DNA of 40,867 nucleotides from IMG/VR virus record IMGVR_UViG_3300044998_000504, positions 1-40,867 of that record. One strand, 5' to 3'. The stretch comes from a virus. Shown in pieces: positions 1-40,867 of this stretch; the first letter of the stretch is position 1; each line of letters begins with the position of its first letter. The translations under genes and the position numbers were made by a program. Under the pieces are notes generated by a model. The model was not told the origin of the DNA. It saw nothing but the letters and a program-made list of their open reading frames with translations, and made no database searches.

Positions 1-2
1 AG

Positions 3-3000
3 TTTGCTGACTATGGCCGCGCACTAGGTGCAGGCATTGCGGGCGTCGGGTCGATGGTTTCGGGCGCGGGTGAGTACATTGCGCGTAGGCTGGCTGGGAA
101 AGGCGAGACACCTTTCGAGCAAGGCGCTGCAGACCTCGCGCAGACGTTTGCGCGCGGTCGTCGTGCTTCTGCCGAGACGGCGCAGGAATTTGTGTCTTCG
201 ATGTCGCCCGAAGCGCAGGCCCGTATGGCGCGCGAATGGACGACCCTCGATCCAAACAAGACGATCTGGCAAGGGGATGTAGGCGAGTTCATCTCTTCGC
301 TCTCCCTGCAGGCGGCGCAAGCGATTCCGCCGTCAGTTGCGACACTCCTTCCCGTAGTTGTTGCCTTCCGTGCCGGTATGGCACCCGGTGCCTTGGTTTA
401 TCTCGGCGCGTCAGAGGCGTTGATGTCGCTTGGCAGCATCGCCGCCAACATCGCTGATGAGATCGAGAAGGCTCCTGAGCAGGAGCTTATGGAGGCCCCC
501 CGCTACCGTGAACTGCGTACCCAGCTTGGTGATGCTGCGGCTCGCCAGCAGCTCATTCGGGAAGCGCAGGGCTACGCACCGGTGGTAGGTGGCGCGGTTG
601 TCGGTCTGATCAGCCGTACGACTGGCAAGTTCCTCGAGCCTGTGTTCACGAAGGGTGGCGGCATCGGTAAGCGGTTCGCGACCGGCTTTGCCGCTGAAGC
701 CCCGCAGGAAAGTAGTCAGTCAGGGGCCGAGCAGATCGCCCAGAACATTGCCGCCCAGATTTACGACAACGGCCGGGTCTGGAACGAAGGCGTTCTGGAG
801 TCGATGGTGCAGGGGGGTGCGGTCGGAGGCCTGATCGGTGGCGGCGTAGGCGCTGCGTTCGGTCGACGGGGGAGCGACCCCCTACCTATGCCACCCCCCG
901 CCCCCAGCGCCTCTCCAGAGCCGCCTGCGGACGTTCCAGAGGACATCCGGGCGGCTCTGAAAGCCAGTGAGGAGGCGTCCAAAGCCGAGGCCGAGCTTCG
1001 GCCCACCCGGTTCGACCCCTACACCGGACAGGGGGAACTGTTCCCTCCGACCGGGCAAGAGTCCGTTCTGGGCGAGGCGGTCCGGTTCCCGGAACCCTCG
1101 CCCCCGCCACCTCCGCCGCCTCCGGGCATGCTTCAAAGGACTCTCGATCTGGCTCCGTCCGAGGTCCAGCCTACCCGGTTTAACCCCTATACCGGGCAGG
1201 GGGAGATGTTCCCTGCCCCCGGACAAGAATCCGTTCTCGGAGAAGCGGTTCCATTTCCTGAGCCGACCTCGGAGCAGGCCAAAGCCAACGAAGCAGAGTG
1301 GTATCCGTATAGCGCGGAAGTGCCGGTTACGACGGAAGAGGCGATGATGCTCCCCGTCCCCGGTCCTCGCGCCAAAAATCGCGCGGAACGGCTTCGGTAT
1401 CGCGCGCTGCAGAAGCGTCAGAACGAGCTTCTGGGCGAGCAGCAGGAACGCGCAGAACTCACGAAGGGCATGGTGCGGGATGAGGCGCAGCTTGACCTGT
1501 TCGAGCCTGAGCCCGGAGTCGGCTCTTCAACCGAAATGATCCGCACCGGCGTGCGCGGAGTCGGGCGGCGGGAGCTGCTCGGGTTCGAGACTGTGGCGTA
1601 CGACGAAGGCGGGCGGCCTATTGCGCGCGTATTGAATCCTTCGGCAGAGGAAGCCAACGCCGTTGCAGACAAGTTTGCAGAACGGTACCCCGAAGCTTCT
1701 GTTCGCGTGGAGCGCCGCTACGGCCAGCGTGACGTGGAGGAGTCTTTTACTCCGATCACTCGCCAGACATTTGCCGGCGAAGAGCCGTCTGCAGAGCCGC
1801 TTGCTGATATCGAAGCGCAGTTGGAAGACATGCAGCGCCCCGACAGCCAACGCAAGGGCGTGTACCTCTCGCGAGCCAACATCGAGTCGCTTCGCCGTTC
1901 CGGCATGTTTGAACGTGTGCGTGGTGTTGGCGTGCCATTGCCTAATTTTGATGGCAAAGGCGGAGTGGTCTACGCAAAGGATGCCGAGACTGCTAAAGAG
2001 CTACTTGAGCTGCGCAAATCTCTTCCTCCGGAAGGTATGGAGCAGCTGCTCGGGTATATCACTGGTGCAGGCATCGAGAAACCGCTCGGCAGCGATATTG
2101 TCGTTCAGCAGCGTGACTCCAAAGATCGCGTAGTCCGTGAGTCGCTGGTAGCCACTCCTGAACAAGCCGAGCGGCTTCGGAAAGAGTTCACGACCGGTGA
2201 TCGTACCGGCGTCGTGCTCTCGCTTCGCGACGCAATGCGTCGTCGTGCTTCCTTGGTCGCTCGCGACAAGCGCGCAGCAGATGAGGCCAAAAGCCGTCGT
2301 CAGACGACTGAAGCGGTGCGCACTGCGGTGGAGGAGGAGCTTGGCGGCGGGACTGAAGCCGATACTGCAGAGCGTACTGCCGGACGTTTGACGACGGTGA
2401 CGCCGGAAGGCGCAGCCACAAAGTTGCTGAGCTATGCCGAGATTCGGCGCAACCAGTCTCGTGAAGCGCAAATCGACGGATTCGATCTGCCGAAAAACCG
2501 CAAGTTCGCCAACGACACGCTTAACGAGCGTTACGCATACCTGTGGGATAAGTACGTCACAGCGCAGACCCGTGCTGCTATGGCGCAGACTGCTGAGGCA
2601 AAGCGGGAAGCCGATGATGCCGCTGAAGCTGCACGTCAGCAGCTCGTTGCGTTCATGAAGCTCAACCCCAGCACTACGCCGGAAGAGAAAATCGTGCGGG
2701 TTGCGCGGCGTGTCAGCCCCGAGACTGTTGCGCGCGTCGAGCGCACTCAACGGGAATTGAGCGATCGCGTAGAGCCGTTTCGCGCCTTGCCGCCCATTCC
2801 GGACGACTTGACGTTTGACAGCATCTCCAAGCTTGAAGGTGATGAGCTGGACGCCATGTTCGTGCGCGCCGCTAACCAGCTGGCGGGCATGTTCAAAGCG
2901 AGGCCTAAAAAAGACGACAATACACTCGGCGACGAAGCAGTTCCTTTTGACGGAGATGAAGGCACTGTATTCCGAGTCAAGGGCCGTACTGCAGATGAGC

Positions 3001-6000
3001 TCATCGAAGCGATGGGCAAAAACGACTCCTCGAAGCGCAAGCTGATTAACCGCCTTCGCGTATTGCTAGCAGCTCGCAAATACGGGACAGCAAAAGGTAT
3101 CGGGCTTACTCGTATGGCAGATGCGCTCAAGCTGCGCCGCTTGCGTAGTCGTAGCGGCAAAGGGCTTGCTCAGGGCGCAGTGTTCGATACGAACGTTTTG
3201 TCGGCGGTCAAGGAATCTCAGAGGCTTTCAGAGTCCAGCGTTGAAACGCGTGCAGAAACTGCACGGCAAATTGCAGAAGCAAAACAACGTGCAGCCACAC
3301 TAGCTGACGAACTTGAAGCGCTGTACAGGCGTATGTCAGATCGGACAAACCCGGTGTTTGAGTCGATCCGCACAGAAACGAAAAACGGTAAGCTGACTGA
3401 CACTGCCAAAGATTTTCTTTACGCTCGTTGGTATCTCGCCGCGTTCACGCAGTACCTTCGTGCTTTGTCGAAGTTGCAAGGACTATCTATCGACTTTCGT
3501 AACGCACTAAAAATTGCCAACAAGACTGCTGAAAATCTTGGCAAGTTGAGTCCGCAAAATCTGGTCAGCGAGCTAGCAACGCTTGGTCGCACTGAAGAAC
3601 GTGAAGCTACCATTTCTGCTGCGCGTACTGATCCCACAGTTCTCGGCTCGCTCAGGGTGCCTGAGACTCGCGCCAAAATCACCAAAGCGCAGATACAAAA
3701 AGTCAAGCGCGCAGCAACTATCGATCAGCAACTTCGTAACAACAGTCTGTACGAGAATGAGATCGCGCCTTTCATGCGGGCGCTTGTCGAGTACGTCATG
3801 TCTGACGGTACGTCACGCGTGAAGCGTGGCGCGGTATATGTTGGCGGCCCGACAAAGGCTATGGCAGTGCGCGCCAGTCTTGCTTTGGAAAAGATGAAAG
3901 CCTCTGGAGACTCTGCTGCGTGGAGGTCGCTGTCGCAGTGGTTCAGTGAAATGGGGTTCAAGCGCACCGATGAAGGTGGTTTTAGCCTGTCTGAAAACGG
4001 AGCGCTTCCAACTGAGGTTCTGCTGCTTCGCCGGTTTAATCGCCGGTTTGGCGAACGCAACACAGATGTGGATATTCCGGACGTTTTGCGGCAAGAGCGC
4101 GAAGGATCGAAGCAAGCGATAATGGCGCAGTACCTCAAGGACATGAAGTCTGCGATCAAGTACCGTGATCAGTTTGACAAATTTCAGATCACTGACGCAG
4201 CACTTGAACGTATCGCCACGATGCAGTTGCGCAATGACGCAGCTGCAAAACTGCGTGAGCAGATCACTCGTCACGGTGCTTCGGTTGCAGACATTGTCGT
4301 TGCCGAAGAGCGGTTTTTTGCAGCGCTTGAAGACGCTGGGCTTGCAATGCCGATTAACGACGCGCTCAAACGTTGGAAAGTTTTCATGCCGGACGGCACG
4401 AAAACAATCCGTCCGATCGGTCCGCGCATCCTCGCCAAGAAAATCTCCAAGTCTGATGGCATCAAAGCCATGCTTGAGATGTACCGCGAGCGCATGTTGC
4501 CCAGTGAAGATTTGGCAAAGTACAAGCCGTTTAAGGATCTTGTCGAAGCAAAGAGGCGGCAAGTTCGTGAAAACAAGCCTAACCGTTCTGCTGAGACTCG
4601 CCGTCAAAACAAGCTAATTGCTGAGTTTGAGCGGGCGAAAAATCGCGCTAACGACGGGCTGTTCTATCTTGAGGAAGGCGGTACTTGGGAACAGTACGCC
4701 GAAGCAGGGCGCAACTTTTCCACGCTCATGGATGAAGCCGAAGGCCTTACAGACCTAAACTCGGCGCTGATTGCTTTGTGGCGCGGACTTCCGAGCAACT
4801 CGGGATTCGCTCAAGTTGCCCAGCGGATACTTGACCTGAACATGCAGGTTGACGTGTCGTGGGATTACGGCAAGCCGCTCGGCGACCCGGCAAAGCTGGA
4901 GAAGGTCCCGCTCGGCAAGTTCCTCACCGGGCAGCGGATGCGGATCGTGTTGAACCGTGCCTACTTCGACGCGCTGCGCACTCAGTCTGGACTCGATGCC
5001 GCAAACCAGCGTATTGCACACGTCGTTCTTCACGAAGCCGTACATGCCGCTACGACTGGCGCGATGCTCGACAGCCGTGAGGTCAGGTTCCTGATGCGCG
5101 GGCTCTTGCAGGCTGCGCGGGCAGAACTTAGGAATCAGGGCGACCGCAAGTGGTACGGTCTTGAGAACGAGTTCGAGTTCGTTTCAGAAGCGTTTACGAA
5201 CCCAGAGTTTCAACAGAAGCTTGCTGAAATCAAGATCGATGCCACCAAGACCATGTGGCAGCGGTTTATTGATTTTGTTCGCCGTATTATCGGAATGCCG
5301 GATACGCCGAAGATCGAGAACCTTCTGGACGCGGTCTTGATGACTACGGACATGCTTTTCAAAGGTGTCGACGTCACGAACCGCGATATTCCGCAGTTGC
5401 CGATGCTCGACGCTGGCACGCGGAACAAAATTAACGATGTCTTTACGCGTCTGCAACAGACAAAAGAAGTTCGTGATCGGCTCCGCGCACGCGTAAATGA
5501 GTCAGCCGACAGCGCATCGACAGGTGTGTTGGCGGTCATGACTATGGAGCAAATCCGCGATTTCTTTGGTCGGTACTTCCAGCGGGACGGTGATACCCCG
5601 GTAATCCGCAACCCGCTCAACGAGTACATCCGTGCGTTCTCTGAACGCAATGCGATGAATTCTGAGTTGATGGAAGACGCTGACCGGTATTCTCGGGATT
5701 GGACAAAGCTATCGGAGACCAAACCCGAAGCTGCTGCCGAGATGGCTTCCATCATGCAAGAGTCGACGATTGCGCAGGCACATCCAGACCTGCCGATCGA
5801 TCATGTCGACAATGAGCATCTGGAGCTTGATGAAGCCAAAGCGAAGCATGCAGAGCTGAAGCGGCGGTTCGAAGCGCTAGATCTTGAAGCGCAAACGTTG
5901 TACAAAAAGGTTCGTGACTTTTACCGCACGTCGCTGAAGCGTGAGATTGCGCTTCAGACGCTCAACGCTATTCGTGCAATTGTCGTCAACACTGAAGGCG

Positions 6001-8471
6001 GTCTGTCACAGAAAGAGTTCGACGCCAAGTACAACGAACAGTCGGTGCTAGAACTCAAGCTGAATACGAAGAAAGGTCTACGTAACGAGTTTTCGGAAGA
6101 AATTCTGACTGACGCTGAGATCAGCACGATCGTAAAACTTGCAGCGATTCCGGGGCAGTACCGTGGTCCGTACTTCCCGTTGTCGCGTTTCGGAGATTAC
6201 TCAGTTTACGCAGAGCGCGAAATATCGCGTCGCAGCTTTGCCGACAAAAAAGCTGCGCGCGAATACCGTAATAGCGTGCTGGCTAGCGATCCGACCCTTG
6301 AAGCAGTAATCGAAGGCGATACGACGGTAGTCGTTACTGAGAAAGAGTACCAACTCCACGAGACACGTACTGCAGCCGAGCAGGCTAAAAAGGAGTTAGA
6401 AGAACGGTACGGTGTGCCTGTAATCGTCCGTCTTCGCTCTGATTTTGTCTCTCGCGAAGATGTAATTTCTGGCGACGCTAGCCTAGCGACGCTGTTGAGC
6501 AAGCTTCAAGGTAACAAAGCGGCGCAAGCTGCGATCAAGCATTTTTATCTTCGTTCACTTGCAGAGGGGTCTTTCCGCAAGCACGAGATCAAGCGTAAAA
6601 AACGCCGTGGCACTAACCCGCAGGATCAGCACCGCGCGTTTGCAAGCTACTCAAAAGCGTCTGCGTACTACACGGCGCAGCTCAAACACGGCTGGCGGAT
6701 GGCTGAAGCTCGCGCGCAAATGAAGCGGATGGTCCGTGAGCACACGGATGAATCCGAGATTTCAGCAGTTCGCATGGGCCAGATCGTCCGCGAGATCAGT
6801 CTTCGCGACGACGCTACGGCAGATCCTACAGAGTTCACAAAGTTCGTTCAGCGCGGCACGTCTTTGGCGCACTTCATGCTCCTGACTTCGCCGTCCTACT
6901 GGCTCATCAATGCGTCACAGCCGTACCTCGTCACTCTGCCGTGGTTGGGGGCTCGGGCCGGTTACGGAAAAGCTGCTGCGGCACTTGCGAACGCGCAAAA
7001 GCTGATCGCGTCGCCGCTCTTGACTGAAGCTGTGAACTCGTGGGGTGGTGTAAAGGCGCTGATCAACAAGGTTGCTGCAGAAGACGCGTTCAGCGTACTT
7101 GATCAAGTCAAGAAGCACATCAAGGAACGCGGCGGCAAGATGGCCCCTGATTACCTCGACATGCTTCAACAGCTGCAGCGGCAGTCGATCATCGACTTGT
7201 CGTTTGTTGCTGAGCTGCGCGAAATGGCTAAAGGCACAGCTAACAAGCGCATGTCTAGGGTAATGGACGCCTCTCGCATCATGGCGCACTTGACTGAGGT
7301 CAACAATCGCATCGTCTCAGCAATTGCGGCTTACGATGTTGCGCGTACGACAAATCTCGATCACAAAAAGTCGGTCGAGTTTGCCAAGCAGGCCGTTTCG
7401 CTCACGCAATTCAACTACTCAGGTGCCAACAAGCCGCGGCTGTTCCAGCAGACCGGGCCGCTCGGTTCACTGGGACCTCTGCTGTTCCAGTTCATGCAGT
7501 ACCCGCAGCACATGTACGCGCTGATGGTCAGCGAGTTTTTGAGGGCGGTACGGACTGGTGGGCTGTCTCGTCAAATGGCCATAGAGACATTGGCGGGCCT
7601 ATTCATAACGCACTTAGCTGTTGCAGGAGCTATCGGAGTCACGCTGCAGCCGATCAAGTGGGCGCTCGGGCTCATGTTCGCTGCGTTTAACGACGATGAC
7701 GACCGCTGGCAGGATGTGCTTTCGGGTGAGACTTACGACAAGACGTTCCGTGAAATGGCAGCGGAGTTGTTCGGCACGGATGGTGGGCTGCTGCTCTCTA
7801 AAGGCATCCCTGCCGCGCTTGGTGCTGATGTATCAGACCGCATGTCTCTGGGCACGCTTTATTTCATCGACCTCAAACCGGAGACGGCAAATACATTCCT
7901 TGGGTCTCTTGCCATATCTTTCGGCGGTCCGCTGGTGGGCATTGGGTCGAATGCGTATACGGCTATTAGCGACTTCGGTAAAGGCGAGTGGTGGCGCGGA
8001 GTCGAGCGCATCATGCCCAAAATGGTGAAAGACTTCATGCAAGTCAAACGGTTTGCCGATGAAGGGCTGGTTTCAAACTATGGAGCCACGCTTATCGAAG
8101 AGAGCGATATCAGTCCAGGAGCCCTTTTCCTCAAATCGCTGGGGTTCCAGCCGACTTCGATCAACGAAATGTACGCTGCACGCTCGGCGATCGAAACTCG
8201 CAAGATGACTGATGAAGAGGCTGTCGCTTTGCTGCGTCGTATGTTTGTAAAAGCTAAGACTCCAGAAGAGCGTCAAGAAGTGCGCGAGATGATACTCGAG
8301 CATAACCAGCGCATGCGTCGCACGGGCGGCATCCCGATCACGTACGCTGACTTGATGCGCAGCCGCGCCAATGCCATGACTCGCGATCGTAATATTGCGC
8401 GGTATGGTGCGGACCTGCGTGGGTCTAAGGTACGCTATGCCGAAGAAGCAGAACCTTACGCAGTGGAGTGA
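3..8471 (+). CDS. Giant polyvalent virion-type protein with HExxH motif (5' partial)
   Basis: The frame is open from base 3, 17 codons before the first visible ATG at 54, so the N-terminus lies outside the window; 2,822 residues are visible. Numbered from ATG 54, it has Gly/Ala-rich hydrophobic stretches at about 95-140 and 175-270, Pro-rich linkers near 275-300 and 345-360, and two copies of a roughly 32-residue unit beginning PTRF[D/N]PYTGQGE at 317 and 373. A zinc-metalloprotease-like HEAVH lies at 1660-1664. Long charged helical stretches follow, then a motif QFNYSGANKPRLFQ near 2450 and a hydrophobic segment near 2510-2545. Giant proteins of this kind in short-tailed phages are usually internal virion proteins ejected with the DNA, often fused to enzymes. 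The place at the end of the virion block fits. Protease activity is inferred from the short motif only. Confidence 0.85.
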   Translation, partial: FADYGRALGAGIAGVGSMVSGAGEYIARRLAGKGETPFEQGAADLAQTFARGRRASAETAQEFVSSMSPEAQARMAREWTTLDPNKTIWQGDVGEFISSLSLQAAQAIPPSVATLLPVVVAFRAGMAPGALVYLGASEALMSLGSIAANIADEIEKAPEQELMEAPRYRELRTQLGDAAARQQLIREAQGYAPVVGGAVVGLISRTTGKFLEPVFTKGGGIGKRFATGFAAEAPQESSQSGAEQIAQNIAAQIYDNGRVWNEGVLESMVQGGAVGGLIGGGVGAAFGRRGSDPLPMPPPAPSASPEPPADVPEDIRAALKASEEASKAEAELRPTRFDPYTGQGELFPPTGQESVLGEAVRFPEPSPPPPPPPPGMLQRTLDLAPSEVQPTRFNPYTGQGEMFPAPGQESVLGEAVPFPEPTSEQAKANEAEWYPYSAEVPVTTEEAMMLPVPGPRAKNRAERLRYRALQKRQNELLGEQQERAELTKGMVRDEAQLDLFEPEPGVGSSTEMIRTGVRGVGRRELLGFETVAYDEGGRPIARVLNPSAEEANAVADKFAERYPEASVRVERRYGQRDVEESFTPITRQTFAGEEPSAEPLADIEAQLEDMQRPDSQRKGVYLSRANIESLRRSGMFERVRGVGVPLPNFDGKGGVVYAKDAETAKELLELRKSLPPEGMEQLLGYITGAGIEKPLGSDIVVQQRDSKDRVVRESLVATPEQAERLRKEFTTGDRTGVVLSLRDAMRRRASLVARDKRAADEAKSRRQTTEAVRTAVEEELGGGTEADTAERTAGRLTTVTPEGAATKLLSYAEIRRNQSREAQIDGFDLPKNRKFANDTLNERYAYLWDKYVTAQTRAAMAQTAEAKREADDAAEAARQQLVAFMKLNPSTTPEEKIVRVARRVSPETVARVERTQRELSDRVEPFRALPPIPDDLTFDSISKLEGDELDAMFVRAANQLAGMFKARPKKDDNTLGDEAVPFDGDEGTVFRVKGRTADELIEAMGKNDSSKRKLINRLRVLLAARKYGTAKGIGLTRMADALKLRRLRSRSGKGLAQGAVFDTNVLSAVKESQRLSESSVETRAETARQIAEAKQRAATLADELEALYRRMSDRTNPVFESIRTETKNGKLTDTAKDFLYARWYLAAFTQYLRALSKLQGLSIDFRNALKIANKTAENLGKLSPQNLVSELATLGRTEEREATISAARTDPTVLGSLRVPETRAKITKAQIQKVKRAATIDQQLRNNSLYENEIAPFMRALVEYVMSDGTSRVKRGAVYVGGPTKAMAVRASLALEKMKASGDSAAWRSLSQWFSEMGFKRTDEGGFSLSENGALPTEVLLLRRFNRRFGERNTDVDIPDVLRQEREGSKQAIMAQYLKDMKSAIKYRDQFDKFQITDAALERIATMQLRNDAAAKLREQITRHGASVADIVVAEERFFAALEDAGLAMPINDALKRWKVFMPDGTKTIRPIGPRILAKKISKSDGIKAMLEMYRERMLPSEDLAKYKPFKDLVEAKRRQVRENKPNRSAETRRQNKLIAEFERAKNRANDGLFYLEEGGTWEQYAEAGRNFSTLMDEAEGLTDLNSALIALWRGLPSNSGFAQVAQRILDLNMQVDVSWDYGKPLGDPAKLEKVPLGKFLTGQRMRIVLNRAYFDALRTQSGLDAANQRIAHVVLHEAVHAATTGAMLDSREVRFLMRGLLQAARAELRNQGDRKWYGLENEFEFVSEAFTNPEFQQKLAEIKIDATKTMWQRFIDFVRRIIGMPDTPKIENLLDAVLMTTDMLFKGVDVTNRDIPQLPMLDAGTRNKINDVFTRLQQTKEVRDRLRARVNESADSASTGVLAVMTMEQIRDFFGRYFQRDGDTPVIRNPLNEYIRAFSERNAMNSELMEDADRYSRDWTKLSETKPEAAAEMASIMQESTIAQAHPDLPIDHVDNEHLELDEAKAKHAELKRRFEALDLEAQTLYKKVRDFYRTSLKREIALQTLNAIRAIVVNTEGGLSQKEFDAKYNEQSVLELKLNTKKGLRNEFSEEILTDAEISTIVKLAAIPGQYRGPYFPLSRFGDYSVYAEREISRRSFADKKAAREYRNSVLASDPTLEAVIEGDTTVVVTEKEYQLHETRTAAEQAKKELEERYGVPVIVRLRSDFVSREDVISGDASLATLLSKLQGNKAAQAAIKHFYLRSLAEGSFRKHEIKRKKRRGTNPQDQHRAFASYSKASAYYTAQLKHGWRMAEARAQMKRMVREHTDESEISAVRMGQIVREISLRDDATADPTEFTKFVQRGTSLAHFMLLTSPSYWLINASQPYLVTLPWLGARAGYGKAAAALANAQKLIASPLLTEAVNSWGGVKALINKVAAEDAFSVLDQVKKHIKERGGKMAPDYLDMLQQLQRQSIIDLSFVAELREMAKGTANKRMSRVMDASRIMAHLTEVNNRIVSAIAAYDVARTTNLDHKKSVEFAKQAVSLTQFNYSGANKPRLFQQTGPLGSLGPLLFQFMQYPQHMYALMVSEFLRAVRTGGLSRQMAIETLAGLFITHLAVAGAIGVTLQPIKWALGLMFAAFNDDDDRWQDVLSGETYDKTFREMAAELFGTDGGLLLSKGIPAALGADVSDRMSLGTLYFIDLKPETANTFLGSLAISFGGPLVGIGSNAYTAISDFGKGEWWRGVERIMPKMVKDFMQVKRFADEGLVSNYGATLIEESDISPGALFLKSLGFQPTSINEMYAARSAIETRKMTDEEAVALLRRMFVKAKTPEERQEVREMILEHNQRMRRTGGIPITYADLMRSRANAMTRDRNIARYGADLRGSKVRYAEEAEPYAVE

Positions 8472-8473
8472 CC

Positions 8474-8674
8474 GTGACCAAACCAGCTACGGTGCAGCTG
8501 TGGCGCTGCCGAAATAACGAAGGTAACGTGGTGGTGTTTGTGGAGCATGTGCAAGCGCGAATGTTTGTAGAAGCGAATCCAGAGTACAGCGAACCAGAGA
8601 CAGTCGAATGCACTATTCCAGAGTGGGAAGCGTTCTTGCAGCTACCGCTGCACTCTACGGCCCCCTTGCACTAG
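8474..8674 (+). CDS. Small hypothetical protein after the giant gene
   Basis: A 66-residue acidic protein of unknown function. A GTG at 8474 is preceded by GGAG five bases upstream, inside the end of the giant gene; a GTG at 8468 overlapping that gene's TGA is the alternative start. It contains no recognisable domain; the middle (NVVVFVEHVQARMF) could form a small beta-alpha unit. Its last 67 bases overlap the start of the next gene in another frame. Translational coupling to the giant gene is likely. Confidence 0.55.
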   Translation: MTKPATVQLWRCRNNEGNVVVFVEHVQARMFVEANPEYSEPETVECTIPEWEAFLQLPLHSTAPLH

Positions 8675-9003
8675 CGCAACAACCGTGCGTATCTGCGTCT
8701 GACGAAGTTTGCTTGTCGTGGGCTGCGCCGACGCAAAATACCGACAATTCGCCAATCGACATCCCGATCACTTATCGTGTGTACAGGGCTGGAACCACTC
8801 CAACGTTGCTGCTCACAACTCAGGCTTTGCGTGCGAAACTCGTCCTGCAGCCCAGTGGTAACCAGTGCTATTTTGTGACGGCAAACACGATTCGTGGTGA
8901 ATCTGCACCAAGTAATCAAGCGTGTAAGTTTATCCGTCCGAGGGCACCTACTGACGGTGCAATCGAGGCCCCAAGTGATGGTGCAATCGAAGATAGGAGG
9001 TAG
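8608..9003 (+). CDS. Secreted fibronectin-III-like protein with DGAIE tail
   Basis: A 131-residue protein. It begins with a clear Sec-type signal peptide: short basic start, hydrophobic core and a probable signal peptidase I site after ALA (residues about 21-23). A compact beta domain follows, with the pattern of a fibronectin type III fold (CLSWAAP near the start, TYRVYRAG, then CYFVTA and a following ESAPSN). The C-terminus has two tandem copies of AP[T/S]DGAIE. The next gene has the same fold type and ends in the same tag. The start lies 67 bases inside the preceding gene and its ribosome binding site is weak. A phage protein that leaves the cytoplasm and carries a surface-type fold could act at the envelope or be a virion decoration; this is inference. 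Confidence 0.6.
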   Translation: MHYSRVGSVLAATAALYGPLALAQQPCVSASDEVCLSWAAPTQNTDNSPIDIPITYRVYRAGTTPTLLLTTQALRAKLVLQPSGNQCYFVTANTIRGESAPSNQACKFIRPRAPTDGAIEAPSDGAIEDRR

Positions 9004-9005
9004 AT

Positions 9006-9332
9006 ATGGCACGAATAAAGGAAATTGTGGTGCGGTTCCGCCCATCGACATCCCCCGATGTCGTGGCGTATCGGTTCCGCGTACGTGGGGCAAACACCGT
9101 AGCGGCGTACGACACGCCATACAATGACGTGGCCGTCCGCGCTCCTGACGCTGACGGATATGTCCGCTACCCCACTGCCAACATTCCGCAATTCGACGGG
9201 CTCGAAGGGCGGTATGATGTGCATGTCACGGCAGTCGATGGACGTGGCAACGAGTCGGACTTTCTGGAGATCGACAATCAAACTTTCGATCTGTCCCCTC
9301 CGGAAGCGCCGACGGATGGGGCAATCGAATAA
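9006..9332 (+). CDS. Fibronectin-III-like small protein with APTDGAIE C-terminus
   Basis: A 108-residue protein with a strong ribosome binding site (AGGAGG five bases before the ATG). It has no signal peptide. The sequence looks like a single fibronectin type III-like beta sandwich (AYRFRVRG, then GYVRYPTA, then YDVHVTAVDGRGNES), a fold common in tail and capsid decoration proteins. It ends exactly with APTDGAIE, the octapeptide found twice at the end of the upstream protein, which suggests duplication or a shared docking tag. It starts two bases after the upstream stop. A virion accessory role is likely but not shown. Confidence 0.65.
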   Translation: MARIKEIVVRFRPSTSPDVVAYRFRVRGANTVAAYDTPYNDVAVRAPDADGYVRYPTANIPQFDGLEGRYDVHVTAVDGRGNESDFLEIDNQTFDLSPPEAPTDGAIE

Positions 9333-9375
9333 GGCGTTTCCTCAAACGTGTTTGGAACTGGCTTAGGAGCATTTT

Positions 9376-9495
9376 ATGATTGAATTTGCAGTGGGTGTTG
9401 TTGTTGGTGCGGTCGGGCATGCTTACGTTCTGCCGCTGATCCAGAAGATTTACGCACTCGTGAAGGAGAAATTCAGTGGCAAGCCCAACGCGTGA
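9376..9495 (+). CDS. 39-residue membrane protein
   Basis: GGAG seven bases before an ATG starts a 39-codon frame: MIEFAVGVVVGAVGHAYVLP, then a helical basic tail ending KEKFSGKPNA. The first 20 residues form one hydrophobic membrane-spanning segment and the tail is basic, as in tiny phage membrane proteins and pinholin-like proteins. The last 20 bases overlap the start of the HNH gene. Its place at the end of the virion block would suit a lysis role, but no endolysin is visible nearby, so the function is open. Confidence 0.6.
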   Translation: MIEFAVGVVVGAVGHAYVLPLIQKIYALVKEKFSGKPNA

Positions 9496-9739
9496 GTCGA
9501 CGCGCGAGTACTACGAGCGCTACCACGCAAGCCCCGAAGCCCGCCGTGAGCGCTCGATGCGCAATCAGGCGCGGCGGGAGATGGAAAAGAAGGGGCTTGT
9601 CCGCAAGGGCGACGGTAAAGACGTCGACCACAAGAAGCCGCTATCCCGTGGCGGCAACAACTCGAAAGACAATCTCAGGGTTCTGTCTCGGGCTGAGAAT
9701 CGGGGCTATCGTCGGGACGCAAAAAATCGTCCGATATGA
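9476..9739 (+). CDS. HNH endonuclease
   Basis: An 87-residue basic protein beginning at a GTG with AAGGAG seven bases upstream. The C-terminal half has the HNH pattern: DVDHKKPLSRGG (residues about 49-60) with the catalytic-type DH, then NNSKDNLRVLSRAENRG supplying the two Asn. There is no CxxC zinc pair. Small HNH proteins in phages act as DNA nickases, often with terminase during packaging; here the terminase is far away on the map. The 3' end overlaps the convergent primase gene by 65 bases. Confidence 0.82.
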   Translation: MASPTRESTREYYERYHASPEARRERSMRNQARREMEKKGLVRKGDGKDVDHKKPLSRGGNNSKDNLRVLSRAENRGYRRDAKNRPI

Positions 9740-12569
9740 TTTCGCTGCCGTTGAGGTACTCATCGAGTTTCTCGGTGGGTACCTCGTAGCAGCGCTGTGG
9801 AGGCAGCTCCCACTTTGTTCCGGCACCGAGTCGTACACGCACCTCGGTCATCCCGAGCTCACTCTTCATCCGCTGCAGTGTTGAGTATACCGGCATGCCG
9901 CGGAAATCAAGCCAACGGCGGATCTCCTGTTGCGGTATCCGCAGCAACTTGTCTTCGCGACTGAACACGTAGGCCAGCTTGTCTGACTTCGGCGCGCCGC
10001 CCGTGATATCCGGGATGTACGTCTCCATCTTCTGCTTCGGGCGTGGGAACTTGTCGACATGCAGCGCGCGGTCTTGATAGGTCTGCAGAAACGCCGCCAG
10101 AACTTCCGTCGATTCGAGCAACGCGCGCACTCCCGTCGTGCGCCCACGCAGCCTGTTCAGGTTCTTGAGCAAGAACGACGTCATCGACCGGACGTCGATC
10201 GAAGTAAGCTCAAGCCTGTTTGCAAGCTTCGCGCCGACAATCAGCACAGTCATCGCTGCAAACCAGTACCGCTCTGCCGCCTGCATGTTGGCGACCCTTG
10301 CGAGCTGAACGAATGTACTGTTGACCTGCTGTTCGATTTCTTCAATGTGTGTCGCAAGGTACTGCGCATATACGCGCCCAGCGTGACCGTAGTTGTGACT
10401 CATCTGATCGAACATGAGCGCGATCTCGGCACGATTGCGATCAGAAGCAAACGGCTCGACAGTCATCTCGAAAGCACGCACCACACCAGCATCGGTACCT
10501 TGCGCATAACGTGCCATCGCATCGAATATGGACTCATTGGACGCCGCGATAATCATCGTGTCCCATGAACCGGTCTCACGGACAGACGCGTTCGAGTCAA
10601 GCCGCATGCGTTCTTTGCCCTGCGTGATTTGGAACGCAAGCTTGGCAAAATCTTCGATCGTCTGACGGCCGCGAAGCTCATCCCAATAGGCAGGGAGGCT
10701 CTTCAGGAATCCCAGCTTGCGCGCAACAGACTTCGGTGTGTCATCCACCGAATTGATCGCGTCTTTCCCGCCCCACACGGCCTGTGAGACTTTCAACACT
10801 GACGACTTGCCTACACCACTGGCAGTAGAAACGATTGACAGTACCGCTCCCGACTGTCCTGTAAACCTGAGCAATGGCGTGCCAAAAGCGGCTGCAAGAA
10901 TTGCTGTAAACGCTGGATTGTTCTGCTCGGCAATGAACTTGGCCACCTTCTTCCATGATTCTATAGTCCCTCGCGGCTCGTACATTTTGGCAATTTCACG
11001 GAATTCACGTGCAGCGCGAACGTCGTTCCGCACGCGCCCGTCAGCGTAGAACGTTGTAGAGCCGCACGAGAAGCCGATGATCTTTTGCTCGCCGCCTTCT
11101 TCAGCGACCAGCCATCCGAGATACTCGGTCACATCGGCAACGCGACGGGCCGCTTGCAGTTTTTCAAGCCATGTGCTCATAAGGTCTTGGAAGCTCTTAG
11201 ATTCAGATCCTTTGAAGACAAGGCCGCAGTCGGCAAGCTGTTCCGTAAGCTTTCGGGGGTTGCCGAGAGACGAACCGGGCAGATGTACCGACCACGGCCT
11301 TGAGTTTTTGATACTGACGTCAAACTGAATGTCGTACTTACCTGTGGCGACGGAACGCGTTGCGCGCAGTGCGACAGGCACGTGCCGCAACACTTTCACC
11401 CATTCCTTCGTCGTTTTCCCATCACCTGCATCGACAATCATCATGCGCTCGATGCCGCCGTTGTTGTCGATCGCGCGCCACCCGATTGGTAAACCGTCGA
11501 TCGGTTCAACCTTCTCGACTCCGACTTGCAGGGGGGTCTTGATGAAACCGTAGTGCGGGCACGCCTGACAAATGGCAGGCTGGTACCCTTCGAAAGTCTG
11601 GCAGAGGGTAGGGCCAGCCGTGTTCTGCTTGCGCTGCTGCCATTTCAGCTCGGTGCTGCGGGGGTTGTAGCCCGGATGACCGTTGCTGACTTCGTGGAAC
11701 CAAAGGTCTCCATCTTCGCAGTGCCGCAGCAGCTGCAACATGGCGGTCCACTCGGGCTCTGTGGCGTCCTTGCCGTGGGTCTCGGCATGAAGCTTGGCGA
11801 CGCCGCAGTGTTTGATGATCTCGTCAAATCGGCTGGGCTCGCTCTTGCGAGGCTCGACTCCCCCAGATAATTCAGCAATCGCGTCTGGAGAGATGGCTGA
11901 AGGTCCGAGCTTTGACGTCCGCACCCACGGCATTAGCGGTCCGTCTAAATCGTCGTACTCAAAGGTTTTGCCACTCGTGTACAGAATCTCGACGGGTTTG
12001 GGGTTTGAGGGGTCTTTGAAGTTGAAAGTGCCCGGAGGGCGCAGCACCCGGCAGGCGTCGGCGGTGCAGGCCAGGTCGGCGGCTAACTGGTGCTGTTTCG
12101 CTGCCGCTTTGAGCGCCTCGGAGAGCCTCGCCCAGCGGTCCAGCGACACAGCCTCGGTCAATGGCCAGTAGACGTGCACCCCGTTCCCAGAGCCTACGAG
12201 GATGGCTGGCGCGGGCATGTTCGTGGCCTTGCAGAAAGCCCGCAGGGCGATCAGCACGTCTTTGACGGTGGGGTAGCCGCTCTTGAAGTCGATATCGAGC
12301 CACAGGGCCTTGAGCTGGGCCACATTGCTCCGAACCCGCAGGACCTTCTTCCCCTCGGCGTTCTTGTGAAAACCCTGTTTGTAAGTCGCGAGCGCGAAGT
12401 AGGCGTTGTACCCGTCTCGAGCGTAGCGCTCGACCAGCTCGACCGCGTCTGCTACTGATTGTACACAGGCGTGCTGAAACGCAAACCCGCCAGCCGAAGT
12501 CGGTACCGGTTTGGCGACGACCATCCGACCGGCAGGTACGACTGCCGTGAAAAATTCAGTCAAAGTCAC
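9675..12569 (-). CDS. AEP-type primase fused to a DUF927-like helicase
   Basis: A 964-residue replication protein. The N-terminal third looks like an archaeo-eukaryotic (PrimPol) primase: LWLDIDF near residue 90 carries the DxD metal site, VGSGNGVHVYWPL follows with the catalytic His region, then CRVLRPPGTFNFK. A middle domain resembles DUF927-type helicases, with a Walker A loop ASGVGKSS near residue 580 and a Walker B-like YWDEL downstream. It should synthesise primers and unwind DNA at the fork with the family A polymerase of the same operon. The start is GTG (12569) or TTG six bases in; GGAG sits just before the latter. It is the last gene of the replication operon. Confidence 0.85.
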   Translation of the reverse strand: MTLTEFFTAVVPAGRMVVAKPVPTSAGGFAFQHACVQSVADAVELVERYARDGYNAYFALATYKQGFHKNAEGKKVLRVRSNVAQLKALWLDIDFKSGYPTVKDVLIALRAFCKATNMPAPAILVGSGNGVHVYWPLTEAVSLDRWARLSEALKAAAKQHQLAADLACTADACRVLRPPGTFNFKDPSNPKPVEILYTSGKTFEYDDLDGPLMPWVRTSKLGPSAISPDAIAELSGGVEPRKSEPSRFDEIIKHCGVAKLHAETHGKDATEPEWTAMLQLLRHCEDGDLWFHEVSNGHPGYNPRSTELKWQQRKQNTAGPTLCQTFEGYQPAICQACPHYGFIKTPLQVGVEKVEPIDGLPIGWRAIDNNGGIERMMIVDAGDGKTTKEWVKVLRHVPVALRATRSVATGKYDIQFDVSIKNSRPWSVHLPGSSLGNPRKLTEQLADCGLVFKGSESKSFQDLMSTWLEKLQAARRVADVTEYLGWLVAEEGGEQKIIGFSCGSTTFYADGRVRNDVRAAREFREIAKMYEPRGTIESWKKVAKFIAEQNNPAFTAILAAAFGTPLLRFTGQSGAVLSIVSTASGVGKSSVLKVSQAVWGGKDAINSVDDTPKSVARKLGFLKSLPAYWDELRGRQTIEDFAKLAFQITQGKERMRLDSNASVRETGSWDTMIIAASNESIFDAMARYAQGTDAGVVRAFEMTVEPFASDRNRAEIALMFDQMSHNYGHAGRVYAQYLATHIEEIEQQVNSTFVQLARVANMQAAERYWFAAMTVLIVGAKLANRLELTSIDVRSMTSFLLKNLNRLRGRTTGVRALLESTEVLAAFLQTYQDRALHVDKFPRPKQKMETYIPDITGGAPKSDKLAYVFSREDKLLRIPQQEIRRWLDFRGMPVYSTLQRMKSELGMTEVRVRLGAGTKWELPPQRCYEVPTEKLDEYLNGSEIISDDFLRPDDSPDSQPETEP

Positions 12570-12655
12570 TCCGTCAACCCCCGGAGGTCGGAGACCGCGC
12601 GGTAGCGAGGGGAATTCGTTGGCCTCGCCTGACAGTCCCGCGCGGCCTCCGGCAG

Positions 12656-13867
12656 TTACTTCAAGATCGAGTCCAGCATGGCATCGAAGTCAGAGTCCGC
12701 AGCGGGTGCAGCAGTCGCCTTCTTCGGCTTGGCCTTCGGTGCCGGAGGCGCTTCCTCAGCTTCCTCCTCGACCTCGACCACGGCCTTCTTCGGCTTGGCC
12801 TTCGGTGCCGGAGGCGCTTCCTCAGCCTCTTCCTCGACCTCGACCACGGCCTTCTTCGGCTTGGCCTTCGGTGCCGGAGGCGCTTCCTCAGCCTCTTCCT
12901 CGACCTCGGCCTTCTTCGGCTTGGCCTTCGGTGCCGGAGGCGCTTCCTCAGCCTCTTCCTCGACCTCGACCACGACCTTCTTCGGCTTGGGCGGCGGGGG
13001 CGCGTCCTCGATCTCTTCCTCGTCAGCAGGGCGCGGCTTGGCTTTCTTCGGAGCACTTGCGGCAGCGGGAGCCGAATCGGTTTCAGCGTCCGTAGCTCCG
13101 GAGCCGTCCTCTTCGGTAGTTCCCGCCGCCGCAAGCTCATCAGCCTCCGCAAGAATGCGGTGCGCAATCTCGCTCTCGCGGAGAGCCAATACAGCGGCGG
13201 CTTCATCTTCGTCGAGCAACGTAGTTGCCCGGAACGTGAGCTTCGGATGCGCCACCTGAGCATCGAAACCGATCTTCGTACCCGTTGCGAACGGATAGAT
13301 CCCCCGCGGCGCGAGCGTGCGCTCGGCGTACTCTTTGAGGCTCATCAGAGACCCCGCAGGGATACGCAACAGGAACAGCGTGGCATCGCTGCCGCGCTCC
13401 TCCAGCTCATGCCGGAATGCCACGGCGATGCGGCGTGAGTCAGCGCAAGCACGGGTCTTGCCGCCGCTCGGTGTTGGCCTACCACTGCCCCACTGGTTCT
13501 TCGGGCAAACAGCACAAGCCTTTGAAATCGGACTCGGCACGGCTGCGTCGGGCTTGATGCTGTCAGCGGACCAGCACCGAGGAGCTTCATTCGTGCCCTC
13601 TTCGTAGCCCTTTTCGTAGTACAGCTTCGACAGATGCGGGTTCGAACGCACGAGAACCACTTCAATAGACGGCATCGCATCGCCATCCGCGTTCACGTAA
13701 TTATGCTCTTCGCCGCTCTTGCGAACACGCCAGACCTTGCCGCGGAACGAGATGATCGGAAACCCAGCATTCACACCACCGGTAATCTCGGTGATGACTT
13801 CGCGGGGATTGAGCTTGGCAAAAACAGCAGGCAGCTGCACTTTGCTAGTTGTGGCAGGGACAGACAT
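12656..13867 (-). CDS. Probable ssDNA-binding protein with repeated Lys/Glu/Pro tail
   Basis: A 403-residue protein; the ATG at 13867 has GGAGG five bases upstream. The N-terminal 230 residues are globular with a cysteine cluster (PRCWSADS, CAVCPKNQWGS, RACADSRR) suited to zinc binding. The C-terminal part is low complexity: four tandem units of EEEAEEAPPAPKAKPKKA type, then an acidic tip DSDFDAMLDSILK. A conserved N-terminal domain plus a flexible tail ending in an acidic-hydrophobic tip is the layout of phage ssDNA-binding proteins, whose tips recruit partners. It lies between helicase and primase genes, which supports this. I cannot name the family, so the function is an inference. Confidence 0.65.
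   Translation of the reverse strand: MSVPATTSKVQLPAVFAKLNPREVITEITGGVNAGFPIISFRGKVWRVRKSGEEHNYVNADGDAMPSIEVVLVRSNPHLSKLYYEKGYEEGTNEAPRCWSADSIKPDAAVPSPISKACAVCPKNQWGSGRPTPSGGKTRACADSRRIAVAFRHELEERGSDATLFLLRIPAGSLMSLKEYAERTLAPRGIYPFATGTKIGFDAQVAHPKLTFRATTLLDEDEAAAVLALRESEIAHRILAEADELAAAGTTEEDGSGATDAETDSAPAAASAPKKAKPRPADEEEIEDAPPPPKPKKVVVEVEEEAEEAPPAPKAKPKKAEVEEEAEEAPPAPKAKPKKAVVEVEEEAEEAPPAPKAKPKKAVVEVEEEAEEAPPAPKAKPKKATAAPAADSDFDAMLDSILK
12717..12974 (-). repeat. Four in-frame tandem repeats (66, 66, 60, 66 bp)
   Basis: Nearly identical units at 12717-12782, 12783-12848, 12849-12908 and 12909-12974 encode 22, 22, 20 and 22 residues of the tail of the probable ssDNA-binding protein. A degenerate fifth unit follows to about 13010. 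The 60-bp unit lacks two codons. Such repeats expand and contract by slippage, so copy number probably varies between relatives. Confidence 0.9.
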
Positions 13868-14256
13868 CAAGACCTCCGAATGTTGATTGCTTGCGTGACT
13901 GAAAACTTCACACCGGGCGGCAGGTCACCAGCTTCTGCCTGCTCAGCGACAAACGTTTTGTTTGCTTTGATATCGAGCGCGTCCCACATCTCGTGTTCGC
14001 GCACCCACGCCATGAACGCGGCAGGGTCTTCGACACTGGCGCTCGTACGGTTGGTACGGTAGACCGTGCCGACACCTTTCACAGCAAGGTTATCGCTACC
14101 GTTGGCATTCAGGAATTCCAGTAGCTCCGCCTCGAGTTTTTTCATCGCCGCTTTTGGGCGCTCCAAACTTGCTTCGAACTCGTCTTGCGCCGCCTTTATG
14201 TGATCGCGCAAGCGGATGTACTGCGCGATTTTTTCGGCGGGAGTTGTTCCGCTCAT
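13867..14256 (-). CDS. Conserved phage protein of the replication operon
   Basis: A 129-residue protein with a strong ribosome binding site (GAGGAGG seven bases before the ATG). The N-terminal 60 residues are helical and probably coiled-coil (EKIAQYIRLRDHIKAA onwards). The C-terminal part (AFMAWVREHEMWDALDIKANK, then LPPGVKFSV) matches a widely seen phage protein encoded beside ssDNA-binding proteins; its role is not established to my knowledge. The stop overlaps the next gene's start by one base (TGATG) and its own start overlaps the helicase stop (ATGA), so expression is coupled to both. Confidence 0.7.
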   Translation of the reverse strand: MSGTTPAEKIAQYIRLRDHIKAAQDEFEASLERPKAAMKKLEAELLEFLNANGSDNLAVKGVGTVYRTNRTSASVEDPAAFMAWVREHEMWDALDIKANKTFVAEQAEAGDLPPGVKFSVTQAINIRRS

Positions 14257-15803
14257 TGTGATTCCTCCTCGAACATTTCTAGTAATGCCCCCTGCAACTG
14301 CGCTTTGCCTTGCAGGCGTTTGTACAGCTTCGCCTCGATCTTAGACCCTGTCAAGTGTACGATGAGCTGTTTATTATTTTGCCCCGGTCGTGTGATTCGC
14401 GCACACGCTTGCTCGTAAGTCTCGAGACTTGTCGTAGGCGTATACCACACAATTGTAGAAGCTGCGGTCAGTGTAAGACCGTGACTCATACATTTGGGAT
14501 GCGCAACAATAACCTTTGGAGAATCGCTGTGCTGAAAATCTCTGAAAACAATGTCGCGCTGGGATTTAGGGGTTTCGCCTGTCACAAAACCAACTGAGTA
14601 CTTCTTGCCAAGCAAATGCTGAAACACTTTCTCAGCCGCATGCACAAAATCGACAAACACAATGACTTTGGAAATCGACTCATCGAGAATGCTCTCCAAC
14701 TCTGCCAGTCGATGAGTAGGATTGAGGTCTACCACATCGCCAGTAGATGTATAGACCCACCCGGACGAAATCTGCAGCAGCTTCGAGAAAAGCACGCCCT
14801 CATTGGCGGCAGTCACCTCCCCCTCTGCAAAACGCAGTCGCAGCAATTTCATCAGTCGTGTGTACGTATCCTCCTGTTGACGCGAAAACTGGACTTCCCT
14901 GCTCGTGAACGATACAGGAGGCAGCTCGACGCATTCATCACGGCGAAAACGCACTGCAGGCTGCATGAGGTCGAACACAGTGTTGTTGGCATCGGGGCGC
15001 GGCACCCACGTGAATTGCGACACCTTGCGCATCGTAGCTTTCTGGAAATGCGAGAAATGTCGCGGCACGTTGTTTGGCATGAGCAGCTTCACCTGCCCGT
15101 ATGCGTCTGTTGGCGCGTTGGGGGTTGGGGACCCTGTCAGCCCCCACACGTATTTGCGCCCGCCAAGAATCGCGTTCATGGCTTTCCAGCGCTCAGTCGT
15201 GGCGTTACGGTATGCGGCAATCTCGTCGATCACAACGCAGTCAATATCTTTGCGCGCGATCAGCGCATCTCGCAGCACACCAACGCCGTCATGGTTGATG
15301 ATGTAGATGTTTGCAGGCTCGGACAACAGCTCAAGGCGCTTGGCACGAGACCCGTGCAAAACACGTGTCTTGAGGTCCGGAAAGTGTTCAAAGATTTCCC
15401 GATCCCAAACCATCGAGAGTGTGGACAACGGAGCTACGATCAACGCCGAGCGAATCTCGCCTTCCAGCATCAAGTAGTCGAGTGCAAAAAGCGTAGCGCG
15501 CGTTTTGCCGGTGCCCATCTCCGAAAGCACGAATGCGCGGCGGTTCATCGTCAACATGCCCGCCGTGATCCGCTGCGTTCGGAACGGGGTGCTGTTGCGC
15601 CAGTCGTAGTAGTACTGAATCGGCGCGCCGACTTTATAGCCAAGGTTGCGCGCAAGCCTTGTAGTGTCGAGCGAATGCGGGACGACAGTCATGCCGTCCA
15701 CCGTCTTTGCTTCGGGTACTACGTTGGCAAGCCGAAGGTCTTTCGGCACGCCAAACATGCGGTGCTTTAGCGAGACGCGCGCGTGCAATGTCGATCCAGC
15801 CAT
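14253..15803 (-). CDS. SNF2-type DEAD/DEAH helicase
   Basis: A 516-residue ATPase of helicase superfamily 2. Visible motifs: motif I SEMGTGKTRATL near residue 95, motif Ia VAPLSTLSMVW, motif II VVIDEIAAYRN near 190, motif III LTGSPTPN, and in the second RecA domain ARITRPGQNNK (motif VI) near 470, followed by the SNF2-like IVHLTGSKIEAKLYKR. It should translocate on double-stranded DNA or remodel forks and recombination intermediates. The first ATG lies 36 bases inside the VRR-NUC gene; an internal ATG at residue 16 is an alternative. The nuclease-helicase overlap suggests that the two work together. Confidence 0.85.
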   Translation of the reverse strand: MAGSTLHARVSLKHRMFGVPKDLRLANVVPEAKTVDGMTVVPHSLDTTRLARNLGYKVGAPIQYYYDWRNSTPFRTQRITAGMLTMNRRAFVLSEMGTGKTRATLFALDYLMLEGEIRSALIVAPLSTLSMVWDREIFEHFPDLKTRVLHGSRAKRLELLSEPANIYIINHDGVGVLRDALIARKDIDCVVIDEIAAYRNATTERWKAMNAILGGRKYVWGLTGSPTPNAPTDAYGQVKLLMPNNVPRHFSHFQKATMRKVSQFTWVPRPDANNTVFDLMQPAVRFRRDECVELPPVSFTSREVQFSRQQEDTYTRLMKLLRLRFAEGEVTAANEGVLFSKLLQISSGWVYTSTGDVVDLNPTHRLAELESILDESISKVIVFVDFVHAAEKVFQHLLGKKYSVGFVTGETPKSQRDIVFRDFQHSDSPKVIVAHPKCMSHGLTLTAASTIVWYTPTTSLETYEQACARITRPGQNNKQLIVHLTGSKIEAKLYKRLQGKAQLQGALLEMFEEESQ

Positions 15804-16114
15804 CGCTCCAACTCAATCATGCCTGTGAAATTCCCAGCTACATCCTGTGCCTCGCCGATCACGAACACTTTAACGCCACCGGCGCGCATGTTCTGCATGG
15901 TCAGCTCCTGCCGGGGTGTCGGGTGCTGACCGGGCGCTTTTGTTTCAATGGCAAAAGAGACACCGAGCCCAGGATAAAGACTCGACGCAATAGAGCCTAC
16001 ACAATCGAGCGTCGGCGCGCCGTACCCAGTTTGCACAGGCCAGTGACTGTACACGTTCGGGTACTGCTTGAGTAGTTTTTTCACAGCAGCTTTGACTTTG
16101 CCTTCAGGTGTCAC
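15767..16114 (-). CDS. VRR-NUC family nuclease
   Basis: A 115-residue PD-(D/E)XK nuclease of the VRR-NUC type. It starts at GTG (MTPEGKVKAAVKKLL), and the core shows the metal-binding pattern: a GAPTLDCVG turn, then FAIETKAPGQ with the E-x-K catalytic pair, then TPRQELTMQNMRAGGVKVFV, the terminal alpha-beta unit of the family. Phage VRR-NUC proteins act on branched or flap DNA, often next to SNF2 helicases as here. It overlaps the helicase gene by 37 bases. Confidence 0.85.
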   Translation of the reverse strand: MTPEGKVKAAVKKLLKQYPNVYSHWPVQTGYGAPTLDCVGSIASSLYPGLGVSFAIETKAPGQHPTPRQELTMQNMRAGGVKVFVIGEAQDVAGNFTGMIELERWLDRHCTRASR

Positions 16115-16117
16115 GAA

Positions 16118-16372
16118 TCACGGTCCTAGCAAGTCGTAGACCATCAAACATTGCGCACGAAACTCGTCACTGTCGAGTTCGCTTTCGCGGCAAGTAAGTA
16201 TATGTCCGTTAAAAAACGAAACCCTAATGATGTGCTCGTTGTACTCAAAACTGTAGTCAACTTCTACTTTTCTGACTTTTTTGCCTAGCGATTTGTTGAG
16301 ACGCCACATAGCTATCTCACTGCGCACGGCAATAGATGGCGGCTGAGAAAAGTTCAAGTCTCCCATCGTCAC
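16118..16372 (-). CDS. Small hypothetical protein
   Basis: An 84-residue protein without a recognised domain, between two nuclease genes. It is rich in beta-forming residues (VEVDYSFEYNEHIIRVSFF) and more AT-rich than its neighbours. The GTG start at 16372 is two bases after the upstream stop; an ATG at 16366 is the alternative. The gap to the VRR-NUC gene is three bases, so it is part of the operon. Confidence 0.6.
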   Translation of the reverse strand: MTMGDLNFSQPPSIAVRSEIAMWRLNKSLGKKVRKVEVDYSFEYNEHIIRVSFFNGHILTCRESELDSDEFRAQCLMVYDLLGP

Positions 16373-16374
16373 AC

Positions 16375-17031
16375 TTACTCTTTCATGTTGTGTACGCAGT
16401 CAGTAACAGGGCAATACCGGCACAGGCCAGAAGGCTTCGCCGGGAAGCTCGCGGTCTTCCGCGCTGCAACCATTTTGTTTACTCGAGTGTAGAGCCCTGC
16501 CCATATATCAGGCATATCTTCTAGCTGAAATACGTGCAGGATAATCTTCCGGTGTTTCACGAATACAAACGCAGTCTTGAAGAACTTGATCTCCGGCATC
16601 CAGCGCGATAAAACGGCAGCGGTGAGAGCCATCTGCGTAGGGTCATCTTTAGGCTTGCCGGTTTTCCAATCGACGATGATCGCGGTGTCGCCGTCTATAA
16701 CAAGAAGATCCACGATAGCGCGCACCCACGTATCGTGTGCAAAGAAGTCTACAGGTTCCAATGCTTCGTTAAGCGCAAGCTTCATTTCTCCACGCTTCTC
16801 GCCCTTTGCTTCTGCAAACTTTGCTGCGATCGGTTCGTAGGGACGCAGCTCAAGGGGCAGGGGGGAGTTCTTCACCACGCGCTTGTACATTGCGTCATGG
16901 ATCAGTTTGCCTTCGGCAGCAAACTCAGAATCAGAGTCTTTGAAGTCCTTCTCGACGTTGAGATGCCAGTATTGCTTCGGGCAATTCTCAAAACGCGTGA
17001 GTGCAGAGTATGACCATGCAAACGGTTTCAC
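16375..17031 (-). CDS. Cas4/RecB-like PD-(D/E)XK nuclease with Fe-S cysteines
   Basis: A 218-residue nuclease. It opens with the family signature WSYSALTRFENCPKQYW, followed by GKLIHDAMY (His), RAIVDLLVIDG (Asp) and IIVDWKTGKP, whose D-x-K gives the catalytic site. The C-terminal LCRYCPVTDC together with the N-terminal Cys of ENCPKQ makes four cysteines placed like the iron-sulphur cluster of Cas4 and AddB nucleases. It probably processes DNA ends in recombination or replication, or degrades host DNA. It starts at a GTG overlapping the preceding stop (GTGA). Confidence 0.85.
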   Translation of the reverse strand: MKPFAWSYSALTRFENCPKQYWHLNVEKDFKDSDSEFAAEGKLIHDAMYKRVVKNSPLPLELRPYEPIAAKFAEAKGEKRGEMKLALNEALEPVDFFAHDTWVRAIVDLLVIDGDTAIIVDWKTGKPKDDPTQMALTAAVLSRWMPEIKFFKTAFVFVKHRKIILHVFQLEDMPDIWAGLYTRVNKMVAARKTASFPAKPSGLCRYCPVTDCVHNMKE

Positions 17032-17405
17032 GATGTTTTTGCCTTTTGTTTTTCAACCAAAGCTAGCCGTGCCTGCGCCAGCGCATCCCGGTCCACCTGC
17101 ACCTCGACGTACTCCAGCCTCGGGTCGTCCAGCGTCGGCGTGCTGACGTTGTCCAGCAGATCGCGCAGAACCGTCTCAATCTTCTCCAGCTTTTCAATCC
17201 GCGCGTATGCCTTGCCCAGCATTTCAACTGCGTCCGCCGTCTTGCCCCAGCCGGGATTGCCGTCCTCCGATTCGACCCAGCACGGGATTTGTCTGAGGTT
17301 TTCGTTCTCGCGCTCCAGCTCGGCCACGCGGGCGCGCAAAGCATCAATCTCCGCTACATACGGAGTGCCGATGCTGCCACAGTCTGGACACTGCCAAGTG
17401 CTCAT
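17028..17405 (-). CDS. Coiled-coil protein with N-terminal CPDCG
   Basis: A 125-residue protein. The ATG at 17405 with a purine-rich binding site is better than the longer frame. It starts STWQCPDCGSIGTPYV, half of a zinc-ribbon-like pair, and continues as a heptad-rich coiled coil (IDALRARVAELERENENLR) with a second helical part. No function is known. It belongs to a run of short helical genes and shares the LERENENL-type coil with the next two. Confidence 0.6.
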   Translation of the reverse strand: MSTWQCPDCGSIGTPYVAEIDALRARVAELERENENLRQIPCWVESEDGNPGWGKTADAVEMLGKAYARIEKLEKIETVLRDLLDNVSTPTLDDPRLEYVEVQVDRDALAQARLALVEKQKAKTS

Positions 17406-17620
17406 TTCTTCCCCTTCGCCGCTCGCTTCCACTCATCGACTTCGTGGCGCAAGTCCTCTGCGGTCTGTGCCAGTTCGGTGATGCGCCATCGCAAGTTGGT
17501 GTTCTCGCGCGACAACTCCAAGATGCGGTCGAGCAGTTTGTCGATCTCGGAGTCCTTGCGCTCGATGATGTCTTTTTGCACGCGTACGACATCTTTCAAA
17601 TAGACCTTTGGTTTGGTCAT
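17402..17620 (-). CDS. Small coiled-coil protein, copy 1 of a tandem pair
   Basis: A 72-residue, almost fully helical protein (ATG at 17620, AAGGGGGAG just upstream). The C-terminal 37 residues (LSRENTNLRWRITELAQTAE onwards) are clearly homologous to those of the adjacent upstream gene at 17617-17853, so the two arose by tandem duplication. The final codons AAKGKK contain the ribosome binding site of the following gene. Function unknown. Confidence 0.6.
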   Translation of the reverse strand: MTKPKVYLKDVVRVQKDIIERKDSEIDKLLDRILELSRENTNLRWRITELAQTAEDLRHEVDEWKRAAKGKK

Positions 17621-17853
17621 TTCTCCCCCTTCGCCACGCGCCGCCACTCATTGACTTGGTGGTACAAGTCCTCTGCGGTTTGCGCCAGTCGGGCGATGCG
17701 CCATTGCAGGTCGCTGTTCTCGCGCTGCAACTCCTTCACGCGGGTGCGGAGAGCTTTGAGTTCGGCATCCCTCCAGCGCAGCGCGTCTGCAAGAGCAACC
17801 GTCGTATGCTCGTTCTGCGAGGCTTGGCGCAGTCGTTTGATTGCGTCTCTCAC
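17617..17853 (-). CDS. Small coiled-coil protein, copy 2 of a tandem pair
   Basis: A 78-residue helical protein that starts at a GTG with AGGGGGAG upstream. The second half (LQRENSDLQWRIARLAQTAE, then DLYHQVNEWRRVAKGEK) matches the following gene almost residue for residue, while the first 35 residues differ. Coiled coils of this size may form oligomers. The end VAKGEK overlaps the next start, as at the other junctions in this run. Confidence 0.6.
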   Translation of the reverse strand: MRDAIKRLRQASQNEHTTVALADALRWRDAELKALRTRVKELQRENSDLQWRIARLAQTAEDLYHQVNEWRRVAKGEK

Positions 17854-18107
17854 TTCTCCCCCTTCGCCACTTCCCGCAGCACGCGCTCGCAGAGGCGGCG
17901 GTAATTGGCTTTCTCTTTGTCAACAATCTCCTGATTTCTACGTGATACTACCAGCATCCTTTGGCGTTCTTCAGGAGTACCAATCTCATGCTTAGTACAC
18001 AAATACGCAAGTGTAGTAGCCACAGTTTCATTCCTTTGCGCGCTAATACAATTAAGCATTCCGCCTACTAGCCGCTCAACGGGCGAAAGTTTTTTGCGCT
18101 TGCTCAT
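17850..18107 (-). CDS. Small helical protein ending VAKGEK
   Basis: An 85-residue basic protein; the ATG at 18107 has GGGGGAGGA directly upstream, which excludes the longer frame. It contains a helical segment with two cysteines (GGMLNCISAQRNE, AYLCTKHE) and a second basic helix. It ends VAKGEK like the next gene, although the rest is not similar; only the junction sequence is shared. Function unknown. Confidence 0.55.
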   Translation of the reverse strand: MSKRKKLSPVERLVGGMLNCISAQRNETVATTLAYLCTKHEIGTPEERQRMLVVSRRNQEIVDKEKANYRRLCERVLREVAKGEK

Positions 18108-18328
18108 TCCTCCCCCTCCGTCGGGTTGCATGGCATCTGTATCACTTGCGTCGGTGGGCCGTAGTCCCAGCGTACGTTGCTCAAGATTTCCTTGCACTCG
18201 CCAAACAGCACCTGCACTTCGGGGCGGTTGAGCAGCGCGCCAGCCATCTCGCACAGGCGCGGCAACGCGGCCTCCAGCTTGGCCAAGTCTGGCTCGGTGA
18301 TGCGGTAGGTCGGGATTGTGTTGCTCAT
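18104..18328 (-). CDS. Small hypothetical protein
   Basis: A 74-residue acidic protein starting at ATG 18328 with GGAG five bases upstream. It looks like a helical bundle (EPDLAKLEAALPRLCEMAG) followed by PTQVIQMPCNPTEGEE. No domain is recognised. The stop overlaps the next start by four bases. Confidence 0.55.
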   Translation of the reverse strand: MSNTIPTYRITEPDLAKLEAALPRLCEMAGALLNRPEVQVLFGECKEILSNVRWDYGPPTQVIQMPCNPTEGEE

Positions 18329-18474
18329 CCCTGCTCCTTCGCGAGCCGCTTCTGTTTGTTGCGACCCTTGCAAAACGTCCCGCGCAATGCTGAATCCCAG
18401 ATCAGCCGCTGACGTGTACGTAGAAATTGCGCGAGGCTGTTGCAGGTCGTCTTGTTCATTGCGCGGGACTTCAT
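18325..18474 (-). CDS. 49-residue basic protein
   Basis: A short frame found by following the ATGA overlap at 18325-18328 upstream. It begins at ATG 18474 (GAG five bases before) or at a second ATG at 18459, and reads NKTTCNSLAQFLRTRQ, then LIWDSALRGTFCKGRNKQKR. It is strongly basic with two cysteines. The tight coupling to the next gene and lack of another gene in this stretch support it. Function unknown. Confidence 0.5.
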   Translation of the reverse strand: MKSRAMNKTTCNSLAQFLRTRQRLIWDSALRGTFCKGRNKQKRLAKEQG

Positions 18475-18489
18475 TGAAGCTCTACCTGA

Positions 18490-19170
18490 TTACTTTGACC
18501 GAAGCGTGCGCACGATCCGATCATCGCGCTCGCGCAACTCTTCACGGGTCACGTAAGACGACATGTCGATAAGTGCCGGGGGTGCGGGGGTTGGCGTTAC
18601 AACCGCCGCAGGCGGAGTCGGGGGCGTGCATACCGGCAATGTCACGCCACGCTTCGCTGCACGGCGGCCCGCGCGAGAGTTATTCAGCACCTCGCATGCC
18701 GCTGCATACGCACCCAGCGCCTGATAAGACTGCGCGAGCATGAAATCGTAACACTGCTCAGGCGTAAACCCGAAGCCGAAAAAGCCAGAACCGTTCGTGT
18801 TCGAGCCGCCGACATTGCCCGCAACGCCGCAACCCTGAATTGCAAACGATCCTTGGCCAAGCGCGGGAGCGTTCCGCACCTGCGTTTCGTTCACCGTAAG
18901 GGTGTTGCCGCCGTTCGATGCGGACGCGCCAGCACTCGACGTACCGCCCTGCGCGAGTGCCGCATTGTGGTTAGCGTTCGCGTTGTGATTCACGCTCAGG
19001 TTTAGCGCACTTGCCTGCGCATCCGCTGCAGCCGCAGCTCCAGCAACGGATGCGGCACCGGAAACGCTGGTTGCGCTGGGCGGTGTTTGGGGGGTCTCGG
19101 ATTTACCAGTCGCGAACGACGCAGTAGCGGCCAGCAGGCCCACGAGAAAAAACGTTCCACGAGTATTCAT
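18490..19170 (-). CDS. Secreted Ala/Asn/Gly-rich protein
   Basis: A 226-residue protein; ATG 19170 has AGGAG five bases upstream. It starts with a signal peptide (NTRGTFFLVGLLAATASFA, cleavage near residue 21). The next 100 residues are low complexity and rich in Ala, Asn, Ser and Gly (NHNANANHNAALAQGG). A region with four cysteines follows (IQGCGVAGN, PEQCYDFM, AACEVLNN, LPVCTPP), then a Pro-rich linker and a short terminal coiled coil ending RTLRSK. It is exported, perhaps to the periplasm or cell surface. A spanin-like or envelope role is possible but I see no decisive motif. It is odd inside a replication operon, nine bases downstream of the polymerase gene. Confidence 0.65.
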   Translation of the reverse strand: MNTRGTFFLVGLLAATASFATGKSETPQTPPSATSVSGAASVAGAAAAADAQASALNLSVNHNANANHNAALAQGGTSSAGASASNGGNTLTVNETQVRNAPALGQGSFAIQGCGVAGNVGGSNTNGSGFFGFGFTPEQCYDFMLAQSYQALGAYAAACEVLNNSRAGRRAAKRGVTLPVCTPPTPPAAVVTPTPAPPALIDMSSYVTREELRERDDRIVRTLRSK

Positions 19171-19178
19171 GTGATCTC

Positions 19179-21050
19179 CTATTTGCAATGGCCCAATGTG
19201 GGGCCGTAGTTGACTTCTACTTCTATGGGCAGACCCTCTGCCCACTCTGCAGGACGCCGCATGATCTCTGCGATGTCCTTCGAGTACTGGTCAGCATACG
19301 CTTCGGGGACGACGTAGTTAAGCTCGTCGTGCTGTTGTAGCACAGGCTTGAGATCAAGCTCGCGCCAGATCTCCAACATGTATTTCATGATCAATGCGCG
19401 TGCCAACGCTTGGACTACGTTTTCTGTAACTTTGCCGCCCCAGAGTGTGCGGACTTCCCTCCCAGAAAACGTGTATACAAACCCTTCGTAGCCGGAGAGT
19501 TTCGACTCCTCGCCGACGGAATACTGTTTCCAGCGTAGCTGCGGGTAATGCAAGGTCAGTCCAGTAGGCAAAGTGATGCCCGCTTTCGTCAAAGTGACAG
19601 GGCCGACCTTTGCTTGCGCGTTCGAGCGTGTCACGGTCTCTAGAGCTTGGTCGAACCTGCGCCAGAGTGCCGGGATGTGCGGGTACGTGTCGCGATAGAC
19701 ATTCACCATCTCAGTGCATTGCAAGAGGTCAAACTTCATGCCGTCCTTGCGTAGCGTCGCCTGCAAGCGAGAAGGCCCCATGCCATACCCGAGACCGAGG
19801 ATGCAGGTTTTTCCGACAAACCGCCGCCGCTTGTCCTCGGCAGAACGATCTTTGACTGTCTCGGTTTTGAACACACGCGTAGCAAACGCGGAGTAGATAT
19901 CCTCTTTATCGGCAAACCCGCGCACCAGCGCCTTTTCTCCAGCCAGCCATGCCGTAATGCGGGCTTCAATCTGCGCGAGATCAGCAGCTAAAACGACATG
20001 CTTCTTCGGGGCTTTGATCCCGAAACGCATCTTGCTCTTGTCGATGCGCGGGAAGTTCTGTGCGTTGATGTTCTCTGTGCCGCCGTAACGCCCGGTGTGC
20101 GCGCTGTAATACATCAGCGGCACGCGGAACCACCGATACTTCAAGCCGATGTCCAGCAGCCGCTGATAACGCGTTACTTCGAGTGTGGACTTGACGCCGA
20201 GCCGTGCCGCGATCAGTGCCCCAATGACCGGATCGTCGGAATACTGCTCTTCGAGCTCCTTCCATCCAGCATCCGTCTTCGCCAGCGCAGGCGTAGGCTT
20301 GTTAGTGCTCGGTGATATCTTCGTTGGGACTTCAACGCCAAAACTGTCAAGCAACTTTGCAAACTTGACGTTCGACGCCAAGTCAGCCGCCGTGACCGAA
20401 GCGGGAAGCGCCGAAAGCTGCATCTCTCTCTTAGCGATCACCGCGCCAAGCTCTTCGCTCATCACATTGGCATCGACCAGAAGTCGAGGCTCCAGATACA
20501 TGCGCAGAGTCAGGTCGATGATATGCAGCTCGTCTACCGGGATCGTCGGCAGCATGTGCTTGAACAGCAGGTACTCGCTCTCGCAGTCGTTTATGCAGTA
20601 CGCGCCATACTCTTTCCACTCCTGCCGTGAAAGCGAGTCGCGAGTGCGCCCCTTCATGTTCTTGACGGTAGTCCCTTTCTCGCCGAGCCCGGTGTGCTCA
20701 AGACATGAGGCAAGTGAGACTGACGGGATGTAGGGTTTGAGGTGCACGTTCGCCATGAATCGCGTGCATAGCATTTTGGCAGGGAGCCTGCCGAAGACCT
20801 TCTGAAGCACCAGCCCGTCGAACATCATGTTGTGGGCGATGACGCAAGCATCCCACAGCCCAATCTCATCGAACCACTTGGCAAGCTCTGAGACAGTGCC
20901 AGTACGCCATACGGCTGGGGCTTGGCCGACTTTTGCGCCGACCATGATGATGTCGAATCGAGGATCGTTTACGTAGTCCTCGGTGGACATCTTGGACAGG
21001 CTGTACTCCGAGTCATAGTACGTCTCGAAGTCTAAGACAATCGACTGCAT
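19179..21050 (-). CDS. Family A DNA polymerase with 3'-5' exonuclease
   Basis: A 623-residue replicative polymerase. The exonuclease motifs are LDFETYY (D7, E9), IAHNMMFDG near 75 and YCINDCESEY near 155. The polymerase motifs are motif A AADLAQIEARITAW near 355, motif B RRRFVGKTCILGLGYGMG near 420, and motif C QQHDELN with H574, D575 and E576. There is no 5'-3' exonuclease domain, as is usual for phage polymerases of this family. The start overlaps the HicA-like gene's stop by one base (TGATG), with GGAG five bases upstream. It replicates the phage genome with the primase-helicase and ssDNA-binding protein of the same operon. Confidence 0.95.
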   Translation of the reverse strand: MQSIVLDFETYYDSEYSLSKMSTEDYVNDPRFDIIMVGAKVGQAPAVWRTGTVSELAKWFDEIGLWDACVIAHNMMFDGLVLQKVFGRLPAKMLCTRFMANVHLKPYIPSVSLASCLEHTGLGEKGTTVKNMKGRTRDSLSRQEWKEYGAYCINDCESEYLLFKHMLPTIPVDELHIIDLTLRMYLEPRLLVDANVMSEELGAVIAKREMQLSALPASVTAADLASNVKFAKLLDSFGVEVPTKISPSTNKPTPALAKTDAGWKELEEQYSDDPVIGALIAARLGVKSTLEVTRYQRLLDIGLKYRWFRVPLMYYSAHTGRYGGTENINAQNFPRIDKSKMRFGIKAPKKHVVLAADLAQIEARITAWLAGEKALVRGFADKEDIYSAFATRVFKTETVKDRSAEDKRRRFVGKTCILGLGYGMGPSRLQATLRKDGMKFDLLQCTEMVNVYRDTYPHIPALWRRFDQALETVTRSNAQAKVGPVTLTKAGITLPTGLTLHYPQLRWKQYSVGEESKLSGYEGFVYTFSGREVRTLWGGKVTENVVQALARALIMKYMLEIWRELDLKPVLQQHDELNYVVPEAYADQYSKDIAEIMRRPAEWAEGLPIEVEVNYGPTLGHCK

Positions 21051-21262
21051 CAGCGCTCCAGCTTCAACCCATTGCGCACAAGCATACTTCGAAGGTTACG
21101 AACTGCGCGCACGTCGCTCGGACTGCTCGACGAGAATACGATTGCGCCATTGGGCGCTCGCCATCTGAGGTGCCCGCCGTTTGTCGCCGAGACAGACCAG
21201 TTCTGCTCGGCGGCAACTCTAGCGAGAGTTTTATACTCTCGCGGGATCTTAGCGTTACTCAT
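21050..21262 (-). CDS. HicA-like (YcfA-fold) protein
   Basis: A 70-residue basic protein with the HicA pattern: REYKTLARVAAEQNWSV, then GGHLRWRAPNGAIVFSSSSP, where the His of GGH is the usual catalytic residue, and a final helix RNLRSMLVRNG. HicA proteins are dsRBD-fold RNases in toxin-antitoxin pairs. No HicB antitoxin gene is adjacent, and the gene is coupled to the polymerase by a one-base overlap. It may be a solitary phage form used for RNA binding or host mRNA decay. Confidence 0.72.
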   Translation of the reverse strand: MSNAKIPREYKTLARVAAEQNWSVSATNGGHLRWRAPNGAIVFSSSSPSDVRAVRNLRSMLVRNGLKLER

Positions 21263-21263
21263 G

Positions 21264-21503
21264 CTAGCGCCCCGTTTTATCTACCGCTACCGCTGCAATG
21301 AATGCCGCGTTCCAGCGCGTAGTGTTCCAGTACTTGACCGGCAGAGGAACGGCGCGCGGATGCTGAAACAAGTTCTGACGGCTCGGGCGCATCTCATCGT
21401 AGACACGATTGAACACTCGTCGTGCTTGATTAGACCACTGCCGCCAAACCTTAGCAGGAACCTTGTTCTTGTTGCTGACTGGCCGACCGATATTGTTGGG
21501 CAT
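21264..21503 (-). CDS. Small conserved-type protein, first gene of the replication operon
   Basis: A 79-residue basic protein starting at ATG 21503 with GGAG six bases upstream. It is rich in Arg and aromatic residues (PAKVWRQWSNQARRVFNRVY, then WNTTRWNAAFIAAV). It is the first gene after a good promoter (21533-21560), with a leader of only about 20 bases. Function unknown; the basic, aromatic composition would suit nucleic-acid binding. Confidence 0.62.
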   Translation of the reverse strand: MPNNIGRPVSNKNKVPAKVWRQWSNQARRVFNRVYDEMRPSRQNLFQHPRAVPLPVKYWNTTRWNAAFIAAVAVDKTGR

Positions 21504-21532
21504 GACTAACTCCGGTTTGTGATAACGGGTCA

Positions 21533-21560
21533 ATCATACCCACGAAATCCCGTAAGTCAA
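21533..21560 (-). promoter_or_regulatory. Sigma-70-type promoter for the replication operon
   Basis: On the minus strand TTGACT (21555-21560), a 16-base spacer and TATGAT (21533-21538). Transcription would start near 21526 and read genes 21503 to 9675. It follows a terminator directly, so it begins a new transcript. It shares the TTGACT -35 element with the promoter at 26625-26653. Confidence 0.65.
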
Positions 21561-21576
21561 CCTGCTCGCGCAGACA

Positions 21577-21608
21577 AAAAGAAACCCCCTGACCACACGG
21601 TCAGGGGG
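21577..21608 (-). terminator. Rho-independent terminator
   Basis: A 10-bp perfect stem (CCCCCTGACC at 21585-21594 with GGTCAGGGGG at 21599-21608) and a 4-base loop, followed on the minus strand by TTTCTTTTTG. It ends the transcript of the AAA/VWA unit. Confidence 0.8.
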
Positions 21609-21624
21609 TCACACACTTGTGTGG
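21609..21624. repeat. Palindrome copy 1 (16 bp form)
   Basis: TCACACACTTGTGTGG: one mismatch from CCACACA-NN-TGTGTGG. It touches the terminator stem and is 25 bases from copy 2. Confidence 0.85.
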
Positions 21625-21633
21625 AAAGTAAAG

Positions 21634-21649
21634 TCACACACTTGTGTGG
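21634..21649. repeat. Palindrome copy 2 (16 bp form)
   Basis: Identical to copy 1, including the downstream GGAAA; the pair forms a 25-base direct repeat between the stop of the gene at 21654 and the terminator. Confidence 0.85.
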
Positions 21650-21653
21650 AAAA

Positions 21654-22373
21654 TTACGACGGCATGTGCAGCTCGTACTCGGTCATGGCATCACGTCGTG
21701 TGATAAATGAACCTGCACGTTGGTACATCATGAGCATGGGCAAAATCCTTTCCGAGTTCGCCAAAAACTCGCGGCTAAAACAATCTTCGATCTCGACTCC
21801 CACTCTCGCTTTAAAAATCTCACGCGTTTTGGGAGAGGGTTTCATAGGCCTGACATCTATGAAATGCCGCAAATCACGCCAGTAGTACGCTACGGCAGAA
21901 AGAGGGGTAGGAATAAGAGACTTCCGATCTATCTTTTTATGTTCGCTTGCAAGCCTTAGAATGGTTGAGGCTTTTGAAATCCATTGCCCTACTTCTATCA
22001 AAGGCCGGTACCAATCGATGAATTTGCTGATTGCTTCGGCATTAAAATGCAGCAAATTTTGAAGCCGCAGTTCTTCTGTTGTTGAGCCGAGCAATGGGAA
22101 ATGCTCGACTGCGCCCATAAACACCGAACTGGACGCATACATACAGCTTATGCGTTGATTGATCTCATGATCGATAATGATATAGCACGACGTTGTAGTG
22201 CGAATCACCTGCCTGTACTGATTGGTATTGAGCAAAGTTTGTCGCAAGTACTCTGGATACTTGCGTTGCTCCATCACGCTTTCCAGAATTGTCAGCGGAG
22301 TGATCGGCGGATCAGGGTAGTTATTGATAAACCCGTTGCCGTGTTCTCTGATCATGTTAGCTATATGAGACAT
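21654..22373 (-). CDS. Hypothetical protein, last gene of the AAA/VWA unit
   Basis: A 239-residue protein starting at ATG 22373 with AAAGGAG eight bases upstream. It is predicted mainly helical, with many aromatic residues (FIDWYRPLIEVGQWISKAS, AVAYYWRDLRHFIDVRP). No signal peptide, membrane segment or known motif is visible. Base composition is more AT-rich than in the replication genes, which hints at a different origin. It shares a transcript with the ATPase, DUF3150-like and VWA genes, so it may be a client or effector of that complex. Confidence 0.7.
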   Translation of the reverse strand: MSHIANMIREHGNGFINNYPDPPITPLTILESVMEQRKYPEYLRQTLLNTNQYRQVIRTTTSCYIIIDHEINQRISCMYASSSVFMGAVEHFPLLGSTTEELRLQNLLHFNAEAISKFIDWYRPLIEVGQWISKASTILRLASEHKKIDRKSLIPTPLSAVAYYWRDLRHFIDVRPMKPSPKTREIFKARVGVEIEDCFSREFLANSERILPMLMMYQRAGSFITRRDAMTEYELHMPS

Positions 22374-22396
22374 GTTTGTACTCCTTTGTACTTCGA

Positions 22397-23107
22397 TTAA
22401 GCGATCCCGTAGTCAACCCAAACAGGCGGCATGGCAGGTGATGCCACGAGTGCAGCGCGCGCAATGACCTCTTCTACATACGCAATGGCCGACTGGTCAA
22501 AGCTCTGCATCTGCTCTTTTGCAGCTTTGATGATCGGCATGTCGCCACGTCTAAGCGTTGTTTGCGGCAGTGCATTTTGGACGATGAAGCCAACTTCTGG
22601 CCATATGTGTGGTAGAAAATCTCCAAGCATAGTGTCAGCTTTGAGGGTCTTGTTATTGGGGCTAGTAATCATCCCCACAATCACCGCCGCTTTTCCCGCA
22701 GTCGTGTCGATCTCCGTTGCACATTTCGAAGCTCGTACATACCACTCAGTCAGCTTCTCAATCGCGACTGGATCGTCAAGCACGAAATCATCTGTTTTTG
22801 CCCAGTACTGTGTTGGTATCTTTGTACGAGATCGAAGCGTGATGAGCTTACCGTTTTCGCCGAGCAACACTCGCACTGTGTTACTAGAACGATAGCCTGT
22901 CGCCAGTTTGTCGTTTTTCTGCTGCCATGTAAGTGGCGCAGCATGATCCAACACTACGTTTCTGAACCAGTCCGAGAACAGCATTTTGTTGATTTCCTCC
23001 GGTGTGTAAGGTGCTGGCACAGCTTGCGGCAAACGCTGTTCCAAGTACCTAGTAACTGCGCTAGTCAGACTTTCTAGCGCTGCATCACTGAAAAGTTGCT
23101 TCGGCAT
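22397..23107 (-). CDS. Hypothetical protein next to the VWA gene
   Basis: A 236-residue protein; ATG 23107 has GGAG seven bases upstream. The N-terminal part is helical (DAALESLTSAVTRYLEQRL), followed by a mixed region with MLFSDWFRNVVLDH and IPTQYWAKTDDFVLDD, and a helical end. I recognise no domain. It begins two bases after the VWA stop codon, so it is translated with it. A function within the MoxR/VWA system is likely from position only. Confidence 0.7.
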   Translation of the reverse strand: MPKQLFSDAALESLTSAVTRYLEQRLPQAVPAPYTPEEINKMLFSDWFRNVVLDHAAPLTWQQKNDKLATGYRSSNTVRVLLGENGKLITLRSRTKIPTQYWAKTDDFVLDDPVAIEKLTEWYVRASKCATEIDTTAGKAAVIVGMITSPNNKTLKADTMLGDFLPHIWPEVGFIVQNALPQTTLRRGDMPIIKAAKEQMQSFDQSAIAYVEEVIARAALVASPAMPPVWVDYGIA

Positions 23108-23109
23108 GT

Positions 23110-24378
23110 TCATGCTCCTTTTTCGTTGATATGAATGGTCTCGCCCCAGCGCGCCGTCTCGCCCGAAATGCAACACCAGATTACTGGGTACGCAGGCGCT
23201 TCATCTGGGTACGTGCCGTACAGATCAGTGAGATAGATCAGCGTAGTCGGCACAATGCCCTCTTGGTCGCACCAGTCGAATGCCGGAATGAAACTCGTGC
23301 CACCGCCGCCCTTCACTTTGGGCGGATTGGTACGAATGTCATGTCCGGGCTCGAACCGCTCAACGCTGTTCACAGCAGCGTCGATGCCGAGCACCCATGT
23401 TGCCTCGGGACGGCAAGTGTCGATGATTTCCGCCAGCTCTGAGAAAAACACCGTGAGAATTTTGTCGGTGATGGAGCCTGACGTATCGACTGCAACGACA
23501 ACTTCACCCGCAGAGAATCCTCGGTTACGAGGATAGAACAGCCTCTGCGTAACAAGCCGTCTGCGATGTGGCGTGTCCCACGACTTGGTATCGTTGGCAA
23601 TCGCGCGTGAAACGAAGAACCGAAGTTTCTCGTTCCACGGGACTTGAGGGTTGAGGAACTTGTCGGCAAACCGCTCAAGTGCGGCAGGGAGCATACCTGC
23701 CGCCTTTGCAGACGAGCGTGCAGACTCGACCGCACGTTTCCACTCACCCTCGCTGGACTTGGCGGGTGTTGGGATATGCTTGTCGAACTGCTTGTCGGCA
23801 AGCTCGGGCGGTACACTGTCGTCGCGCTCCTCGCCGCTGCCTCCTCCGCTGTTTCCTCCATCTGCGGGTTTGTCATCTCCACACACCTGTGTGGATTTCT
23901 GTGGCTTGGGCGGGAATTTTTTCAGCAACGCTCTGTACACCTCCTCCGCAGACATCTCGTGCGAGAACTCTGGGCTGTGCAGCGCGCACTTCGGCATCGC
24001 GCCGACTTTCGTGACAACGAGCATGTCGTTAATCACGTAGTCGGCTGCGATGTTGTAGAGCATGGGCGAGAACTTCTGACCTTCGAAACCGAGGTCTTCG
24101 TAGGTCTTGGCTCTGTCCATGTGCATCCACATGGCGTGCGCGATCTCATGGCACAGAACGAACAAGCCCTCCATCAACGAGATCGAAGTGATGAATTTCT
24201 CGTTGATGTAGAGGTTCTTGCCGTCCGTGCCCGCCGTGTCGATGCCCTTGTCGTTGCCGTCTGGCAGGGGTTGCAAGGTCATCATGTCGTACATGATCGA
24301 ACCGAAAAACGGCGTGTACATGAGCAACGCCGTTTTGAGCTCCGTAAGCCGCGTAGCGGCAGTGACTTGCTGTTTCAT
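23110..24378 (-). CDS. Metallopeptidase-like / VWA-like protein (DUF2201 type)
   Basis: A 422-residue two-part protein. The N-terminal domain has the zinc motif HEIAH at residues 77-81 (context VLCHEIAHAMWMH), typical of the DUF2201 N-terminal metallopeptidase-like domain. A Gly/Glu/Pro linker near 165-200 follows. The C-terminal domain is VWA-like: AVDTSGSITD near 293 gives the DxSxS MIDAS motif, then LGIDAAVNSVE, GGGGTSF and IYLTDLYGTYPDE. VWA proteins paired with MoxR ATPases act in chaperone or metal-insertion complexes. GGAGG lies seven bases before the ATG, overlapping the DUF3150-like gene's end. A copy of the 16-bp palindrome lies in the linker. Confidence 0.88.
   Translation of the reverse strand: MKQQVTAATRLTELKTALLMYTPFFGSIMYDMMTLQPLPDGNDKGIDTAGTDGKNLYINEKFITSISLMEGLFVLCHEIAHAMWMHMDRAKTYEDLGFEGQKFSPMLYNIAADYVINDMLVVTKVGAMPKCALHSPEFSHEMSAEEVYRALLKKFPPKPQKSTQVCGDDKPADGGNSGGGSGEERDDSVPPELADKQFDKHIPTPAKSSEGEWKRAVESARSSAKAAGMLPAALERFADKFLNPQVPWNEKLRFFVSRAIANDTKSWDTPHRRRLVTQRLFYPRNRGFSAGEVVVAVDTSGSITDKILTVFFSELAEIIDTCRPEATWVLGIDAAVNSVERFEPGHDIRTNPPKVKGGGGTSFIPAFDWCDQEGIVPTTLIYLTDLYGTYPDEAPAYPVIWCCISGETARWGETIHINEKGA
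23879..23894. repeat. Palindrome copy 3 (16 bp form), inside the VWA gene
   Basis: Perfect CCACACA-CC-TGTGTGG within codons that read STQVCG in the linker of the VWA protein. Confidence 0.9.
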
Positions 24379-25520
24379 ACCTTTGCCTCCTTGTTCATCA
24401 TGTCAAGCGCGGTCTTAGCGTGGGCTGCCACCTCGGCACGGATAGTCAGCTTCTTGCGAAGCGTTTCCGCATCGTGCTGGCAAAGGTAACGCTCCGCGTA
24501 TGCGCGCACCTTCTCGACACGCTGGTCATTGAGCACATTGAGGTGCTTGGCCAGCCGTGCCTTCTCCCGGACGTTGTCGATCAGCGTGTGATGAAACGTG
24601 CGTTCCGGATCGGAAAGCCGGTCCACCATGTGCGAGATCGCTTCGTACAGCTGCGCCCAGACATCTTGCATGGCGTTCTCCACCATCACCCTCATGTTGT
24701 TCTGCAGGTGCCGTGCAAGCGCGTCCAGCTGCTGCTGTGGCAAGCCCTTGAAATCCGAGCCTGCCGGGATCGGCTGAAAGTCGAAGTTGATGTTGAAGTA
24801 GTCGCTGATGCGCTCGACAGGCGGATACTCCCGCGGGTCGAACCGCTTGCCGAGTTTGACACGCGCCTGCTCAATCAAGCTGGGGTAGTCGCTCTCGAAG
24901 TCTTTGAGCGCTTCCATCATGCGCACCTTCGCCTTCGCCATCGCCTCGGTGTACTCGAAGAACAACGTGTTTGGCAGGATGCGTGCGCCAGAACGCCGTC
25001 CAGAGTCACTGAGGCCCGTCGTCGACCACGGCAAAGTCATTTCGTAGTGCTTGTCACGAGCCTCATCGAGCGCCTTGTGAACCGCCTTCAGCTTGGCAGC
25101 GCCCGCCAACAGGTTCTTGTGGGTGTCGAACGCATCGGCTGACGCATTGTTTGCCACAGCCACATCGGTCGAAGCTTTGCGGTCCTTGACCCTTGCGTGC
25201 CAACGCTGCGTGTTGAGCGTGACAAGCTGGCCGAACCGTCGAATGTCGGTCACGTCGGCCATCTCGTCGACATTGAACACAGGCATGGGAATTGTCACAG
25301 ACTCCGAAGCGGTGTCCGTAAAGATGTTCTGGAACACCGAACTGCCATCGCTCGGGGTCTCGGGCTCGGCCACAGGCTCTGCCACACACTGTGTGGAAAC
25401 CTCGGGCTGCTCGATGGGGGTTGCCGCGTCGTTGCTGGGCTTCTCAGGCTCAGGCGTGATAACGACCGGTTTGTCGTTGAGAATGTCGTCGAGAAGTGCG
25501 TTCAGATCAGTCTGGTCCAT
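24375..25520 (-). CDS. DUF3150-like protein
   Basis: A 381-residue protein (ATG 25520, AGGAG eight bases upstream). Residues 1-80 are acidic and disordered. The remainder fits the pattern that I associate with DUF3150: LNTQRWHARVKDRKAS, a Lys-rich helix, then MTLPWSTTGLSD, RILPNTLFFEYTEAM, FESDYPSLIEQARVKLG, DPREYPPVERI and FDFQPIPAGSDF. The C-terminal part is long helices. Members of this kind occur between MoxR ATPase and VWA genes, and may bridge them. The family match is from memory. The disordered N-terminus contains palindrome copy 4. Confidence 0.75.
   Translation of the reverse strand: MDQTDLNALLDDILNDKPVVITPEPEKPSNDAATPIEQPEVSTQCVAEPVAEPETPSDGSSVFQNIFTDTASESVTIPMPVFNVDEMADVTDIRRFGQLVTLNTQRWHARVKDRKASTDVAVANNASADAFDTHKNLLAGAAKLKAVHKALDEARDKHYEMTLPWSTTGLSDSGRRSGARILPNTLFFEYTEAMAKAKVRMMEALKDFESDYPSLIEQARVKLGKRFDPREYPPVERISDYFNINFDFQPIPAGSDFKGLPQQQLDALARHLQNNMRVMVENAMQDVWAQLYEAISHMVDRLSDPERTFHHTLIDNVREKARLAKHLNVLNDQRVEKVRAYAERYLCQHDAETLRKKLTIRAEVAAHAKTALDMMNKEAKV
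25382..25396. repeat. Palindrome copy 4 (15 bp form), inside the DUF3150-like gene
   Basis: CCACACA-C-TGTGTGG in the disordered N-terminal region, read as STQCV in the same phase as copy 3. Confidence 0.9.
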
Positions 25521-25546
25521 GTTGTGTACTCCTATGGTGAACGTGA

Positions 25547-26605
25547 TTACGAACGGCTTGCTTGTGCAGCGGCAAGGATCAGGTCCTTGTTGTCGCGTGC
25601 CCATGCCCGGAAGCCATCGGACGACGCAAGTGCCGGGAGACGAGTCAGCATCGACCGCAGCCCTGCCACCTGATACTCCTTGCCCATGCGACCAAGGTAG
25701 GTGAACACGGCGTCCACCGTCTTGGCATCGGCACGATGCACGACCATTTGCATGGCCGCGTAGGTCGCATCCGGACGGTCAGGCACCGGTGCGTTCTTGG
25801 GGTCCTTGACGATCTCCTCGAACGTGGGCAGCTGCTCCGCCACGCGCAGGAACGCCACGAACTCGGCACCCGCACCTTCGCCGATGTAGCCCTGTGCCAC
25901 CGCCGTGAACAACTCCATCGGCAACTTGCCAATGAAGTAACTCGCCTTGACCAACGAGCGTGGCGTGCAGAACTGCCCCGGCTTGTCGGGCACCTTGTCC
26001 TGAAACACCGTGCCCGGCTTGAACTTGGCAAACGCGATGGCAAACGGGTTGATGTTGTTTCGCTCCGCCCACTCGACAAACGCATCGAGCGACGGGTCGA
26101 TGGACAACTTCATTACGCGGTTGGAAATGAACGCCAACTCACGCTGCACACCGGACCGGTCACTCTCGCGATTGCTCGCAGCAATGACAATGTCCGTGAT
26201 GTTCAGCTGCGTCTCGCCCACGCGCCCGTTGAGCAGCAGCTCGGCAGCGGGCTTCTGCACATCGGGCGGAGCCTGCCGAAACTCATCCAGAAAGATGATG
26301 TTGTATTTCGGCGAGCCCTTGCCGGGAGCCCACGGGGCTCGGGTGGTTCTGGTGATCGCAACGCCGTCCTCGTGGTCGGGCATGCGGAAACCCGCAACGT
26401 CGGGTGCCTCGCACGTGGAAAGGAAAAACTCAGTGAGACCGACGGGCTCACCGAGCTCCTTCTCCAAACGCGCGCGCACCTGACGCACGATAGACGACTT
26501 GCCGATGCCGGGGCCGGACTGCAACTCGATCGAGAAACGCTCGCCGGTCGAGAATTGCAGCTTGGCAGTGGCAACAATGATGTCAGCAGCTTGACGAAGA
26601 TCCAT
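25547..26605 (-). CDS. MoxR-like AAA+ ATPase
   Basis: A 352-residue ATPase starting at ATG 26605 (GGAG six bases upstream; the longer TTG frame is less likely). Walker A is GPGIGKSS near residues 31-38, Walker B IIFLDEFRQA near 108, sensor 1 IVIAASNRE near 145, and a Pro-rich insertion FCTPRSL near 215. The arrangement is that of MoxR/CobS-like ATPases, which form rings and remodel partners together with VWA proteins. The VWA partner lies two genes downstream in the same transcript. It is the first gene behind the promoter at 26625-26653. Confidence 0.9.
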   Translation of the reverse strand: MDLRQAADIIVATAKLQFSTGERFSIELQSGPGIGKSSIVRQVRARLEKELGEPVGLTEFFLSTCEAPDVAGFRMPDHEDGVAITRTTRAPWAPGKGSPKYNIIFLDEFRQAPPDVQKPAAELLLNGRVGETQLNITDIVIAASNRESDRSGVQRELAFISNRVMKLSIDPSLDAFVEWAERNNINPFAIAFAKFKPGTVFQDKVPDKPGQFCTPRSLVKASYFIGKLPMELFTAVAQGYIGEGAGAEFVAFLRVAEQLPTFEEIVKDPKNAPVPDRPDATYAAMQMVVHRADAKTVDAVFTYLGRMGKEYQVAGLRSMLTRLPALASSDGFRAWARDNKDLILAAAQASRS

Positions 26606-26624
26606 GTGATTCTCCAATGGTTAG

Positions 26625-26653
26625 ATAATACCAAACGTGTGTCGAAAAGTCAA
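26625..26653 (-). promoter_or_regulatory. Sigma-70-type promoter for the AAA/VWA unit
   Basis: On the minus strand TTGACT (26648-26653), a 17-base spacer and TATTAT (26625-26630), with start expected near 26618. Palindrome copy 5 begins six bases upstream of the -35 box, and a degenerate half copy (CCAAACGTGTGTCGA on the plus strand) overlaps the spacer, so the motif is placed like an operator. Confidence 0.72.
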
Positions 26654-26658
26654 AAAGT

Positions 26659-26673
26659 CCATACACTGTGTGG
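26659..26673. repeat. Palindrome copy 5 (15 bp form), at the AAA/VWA promoter
   Basis: CCATACA-C-TGTGTGG, one mismatch from consensus, immediately upstream of the -35 box. Confidence 0.85.
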
Positions 26674-26677
26674 AAAA

Positions 26678-27160
26678 TTAACCTCCTTCCTCTTGTAAGG
26701 ATTCGTTGCCGTACCGAAACTCGTGATGTACAGTGTCTACAATCCGTTGATTCACCTCCAAATAGATGTCTGGCGGATTGGTAGTCAGGTCGATGGACAT
26801 GTAGCCAAAGCCGCCGTCGTTGTTGTACCAATCGACATTGCAATTTTCGAGTGCCTCTTCGCACACCTGTTTCAACGCTTGGCTCAGCGTTCTCGGCTCA
26901 ATGGTCACAGTTTCACAAAACCTGCCATTCTCCCATTTCGAGTACTTGCACGGCACGTCGATAAAGATGTCGTCGCCGCGTGGCAGTGCAGGCTCACTGA
27001 TCGTGCCGGAGTCTCCGGAGCCATCAAACTGGATCTGAACTTCTTTGATTCCGAGAGTCCCAAGCAGCGCAAGAATGAAGTCTCTGTGCGCGCAGTTGTA
27101 GAACGGGTGTGCAATGCTCTCGGCAGCGAGAGGGATCTCAGCCTTCGATTTTGTATCCAC
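26678..27160 (-). CDS. DUF6878-like protein
   Basis: A 160-residue acidic protein with a GTG start inside the end of the upstream gene. The segment IQFDGSGDSGTISEP near residues 43-58 and the ending DWYNNDGGFGYMSIDL, then VNQRIVDTVHHEFRYG, match the pattern I know as DUF6878, a family of unknown function found in phages and large plasmids. Family assignment is from memory. It is the last gene of the accessory operon before the AAA/VWA promoter. Confidence 0.65.
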   Translation of the reverse strand: MDTKSKAEIPLAAESIAHPFYNCAHRDFILALLGTLGIKEVQIQFDGSGDSGTISEPALPRGDDIFIDVPCKYSKWENGRFCETVTIEPRTLSQALKQVCEEALENCNVDWYNNDGGFGYMSIDLTTNPPDIYLEVNQRIVDTVHHEFRYGNESLQEEGG

Positions 27161-27473
27161 GGTTCATCCATCCTTCCATTTTGATGTTGCGAAACCAATC
27201 CGCCACGGTCGGGATGCGACCGCCGCAGTCCTCTTTGACGTGTTGCTCGCCGATGTAGCGAACAGGCACGACTCTGCCATCGCTGTTCGTGATAACGGAC
27301 CCGAACACACGCTCACACTCGAAGATGCCCTGCGAGTGATGACGTAGCGCACGGTGCCGTGCATCAGCGAACTGCTCTTTCGTGGCGTCGAACCAGTCGT
27401 GTATCGCCACATAGTCCTCGACCTTGCCGCCCCACACTTTCACGGAAGTGAGGGCATGGTGGTACGGGTGCAT
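27138..27473 (-). CDS. DUF6915-like protein
   Basis: A 111-residue His-rich protein with AGGAG before ATG 27473. It shows MHPYHHALTSVKVWGG, EDYVAIHDWFDATK, RHRALRHHSQGIFECE and VRYIGEQHVKEDCG. The conserved His, Asp and Glu residues look like a metal-dependent site, though no catalytic role is established to my knowledge. The pattern resembles the family DUF6915 (from memory), often carried beside DUF6878-like genes as here. The stop lies 22 bases inside the next gene. Confidence 0.65.
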   Translation of the reverse strand: MHPYHHALTSVKVWGGKVEDYVAIHDWFDATKEQFADARHRALRHHSQGIFECERVFGSVITNSDGRVVPVRYIGEQHVKEDCGGRIPTVADWFRNIKMEGWMNRGYKIEG

Positions 27474-27489
27474 TTGTGATCTCCTGTTG

Positions 27490-27837
27490 TTAGGGTTGCG
27501 CTACAAAAAGTTTGTAGGGCGCGTTGGGTGCATTCATGATCAGCTCAGCGAGCGCCGTTTCGATGTCGTCTTTGCTGTCTTCCTCCTCTGGCATGAGTAG
27601 ATACAATCGGTAAAAGACGTTGGTATTTTTTGTCCGAAGTTGATGCGCCTCGTGAAGAATGTTCCGCACCAGAAAAACGCCGTAGTCCATACCGCTCGAA
27701 GTTCGCCGTTTGAATTTTGCCGACATCTTTTTGTACGCGCACAGCTTATCTGCCGGAACGCACACAGTTGTGTAACTTGGATTCGTGTCGATCACCTTCC
27801 AAGATTTAGGCACGCTCAAGTCGATTTGTAACTCCAC
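27490..27837 (-). CDS. Hypothetical protein
   Basis: A 115-residue protein whose best start is GTG 27837, seven bases after AGGAGG and inside the upstream gene. It begins ELQIDLSVPKSWKVIDTNP and has a basic middle (AYKKMSAKFKRRTSSG) and an acidic helical end. No domain is recognised. It contains a degenerate palindrome (27760-27775). Confidence 0.55.
   Translation of the reverse strand: MELQIDLSVPKSWKVIDTNPSYTTVCVPADKLCAYKKMSAKFKRRTSSGMDYGVFLVRNILHEAHQLRTKNTNVFYRLYLLMPEEEDSKDDIETALAELIMNAPNAPYKLFVAQP
27760..27775. repeat. Degenerate palindrome copy
   Basis: GCACACAGTTGTGTAA, three mismatches from the CCACACA-NN-TGTGTGG consensus. It may be a decayed copy or chance. Confidence 0.35.
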
Positions 27838-28225
27838 TGGGCTGCCTCCTTCTCCTCTTTGCAGTACCGCTTCTGTAATACCAGTCATACCCGTCCGGTC
27901 CCACGAACTCGGCCATGAAAGTCCGAAACGGATTCCCATAGCAGTAGTTCGTCCTGAAGTATGCGTAGGTCGGTTTGATCTCCAACGCATCCCATACCCG
28001 CAGTGTCGCCATGCCTGTGGGCAGCGCGCCTCTTAGCGCGCGGCTCCGGCCGTCTAAAGTGCGGTACGGATTGTGGACATGTTTGCCAAGCATGACCTGT
28101 ATCGCAGCGAACTCGTCGAAGGGCATGACTTTCAGGTACACGTTGTCGATGACACCGAATCTCATCATGTGATTCAGTGCCTCGATGGCACGGGGGGTCA
28201 GGTTTTCACTTGCGTCGTTCGTCAT
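27806..28225 (-). CDS. Hypothetical protein
   Basis: A 139-residue protein starting at ATG 28225 with AAAGGAG upstream. It contains LTPRAIEALNHMMRFG, DEFAAIQVMLGKHVH, and an aromatic stretch TYAYFRTNYCYGNPF near residue 90, followed by DGYDWYYRSG and an Arg-rich end (AKRRRRQPSG). Function unknown. It overlaps the genes on both sides. Confidence 0.55.
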   Translation of the reverse strand: MTNDASENLTPRAIEALNHMMRFGVIDNVYLKVMPFDEFAAIQVMLGKHVHNPYRTLDGRSRALRGALPTGMATLRVWDALEIKPTYAYFRTNYCYGNPFRTFMAEFVGPDGYDWYYRSGTAKRRRRQPSGVTNRLERA

Positions 28226-28379
28226 CTCGTTTCTCCTTTGCTGCAAGCTGTGCTTGGTACCGCGCACGCCTGATAAGCCATTCGCTGTACCACTGCCGGT
28301 TTCGCACCTCCATGTAGTCGAGGGGTTTGGGCGGCTCGTACATGCTGGCCGCCTCGATCAATGCCTGTCGGTAAGTCAT
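28206..28379 (-). CDS. 57-residue basic hypothetical protein
   Basis: The start is ATG 28379 with GGAG eight bases upstream and a one-base overlap with the preceding stop (TGATG); the long upstream extension is Arg-rich and not credible. It begins TYRQALIEAASMYEPPKPLD and ends in a basic helix (LAAKEKRDDERRK). Unknown function. Confidence 0.55.
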   Translation of the reverse strand: MTYRQALIEAASMYEPPKPLDYMEVRNRQWYSEWLIRRARYQAQLAAKEKRDDERRK

Positions 28380-28834
28380 CACTTGCACTCCTTCATGTTC
28401 AACTCTTCCTGCAAGTCGGCCAACAGCTGCTTGTCGTACGCGCTCACCTCGGCGTTCATCGCGCAGCGCGGACACAGCCACTCGCCACTCGGCTCGAACG
28501 TCCAGCCTTCGCATGCAAAGCTGTCGTCGATAGGCACAGTCGCCTCGCACGTGCCGCACTCCAGCGTGTCGTTCACGTACATGGAGACAGTCTCGGCGGT
28601 GCTGTCTGCGGCGGGGTCAGGTCCACACAGGTGTGTGGAACTCACCGGTTTGAGTGCATCGAGCACGTTGCTTGCCTCGATGATGTCGGTCTCCAGCACC
28701 GCCGCATAGGCAGAGTCGACGTACGACTCGGACTTGGCGATCCTCCGTTTTTCGAGCAGCCACTCGGTGTGCAGCAGCGACATGTGCTTGCGCAGCCACG
28801 TGAGGGTGTCGGGGTCGAGGGTGATGGTAGGCAT
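28379..28834 (-). CDS. Zinc-ribbon protein
   Basis: A 151-residue protein (ATG 28834, GGAG seven bases upstream). The N-terminal 65 residues are helical. The C-terminal part has a CxxC...CxxC zinc ribbon: LECGTCEAT near residue 95 and WLCPRCAM near 125, followed by a terminal helix. It could bind nucleic acid or act as an adaptor. Palindrome copy 6 is inside the gene, between the helical part and the ribbon. Confidence 0.65.
   Translation of the reverse strand: MPTITLDPDTLTWLRKHMSLLHTEWLLEKRRIAKSESYVDSAYAAVLETDIIEASNVLDALKPVSSTHLCGPDPAADSTAETVSMYVNDTLECGTCEATVPIDDSFACEGWTFEPSGEWLCPRCAMNAEVSAYDKQLLADLQEELNMKECK
28623..28638. repeat. Palindrome copy 6 (16 bp form), inside the zinc-ribbon gene
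   Basis: Perfect CCACACA-GG-TGTGTGG on the plus strand, read as STHLCG in the gene, in the same phase as copies 3, 4 and 12. Confidence 0.9.
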
Positions 28835-28835
28835 G

Positions 28836-28955
28836 TCAGAACTCCTGTGGGAAACGCACGATAGCGTTGAGGGTTTGAACGAACAGCAGCGCCAGCGTGA
28901 TAACGACAGCACAGATGGGCGCAAGCATCAGTGCCGCGATCAGGTAGTAGGTCAT
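28836..28955 (-). CDS. 39-residue membrane protein
   Basis: A short frame from ATG 28955: TYYLIAALMLAPICAVVITL, continuing as LALLFVQTL and ending NAIVRFPQEF. One long hydrophobic segment (about 27 residues) covers most of the protein. The start lies four bases after the upstream stop and the stop just before the next ribosome binding site. The binding site is weak. It may be a host-membrane effector or a small holin-like protein. Confidence 0.5.
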   Translation of the reverse strand: MTYYLIAALMLAPICAVVITLALLFVQTLNAIVRFPQEF

Positions 28956-28959
28956 GGGG

Positions 28960-29403
28960 TTAGCACCGTGATTCGTAGATTGCACGCTTGAACGTTTCGC
29001 TGTAGTAGACTTTGCGAAGCGGCACACCCCCCCTCTTAGGACTTACGTACAGAGCCGCCTTCAACTCTGCCAGTAGCTCGGGCCAGTACCTTGGCTGGGT
29101 GAGGTCATGGATCCGCTGCAAGATAGCCAAGGTCTCGTGCACCAGCGGACTCATGTCAACACCTCCCGCAATCAATGCCTGTTTCAGACTGGCGTAATGG
29201 AGGGAGTGCCCCTCAAGACCCTGCCTGTATGCAGTGTCGGGGATCAGGCATCCAATTGCACATTTAGTCCCGTCCGTGCCACGGTAGGCACATCGCTGTG
29301 CGGAGCCGTCGATACGCAGGGCTTGGCGGTTTTGTGTCAGCAGGTGTTTGGTCACGATGCGGGCCACTCGCCGTGCTTCCAGAATATCACTCGGGGTTTT
29401 CAT
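28960..29403 (-). CDS. Phage conserved-type protein with CAYRG / CAIGCLIPD motif
   Basis: A 147-residue protein (ATG 29403, GGAG seven bases upstream). The motif QRCAYRGTDGTKCAIGCLIPD, split by a short loop near residues 40-55, recurs in uncharacterised phage early proteins; the three cysteines could bind a metal. Two helical parts follow. It has no assigned function that I know of. Confidence 0.62.
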   Translation of the reverse strand: MKTPSDILEARRVARIVTKHLLTQNRQALRIDGSAQRCAYRGTDGTKCAIGCLIPDTAYRQGLEGHSLHYASLKQALIAGGVDMSPLVHETLAILQRIHDLTQPRYWPELLAELKAALYVSPKRGGVPLRKVYYSETFKRAIYESRC

Positions 29404-29434
29404 CTCAGTTCTCCTCTGATCAAACGACAGTCGT

Positions 29435-30190
29435 CTACACATTGCGCGTGTCGGGTTCCCAAAGAAACCCGGCCGCCTCGATGTCTGCACGCAGGCGATG
29501 CAACAAGTCGGGAAGCCGTGCTTCGAGCATAGCTTTCAACACGGCAGGCTCACTCATCAACTGCTCGTCCGTTGCATCGGGCCACACAGCCGCGCGGCGC
29601 GCAGCGTCAAGGTTGCGAACCTTTGCCGTCTTCCCGTCCCACTCGACGCGGTAACCGGGCTTGCCCTCAGCCTCGCGCGCCTTGTCGGCGTTGACGTAAG
29701 TCAACAGGCGTTCGGAATCCCCCCCGATGCCCAACGGGTCGCTCGGCCCCGTGTAGTAGATCCACGCATGAGTCGGGCCGTGCCCGTCTACGTGATACAG
29801 GGTGTTGGCAATGTAGTGCAGCGGCCCATCATCACTGCACATGTGCCACTTCAAAAGATGCGCCAACTCAGGAAAGTGCTCGCGCATTTCTGCAACGCAT
29901 TGCCCAAACTGATCGTCGAGCCACTTGCCCGCCTTGAACTTGATGATGTCGGCATATGCGCTGAACGTGTTGTGACCGTTCTTGCACTCGTCGTCCCATC
30001 GCAAGGTGATGGTGATGCGGTGGCGCGTCCTGTTCTTGTCGAAATAGCGCGTGGCTTTCCACACTTGAGTCTTGAAGGTTTTCGGTGTCTGCCCGGCGAT
30101 CGCCGCGTACATCCTCCCATCGACTCCGTGCATGATGTGTCGATGCTCGGCACGCACCGGGGCGTACGGGTTGTAGTGCTGATCCGTCAT
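29435..30190 (-). CDS. Hypothetical protein of the accessory operon
   Basis: A 251-residue protein starting at ATG 30190 with GGAG six bases upstream. Visible segments: HHIM-like HRHIMHGVDGRMYAAI, an Arg-rich RYFDKNRTRHRITITLRWDD, EFPELAH-type helices, and HGPTHAWIYYTGPSDPLGIG. The end is helical (ARLPDLLHRLRADIEAAGF). I recognise no family. It follows a 210-base gap with two palindromes and short GC-rich repeats. Confidence 0.6.
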   Translation of the reverse strand: MTDQHYNPYAPVRAEHRHIMHGVDGRMYAAIAGQTPKTFKTQVWKATRYFDKNRTRHRITITLRWDDECKNGHNTFSAYADIIKFKAGKWLDDQFGQCVAEMREHFPELAHLLKWHMCSDDGPLHYIANTLYHVDGHGPTHAWIYYTGPSDPLGIGGDSERLLTYVNADKAREAEGKPGYRVEWDGKTAKVRNLDAARRAAVWPDATDEQLMSEPAVLKAMLEARLPDLLHRLRADIEAAGFLWEPDTRNV

Positions 30191-30303
30191 GATGATCTCC
30201 TCGGTAAAGTAGGTGTATCGCTCCGTATTGCAGGAACCCCTGCCGCCACCCGTGGTCATGCGCGGAGCCAAACGCATGCGGGTGACGGCAGGGGGAGAAA
30301 AAG

Positions 30304-30318
30304 CCACACAGTGTGTGG
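30304..30318. repeat. Palindrome copy 7 (15 bp form)
   Basis: Perfect CCACACA-G-TGTGTGG in the gap upstream of the gene at 29435-30190; copy 8 is 19 bases away. Confidence 0.92.
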
Positions 30319-30322
30319 AACC

Positions 30323-30338
30323 CCACACAGGTGTGTGG
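30323..30338. repeat. Palindrome copy 8 (16 bp form)
   Basis: Perfect CCACACA-GG-TGTGTGG, paired with copy 7 four bases away. Confidence 0.92.
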
Positions 30339-30342
30339 AGAC

Positions 30343-30387
30343 GGTCGGCGCGGGCGCGGTCGGCGCGGGCGCGGTCGGCGCGGGCGC
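30343..30387. repeat. Three exact 15-bp tandem repeats
   Basis: GGTCGGCGCGGGCGC three times in a row, directly after palindrome copy 8 and outside any credible gene. Confidence 0.9.
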
Positions 30388-30400
30388 GTGATAACGCGAG

Positions 30401-30883
30401 CTACTCGCGCAGCCAGTCGTCTTGCCGACTGCGCCGTCGGGCGGCACGGGTGCGCGCCTCGGCACGGGCAATGCTGGCATCGGTGGCCAGACGGCGGCAG
30501 CCACGTCGCGTCAAAGCCCCGTATACGGCATACCAGCGGGCTTCGCGCGATCCGGGTAGGAACCCATTGCTGCCGAGCGGGCGCAGCGCACGCGACAATA
30601 GGGGCCAGTCCGTGTCCGGGTTTTCGAGGTCGAGGTAGAACCGCTGGTGCCGGGGTGGGGGGTGGCAGGGGGCGAGGGGTGCGGTCTGCTTCAGGCGCCG
30701 GAGGATGCGCGTCAGGGCGCGCGCCACGCGGCGGTGTTCCAACGAGTTCTGGTTGCGCACGGCCTGACGGTAGGCACGGAGGGCTTGGTAGATGGCCGCG
30801 GTCTGGCGCAGCGTCAGGCGCAGGCGCGGAGCGACGCAATGGGCAGCGCCGTAGGCAACATTCGGCAGGCGAGAGTGTGTCAT
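30401..30883 (-). CDS. Basic hypothetical protein, first gene of the accessory operon
   Basis: A 160-residue strongly basic protein; ATG 30883 with GGAG six bases upstream is preferred over the longer frame. It has an Arg-rich helical N-terminal half (RVARALTRILRRLKQT), a middle RFYLDLENPDTDW and LPGSREARWYAVYGALTRRG, and a basic C-terminal tail. Composition fits nucleic-acid binding. It lies directly behind the inverted-repeat control region and two palindromes, so it may be expressed early. Confidence 0.55.
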   Translation of the reverse strand: MTHSRLPNVAYGAAHCVAPRLRLTLRQTAAIYQALRAYRQAVRNQNSLEHRRVARALTRILRRLKQTAPLAPCHPPPRHQRFYLDLENPDTDWPLLSRALRPLGSNGFLPGSREARWYAVYGALTRRGCRRLATDASIARAEARTRAARRRSRQDDWLRE

Positions 30884-30902
30884 GGCTGTCTCCGAGTTTT
30901 CG

Positions 30903-30917
30903 GCACACAGTGTGTGA
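30903..30917. repeat. Palindrome copy 9 (15 bp form)
   Basis: GCACACA-G-TGTGTGA, symmetric changes at both ends, 10 bases upstream of the ribosome binding site of the gene at 30401-30883. Confidence 0.8.
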
Positions 30918-30930
30918 CGGATTGGGCAGT

Positions 30931-30945
30931 CCACACAGTGTGTGG
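30931..30945. repeat. Palindrome copy 10 (15 bp form)
   Basis: Perfect CCACACA-G-TGTGTGG, 28 bases from copy 9 and touching the first TCATTGCCAA inverted repeat. Confidence 0.92.
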
Positions 30946-30995
30946 GGATCATTGCCAAAGTTGGAAAAATGTGGAACCTAGATTGGTAATGATCC
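30946..30995. repeat. Inverted repeat pair 1 (TCATTGCCAA / TTGGTAATGA)
   Basis: Arms GGATCATTGCCAA (30946-30958) and TTGGTAATGATCC (30983-30995), 13 bp with one G/T mismatch, 24 bases apart. Confidence 0.9.
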
Positions 30996-31024
30996 ACGCT
31001 AGCGGGCATAGTGTTTCCGAGTCT

Positions 31025-31155
31025 TACTGCATCATATCATCATTGCCAAAGGTAGAGCCCCATACAAGGGTTGGGGGATTTTAGACCCCGAAGGGTCTTT
31101 TTGCGAAAATCGCGTAGGGGGAGCATATGGTTGGTAATGATGATATGATGTAGTA
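31025..31155. repeat. Inverted repeat pair 2, 25-bp arms
   Basis: Arms at 31025-31049 and 31131-31155 pair over 25 bp with two G/T mismatches and 81 bases between. Each arm contains the CATTGCCAA/TTGGTAATG core extended by ATCATATC/GATATGAT. A small hairpin lies between the arms. Confidence 0.9.
31083..31102 (+). terminator. Possible plus-strand terminator
   Basis: Stem AGACCC (31083-31088), loop CGAA, stem GGGTCT (31093-31098), then TTTT. The stem is short and the T run modest. On the minus strand the same stem has a UUCG loop but no T run. No plus-strand gene ends here, so it could end a small RNA. Confidence 0.35.
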
Positions 31156-31187
31156 TATCTATAAAGTACTAGTAATAAAGCCTTCCC

Positions 31188-31231
31188 TCATTGCCAATCG
31201 GTGTGTCCGTTTACAACCCCGCTGGCAATGA
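31188..31231. repeat. Inverted repeat pair 3 (TCATTGCCA / TGGCAATGA)
   Basis: Perfect 9-bp arms at 31188-31196 and 31223-31231, 26 bases apart; the third pair of the same site. Confidence 0.85.
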
Positions 31232-31401
31232 CCGCCCCATCCCTGCACCCTTGCACCCTCACGTATGCGCCGTTATCACGCTTTTTCGCGCAAAAACTCA
31301 ATCTTTCAAAGTTTCCTGCGCCAAAACTCGATTTAGTTGGGGTCTTACTTTCAAAGTTTCGCATGGCAAAAATTTCGGCGGTTTTGGCTCACGATGACCT
31401 G

Positions 31402-31434
31402 AAAAAAGCCCCCGACCCTTGCGGATCGGGGGCT
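31402..31434 (-). terminator. Rho-independent terminator after the gene at 31456
   Basis: GC-rich stem GCCCCCGA (31408-31415) with TCGGGGGC (31426-31433), extended by an inner CC/GG, followed on the minus strand by TTTTTT. It ends the transcript of the gene at 31456-32028. Confidence 0.82.
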
Positions 31435-31438
31435 TGTT

Positions 31439-31453
31439 CCACACAGTGTGTGG
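31439..31453. repeat. Palindrome copy 11 (15 bp form)
   Basis: Perfect CCACACA-G-TGTGTGG between the stop codon of the gene at 31456 and its terminator, the same placement as copies 1 and 2. Confidence 0.92.
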
Positions 31454-31455
31454 GA

Positions 31456-32028
31456 TTAGGCGATCTTCAGCCCGAGAGATTCAGCGGCCGCCAGAATTGC
31501 GGCTTTCTTCTCGCCACGCGCATGCTTGAACCACGCCTTCAGCGCGCGCGCCGCGTTCGCCGCATAGTCGGCTTTCGCAGCATCGTTCGTTTTCTTGCCG
31601 CGAATGTACTGGACCATCGCCTTTGCCGCGGCTTCGGGCTTCTCGCCCTTGCGCACGGCGCGCGCCGCGGTCATCAGATGATGATGCGTGCAGACGCCTG
31701 CACCATCCTTGATGATCTCACGCATGACCGGAATCGCCGTGTACGTGTCCAGCACGAGCGACCAATTGCGCAGCACGTTGTCGCGAGTCGCGGGCGCCAG
31801 CGCCTTCAGCGTATTCGACTTCTCGACCAGCGACATGATGCCGGCGATGCCCTTCTGGCCGATCGGCTTACCCTTCGCGACGGACTGCGCAATCCCACAC
31901 ACGTGTGTGAGAAACGAACCCGAATCGCCGATGCCCTTGATGCTGTCGACGACTGCGGCCGCGATCTTGTTTCGGCCCGCGTTGTCGATCACCGCGGTTT
32001 CGACTTCGACAGTTTTGCTCTTTGTCAT
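31456..32028 (-). CDS. Hypothetical Ala/Lys-rich protein
   Basis: A 190-residue helical protein (ATG 32028, AGGAG nine bases upstream) encoded as a single-gene transcript between the strand switch and a terminator. It contains RNKIAAAVVDSIKGIG, a central RDNVLRNWSLVLDTYTAIPV, a His cluster VCTHHHLMTAARAV, and basic Ala/Lys helices at the end. No known domain is recognised. Its isolated, first position suggests an early-expressed protein, possibly DNA-binding. Palindrome copy 12 lies in its 5' half. Confidence 0.65.
   Translation of the reverse strand: MTKSKTVEVETAVIDNAGRNKIAAAVVDSIKGIGDSGSFLTHVCGIAQSVAKGKPIGQKGIAGIMSLVEKSNTLKALAPATRDNVLRNWSLVLDTYTAIPVMREIIKDGAGVCTHHHLMTAARAVRKGEKPEAAAKAMVQYIRGKKTNDAAKADYAANAARALKAWFKHARGEKKAAILAAAESLGLKIA
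31895..31910. repeat. Palindrome copy 12 (16 bp form), inside the gene at 31456-32028
   Basis: CCACACA-CG-TGTGTGA, read as LTHVCG in the gene, same phase as the other intragenic copies. Confidence 0.85.
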
Positions 32029-32047
32029 GATGTTCAGCTCCTGTTAT

Positions 32048-32070
32048 GAGCCCCGCACCATGCAGGGCTC
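32048..32070 (-). promoter_or_regulatory. Hairpin in the leader of the gene at 31456-32028
   Basis: GAGCCC (32048-32053) pairs with GGGCTC (32065-32070), with an inner GC/GC pair; it lies just upstream of the ribosome binding site and could affect translation or stability. Confidence 0.45.
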
Positions 32071-32096
32071 TAATAGACGCACGTGAGGAAACGATT

Positions 32097-32111
32097 CCAC
32101 ACAGTGTGTGG
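32097..32111. repeat. Palindrome copy 13 (15 bp form)
   Basis: Perfect CCACACA-G-TGTGTGG about 70 bases upstream of the gene at 31456-32028, in the divergent intergenic region, where an operator would be expected. Confidence 0.92.
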
Positions 32112-32379
32112 GAGTTAAGCGGTCGAGGGGTGCGGGGGTACCGGACCACGGGGGTGGGGGGGTGACGGGGGCGCTTACCTCTTCCACCCCCACATCCCCC
32201 AAAAATTACAACACACACGATTGACACACGAAACCCTAAAACCCCTCGTACCCCCCACCCTCAAAACCCCGCCACCAAAACCCCTCGCACCCACACCCCC
32301 AAAAACCCCACCCCAAAACCCACACCACACGAAACACACACTATTGACATCCCCCCTGCCGATAACACACAATACGCAC
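32112..32379. other. Divergent intergenic region with G-run and C-run blocks
   Basis: Runs of G (four to seven) on the plus strand at 32127-32171, then runs of C at 32184-32325 with AAAACCCC-type spacing, giving an abrupt skew change near 32175. Both strands could form G-quadruplexes. Two ATTGACA words (32220 and 32343) could be -35 elements for the plus-strand operon. No gene is credible here; the open plus frame encodes only Pro/Thr/Lys-rich text. Confidence 0.6.
32344..32375 (+). promoter_or_regulatory. Possible promoter for the plus-strand operon
   Basis: A perfect -35 TTGACA (32344-32349); the -10 at the expected 17-base distance (ACACAA) is poor. A start near 32380 would coincide with the ATG of the first gene, which has no ribosome binding site. 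Confidence 0.35.
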
Positions 32380-32748
32380 ATGCAACTCGACCTCTTCTCT
32401 GACGACGCCTCCGAGTACGCACGCCAGCTTCTTCTGAGTCTCAAGGAAGACCGTAAAAAGATGGTCGCGTACAACGGAGATTCGAGGCGTTCCGCGCTTT
32501 GGTATCTCAACGAAGCCACGCTGGAGGAGCTCGAAGATCAAGCCATCGCGTACAATCTCGACATCCACTGCCGCGTGCTGATCGAGCTGGACTGTTTGCG
32601 CAACACGACGCTGTACCAAAAGAAAAAACTCGAGTTCCTGCAAAAACGCCTGCAGGCAGTCACCAAATACTATCTGTGGGCGTTGGTATTCGGGGTTGTC
32701 GTGTTCGGGGGGTTGATCTCGATCCTTGCCACTAAAATCTTGGAGTAA
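32380..32748 (+). CDS. Tail-anchored membrane protein with N-terminal QLDLF clamp motif
   Basis: A 122-residue protein. It begins MQLDLFSDD, where QLDLF is the textbook pentapeptide that binds bacterial sliding clamps. Residues 10-90 are charged helices, including a probable coiled coil (LYQKKKLEFLQKRLQ), and the end is a membrane segment (YYLWALVFGVVVFGGLISIL) followed by ATKILE. It would sit on the inner membrane facing the cytoplasm. No ribosome binding site precedes the ATG. Binding or sequestering the host clamp is an inference from the motif. Confidence 0.7.
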   Translation: MQLDLFSDDASEYARQLLLSLKEDRKKMVAYNGDSRRSALWYLNEATLEELEDQAIAYNLDIHCRVLIELDCLRNTTLYQKKKLEFLQKRLQAVTKYYLWALVFGVVVFGGLISILATKILE

Positions 32749-32750
32749 TC

Positions 32751-32912
32751 ATGCGACCGTCGATCAACGGCGTGCGTACGCACGTCATCCTTCCAAAACC
32801 ACAGCGGCAGATGCTGGTTGCGCTTGCGCGCAAGACGGGGATCTCGGTCTCCGAACATCTGCGCCGTGCCATAGACCATTATCTGAACCTGTGTACGGAG
32901 AAACCGCGATGA
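32751..32912 (+). CDS. Ribbon-helix-helix DNA-binding protein
   Basis: A 53-residue protein (ATG 32751, GGAG six bases upstream) with the Arc/CopG layout: an N-terminal strand THVILPKPQ, then helix RQMLVALARKTG, turn ISVSE, and helix HLRRAIDHYLNL. Such proteins bind DNA as dimers, usually to short inverted repeats, as repressors. The stop overlaps the next start (ATGA). It is a candidate to bind one of the palindrome families nearby. Confidence 0.8.
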   Translation: MRPSINGVRTHVILPKPQRQMLVALARKTGISVSEHLRRAIDHYLNLCTEKPR

Positions 32913-33118
32913 AAATGGAGTTTGCAAAGGCGCTGAACATGCTCCGTGCCGACAAACGCGTTCGGCGCAAGGTATGGGGCAACTCGCGGTTTTTGATGTT
33001 GATCGCCGAGTCGTCTGACTTCAGTGCGATGATCGTCGAGGTGCCTGTGGGCGGCTCCCCGGCTCCGTGGGCGGTGCGACATGAGGACTTGCTGGCCGAT
33101 GACTGGGAGATTGCGTGA
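32909..33118 (+). CDS. DUF2829 / Tad2-like protein (candidate Thoeris inhibitor)
   Basis: A 69-residue protein with GGAG eight bases before the ATG. It matches the DUF2829 pattern end to end: MEFAKALNMLRADKRVRRKVWG at the start, LMLIAES in the middle and HEDLLADDWEIA at the end. Proteins of this family (Tad2) bind and sequester the cyclic ADP-ribose-type signal made by the Thoeris defence system. Family membership is supported by the conserved ends; that this member blocks Thoeris is inference. It is coupled to the ribbon-helix-helix gene. Confidence 0.8.
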   Translation: MKMEFAKALNMLRADKRVRRKVWGNSRFLMLIAESSDFSAMIVEVPVGGSPAPWAVRHEDLLADDWEIA

Positions 33119-33228
33119 TGGCCGAAAAGAAAAAGGCCCCGAGGGGTCTCGGGGCCGAGTCACGTCAGCATGGAGGAGATCACAACCGCAGCAAGAATAC
33201 CACATTACCGTTCGAGGTAAAGCAGTGA
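33118..33228 (+). CDS. 36-residue basic protein (putative)
   Basis: The ATG at 33118 overlaps the previous stop by one base and has GGGAG eight bases upstream; the stop overlaps the next start (GTGA). It reads AEKKKAPRGLGAESRQHGG and ends LPFEVKQ. The double overlap supports translation, but the frame contains a hairpin that could be a terminator for opposing transcription, so this remains a candidate. Confidence 0.45.
   Translation: MAEKKKAPRGLGAESRQHGGDHNRSKNTTLPFEVKQ
33127..33156 (-). terminator. Possible minus-strand terminator
   Basis: A 9-bp stem (GGCCCCGAG 33135-33143, CTCGGGGCC 33148-33156) with loop GGGT, followed on the minus strand by TTTTTCTTTTC. It would stop antisense transcription coming from the right. 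Confidence 0.5.
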
Positions 33229-33908
33229 TCTACCCCCCTGTGGTCGATGAACACGACACGTTGGACTTGGTGATCGGTGGGAAATCCATCGCGAGGTATG
33301 GCGACGGGGAGTTCAAGATTGCCAAAGGGGGCGAGTGCGTCTCTCAAGAACGTGACCCCCGGCTCACGGTGGAGCTGGCGAGCATCCTCGTGCAGCACAG
33401 CAAAAAGGTCCTCACGGCCATCCCGACTATGGACCCGAGGGGGCCAAAATACAACAAGTGGGCGAGGTATTCCAACGTCTACCCTCGGCAGTTGAACCCC
33501 AAGAAGACCTACTATTCCGCGTTCATCTCTCGGCCGGACTCGGCTCCGTGGATCAACACGAAGGAGTTCTTCGACAAGATCGAGGGGTTGTGGAAAGGGC
33601 AGAGTGTCACCCTTGTGGCCTGTGGCGAGCGGTCCCTGACGAAGGAGTTCCTCTACCAGACCGGTGCCTATGCGGTAAACTGGGTGCCGTGCCCGCGCCG
33701 TGATGCGTATCGGGTCATCGACGACCTCGAGAAAGACTGCATGAGTTCCCCGTTCGAGCGGGTACTCCTGTGTGCGGGGCCTACGGCCACCTGCCTTGCG
33801 TGGCGGCTCGGGCACCGTGGCAAGCATGCGATCGACCTCGGGCATATCGGCATGTTCTGGCGGGCGTATGCGACCCCTAAATCCCATCTGTATCAAGGCG
33901 AGAAATGA
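33225..33908 (+). CDS. GT-D-fold glycosyltransferase-like protein (DUF1792 type)
   Basis: A 227-residue protein; the GTG at 33225 follows GAGG by seven bases and overlaps the preceding stop. The signature SIARYGDGEFKIA near residue 25 is typical of GT-D glycosyltransferases, whose DGE-type acidic residues hold the metal and sugar nucleotide. It continues with VTLVACGERSLTKEFL, and ends with VLLCAGPTATCLAWRLG and AIDLGHIGMFW, also family hallmarks. It probably transfers a sugar onto a growing glycan. First gene of the six-gene glycan block. Confidence 0.75.
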   Translation: MIYPPVVDEHDTLDLVIGGKSIARYGDGEFKIAKGGECVSQERDPRLTVELASILVQHSKKVLTAIPTMDPRGPKYNKWARYSNVYPRQLNPKKTYYSAFISRPDSAPWINTKEFFDKIEGLWKGQSVTLVACGERSLTKEFLYQTGAYAVNWVPCPRRDAYRVIDDLEKDCMSSPFERVLLCAGPTATCLAWRLGHRGKHAIDLGHIGMFWRAYATPKSHLYQGEK

Positions 33909-34507
33909 GTTTCGTCATCAACGACGAGCACTTCGAGTATCTTTCCATCCAGAGGGGCGAGATCTCGGATCACAGGCACGACCGTAAAGCGTGGGAGCGT
34001 GCATATGCGGAGTCTATTGGGGGGATTGTCGAGAATGTTCGACCACATCTTCCGGCTCATTGTCAGGCTATGCTTGATATTGGCGGCGGTCTTGGTGGTG
34101 TCGATATACTCCTTAGTCGCCTTTACAGTACTCCTAGCGTGCACATTCTTGATGGGTTGGAAGACCCACCAGTCGTAAGGTCGCACGCCTCGACGTTCAA
34201 CAACGCAAGCGTCACACTCGACTTCTTGGCGGCAAACGGGGTGCAGAATGCGCATGTGTACTATCCGCGCCCCTATCCAGCCGTGCAGTACGACTTGATC
34301 GTGAGCTTTGCGGCTTACTGCTTTCACATCCCCCCAACCACCTACTTCGACATCTTGACGGAGATGAGTCATCCGGGCACGGTATTCATCTTCGACGTGC
34401 GGGCGACGAAACCACTGTGGCTCGAGCAGTTGTGCGGACTGCTTGGCAAACCCGTCTTGCTCGAGCGCGGCAAAAAACACGTGAGGCTCAGATGGACTCG
34501 AGGTTGA
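33905..34507 (+). CDS. SAM-dependent methyltransferase 1
   Basis: A 200-residue class I methyltransferase: motif I AMLDIGGGLGGVDILLSR near residues 55-72, an acidic HILDGLEDP after the second strand, and YDLIVSFAAYCFHIPP at the motif IV position. It starts with an ATGA overlap. In a block of glycosyltransferases it may methylate a sugar or end group. The substrate cannot be told from sequence. Confidence 0.75.
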   Translation: MSFVINDEHFEYLSIQRGEISDHRHDRKAWERAYAESIGGIVENVRPHLPAHCQAMLDIGGGLGGVDILLSRLYSTPSVHILDGLEDPPVVRSHASTFNNASVTLDFLAANGVQNAHVYYPRPYPAVQYDLIVSFAAYCFHIPPTTYFDILTEMSHPGTVFIFDVRATKPLWLEQLCGLLGKPVLLERGKKHVRLRWTRG

Positions 34508-35043
34508 TCTCGATCGGTTACAAGAAACTCCTCACGGAGAAACATGACAAGCGGCCGTGGGGCGGCACTGGGCACTCTTGGGTACCGTACGTGCTCGATG
34601 AGCTGTCGAGGTTGTGCGCCAGCAAGAACTGCGAGATCAAGACGATACTCGACTTCGGCTGCGGGCGTGGCACGTTCAAGACGAAAATGGAAGAGGTGGT
34701 GCCGGGGATTACGATCTTCGAGTACGACCCCGGCGTGCGCGGGAAGGACGAGTTGCTCAATGCGCAGGTCGACTACGTCGTTTGCACCGACGTGATGGAG
34801 CATGTCGAGGAACAGTTTGTCGACGAGACTCTGCGCGTCATCCGCGATCGGGCGCTTTACGGGGCGTTTTTCAACATCGACTGCAACTTGAGCAAGTCCT
34901 CGCTTCCGGATGGGCGCAATACGCACATCACGGTAAAGCCGCCCATGTGGTGGCTCGAGAAACTGGAGCATACTTTTTCAGAGTGGAGGTGGCGCGTCCT
35001 CGAGAAACGCGGGCGTCTTGTTGTTGCGGGTGAGGCTCCATGA
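34492..35043 (+). CDS. SAM-dependent methyltransferase 2
   Basis: A 183-residue class I methyltransferase starting at ATG 34492 (GAGG five bases upstream, 16 bases inside the previous gene). Motif I is TILDFGCGRGTFKTKM near 47-62, then IFEYDPGVRG at the acidic loop and YVVCTDVMEHVEEQ, a typical motif IV region of small-molecule methyltransferases. It may modify sugars or nucleotide-sugar intermediates of the block. Confidence 0.78.
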   Translation: MDSRLISIGYKKLLTEKHDKRPWGGTGHSWVPYVLDELSRLCASKNCEIKTILDFGCGRGTFKTKMEEVVPGITIFEYDPGVRGKDELLNAQVDYVVCTDVMEHVEEQFVDETLRVIRDRALYGAFFNIDCNLSKSSLPDGRNTHITVKPPMWWLEKLEHTFSEWRWRVLEKRGRLVVAGEAP

Positions 35044-35651
35044 GGGTGATCGTGATCGGCGGCGGTTGGAGCTTCAAGGAGTTCGCCGGTGTCGACTTTC
35101 GCGAATACGGCTGGGTGGTGGGCGTGAACGAGTCGGCCGTCCTGTGCCAAGTCAATGTCGGCATTACGATGGACAGGCTCTGGGCCGAGCATCGTGCGCG
35201 GGACTTTTTTCTCAAGCATCCGGGTGCAGACCTGTGGGTTCGCCGTGGGGCCGACAAGAACCTGCCGTACCATCCTCGCCGCCTGCAGTTCGAGTGCAAC
35301 CACAAGTCGGTCAAGATGGTCGATACAGGGGTCACTTTCAACGGTACGAACAGCGGCATGTGTGCGCTCAGCTACGCGTACCAGCGCAGGCCCAACAAGA
35401 TTTTCCTGTTTGGCTTCGACATGTGCAAAGGCCCTAAAGGGGAGCCGTATTGGCACGACCCCTATCCGTGGGCACGGGCGGACGGTGCTACGAAACCGGG
35501 AAAGTATGCAGAATGGGCGGCGCAGTTCGACTCTGTTGCGCGGCAGTTCGAGCAGGTGGGAACGAAAGTGTTCAACGTCTCGTCTCGCACGGCGATCAAG
35601 TCATTCCCCATCCTGACATTCCAGCAGTTCGTCACTGAGGCGTCCAAATGA
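35040..35651 (+). CDS. DUF115/sialyltransferase-like protein
   Basis: A 203-residue protein starting with an ATGA overlap. It has a Rossmann-like opening VIVIGGGWSFKEF, then WVVGVNESAV, GITMDRLWAEH, and a central TFNGTNSGMCALSYAYQ followed by KIFLFGFDMC. This order is seen in DUF115 and GT42 (sialyltransferase-like) proteins that place sugars on surface structures. The assignment is from fold pattern only. Confidence 0.6.
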   Translation: MRVIVIGGGWSFKEFAGVDFREYGWVVGVNESAVLCQVNVGITMDRLWAEHRARDFFLKHPGADLWVRRGADKNLPYHPRRLQFECNHKSVKMVDTGVTFNGTNSGMCALSYAYQRRPNKIFLFGFDMCKGPKGEPYWHDPYPWARADGATKPGKYAEWAAQFDSVARQFEQVGTKVFNVSSRTAIKSFPILTFQQFVTEASK

Positions 35652-36454
35652 CCGAGATCGAGCTTACACCGCTGCCACAGGTGTGCATGATCTATCCGTA
35701 CTACGAGAACCCGACCATGCTCGCCTTGCAGGTCGAGAATTGGAACCGGTGTGCGGGGCGGCTGCGCGCTGCGATCAAGCTTATCGTCGTTGACGACTGC
35801 AGCTCTAAGGCTCCTGCGTTCGACATTCTCAAAGACTGCAAACTTCGGAAGCAGCTTTTTCGCGTTAAAAAACGGCTGCCGTGGAACATGCATCAGTGTC
35901 GCAACATTGGCGCGTTCGAGGCGGGGCAAAAGGGCGACAATCCGTGGCTGTTCATGAGCGACATCGACATCGTCATGACACCTGAGATGGCGCTGACGAT
36001 GCTGGAGAAAAAGCTGGACCCCGGACGGCATTACACATTCGAGCGTGTGTTTGCTCCAGATTACACCGAGCGCAAGGTGCATCCGAATACGTTTCTCGTG
36101 AAACACGCGGCATACTGGCAGGTAAACGGATACGACCTCGACCTTACAGGCGGGTATGGCGGTGGTTATGGTGGCGATGGCGAGTTTCGTCGTCAGTTGA
36201 ATATCGTTGCGCCTGTCGAGCATATGAACGATGTCGTGCTTATCGGATACGGACGGCGGAAACGTGACGGTGAGCCGGTCATCGAGGATGCGGATACACG
36301 GGACTTGGACCGTGACGAGTGGCAAAAGAAGTACCGTGCCGCGTTCGACCGCAAGCGCGCACTTGGCGACATGCGTTCGGTAAATCCGATTCGCGTTGAG
36401 TACGAAGAGATTTTCTTTCCCAAGATAAAGGAAGAAGTTAGTGGCGAAGCTTAG
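35648..36454 (+). CDS. Family 2-type glycosyltransferase
   Basis: A 268-residue GT-A enzyme. The N-terminal VCMIYPYYENPTMLALQ and LIVVDDCSS are the usual nucleotide-binding strands, LFMSDIDIVMT near 103 carries the DxD metal site, and GGYGGGYGGDGEFRRQL near 175 supplies the galactosyltransferase-like ED/DG acceptor region. It probably adds a hexose. The stop lies 14 bases inside the next gene. Confidence 0.8.
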   Translation: MTEIELTPLPQVCMIYPYYENPTMLALQVENWNRCAGRLRAAIKLIVVDDCSSKAPAFDILKDCKLRKQLFRVKKRLPWNMHQCRNIGAFEAGQKGDNPWLFMSDIDIVMTPEMALTMLEKKLDPGRHYTFERVFAPDYTERKVHPNTFLVKHAAYWQVNGYDLDLTGGYGGGYGGDGEFRRQLNIVAPVEHMNDVVLIGYGRRKRDGEPVIEDADTRDLDRDEWQKKYRAAFDRKRALGDMRSVNPIRVEYEEIFFPKIKEEVSGEA

Positions 36455-37157
36455 CGTGATCTGCTGGAAATGGACTCCACGGCATCAATACCGCAGTCAA
36501 TTCAGTGCAGACCATGTAAATACGCTACAGCGCATGGTTGCGCGCAACTACGCGGGCGAGCATGAGTTCGTTTGCATTACTGATAATTGGAAAGATTTGG
36601 ACAGTGCTGTGCGCGTAATTCCGCTTTGGAAAGACTTAGCGCATATAGACAGTCCGCATGGCATTTACAATCCGAGCTGCTATCGTCGGCTCAAGCTGTT
36701 TTCGCTTGAAGCTGTAGAGATCATCGGGAACGATCGGTTTTTGTCACTTGATTTGGATACGGTCATTACAGGCGATTGTGCGCCGTTGTGGGATCGTCCA
36801 GAAGATGTAGTGTTCTGGGGCGATGCTTCTCGAACTACCCCGTACAACGGCTCGATGTGGCTTCTTCGTTCAGGTACGCGCACGAAAGTCTGGACTGAGT
36901 TCGATCCCATCGAGTCGCCACGTCTTGCGCAGCGGGCTGGATATCACGGATCTGATCAGGCTTGGCTCAGTTATATCCTTCCCGGAGAACCGCGCTGGAC
37001 GAGCGCTGACGGCGTTTTGTCATATCGGTGCGATTTGAGACAGTACGATTACATGCTACCGAAACACGCGCGTATCGTATTTTTTAATGGGCATACAGAC
37101 CCGTGGTCGCCGTCTGCAAAGCGCAAATGCCCGTGGATAGAAGAGTACTATCGTTAG
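36441..37157 (+). CDS. Family 8-like glycosyltransferase
   Basis: A 238-residue protein starting at GTG 36441 with AGGAAG upstream. It has the GT-A pattern: HEFVCITDNW, a long loop, then RFLSLDLDTVITGD with the DxD motif near 100, FWGDASRTTPYNGSMWLLR and a His/Asp-containing end (YHGSDQAWLSYIL). It likely transfers a sugar using a UDP-sugar. It is the last plus-strand gene before terL; the two stop codons overlap by four bases. Confidence 0.75.
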   Translation: MAKLSVICWKWTPRHQYRSQFSADHVNTLQRMVARNYAGEHEFVCITDNWKDLDSAVRVIPLWKDLAHIDSPHGIYNPSCYRRLKLFSLEAVEIIGNDRFLSLDLDTVITGDCAPLWDRPEDVVFWGDASRTTPYNGSMWLLRSGTRTKVWTEFDPIESPRLAQRAGYHGSDQAWLSYILPGEPRWTSADGVLSYRCDLRQYDYMLPKHARIVFFNGHTDPWSPSAKRKCPWIEEYYR

Positions 37158-38557
37158 GTCCATCCGACTACTGATGGTTTCGGCCGCCTCTGCACCGTGG
37201 CGCGCTCGAGTTTCTTGCCGATGTAGTTGTTCGTCATTCCAAGCGCAAGGTACTGCAGGCAATCGGCAAGATCTGACCATGGGTGGGTCTTTTCCGGGCC
37301 TTCTTCGAGGTTTCCATCTTTCTTGCGCTTGTAGCGATAGTTGAATTTGAGCGCTTGAACAAGTTGCGGACATCCATGCCCACAAATCAGAATTGCTGGC
37401 CCACCGTCGATCTGGCGAAGAAAGAGCTGCTCGACCGCACGAAGGCGTGGATCAATGTCGTTGGTCGGAGCAGGGTAAATCTTGAACCCAAGACGCTTCA
37501 AAACGTCAAACGCGCTTTCTTCCGAGATTTGACTTTTGAACGCTCCGGATGGGTCTCCGATCATGAAGTTCGAGAATCCCGGAAAGTGCGCGAATAGTGT
37601 CGGTTTGATGTCGCTGACCGCAAACTGCTCGATGCCGGAGTCTTTTGTCGTGATCTCCCTGAAGACTACAAGACGCCCACGCGCGTCGATCTGCGCGATC
37701 AGTGACGCTGGCGTGCGGCCGAAGTCTTGACCAATCATCAACGGACGTCCCGGTATAGGCTTGACGTCGTTGTAGGTCACATGGAAATCTTGGCGGAAAC
37801 TTGCGCGCCATACAGCTTGTCCTGAGAGTGACTTCCCGTACTTTGCGTGAACGTGAACGTCGACCCAATCGGCACTGTTTGCTTCGATTAGGCTTTCGTA
37901 GTAGTTCTCGCGGAGGTTTTCACGGTTCTCCGCGTTGGGGTCCATGCCACCGGGTTGTTTGTAGAGTGCCCAGTTGCGCGGTTTCTCGATCTCGAGCTTT
38001 TTGAACCAATCGCTGTCTTCGTCTGGCGGGTTAGACTCGCCAATGATTCCGCACCATTTGTTTTTCGAGACGCCAAGCGGTCTGAAACGGCCGACGCGTC
38101 CGAGCAGAGCTTCGACCGTGGAGATCGGGATTTCACGGAACTCCGACACCCATGCGCCAGTAATGTTCAGCGACAGAAGGCGCTGCTGGTCTTCTGGCTT
38201 GTCGAGCGGGATCATCATCCAGTCCGAGCGAATGCGTCCTTGAGTCGAGTGTACGAAGTCGAACACGATGGTTGAGTCTGTGACCTTGTATTGCATCACA
38301 GGCTGCAGCCACTTGCGGATGTCTTCGAGGATGGTCTGACGAAGCTGCTGTGCGGTGTTACGGACGATTACGAAACGCGTGTGCCGAACTCCTTTCGCAT
38401 CTGGATATTCTTCCAACATGCGACGGGCAAGCTCCATGATGCACCCAGTTGTTTTGCCAGAGCCATACGGCCCGAGAATCAGTCGAACTTCGTGCTCATC
38501 GTCGAGCATGAATTGCGAGATTGTCGGGGGTGCATTGTAGGAGACAACGTTACTCAT
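37154..38557 (-). CDS. terL: Terminase large subunit
   Basis: A 467-residue packaging motor. ATPase: Walker A GPYGSGKTT at residues 29-37, Walker B-like GAWVSEFREI near 140. Nuclease: MIGQDFGRTPASLI near 275 (first Asp), MIGDPSG near 335, and HPWSDLADCLQYLAL near 428 (last Asp). It cuts and pumps DNA into the prohead through the portal. The start overlaps terS by 8 bases and its ribosome binding site is weak, so it is probably coupled. Confidence 0.93.
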   Translation of the reverse strand: MSNVVSYNAPPTISQFMLDDEHEVRLILGPYGSGKTTGCIMELARRMLEEYPDAKGVRHTRFVIVRNTAQQLRQTILEDIRKWLQPVMQYKVTDSTIVFDFVHSTQGRIRSDWMMIPLDKPEDQQRLLSLNITGAWVSEFREIPISTVEALLGRVGRFRPLGVSKNKWCGIIGESNPPDEDSDWFKKLEIEKPRNWALYKQPGGMDPNAENRENLRENYYESLIEANSADWVDVHVHAKYGKSLSGQAVWRASFRQDFHVTYNDVKPIPGRPLMIGQDFGRTPASLIAQIDARGRLVVFREITTKDSGIEQFAVSDIKPTLFAHFPGFSNFMIGDPSGAFKSQISEESAFDVLKRLGFKIYPAPTNDIDPRLRAVEQLFLRQIDGGPAILICGHGCPQLVQALKFNYRYKRKKDGNLEEGPEKTHPWSDLADCLQYLALGMTNNYIGKKLERATVQRRPKPSVVGWT

Positions 38558-39062
38558 TCGACGACACCGAGTTGCCTTCGATCACGACGCCCTTTTTGTC
38601 GCCGATGTTGATGTTCAGCGTGAATCCGCTTCCAGCCCCGCTCGGAACACCCTCTTTTGCGTTGCGTCCAGCAAGTGCTGACAGAAGCTTGCCAGCTTCG
38701 ATTTTTGCTGCAGGGCCGGACTCAGGGTCGTGGATGATTTTGTCGTACGCAGGGATGGCGTCTTCGAGCACCATCTCGGCTTTGAGCGTAATGCGCTGAG
38801 ACGCGTTCGTGTCGCCGCGCCACTTCCGAAGTGCGTCGGCGAGCATCGATCGGAACAGCTGGTTCTCCCGCAGCATTTCCCACTGCTTTGCGGAGATGTT
38901 GTACCGCTTACGGATCGTTGCGGCGTCCGATAGGCCGGCAGCCAGCTCAGCGACGAGCTGCCCCTGCAGTGATAGAAGGTCGAGTGGCACTTCTGTGCCC
39001 GGAACCTCGACCTGCGTGGAAGTCTTGGCGTCGACGAGCGCGCCAGCTTTCTTGGCAGGCAT
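38550..39062 (-). CDS. terS: Terminase small subunit
   Basis: A 170-residue protein starting at ATG 39062 with AGGAA eight bases upstream; the longer frame is not supported. It has the typical helix-turn-helix region (ELAAGLSDAATIRKRYNISA), a helical oligomerisation part, and a beta-rich C-terminal end (FTLNINIGDKKGVVIEGN). It recognises the packaging site and loads terL. It diverges from the portal gene. Confidence 0.85.
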   Translation of the reverse strand: MPAKKAGALVDAKTSTQVEVPGTEVPLDLLSLQGQLVAELAAGLSDAATIRKRYNISAKQWEMLRENQLFRSMLADALRKWRGDTNASQRITLKAEMVLEDAIPAYDKIIHDPESGPAAKIEAGKLLSALAGRNAKEGVPSGAGSGFTLNINIGDKKGVVIEGNSVSSNE

Positions 39063-39141
39063 TTTGGCGTTCCTGTGTAGACAGTTGACAGCAGGTGCTC
39101 TGTACCACCAAACTTGTACCAGATCAACTGAGGGCCGTCTT
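39063..39141. promoter_or_regulatory. Divergent terS/portal intergenic region
   Basis: Only 79 bases hold both starts. A perfect TTGACA (39085-39090) points towards the portal, but no convincing -10 follows. GGTACA/TGTACC words repeat nearby. The promoter assignment is weak. Confidence 0.3.
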
Positions 39142-40867
39142 TTGGGCGCACTTCCCGTATCCCCCACATCTGTAGGGAATGGCCTTATCCGGGTCGTTAC
39201 TCCTGCGCAGTTGAATGCTGCTGATGCGCAGGCGCAACAGGCGCGTGATCAAGAACCAGAGCCGGAGATGAAGCAGCTTGCGTCTCACATCCGTACACGG
39301 ATGACTGAGATGAAGAACTTCCGGAATACCGAAGGTATTGGCGAGCGACTCATTAACGCTCTGCGCACTTACAAAGGCCGGTACGATCCGGCAGTTGAGG
39401 CGGAGATCAAAAAATTTGGCGGCAGCTCGGTCTACTCTCGCCTGACGGCAAGCAAATGCCGCTCTGCCACTGCACTTCTTCGCGACATATACCTGAACGC
39501 GGAGCGGCCGTGGGCACTTGAACCCACCCCCGTACCGACAGTCCCCGATGATATCGAGACTGCGATACAGGAACTTGTGAAAGTCGAGGTCGCTACGATT
39601 CAAGCGTCGGGGCAGCCTGTCGATCCGCAGATGATCGCTGATCGTGTCGCGATGCTCAGGCAAAATGCCGAGACTGCTGCAAAGAAGCAAGCCGAGAAAG
39701 AGGCAGCACGTGCTACCGAGCGTCTTGACGATTACCTGTTGGAAGGCAACTTCTATGAAGCGTTTGCTCAGTTTTTGATAGACCTTCCGATATTCCCTTT
39801 TGCGTGCATTAAAGGTCCGGTTGTCCGCAACCAGTCAACTTTGAGGTGGGTGAATGGTGTAGCGACTAAGGTCCAGCGTCCTAAGATGTTCTGGTACCGC
39901 GTCTCGCCGTTCGATCTCTACTGGTCGCCCGGTTCGAGCAATGTCATGGAGGCGGAGTTCATAGAGCGTATCCGCCTCACTCGGGCCGAGTTGATCGCAG
40001 TGAAGAATCTTCCCGGTTACGATTCGGCGGCTATTGACCAGATCCTTACGCGTTTCAGCGATAGCGGTTTTCGTGAATGGTGGGACGCAACGGATGCTGA
40101 GCGCGCGCGTATGGAAGAGCGCGAACAGTGGCCGCGTACAAGCACTCAGCTAATCGACACTGCGGAGTACCACGGGTCTGTCAGTGGGCAAACTCTACTC
40201 GACTGGGGTATGTCGCCAGAGCAGGTGCAAGACCCTACGCAAGAGTACAGCATTCAGGCATGGTTGATTGACCGGTTCGTCATTAAAGCTCAGATCAACC
40301 CCTCCACGCGCCAACGCCCGCCGTATTATCTGACCAACTTCGAAAAGATTCCCGGCTCTATGTCGGGCAACGCGCTTCCAGACTTGCTGGAAGACATTCA
40401 ATCGGTGTCGAACGCGGCGCTTCGGGCGCTCGTCAACAACCTTGCGATCTCTTCAGGACCGCAAGTGATTGTCAATGACGAGGTCTTGCAGCCCGGTGAG
40501 ACCGACGACCTTTTCCCGTGGAAGCGTTGGCACGTGAGCATCGATCCGATGCTTTCTGCGGCCGGGTTCAGGCCTATCGACTTTTTCCAGCCACAGTCGA
40601 ACGCGGACGTTCTTCTTGGCGTGCTCGAGAAGTTTTCGCAGATGGGCGATGAAGCTTCTGCAATTCCACGGTACATGATGGGCAATGAGCGCGTAGGTGG
40701 CGCTGGCCGCACCGCATCCGGTCTTGCGATGCTGATGGGCAATGCGTCGAAGACGCTGCAGAACGTTGCCGCGACAATCGACCGGGACGTAGTTCAACCG
40801 TTGATCGAAACGCTCTACGAAATGGTCATGCTCACAATTCCGGGTGTTTTGCGAGGCGATGAGCAGA
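39142..40867 (+). CDS. Portal (head-tail connector) protein, 3' partial
   Basis: An open frame of at least 575 codons that runs off the window. The best start is TTG 39142 with GAGGG seven bases upstream; ATG 39268 has no good site and would cut a protein-like N-terminus. Portal hallmarks: NALRTYKGRYDP, WALEPTP, PKMFWYRVSPFDLYW, and the strongly conserved MMGNERVGGAGRTASGL followed by LMGNASKTLQN near residue 515-545. Twelve copies should form the ring at the capsid vertex through which terL pumps DNA. Confidence 0.9.
   Translation, partial: MGALPVSPTSVGNGLIRVVTPAQLNAADAQAQQARDQEPEPEMKQLASHIRTRMTEMKNFRNTEGIGERLINALRTYKGRYDPAVEAEIKKFGGSSVYSRLTASKCRSATALLRDIYLNAERPWALEPTPVPTVPDDIETAIQELVKVEVATIQASGQPVDPQMIADRVAMLRQNAETAAKKQAEKEAARATERLDDYLLEGNFYEAFAQFLIDLPIFPFACIKGPVVRNQSTLRWVNGVATKVQRPKMFWYRVSPFDLYWSPGSSNVMEAEFIERIRLTRAELIAVKNLPGYDSAAIDQILTRFSDSGFREWWDATDAERARMEEREQWPRTSTQLIDTAEYHGSVSGQTLLDWGMSPEQVQDPTQEYSIQAWLIDRFVIKAQINPSTRQRPPYYLTNFEKIPGSMSGNALPDLLEDIQSVSNAALRALVNNLAISSGPQVIVNDEVLQPGETDDLFPWKRWHVSIDPMLSAAGFRPIDFFQPQSNADVLLGVLEKFSQMGDEASAIPRYMMGNERVGGAGRTASGLAMLMGNASKTLQNVAATIDRDVVQPLIETLYEMVMLTIPGVLRGDEQ

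Follow-up and report, generated by a model that had tools for sequence, protein, structure and literature searches.

The 40,867-base IMG/VR phage record analysed here (hereafter the window) carries six TCATTRCCAA sites in a gene-free region, which the initial annotation read as a candidate replication origin or master switch, and it raises the question of which function the cluster serves and which protein reads it. All six sites lie where that annotation had placed them (starts and orientations 30949 +, 30983 -, 31040 +, 31131 -, 31188 +, 31222 -). We refer to them as putative iterons 1 to 6: the plus-strand sites 1, 3 and 5 (30949-30958, 31040-31049 and 31188-31197) read TCATTGCCAA, the minus-strand sites 2 and 4 (30983-30992 and 31131-31140) read TCATTACCAA, and site 6 (31222-31231, also minus) reads TCATTGCCAG, with one mismatch. 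The three inverted pairs described by the annotation were recovered with the same coordinates and loops, that is, pair 1 (arms 30946-30958/30983-30995, loop 24), a central pair (31025-31049/31131-31155, 25-nt arms that are 92% complementary, loop 81) and pair 3 (arms 31188-31196/31223-31231, loop 26). Each of the central arms in 31025-31155, which contain iterons 3 and 4, can be read as a strong iteron and a degenerate one 8 bp outward (GGCAATGA|TGATATGA). Searching the window with up to one mismatch gave 13 matches where 3.6 are expected (maximum of 9 in 100 shuffles); the seven matches beyond the cluster are scattered and have one mismatch each, exact copies being confined to the cluster. 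The strongest feature, which is absent from the initial annotation, is that the spacings between the sites (34-57-91-57-34) are exactly mirror-symmetric around 31090, with iterons 1 and 6 as the outer mirror partners, an arrangement that has a chance probability of 6.4e-5 when the outer two sites are fixed and the four inner ones are placed randomly. Four of the six site starts also share a 91-bp period. No other dyad of its size in the window is better than the one formed by the 145-bp half-sites centred at 31090 (51% matched).

The sites occupy the middle of a 516-bp stretch (30884-31399) that indeed holds no gene and that was aligned with L003/L004. This non-coding candidate origin region is bounded on one side by the early operon and on the other by the probable intrinsic terminator of the upstream gene (31400-31441, minus strand; a GC-rich hairpin, then a T run on that strand). 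The AT-rich stretch that had been reported beside the central pair is the lowest-GC 40-mer of the window (31140-31179, 20% GC), and we delimit a candidate melting element at 31141-31181 (24% GC) between iterons 4 and 5; the lowest-GC 40 bp thus have iterons 1-4 on one side and iterons 5 and 6 on the other, which is the two-sided layout of PICI origins. With 53% GC, the 81-bp stretch that separates the central arms is not AT-rich. The upstream gene (31456-32028, minus strand) encodes a 190-aa protein with no assigned function, whose homologues in L003, L009 and L148 lie next to the origin, and in this subgroup a family of ~185-190-aa proteins directly adjoins the origin (L009 55-615, L148 4782-5330); a search of bacterial genomes with the 190-aa protein found nothing. 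On the other side, the first gene of the early or replication operon (30401-30883, minus strand, 160 aa) opens a long minus-strand operon spanning ~30883 to 9675, whose products include an ATPase (phrog_1297; 25547-26617, minus), a DUF2201 protein, a family A DNA polymerase (19179-21050, minus), a RecB-like exonuclease and an SNF2-type helicase, with the gene for a 964-aa DUF927 protein at the end of the operon. The large terminase subunit is encoded at 37154-38557, 6 kb from the sites.

Several other features of the window were observed. The palindrome CCACACAGTGTGTGG and its variants form a second repeated site, mostly at gene boundaries (25382, 26659, 30304, 30324, 30903, 30931, 31439, ~31895 and 32097), with 15 matches at up to three mismatches against 1.3 expected; other lineages have palindromes of their own (TTCACACGYACGTGTGAA in L009, TGTTAGTAACATTACTAACA in L025 and TTACACAGGGTGTGTAA in L148), and the CCACACAGTGTGTGG palindromes are probably a lineage-specific operator. 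A perfect 15-bp tandem repeat (CGGTCGGCGCGGGCG, 3.1 copies) lies between early-operon genes 1 and 2 (30342-30388), and a strand-asymmetric C-rich tract (ACCCCAAAACCCC units, period 39) lies in the gap preceding the plus-strand genes (32233-32326). A tandem repeat of period 66 (12717-13022; 4-5 copies, 91% matches) within ORF 12656-13870 suggests a repetitive low-complexity protein segment, and positions 54-8471 form one ORF of 2805 aa with an LPD39 domain, a very large polyvalent protein.

Cumulative GC skew, a check proposed in the initial annotation, turns 1.3-2.6 kb from the sites. In the window, G001, G002, G003 and RHph alike, its extremes lie at that distance from the candidate origin, and we regard the skew as compatible with an origin and as largely confounded with gene direction, given that the skew switch coincides with the change in gene direction. 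The terminase block, which lies on the strand opposite to its neighbours and has the same skew, provides the sole skew argument for a replication cause.

Conservation of the sites among relatives, the absence of which the initial annotation had taken as grounds for abandoning its reading, was found at two distances. In two contigs with neighbour proteins 88% and 97% identical to those of the window, the region is near-identical letter for letter, and the hairpin in the central loop is among the few places that have changed. More informative is L009, a 61.6-kb contig with a polymerase 67% identical and the same gene order, in which the proteins flanking the site region are 46% and 43% identical to those of the window (the latter value being for the 160-aa protein, found in the same place). 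Here four sites (852 +, 944 +, 1046 -, 1138 -) are spaced 92/102/92, compared with 91/91/91 in the window: iteron 1 is kept at 1138 - and iteron 6 at 852 +, and the central iterons 3 and 4 are kept as TTCATTGCTGA and TTCATTACCTA (at 944), respectively. The central arms of L009 differ in sequence from those of the window at several positions and are still 17/17 complementary, three two-sided changes preserving the complementarity in a by-eye comparison, and the AT-rich stretch lies on the same side as in the window. For iterons 2 and 5, retention in L009 is not convincing; the degenerate partners considered for them have 6/10 and 5/10 matches, respectively, at the corresponding places, which is within background, and were rejected.

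To reach beyond these phages, relatives were gathered by the early-operon ATPase, which was chosen as the marker because it lies kilobases from the sites, and this yielded 80 loci. By inspection, inverted arrays of different short words stand at the corresponding place in other lineages: ACTATAAAT in L048/L049, AACCGTC/GTTAGAC in L051, CTCTACGTC in L045, TTTCATTCCC in L057/L150, TGTTCGGAA in the records behind L025/L026 and TGTTACGAA in KPP25, with TTAGACGGTT and ACTATAAATA also among the iterons of other lineages. A blind test was applied to 45 loci, in which the AT-richest 150 bp upstream of the ATPase, extended by 300 bp on either side, were scored by the number of inverted pairs of the best 10-mer (up to one mismatch), with at least six pairs counted as positive; this test replaced a whole-locus scan for repeated 9-mers, as that scan was dominated by coding repeats. 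Twenty-five of the 45 loci were positive and 20 negative, compared with 0/135 random 600-bp regions and 0/45 second-AT-richest regions, and most of the positives also scored above all 40 of their dinucleotide shuffles. In 23 of the 26 positive loci (the window counted), iterons stand on both sides of the AT minimum, the positives without this flanking layout being L044, L078 and L120; the clusters of L044 and L078 may represent operator palindromes and not iterons, which makes the count of positives slightly generous. Inverted-arm gaps of 60-130 bp are not over-represented among the 80 loci (23 loci, versus 4-21 in other gap classes), and the arm-gap spacing was therefore not used by itself as evidence. 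A DNA-level search of GenBank phages with the region returned a sole match, which is unrelated.

We propose the 964-aa protein at the end of the early operon (9675-12569, minus strand; hereafter Rep) as the initiator. It combines an N-terminal AEP primase, a DUF927/AAA+ helicase (DUF927 domain, E 2e-19) and a C-terminal winged helix, and its closest solved structures are SaPIbov1 Rep (8tch) and SCCmec Cch (5dgk), whether searched as a single sequence (9e-12 and 5.6e-9, respectively), as a profile (1e-15 and 8e-16, with an AEP PrimPol at 2e-4) or by predicted fold (3e-13 and 2e-12), the model of full Rep being of moderate confidence (pLDDT 70). The N terminus matches the AEP primases 6zp9 and RepB', that is, the primase is fused as in the PICI type, and the helicase belongs to the DUF927/AAA+ self-loading family, again as in the PICI type. 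In the Rep alignment, D92, D94 and H132 of the primase, G587 and K588 of Walker A, and D630 and E631 of Walker B are invariant, and all 12 aligned members contain the DUF927 domain. Residues 815-938 (9756-10127, minus strand), which we propose as the iteron reader on the basis of the model and of covariation, were also modelled separately (pLDDT 88.6), and their helices and strands follow one another as in a winged helix; the best matches of this model, albeit weak, are a Cch chain and winged-helix DNA-binding proteins. Of the 45 records searched, 33 yielded a Rep orthologue (19/23 and 14/22 in the two sets), many of the remaining records being fragments. The gene lies ~18 kb from the sites (9675-12569 versus 30949-31231) and G001 is arranged likewise (rep 4918-7836, sites 50212-50507), so that the sites do not stand immediately 3' of rep.

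Rep proteins were compared between phages with the same and with different iteron words. Phages that share an iteron word have similar Rep C termini (residues 851-930, compared at similar AAA+ identity): 89% identity in the AAA+ part and 81% in the C terminus for the window and L122, 98% and 87% for L126/L127, and 73% and 76% for L159/L160. Pairs with different words give 65% and 32% (window and L123) and 57% and 32% (L123/L127), respectively. Across 19 proteins, the identity of the C terminus, once corrected for that of the AAA+ part, follows iteron similarity (Mantel p 0.0005; 0.002 for residues 736-850, 0.0065 for the N-terminal part of DUF927 and 0.06 for the primase), in a test that is partly confounded with kinship and uses iteron strings hand-picked by the analyst. 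These comparisons support the Rep C terminus as the iteron reader, and the iteron word appears to turn over along with the copying protein of the phage.

Taken together, the directly established features (that is, the sites, their symmetry, their conservation, the recurrence of such clusters in relatives and the homology of Rep) make it highly probable, as judged from sequence, that 30949-31231 is the replication origin of the phage. Of the two functions offered by the initial annotation, the origin is thus favoured by the layout, the recurrence and the type of Rep, whereas the master switch gained no positive evidence. We infer binding of the sites by Rep, the order of steps, the place at which melting starts and bidirectionality. 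The TCATTRCCAA 10-mers would be iterons bound by the C-terminal winged helix of the phage's own Rep, and we propose that Rep assembles there as two opposed complexes, given that the sites face each other and are mirror-symmetric. Rep may then open the neighbouring AT-rich stretch (31141-31181), the 81-bp central spacer being an alternative start of melting, and may load itself as two helicases that give rise to divergent forks, which would be primed by the primase domain of Rep and extended by the phage family A polymerase.

Other functions could be imagined for the same features. A phage regulator (that is, a cooperative repressor or activator) might bind the six sites as an operator and, by DNA looping, switch the early operon at 30883; the region directly precedes the first gene of that operon, the exact sites are found in no other place of the window, and origins and early promoters commonly occupy one region. 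We nevertheless consider an operator improbable, as no regulator gene with a recognizable DNA-binding domain stands beside the region, the cluster recurs around AT-rich DNA with a word that varies with the Rep C terminus, and the distributed CCACACAGTGTGTGG palindromes are better operator candidates; an operator array with an adjacent regulator and sites at several promoters was not found, the exact sites being limited to the gap. The 131-nt central element (31025-31155) might instead be a structured RNA or single-strand hairpin that works as a folded transcript, such as a primer for replication or an antisense RNA. Its fold is much more stable than those of shuffles (z -7.7), the L009 arms stay complementary through two-sided changes, and G-U is kept on the plus strand where the minus strand has A-C, yet the stability comes from the arms (taken alone, the loop folds no more stably than shuffles, z -0.98), L003/L004 do not retain the hairpin of the loop and the element has no Rfam match. 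Given that the facing arms in distant relatives are plain tandem iterons, arm complementarity needs no RNA, and with no conserved fold found beyond the protein-site arms, we regard this explanation as very unlikely.

The least probable of the alternatives, to which we give hardly any weight, is that the paired protein sites belong to a cos/pac, parS or res-like element for packaging, partition or recombination. Paired inverted sites with varied spacers do resemble resolvase and partition sites in outline, but no resolvase, ParA/B or integrase-like domain was found among the window proteins scanned, the terminase gene lies 6 kb away, and such a site gives no reason to expect covariation with a replication helicase. 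We also considered a protelomerase-type hairpin site and an N4-type hairpin promoter and rejected both, as the central sequence is not perfectly palindromic and we recognized no enzyme that would fit. A replication origin read by Rep remains the interpretation that we favour.

Origins are unidentified for most phages known as sequence only, and here a candidate origin, its proposed initiator and the recognition word can be named together from the sequence, the same procedure giving a candidate origin in about half of 45 related contigs. The matched pairs of Rep C terminus and iteron that nature provides open the specificity code of self-loading initiator helicases to direct testing, and a satellite-type origin organization in ordinary tailed phages bears on the origin of satellite replicons. 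More tentatively, we suggest as a possibility, and less than an expectation, that free-living tailed phages as a large group use a satellite-type origin with a fast-evolving lock and key of Rep C terminus and iteron, by which the origin is specified anew in every lineage. If this is true, the wider reservoir of this replicon could lie in phages rather than islands, and a changing word could exclude competing replicons or satellites that would otherwise borrow the phage's Rep.

How the proposed origin relates to known systems can be seen best from the PICI and SaPI elements. PICI origins consist of an AT-rich region flanked by two iteron sets, an organization that a 2018 survey described as common to all PICIs and shared with 'no other known bacterial replicon' (PMC6092414), and the C-terminal domain of SaPI Rep reads the iterons (PMC7581432). 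The phage region resembles these origins (for example, those of SaPIbov1 and EcCICFT073) in its short, lineage-specific iteron clusters on both sides of an AT-rich stretch, and in an initiator of the DUF927/AAA+ self-loading helicase family whose DNA-binding domain is C-terminal (predicted here) and whose primase is linked or fused. It differs from them in that the replicon, an ordinary tailed phage, encodes a polymerase and a terminase itself, that the origin lies upstream of the early operon and far from rep rather than immediately 3' of rep, that the iterons of the window are single, widely spaced and mirror-symmetric rather than in tandem sets, and that the AT-rich element is off-centre, between sites 4 and 5. 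The window is not a PICI satellite, as it encodes its own large terminase subunit, polymerase and 2805-aa LPD39 protein, and its relatives are phage-sized contigs of 58-66 kb. We suggest that the region may work like a PICI-type origin and do not class it as one, given that it does not lie beside rep and that the element is a phage.

SCCmec, with its putative origin, offers a second comparison, in that Cch, a DUF927 MCM-like helicase related to SaPIbov1 Rep (PMC7581432), is one of the two closest solved structures to the phage Rep, although Cch has no fused AEP primase. The C-terminal domain of Cch2 binds repeats adjoining its operon, and SCC replication has not been demonstrated in vivo (PMC7581432); the repeats bound by Cch2 are direct ones, and binding did not require its inverted repeats.

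Among isolated phages, Kochitakasuvirus KPP25 and Rhizobium phage RHph_TM27A share early-operon content with the window (a family A polymerase in both, and the ATPase and DUF2201 in RHph_TM27A), and in each an AT-rich gap of iteron-like character lies upstream (at 26.4-26.8 kb with TGTTACGAA words in KPP25, p 0.005; at 19.5-20.1 kb in RHph_TM27A, p 0.010). Neither record carries an annotated origin. At the place of the DUF927 Rep, KPP25 encodes a DUF5906 helicase-type protein (ORF056, L007:18775-21180), and from its sequence the initiator family seems to have been exchanged while the iteron cluster persists. In RHph_TM27A, EVB29_077 (L030:42248-45331) is annotated as a 'putative integrase' and carries a DUF927 helicase domain (E 1e-20), which makes a replication initiator the more likely assignment.

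At lambda ori and in iteron plasmids, too, an initiator encoded by the phage or plasmid recognizes repeats located next to AT-rich DNA. There, however, the initiator brings in the helicase of the host and most iterons are direct repeats, whereas the phage Rep, as the proposed initiator, is itself a helicase and its putative sites face each other.
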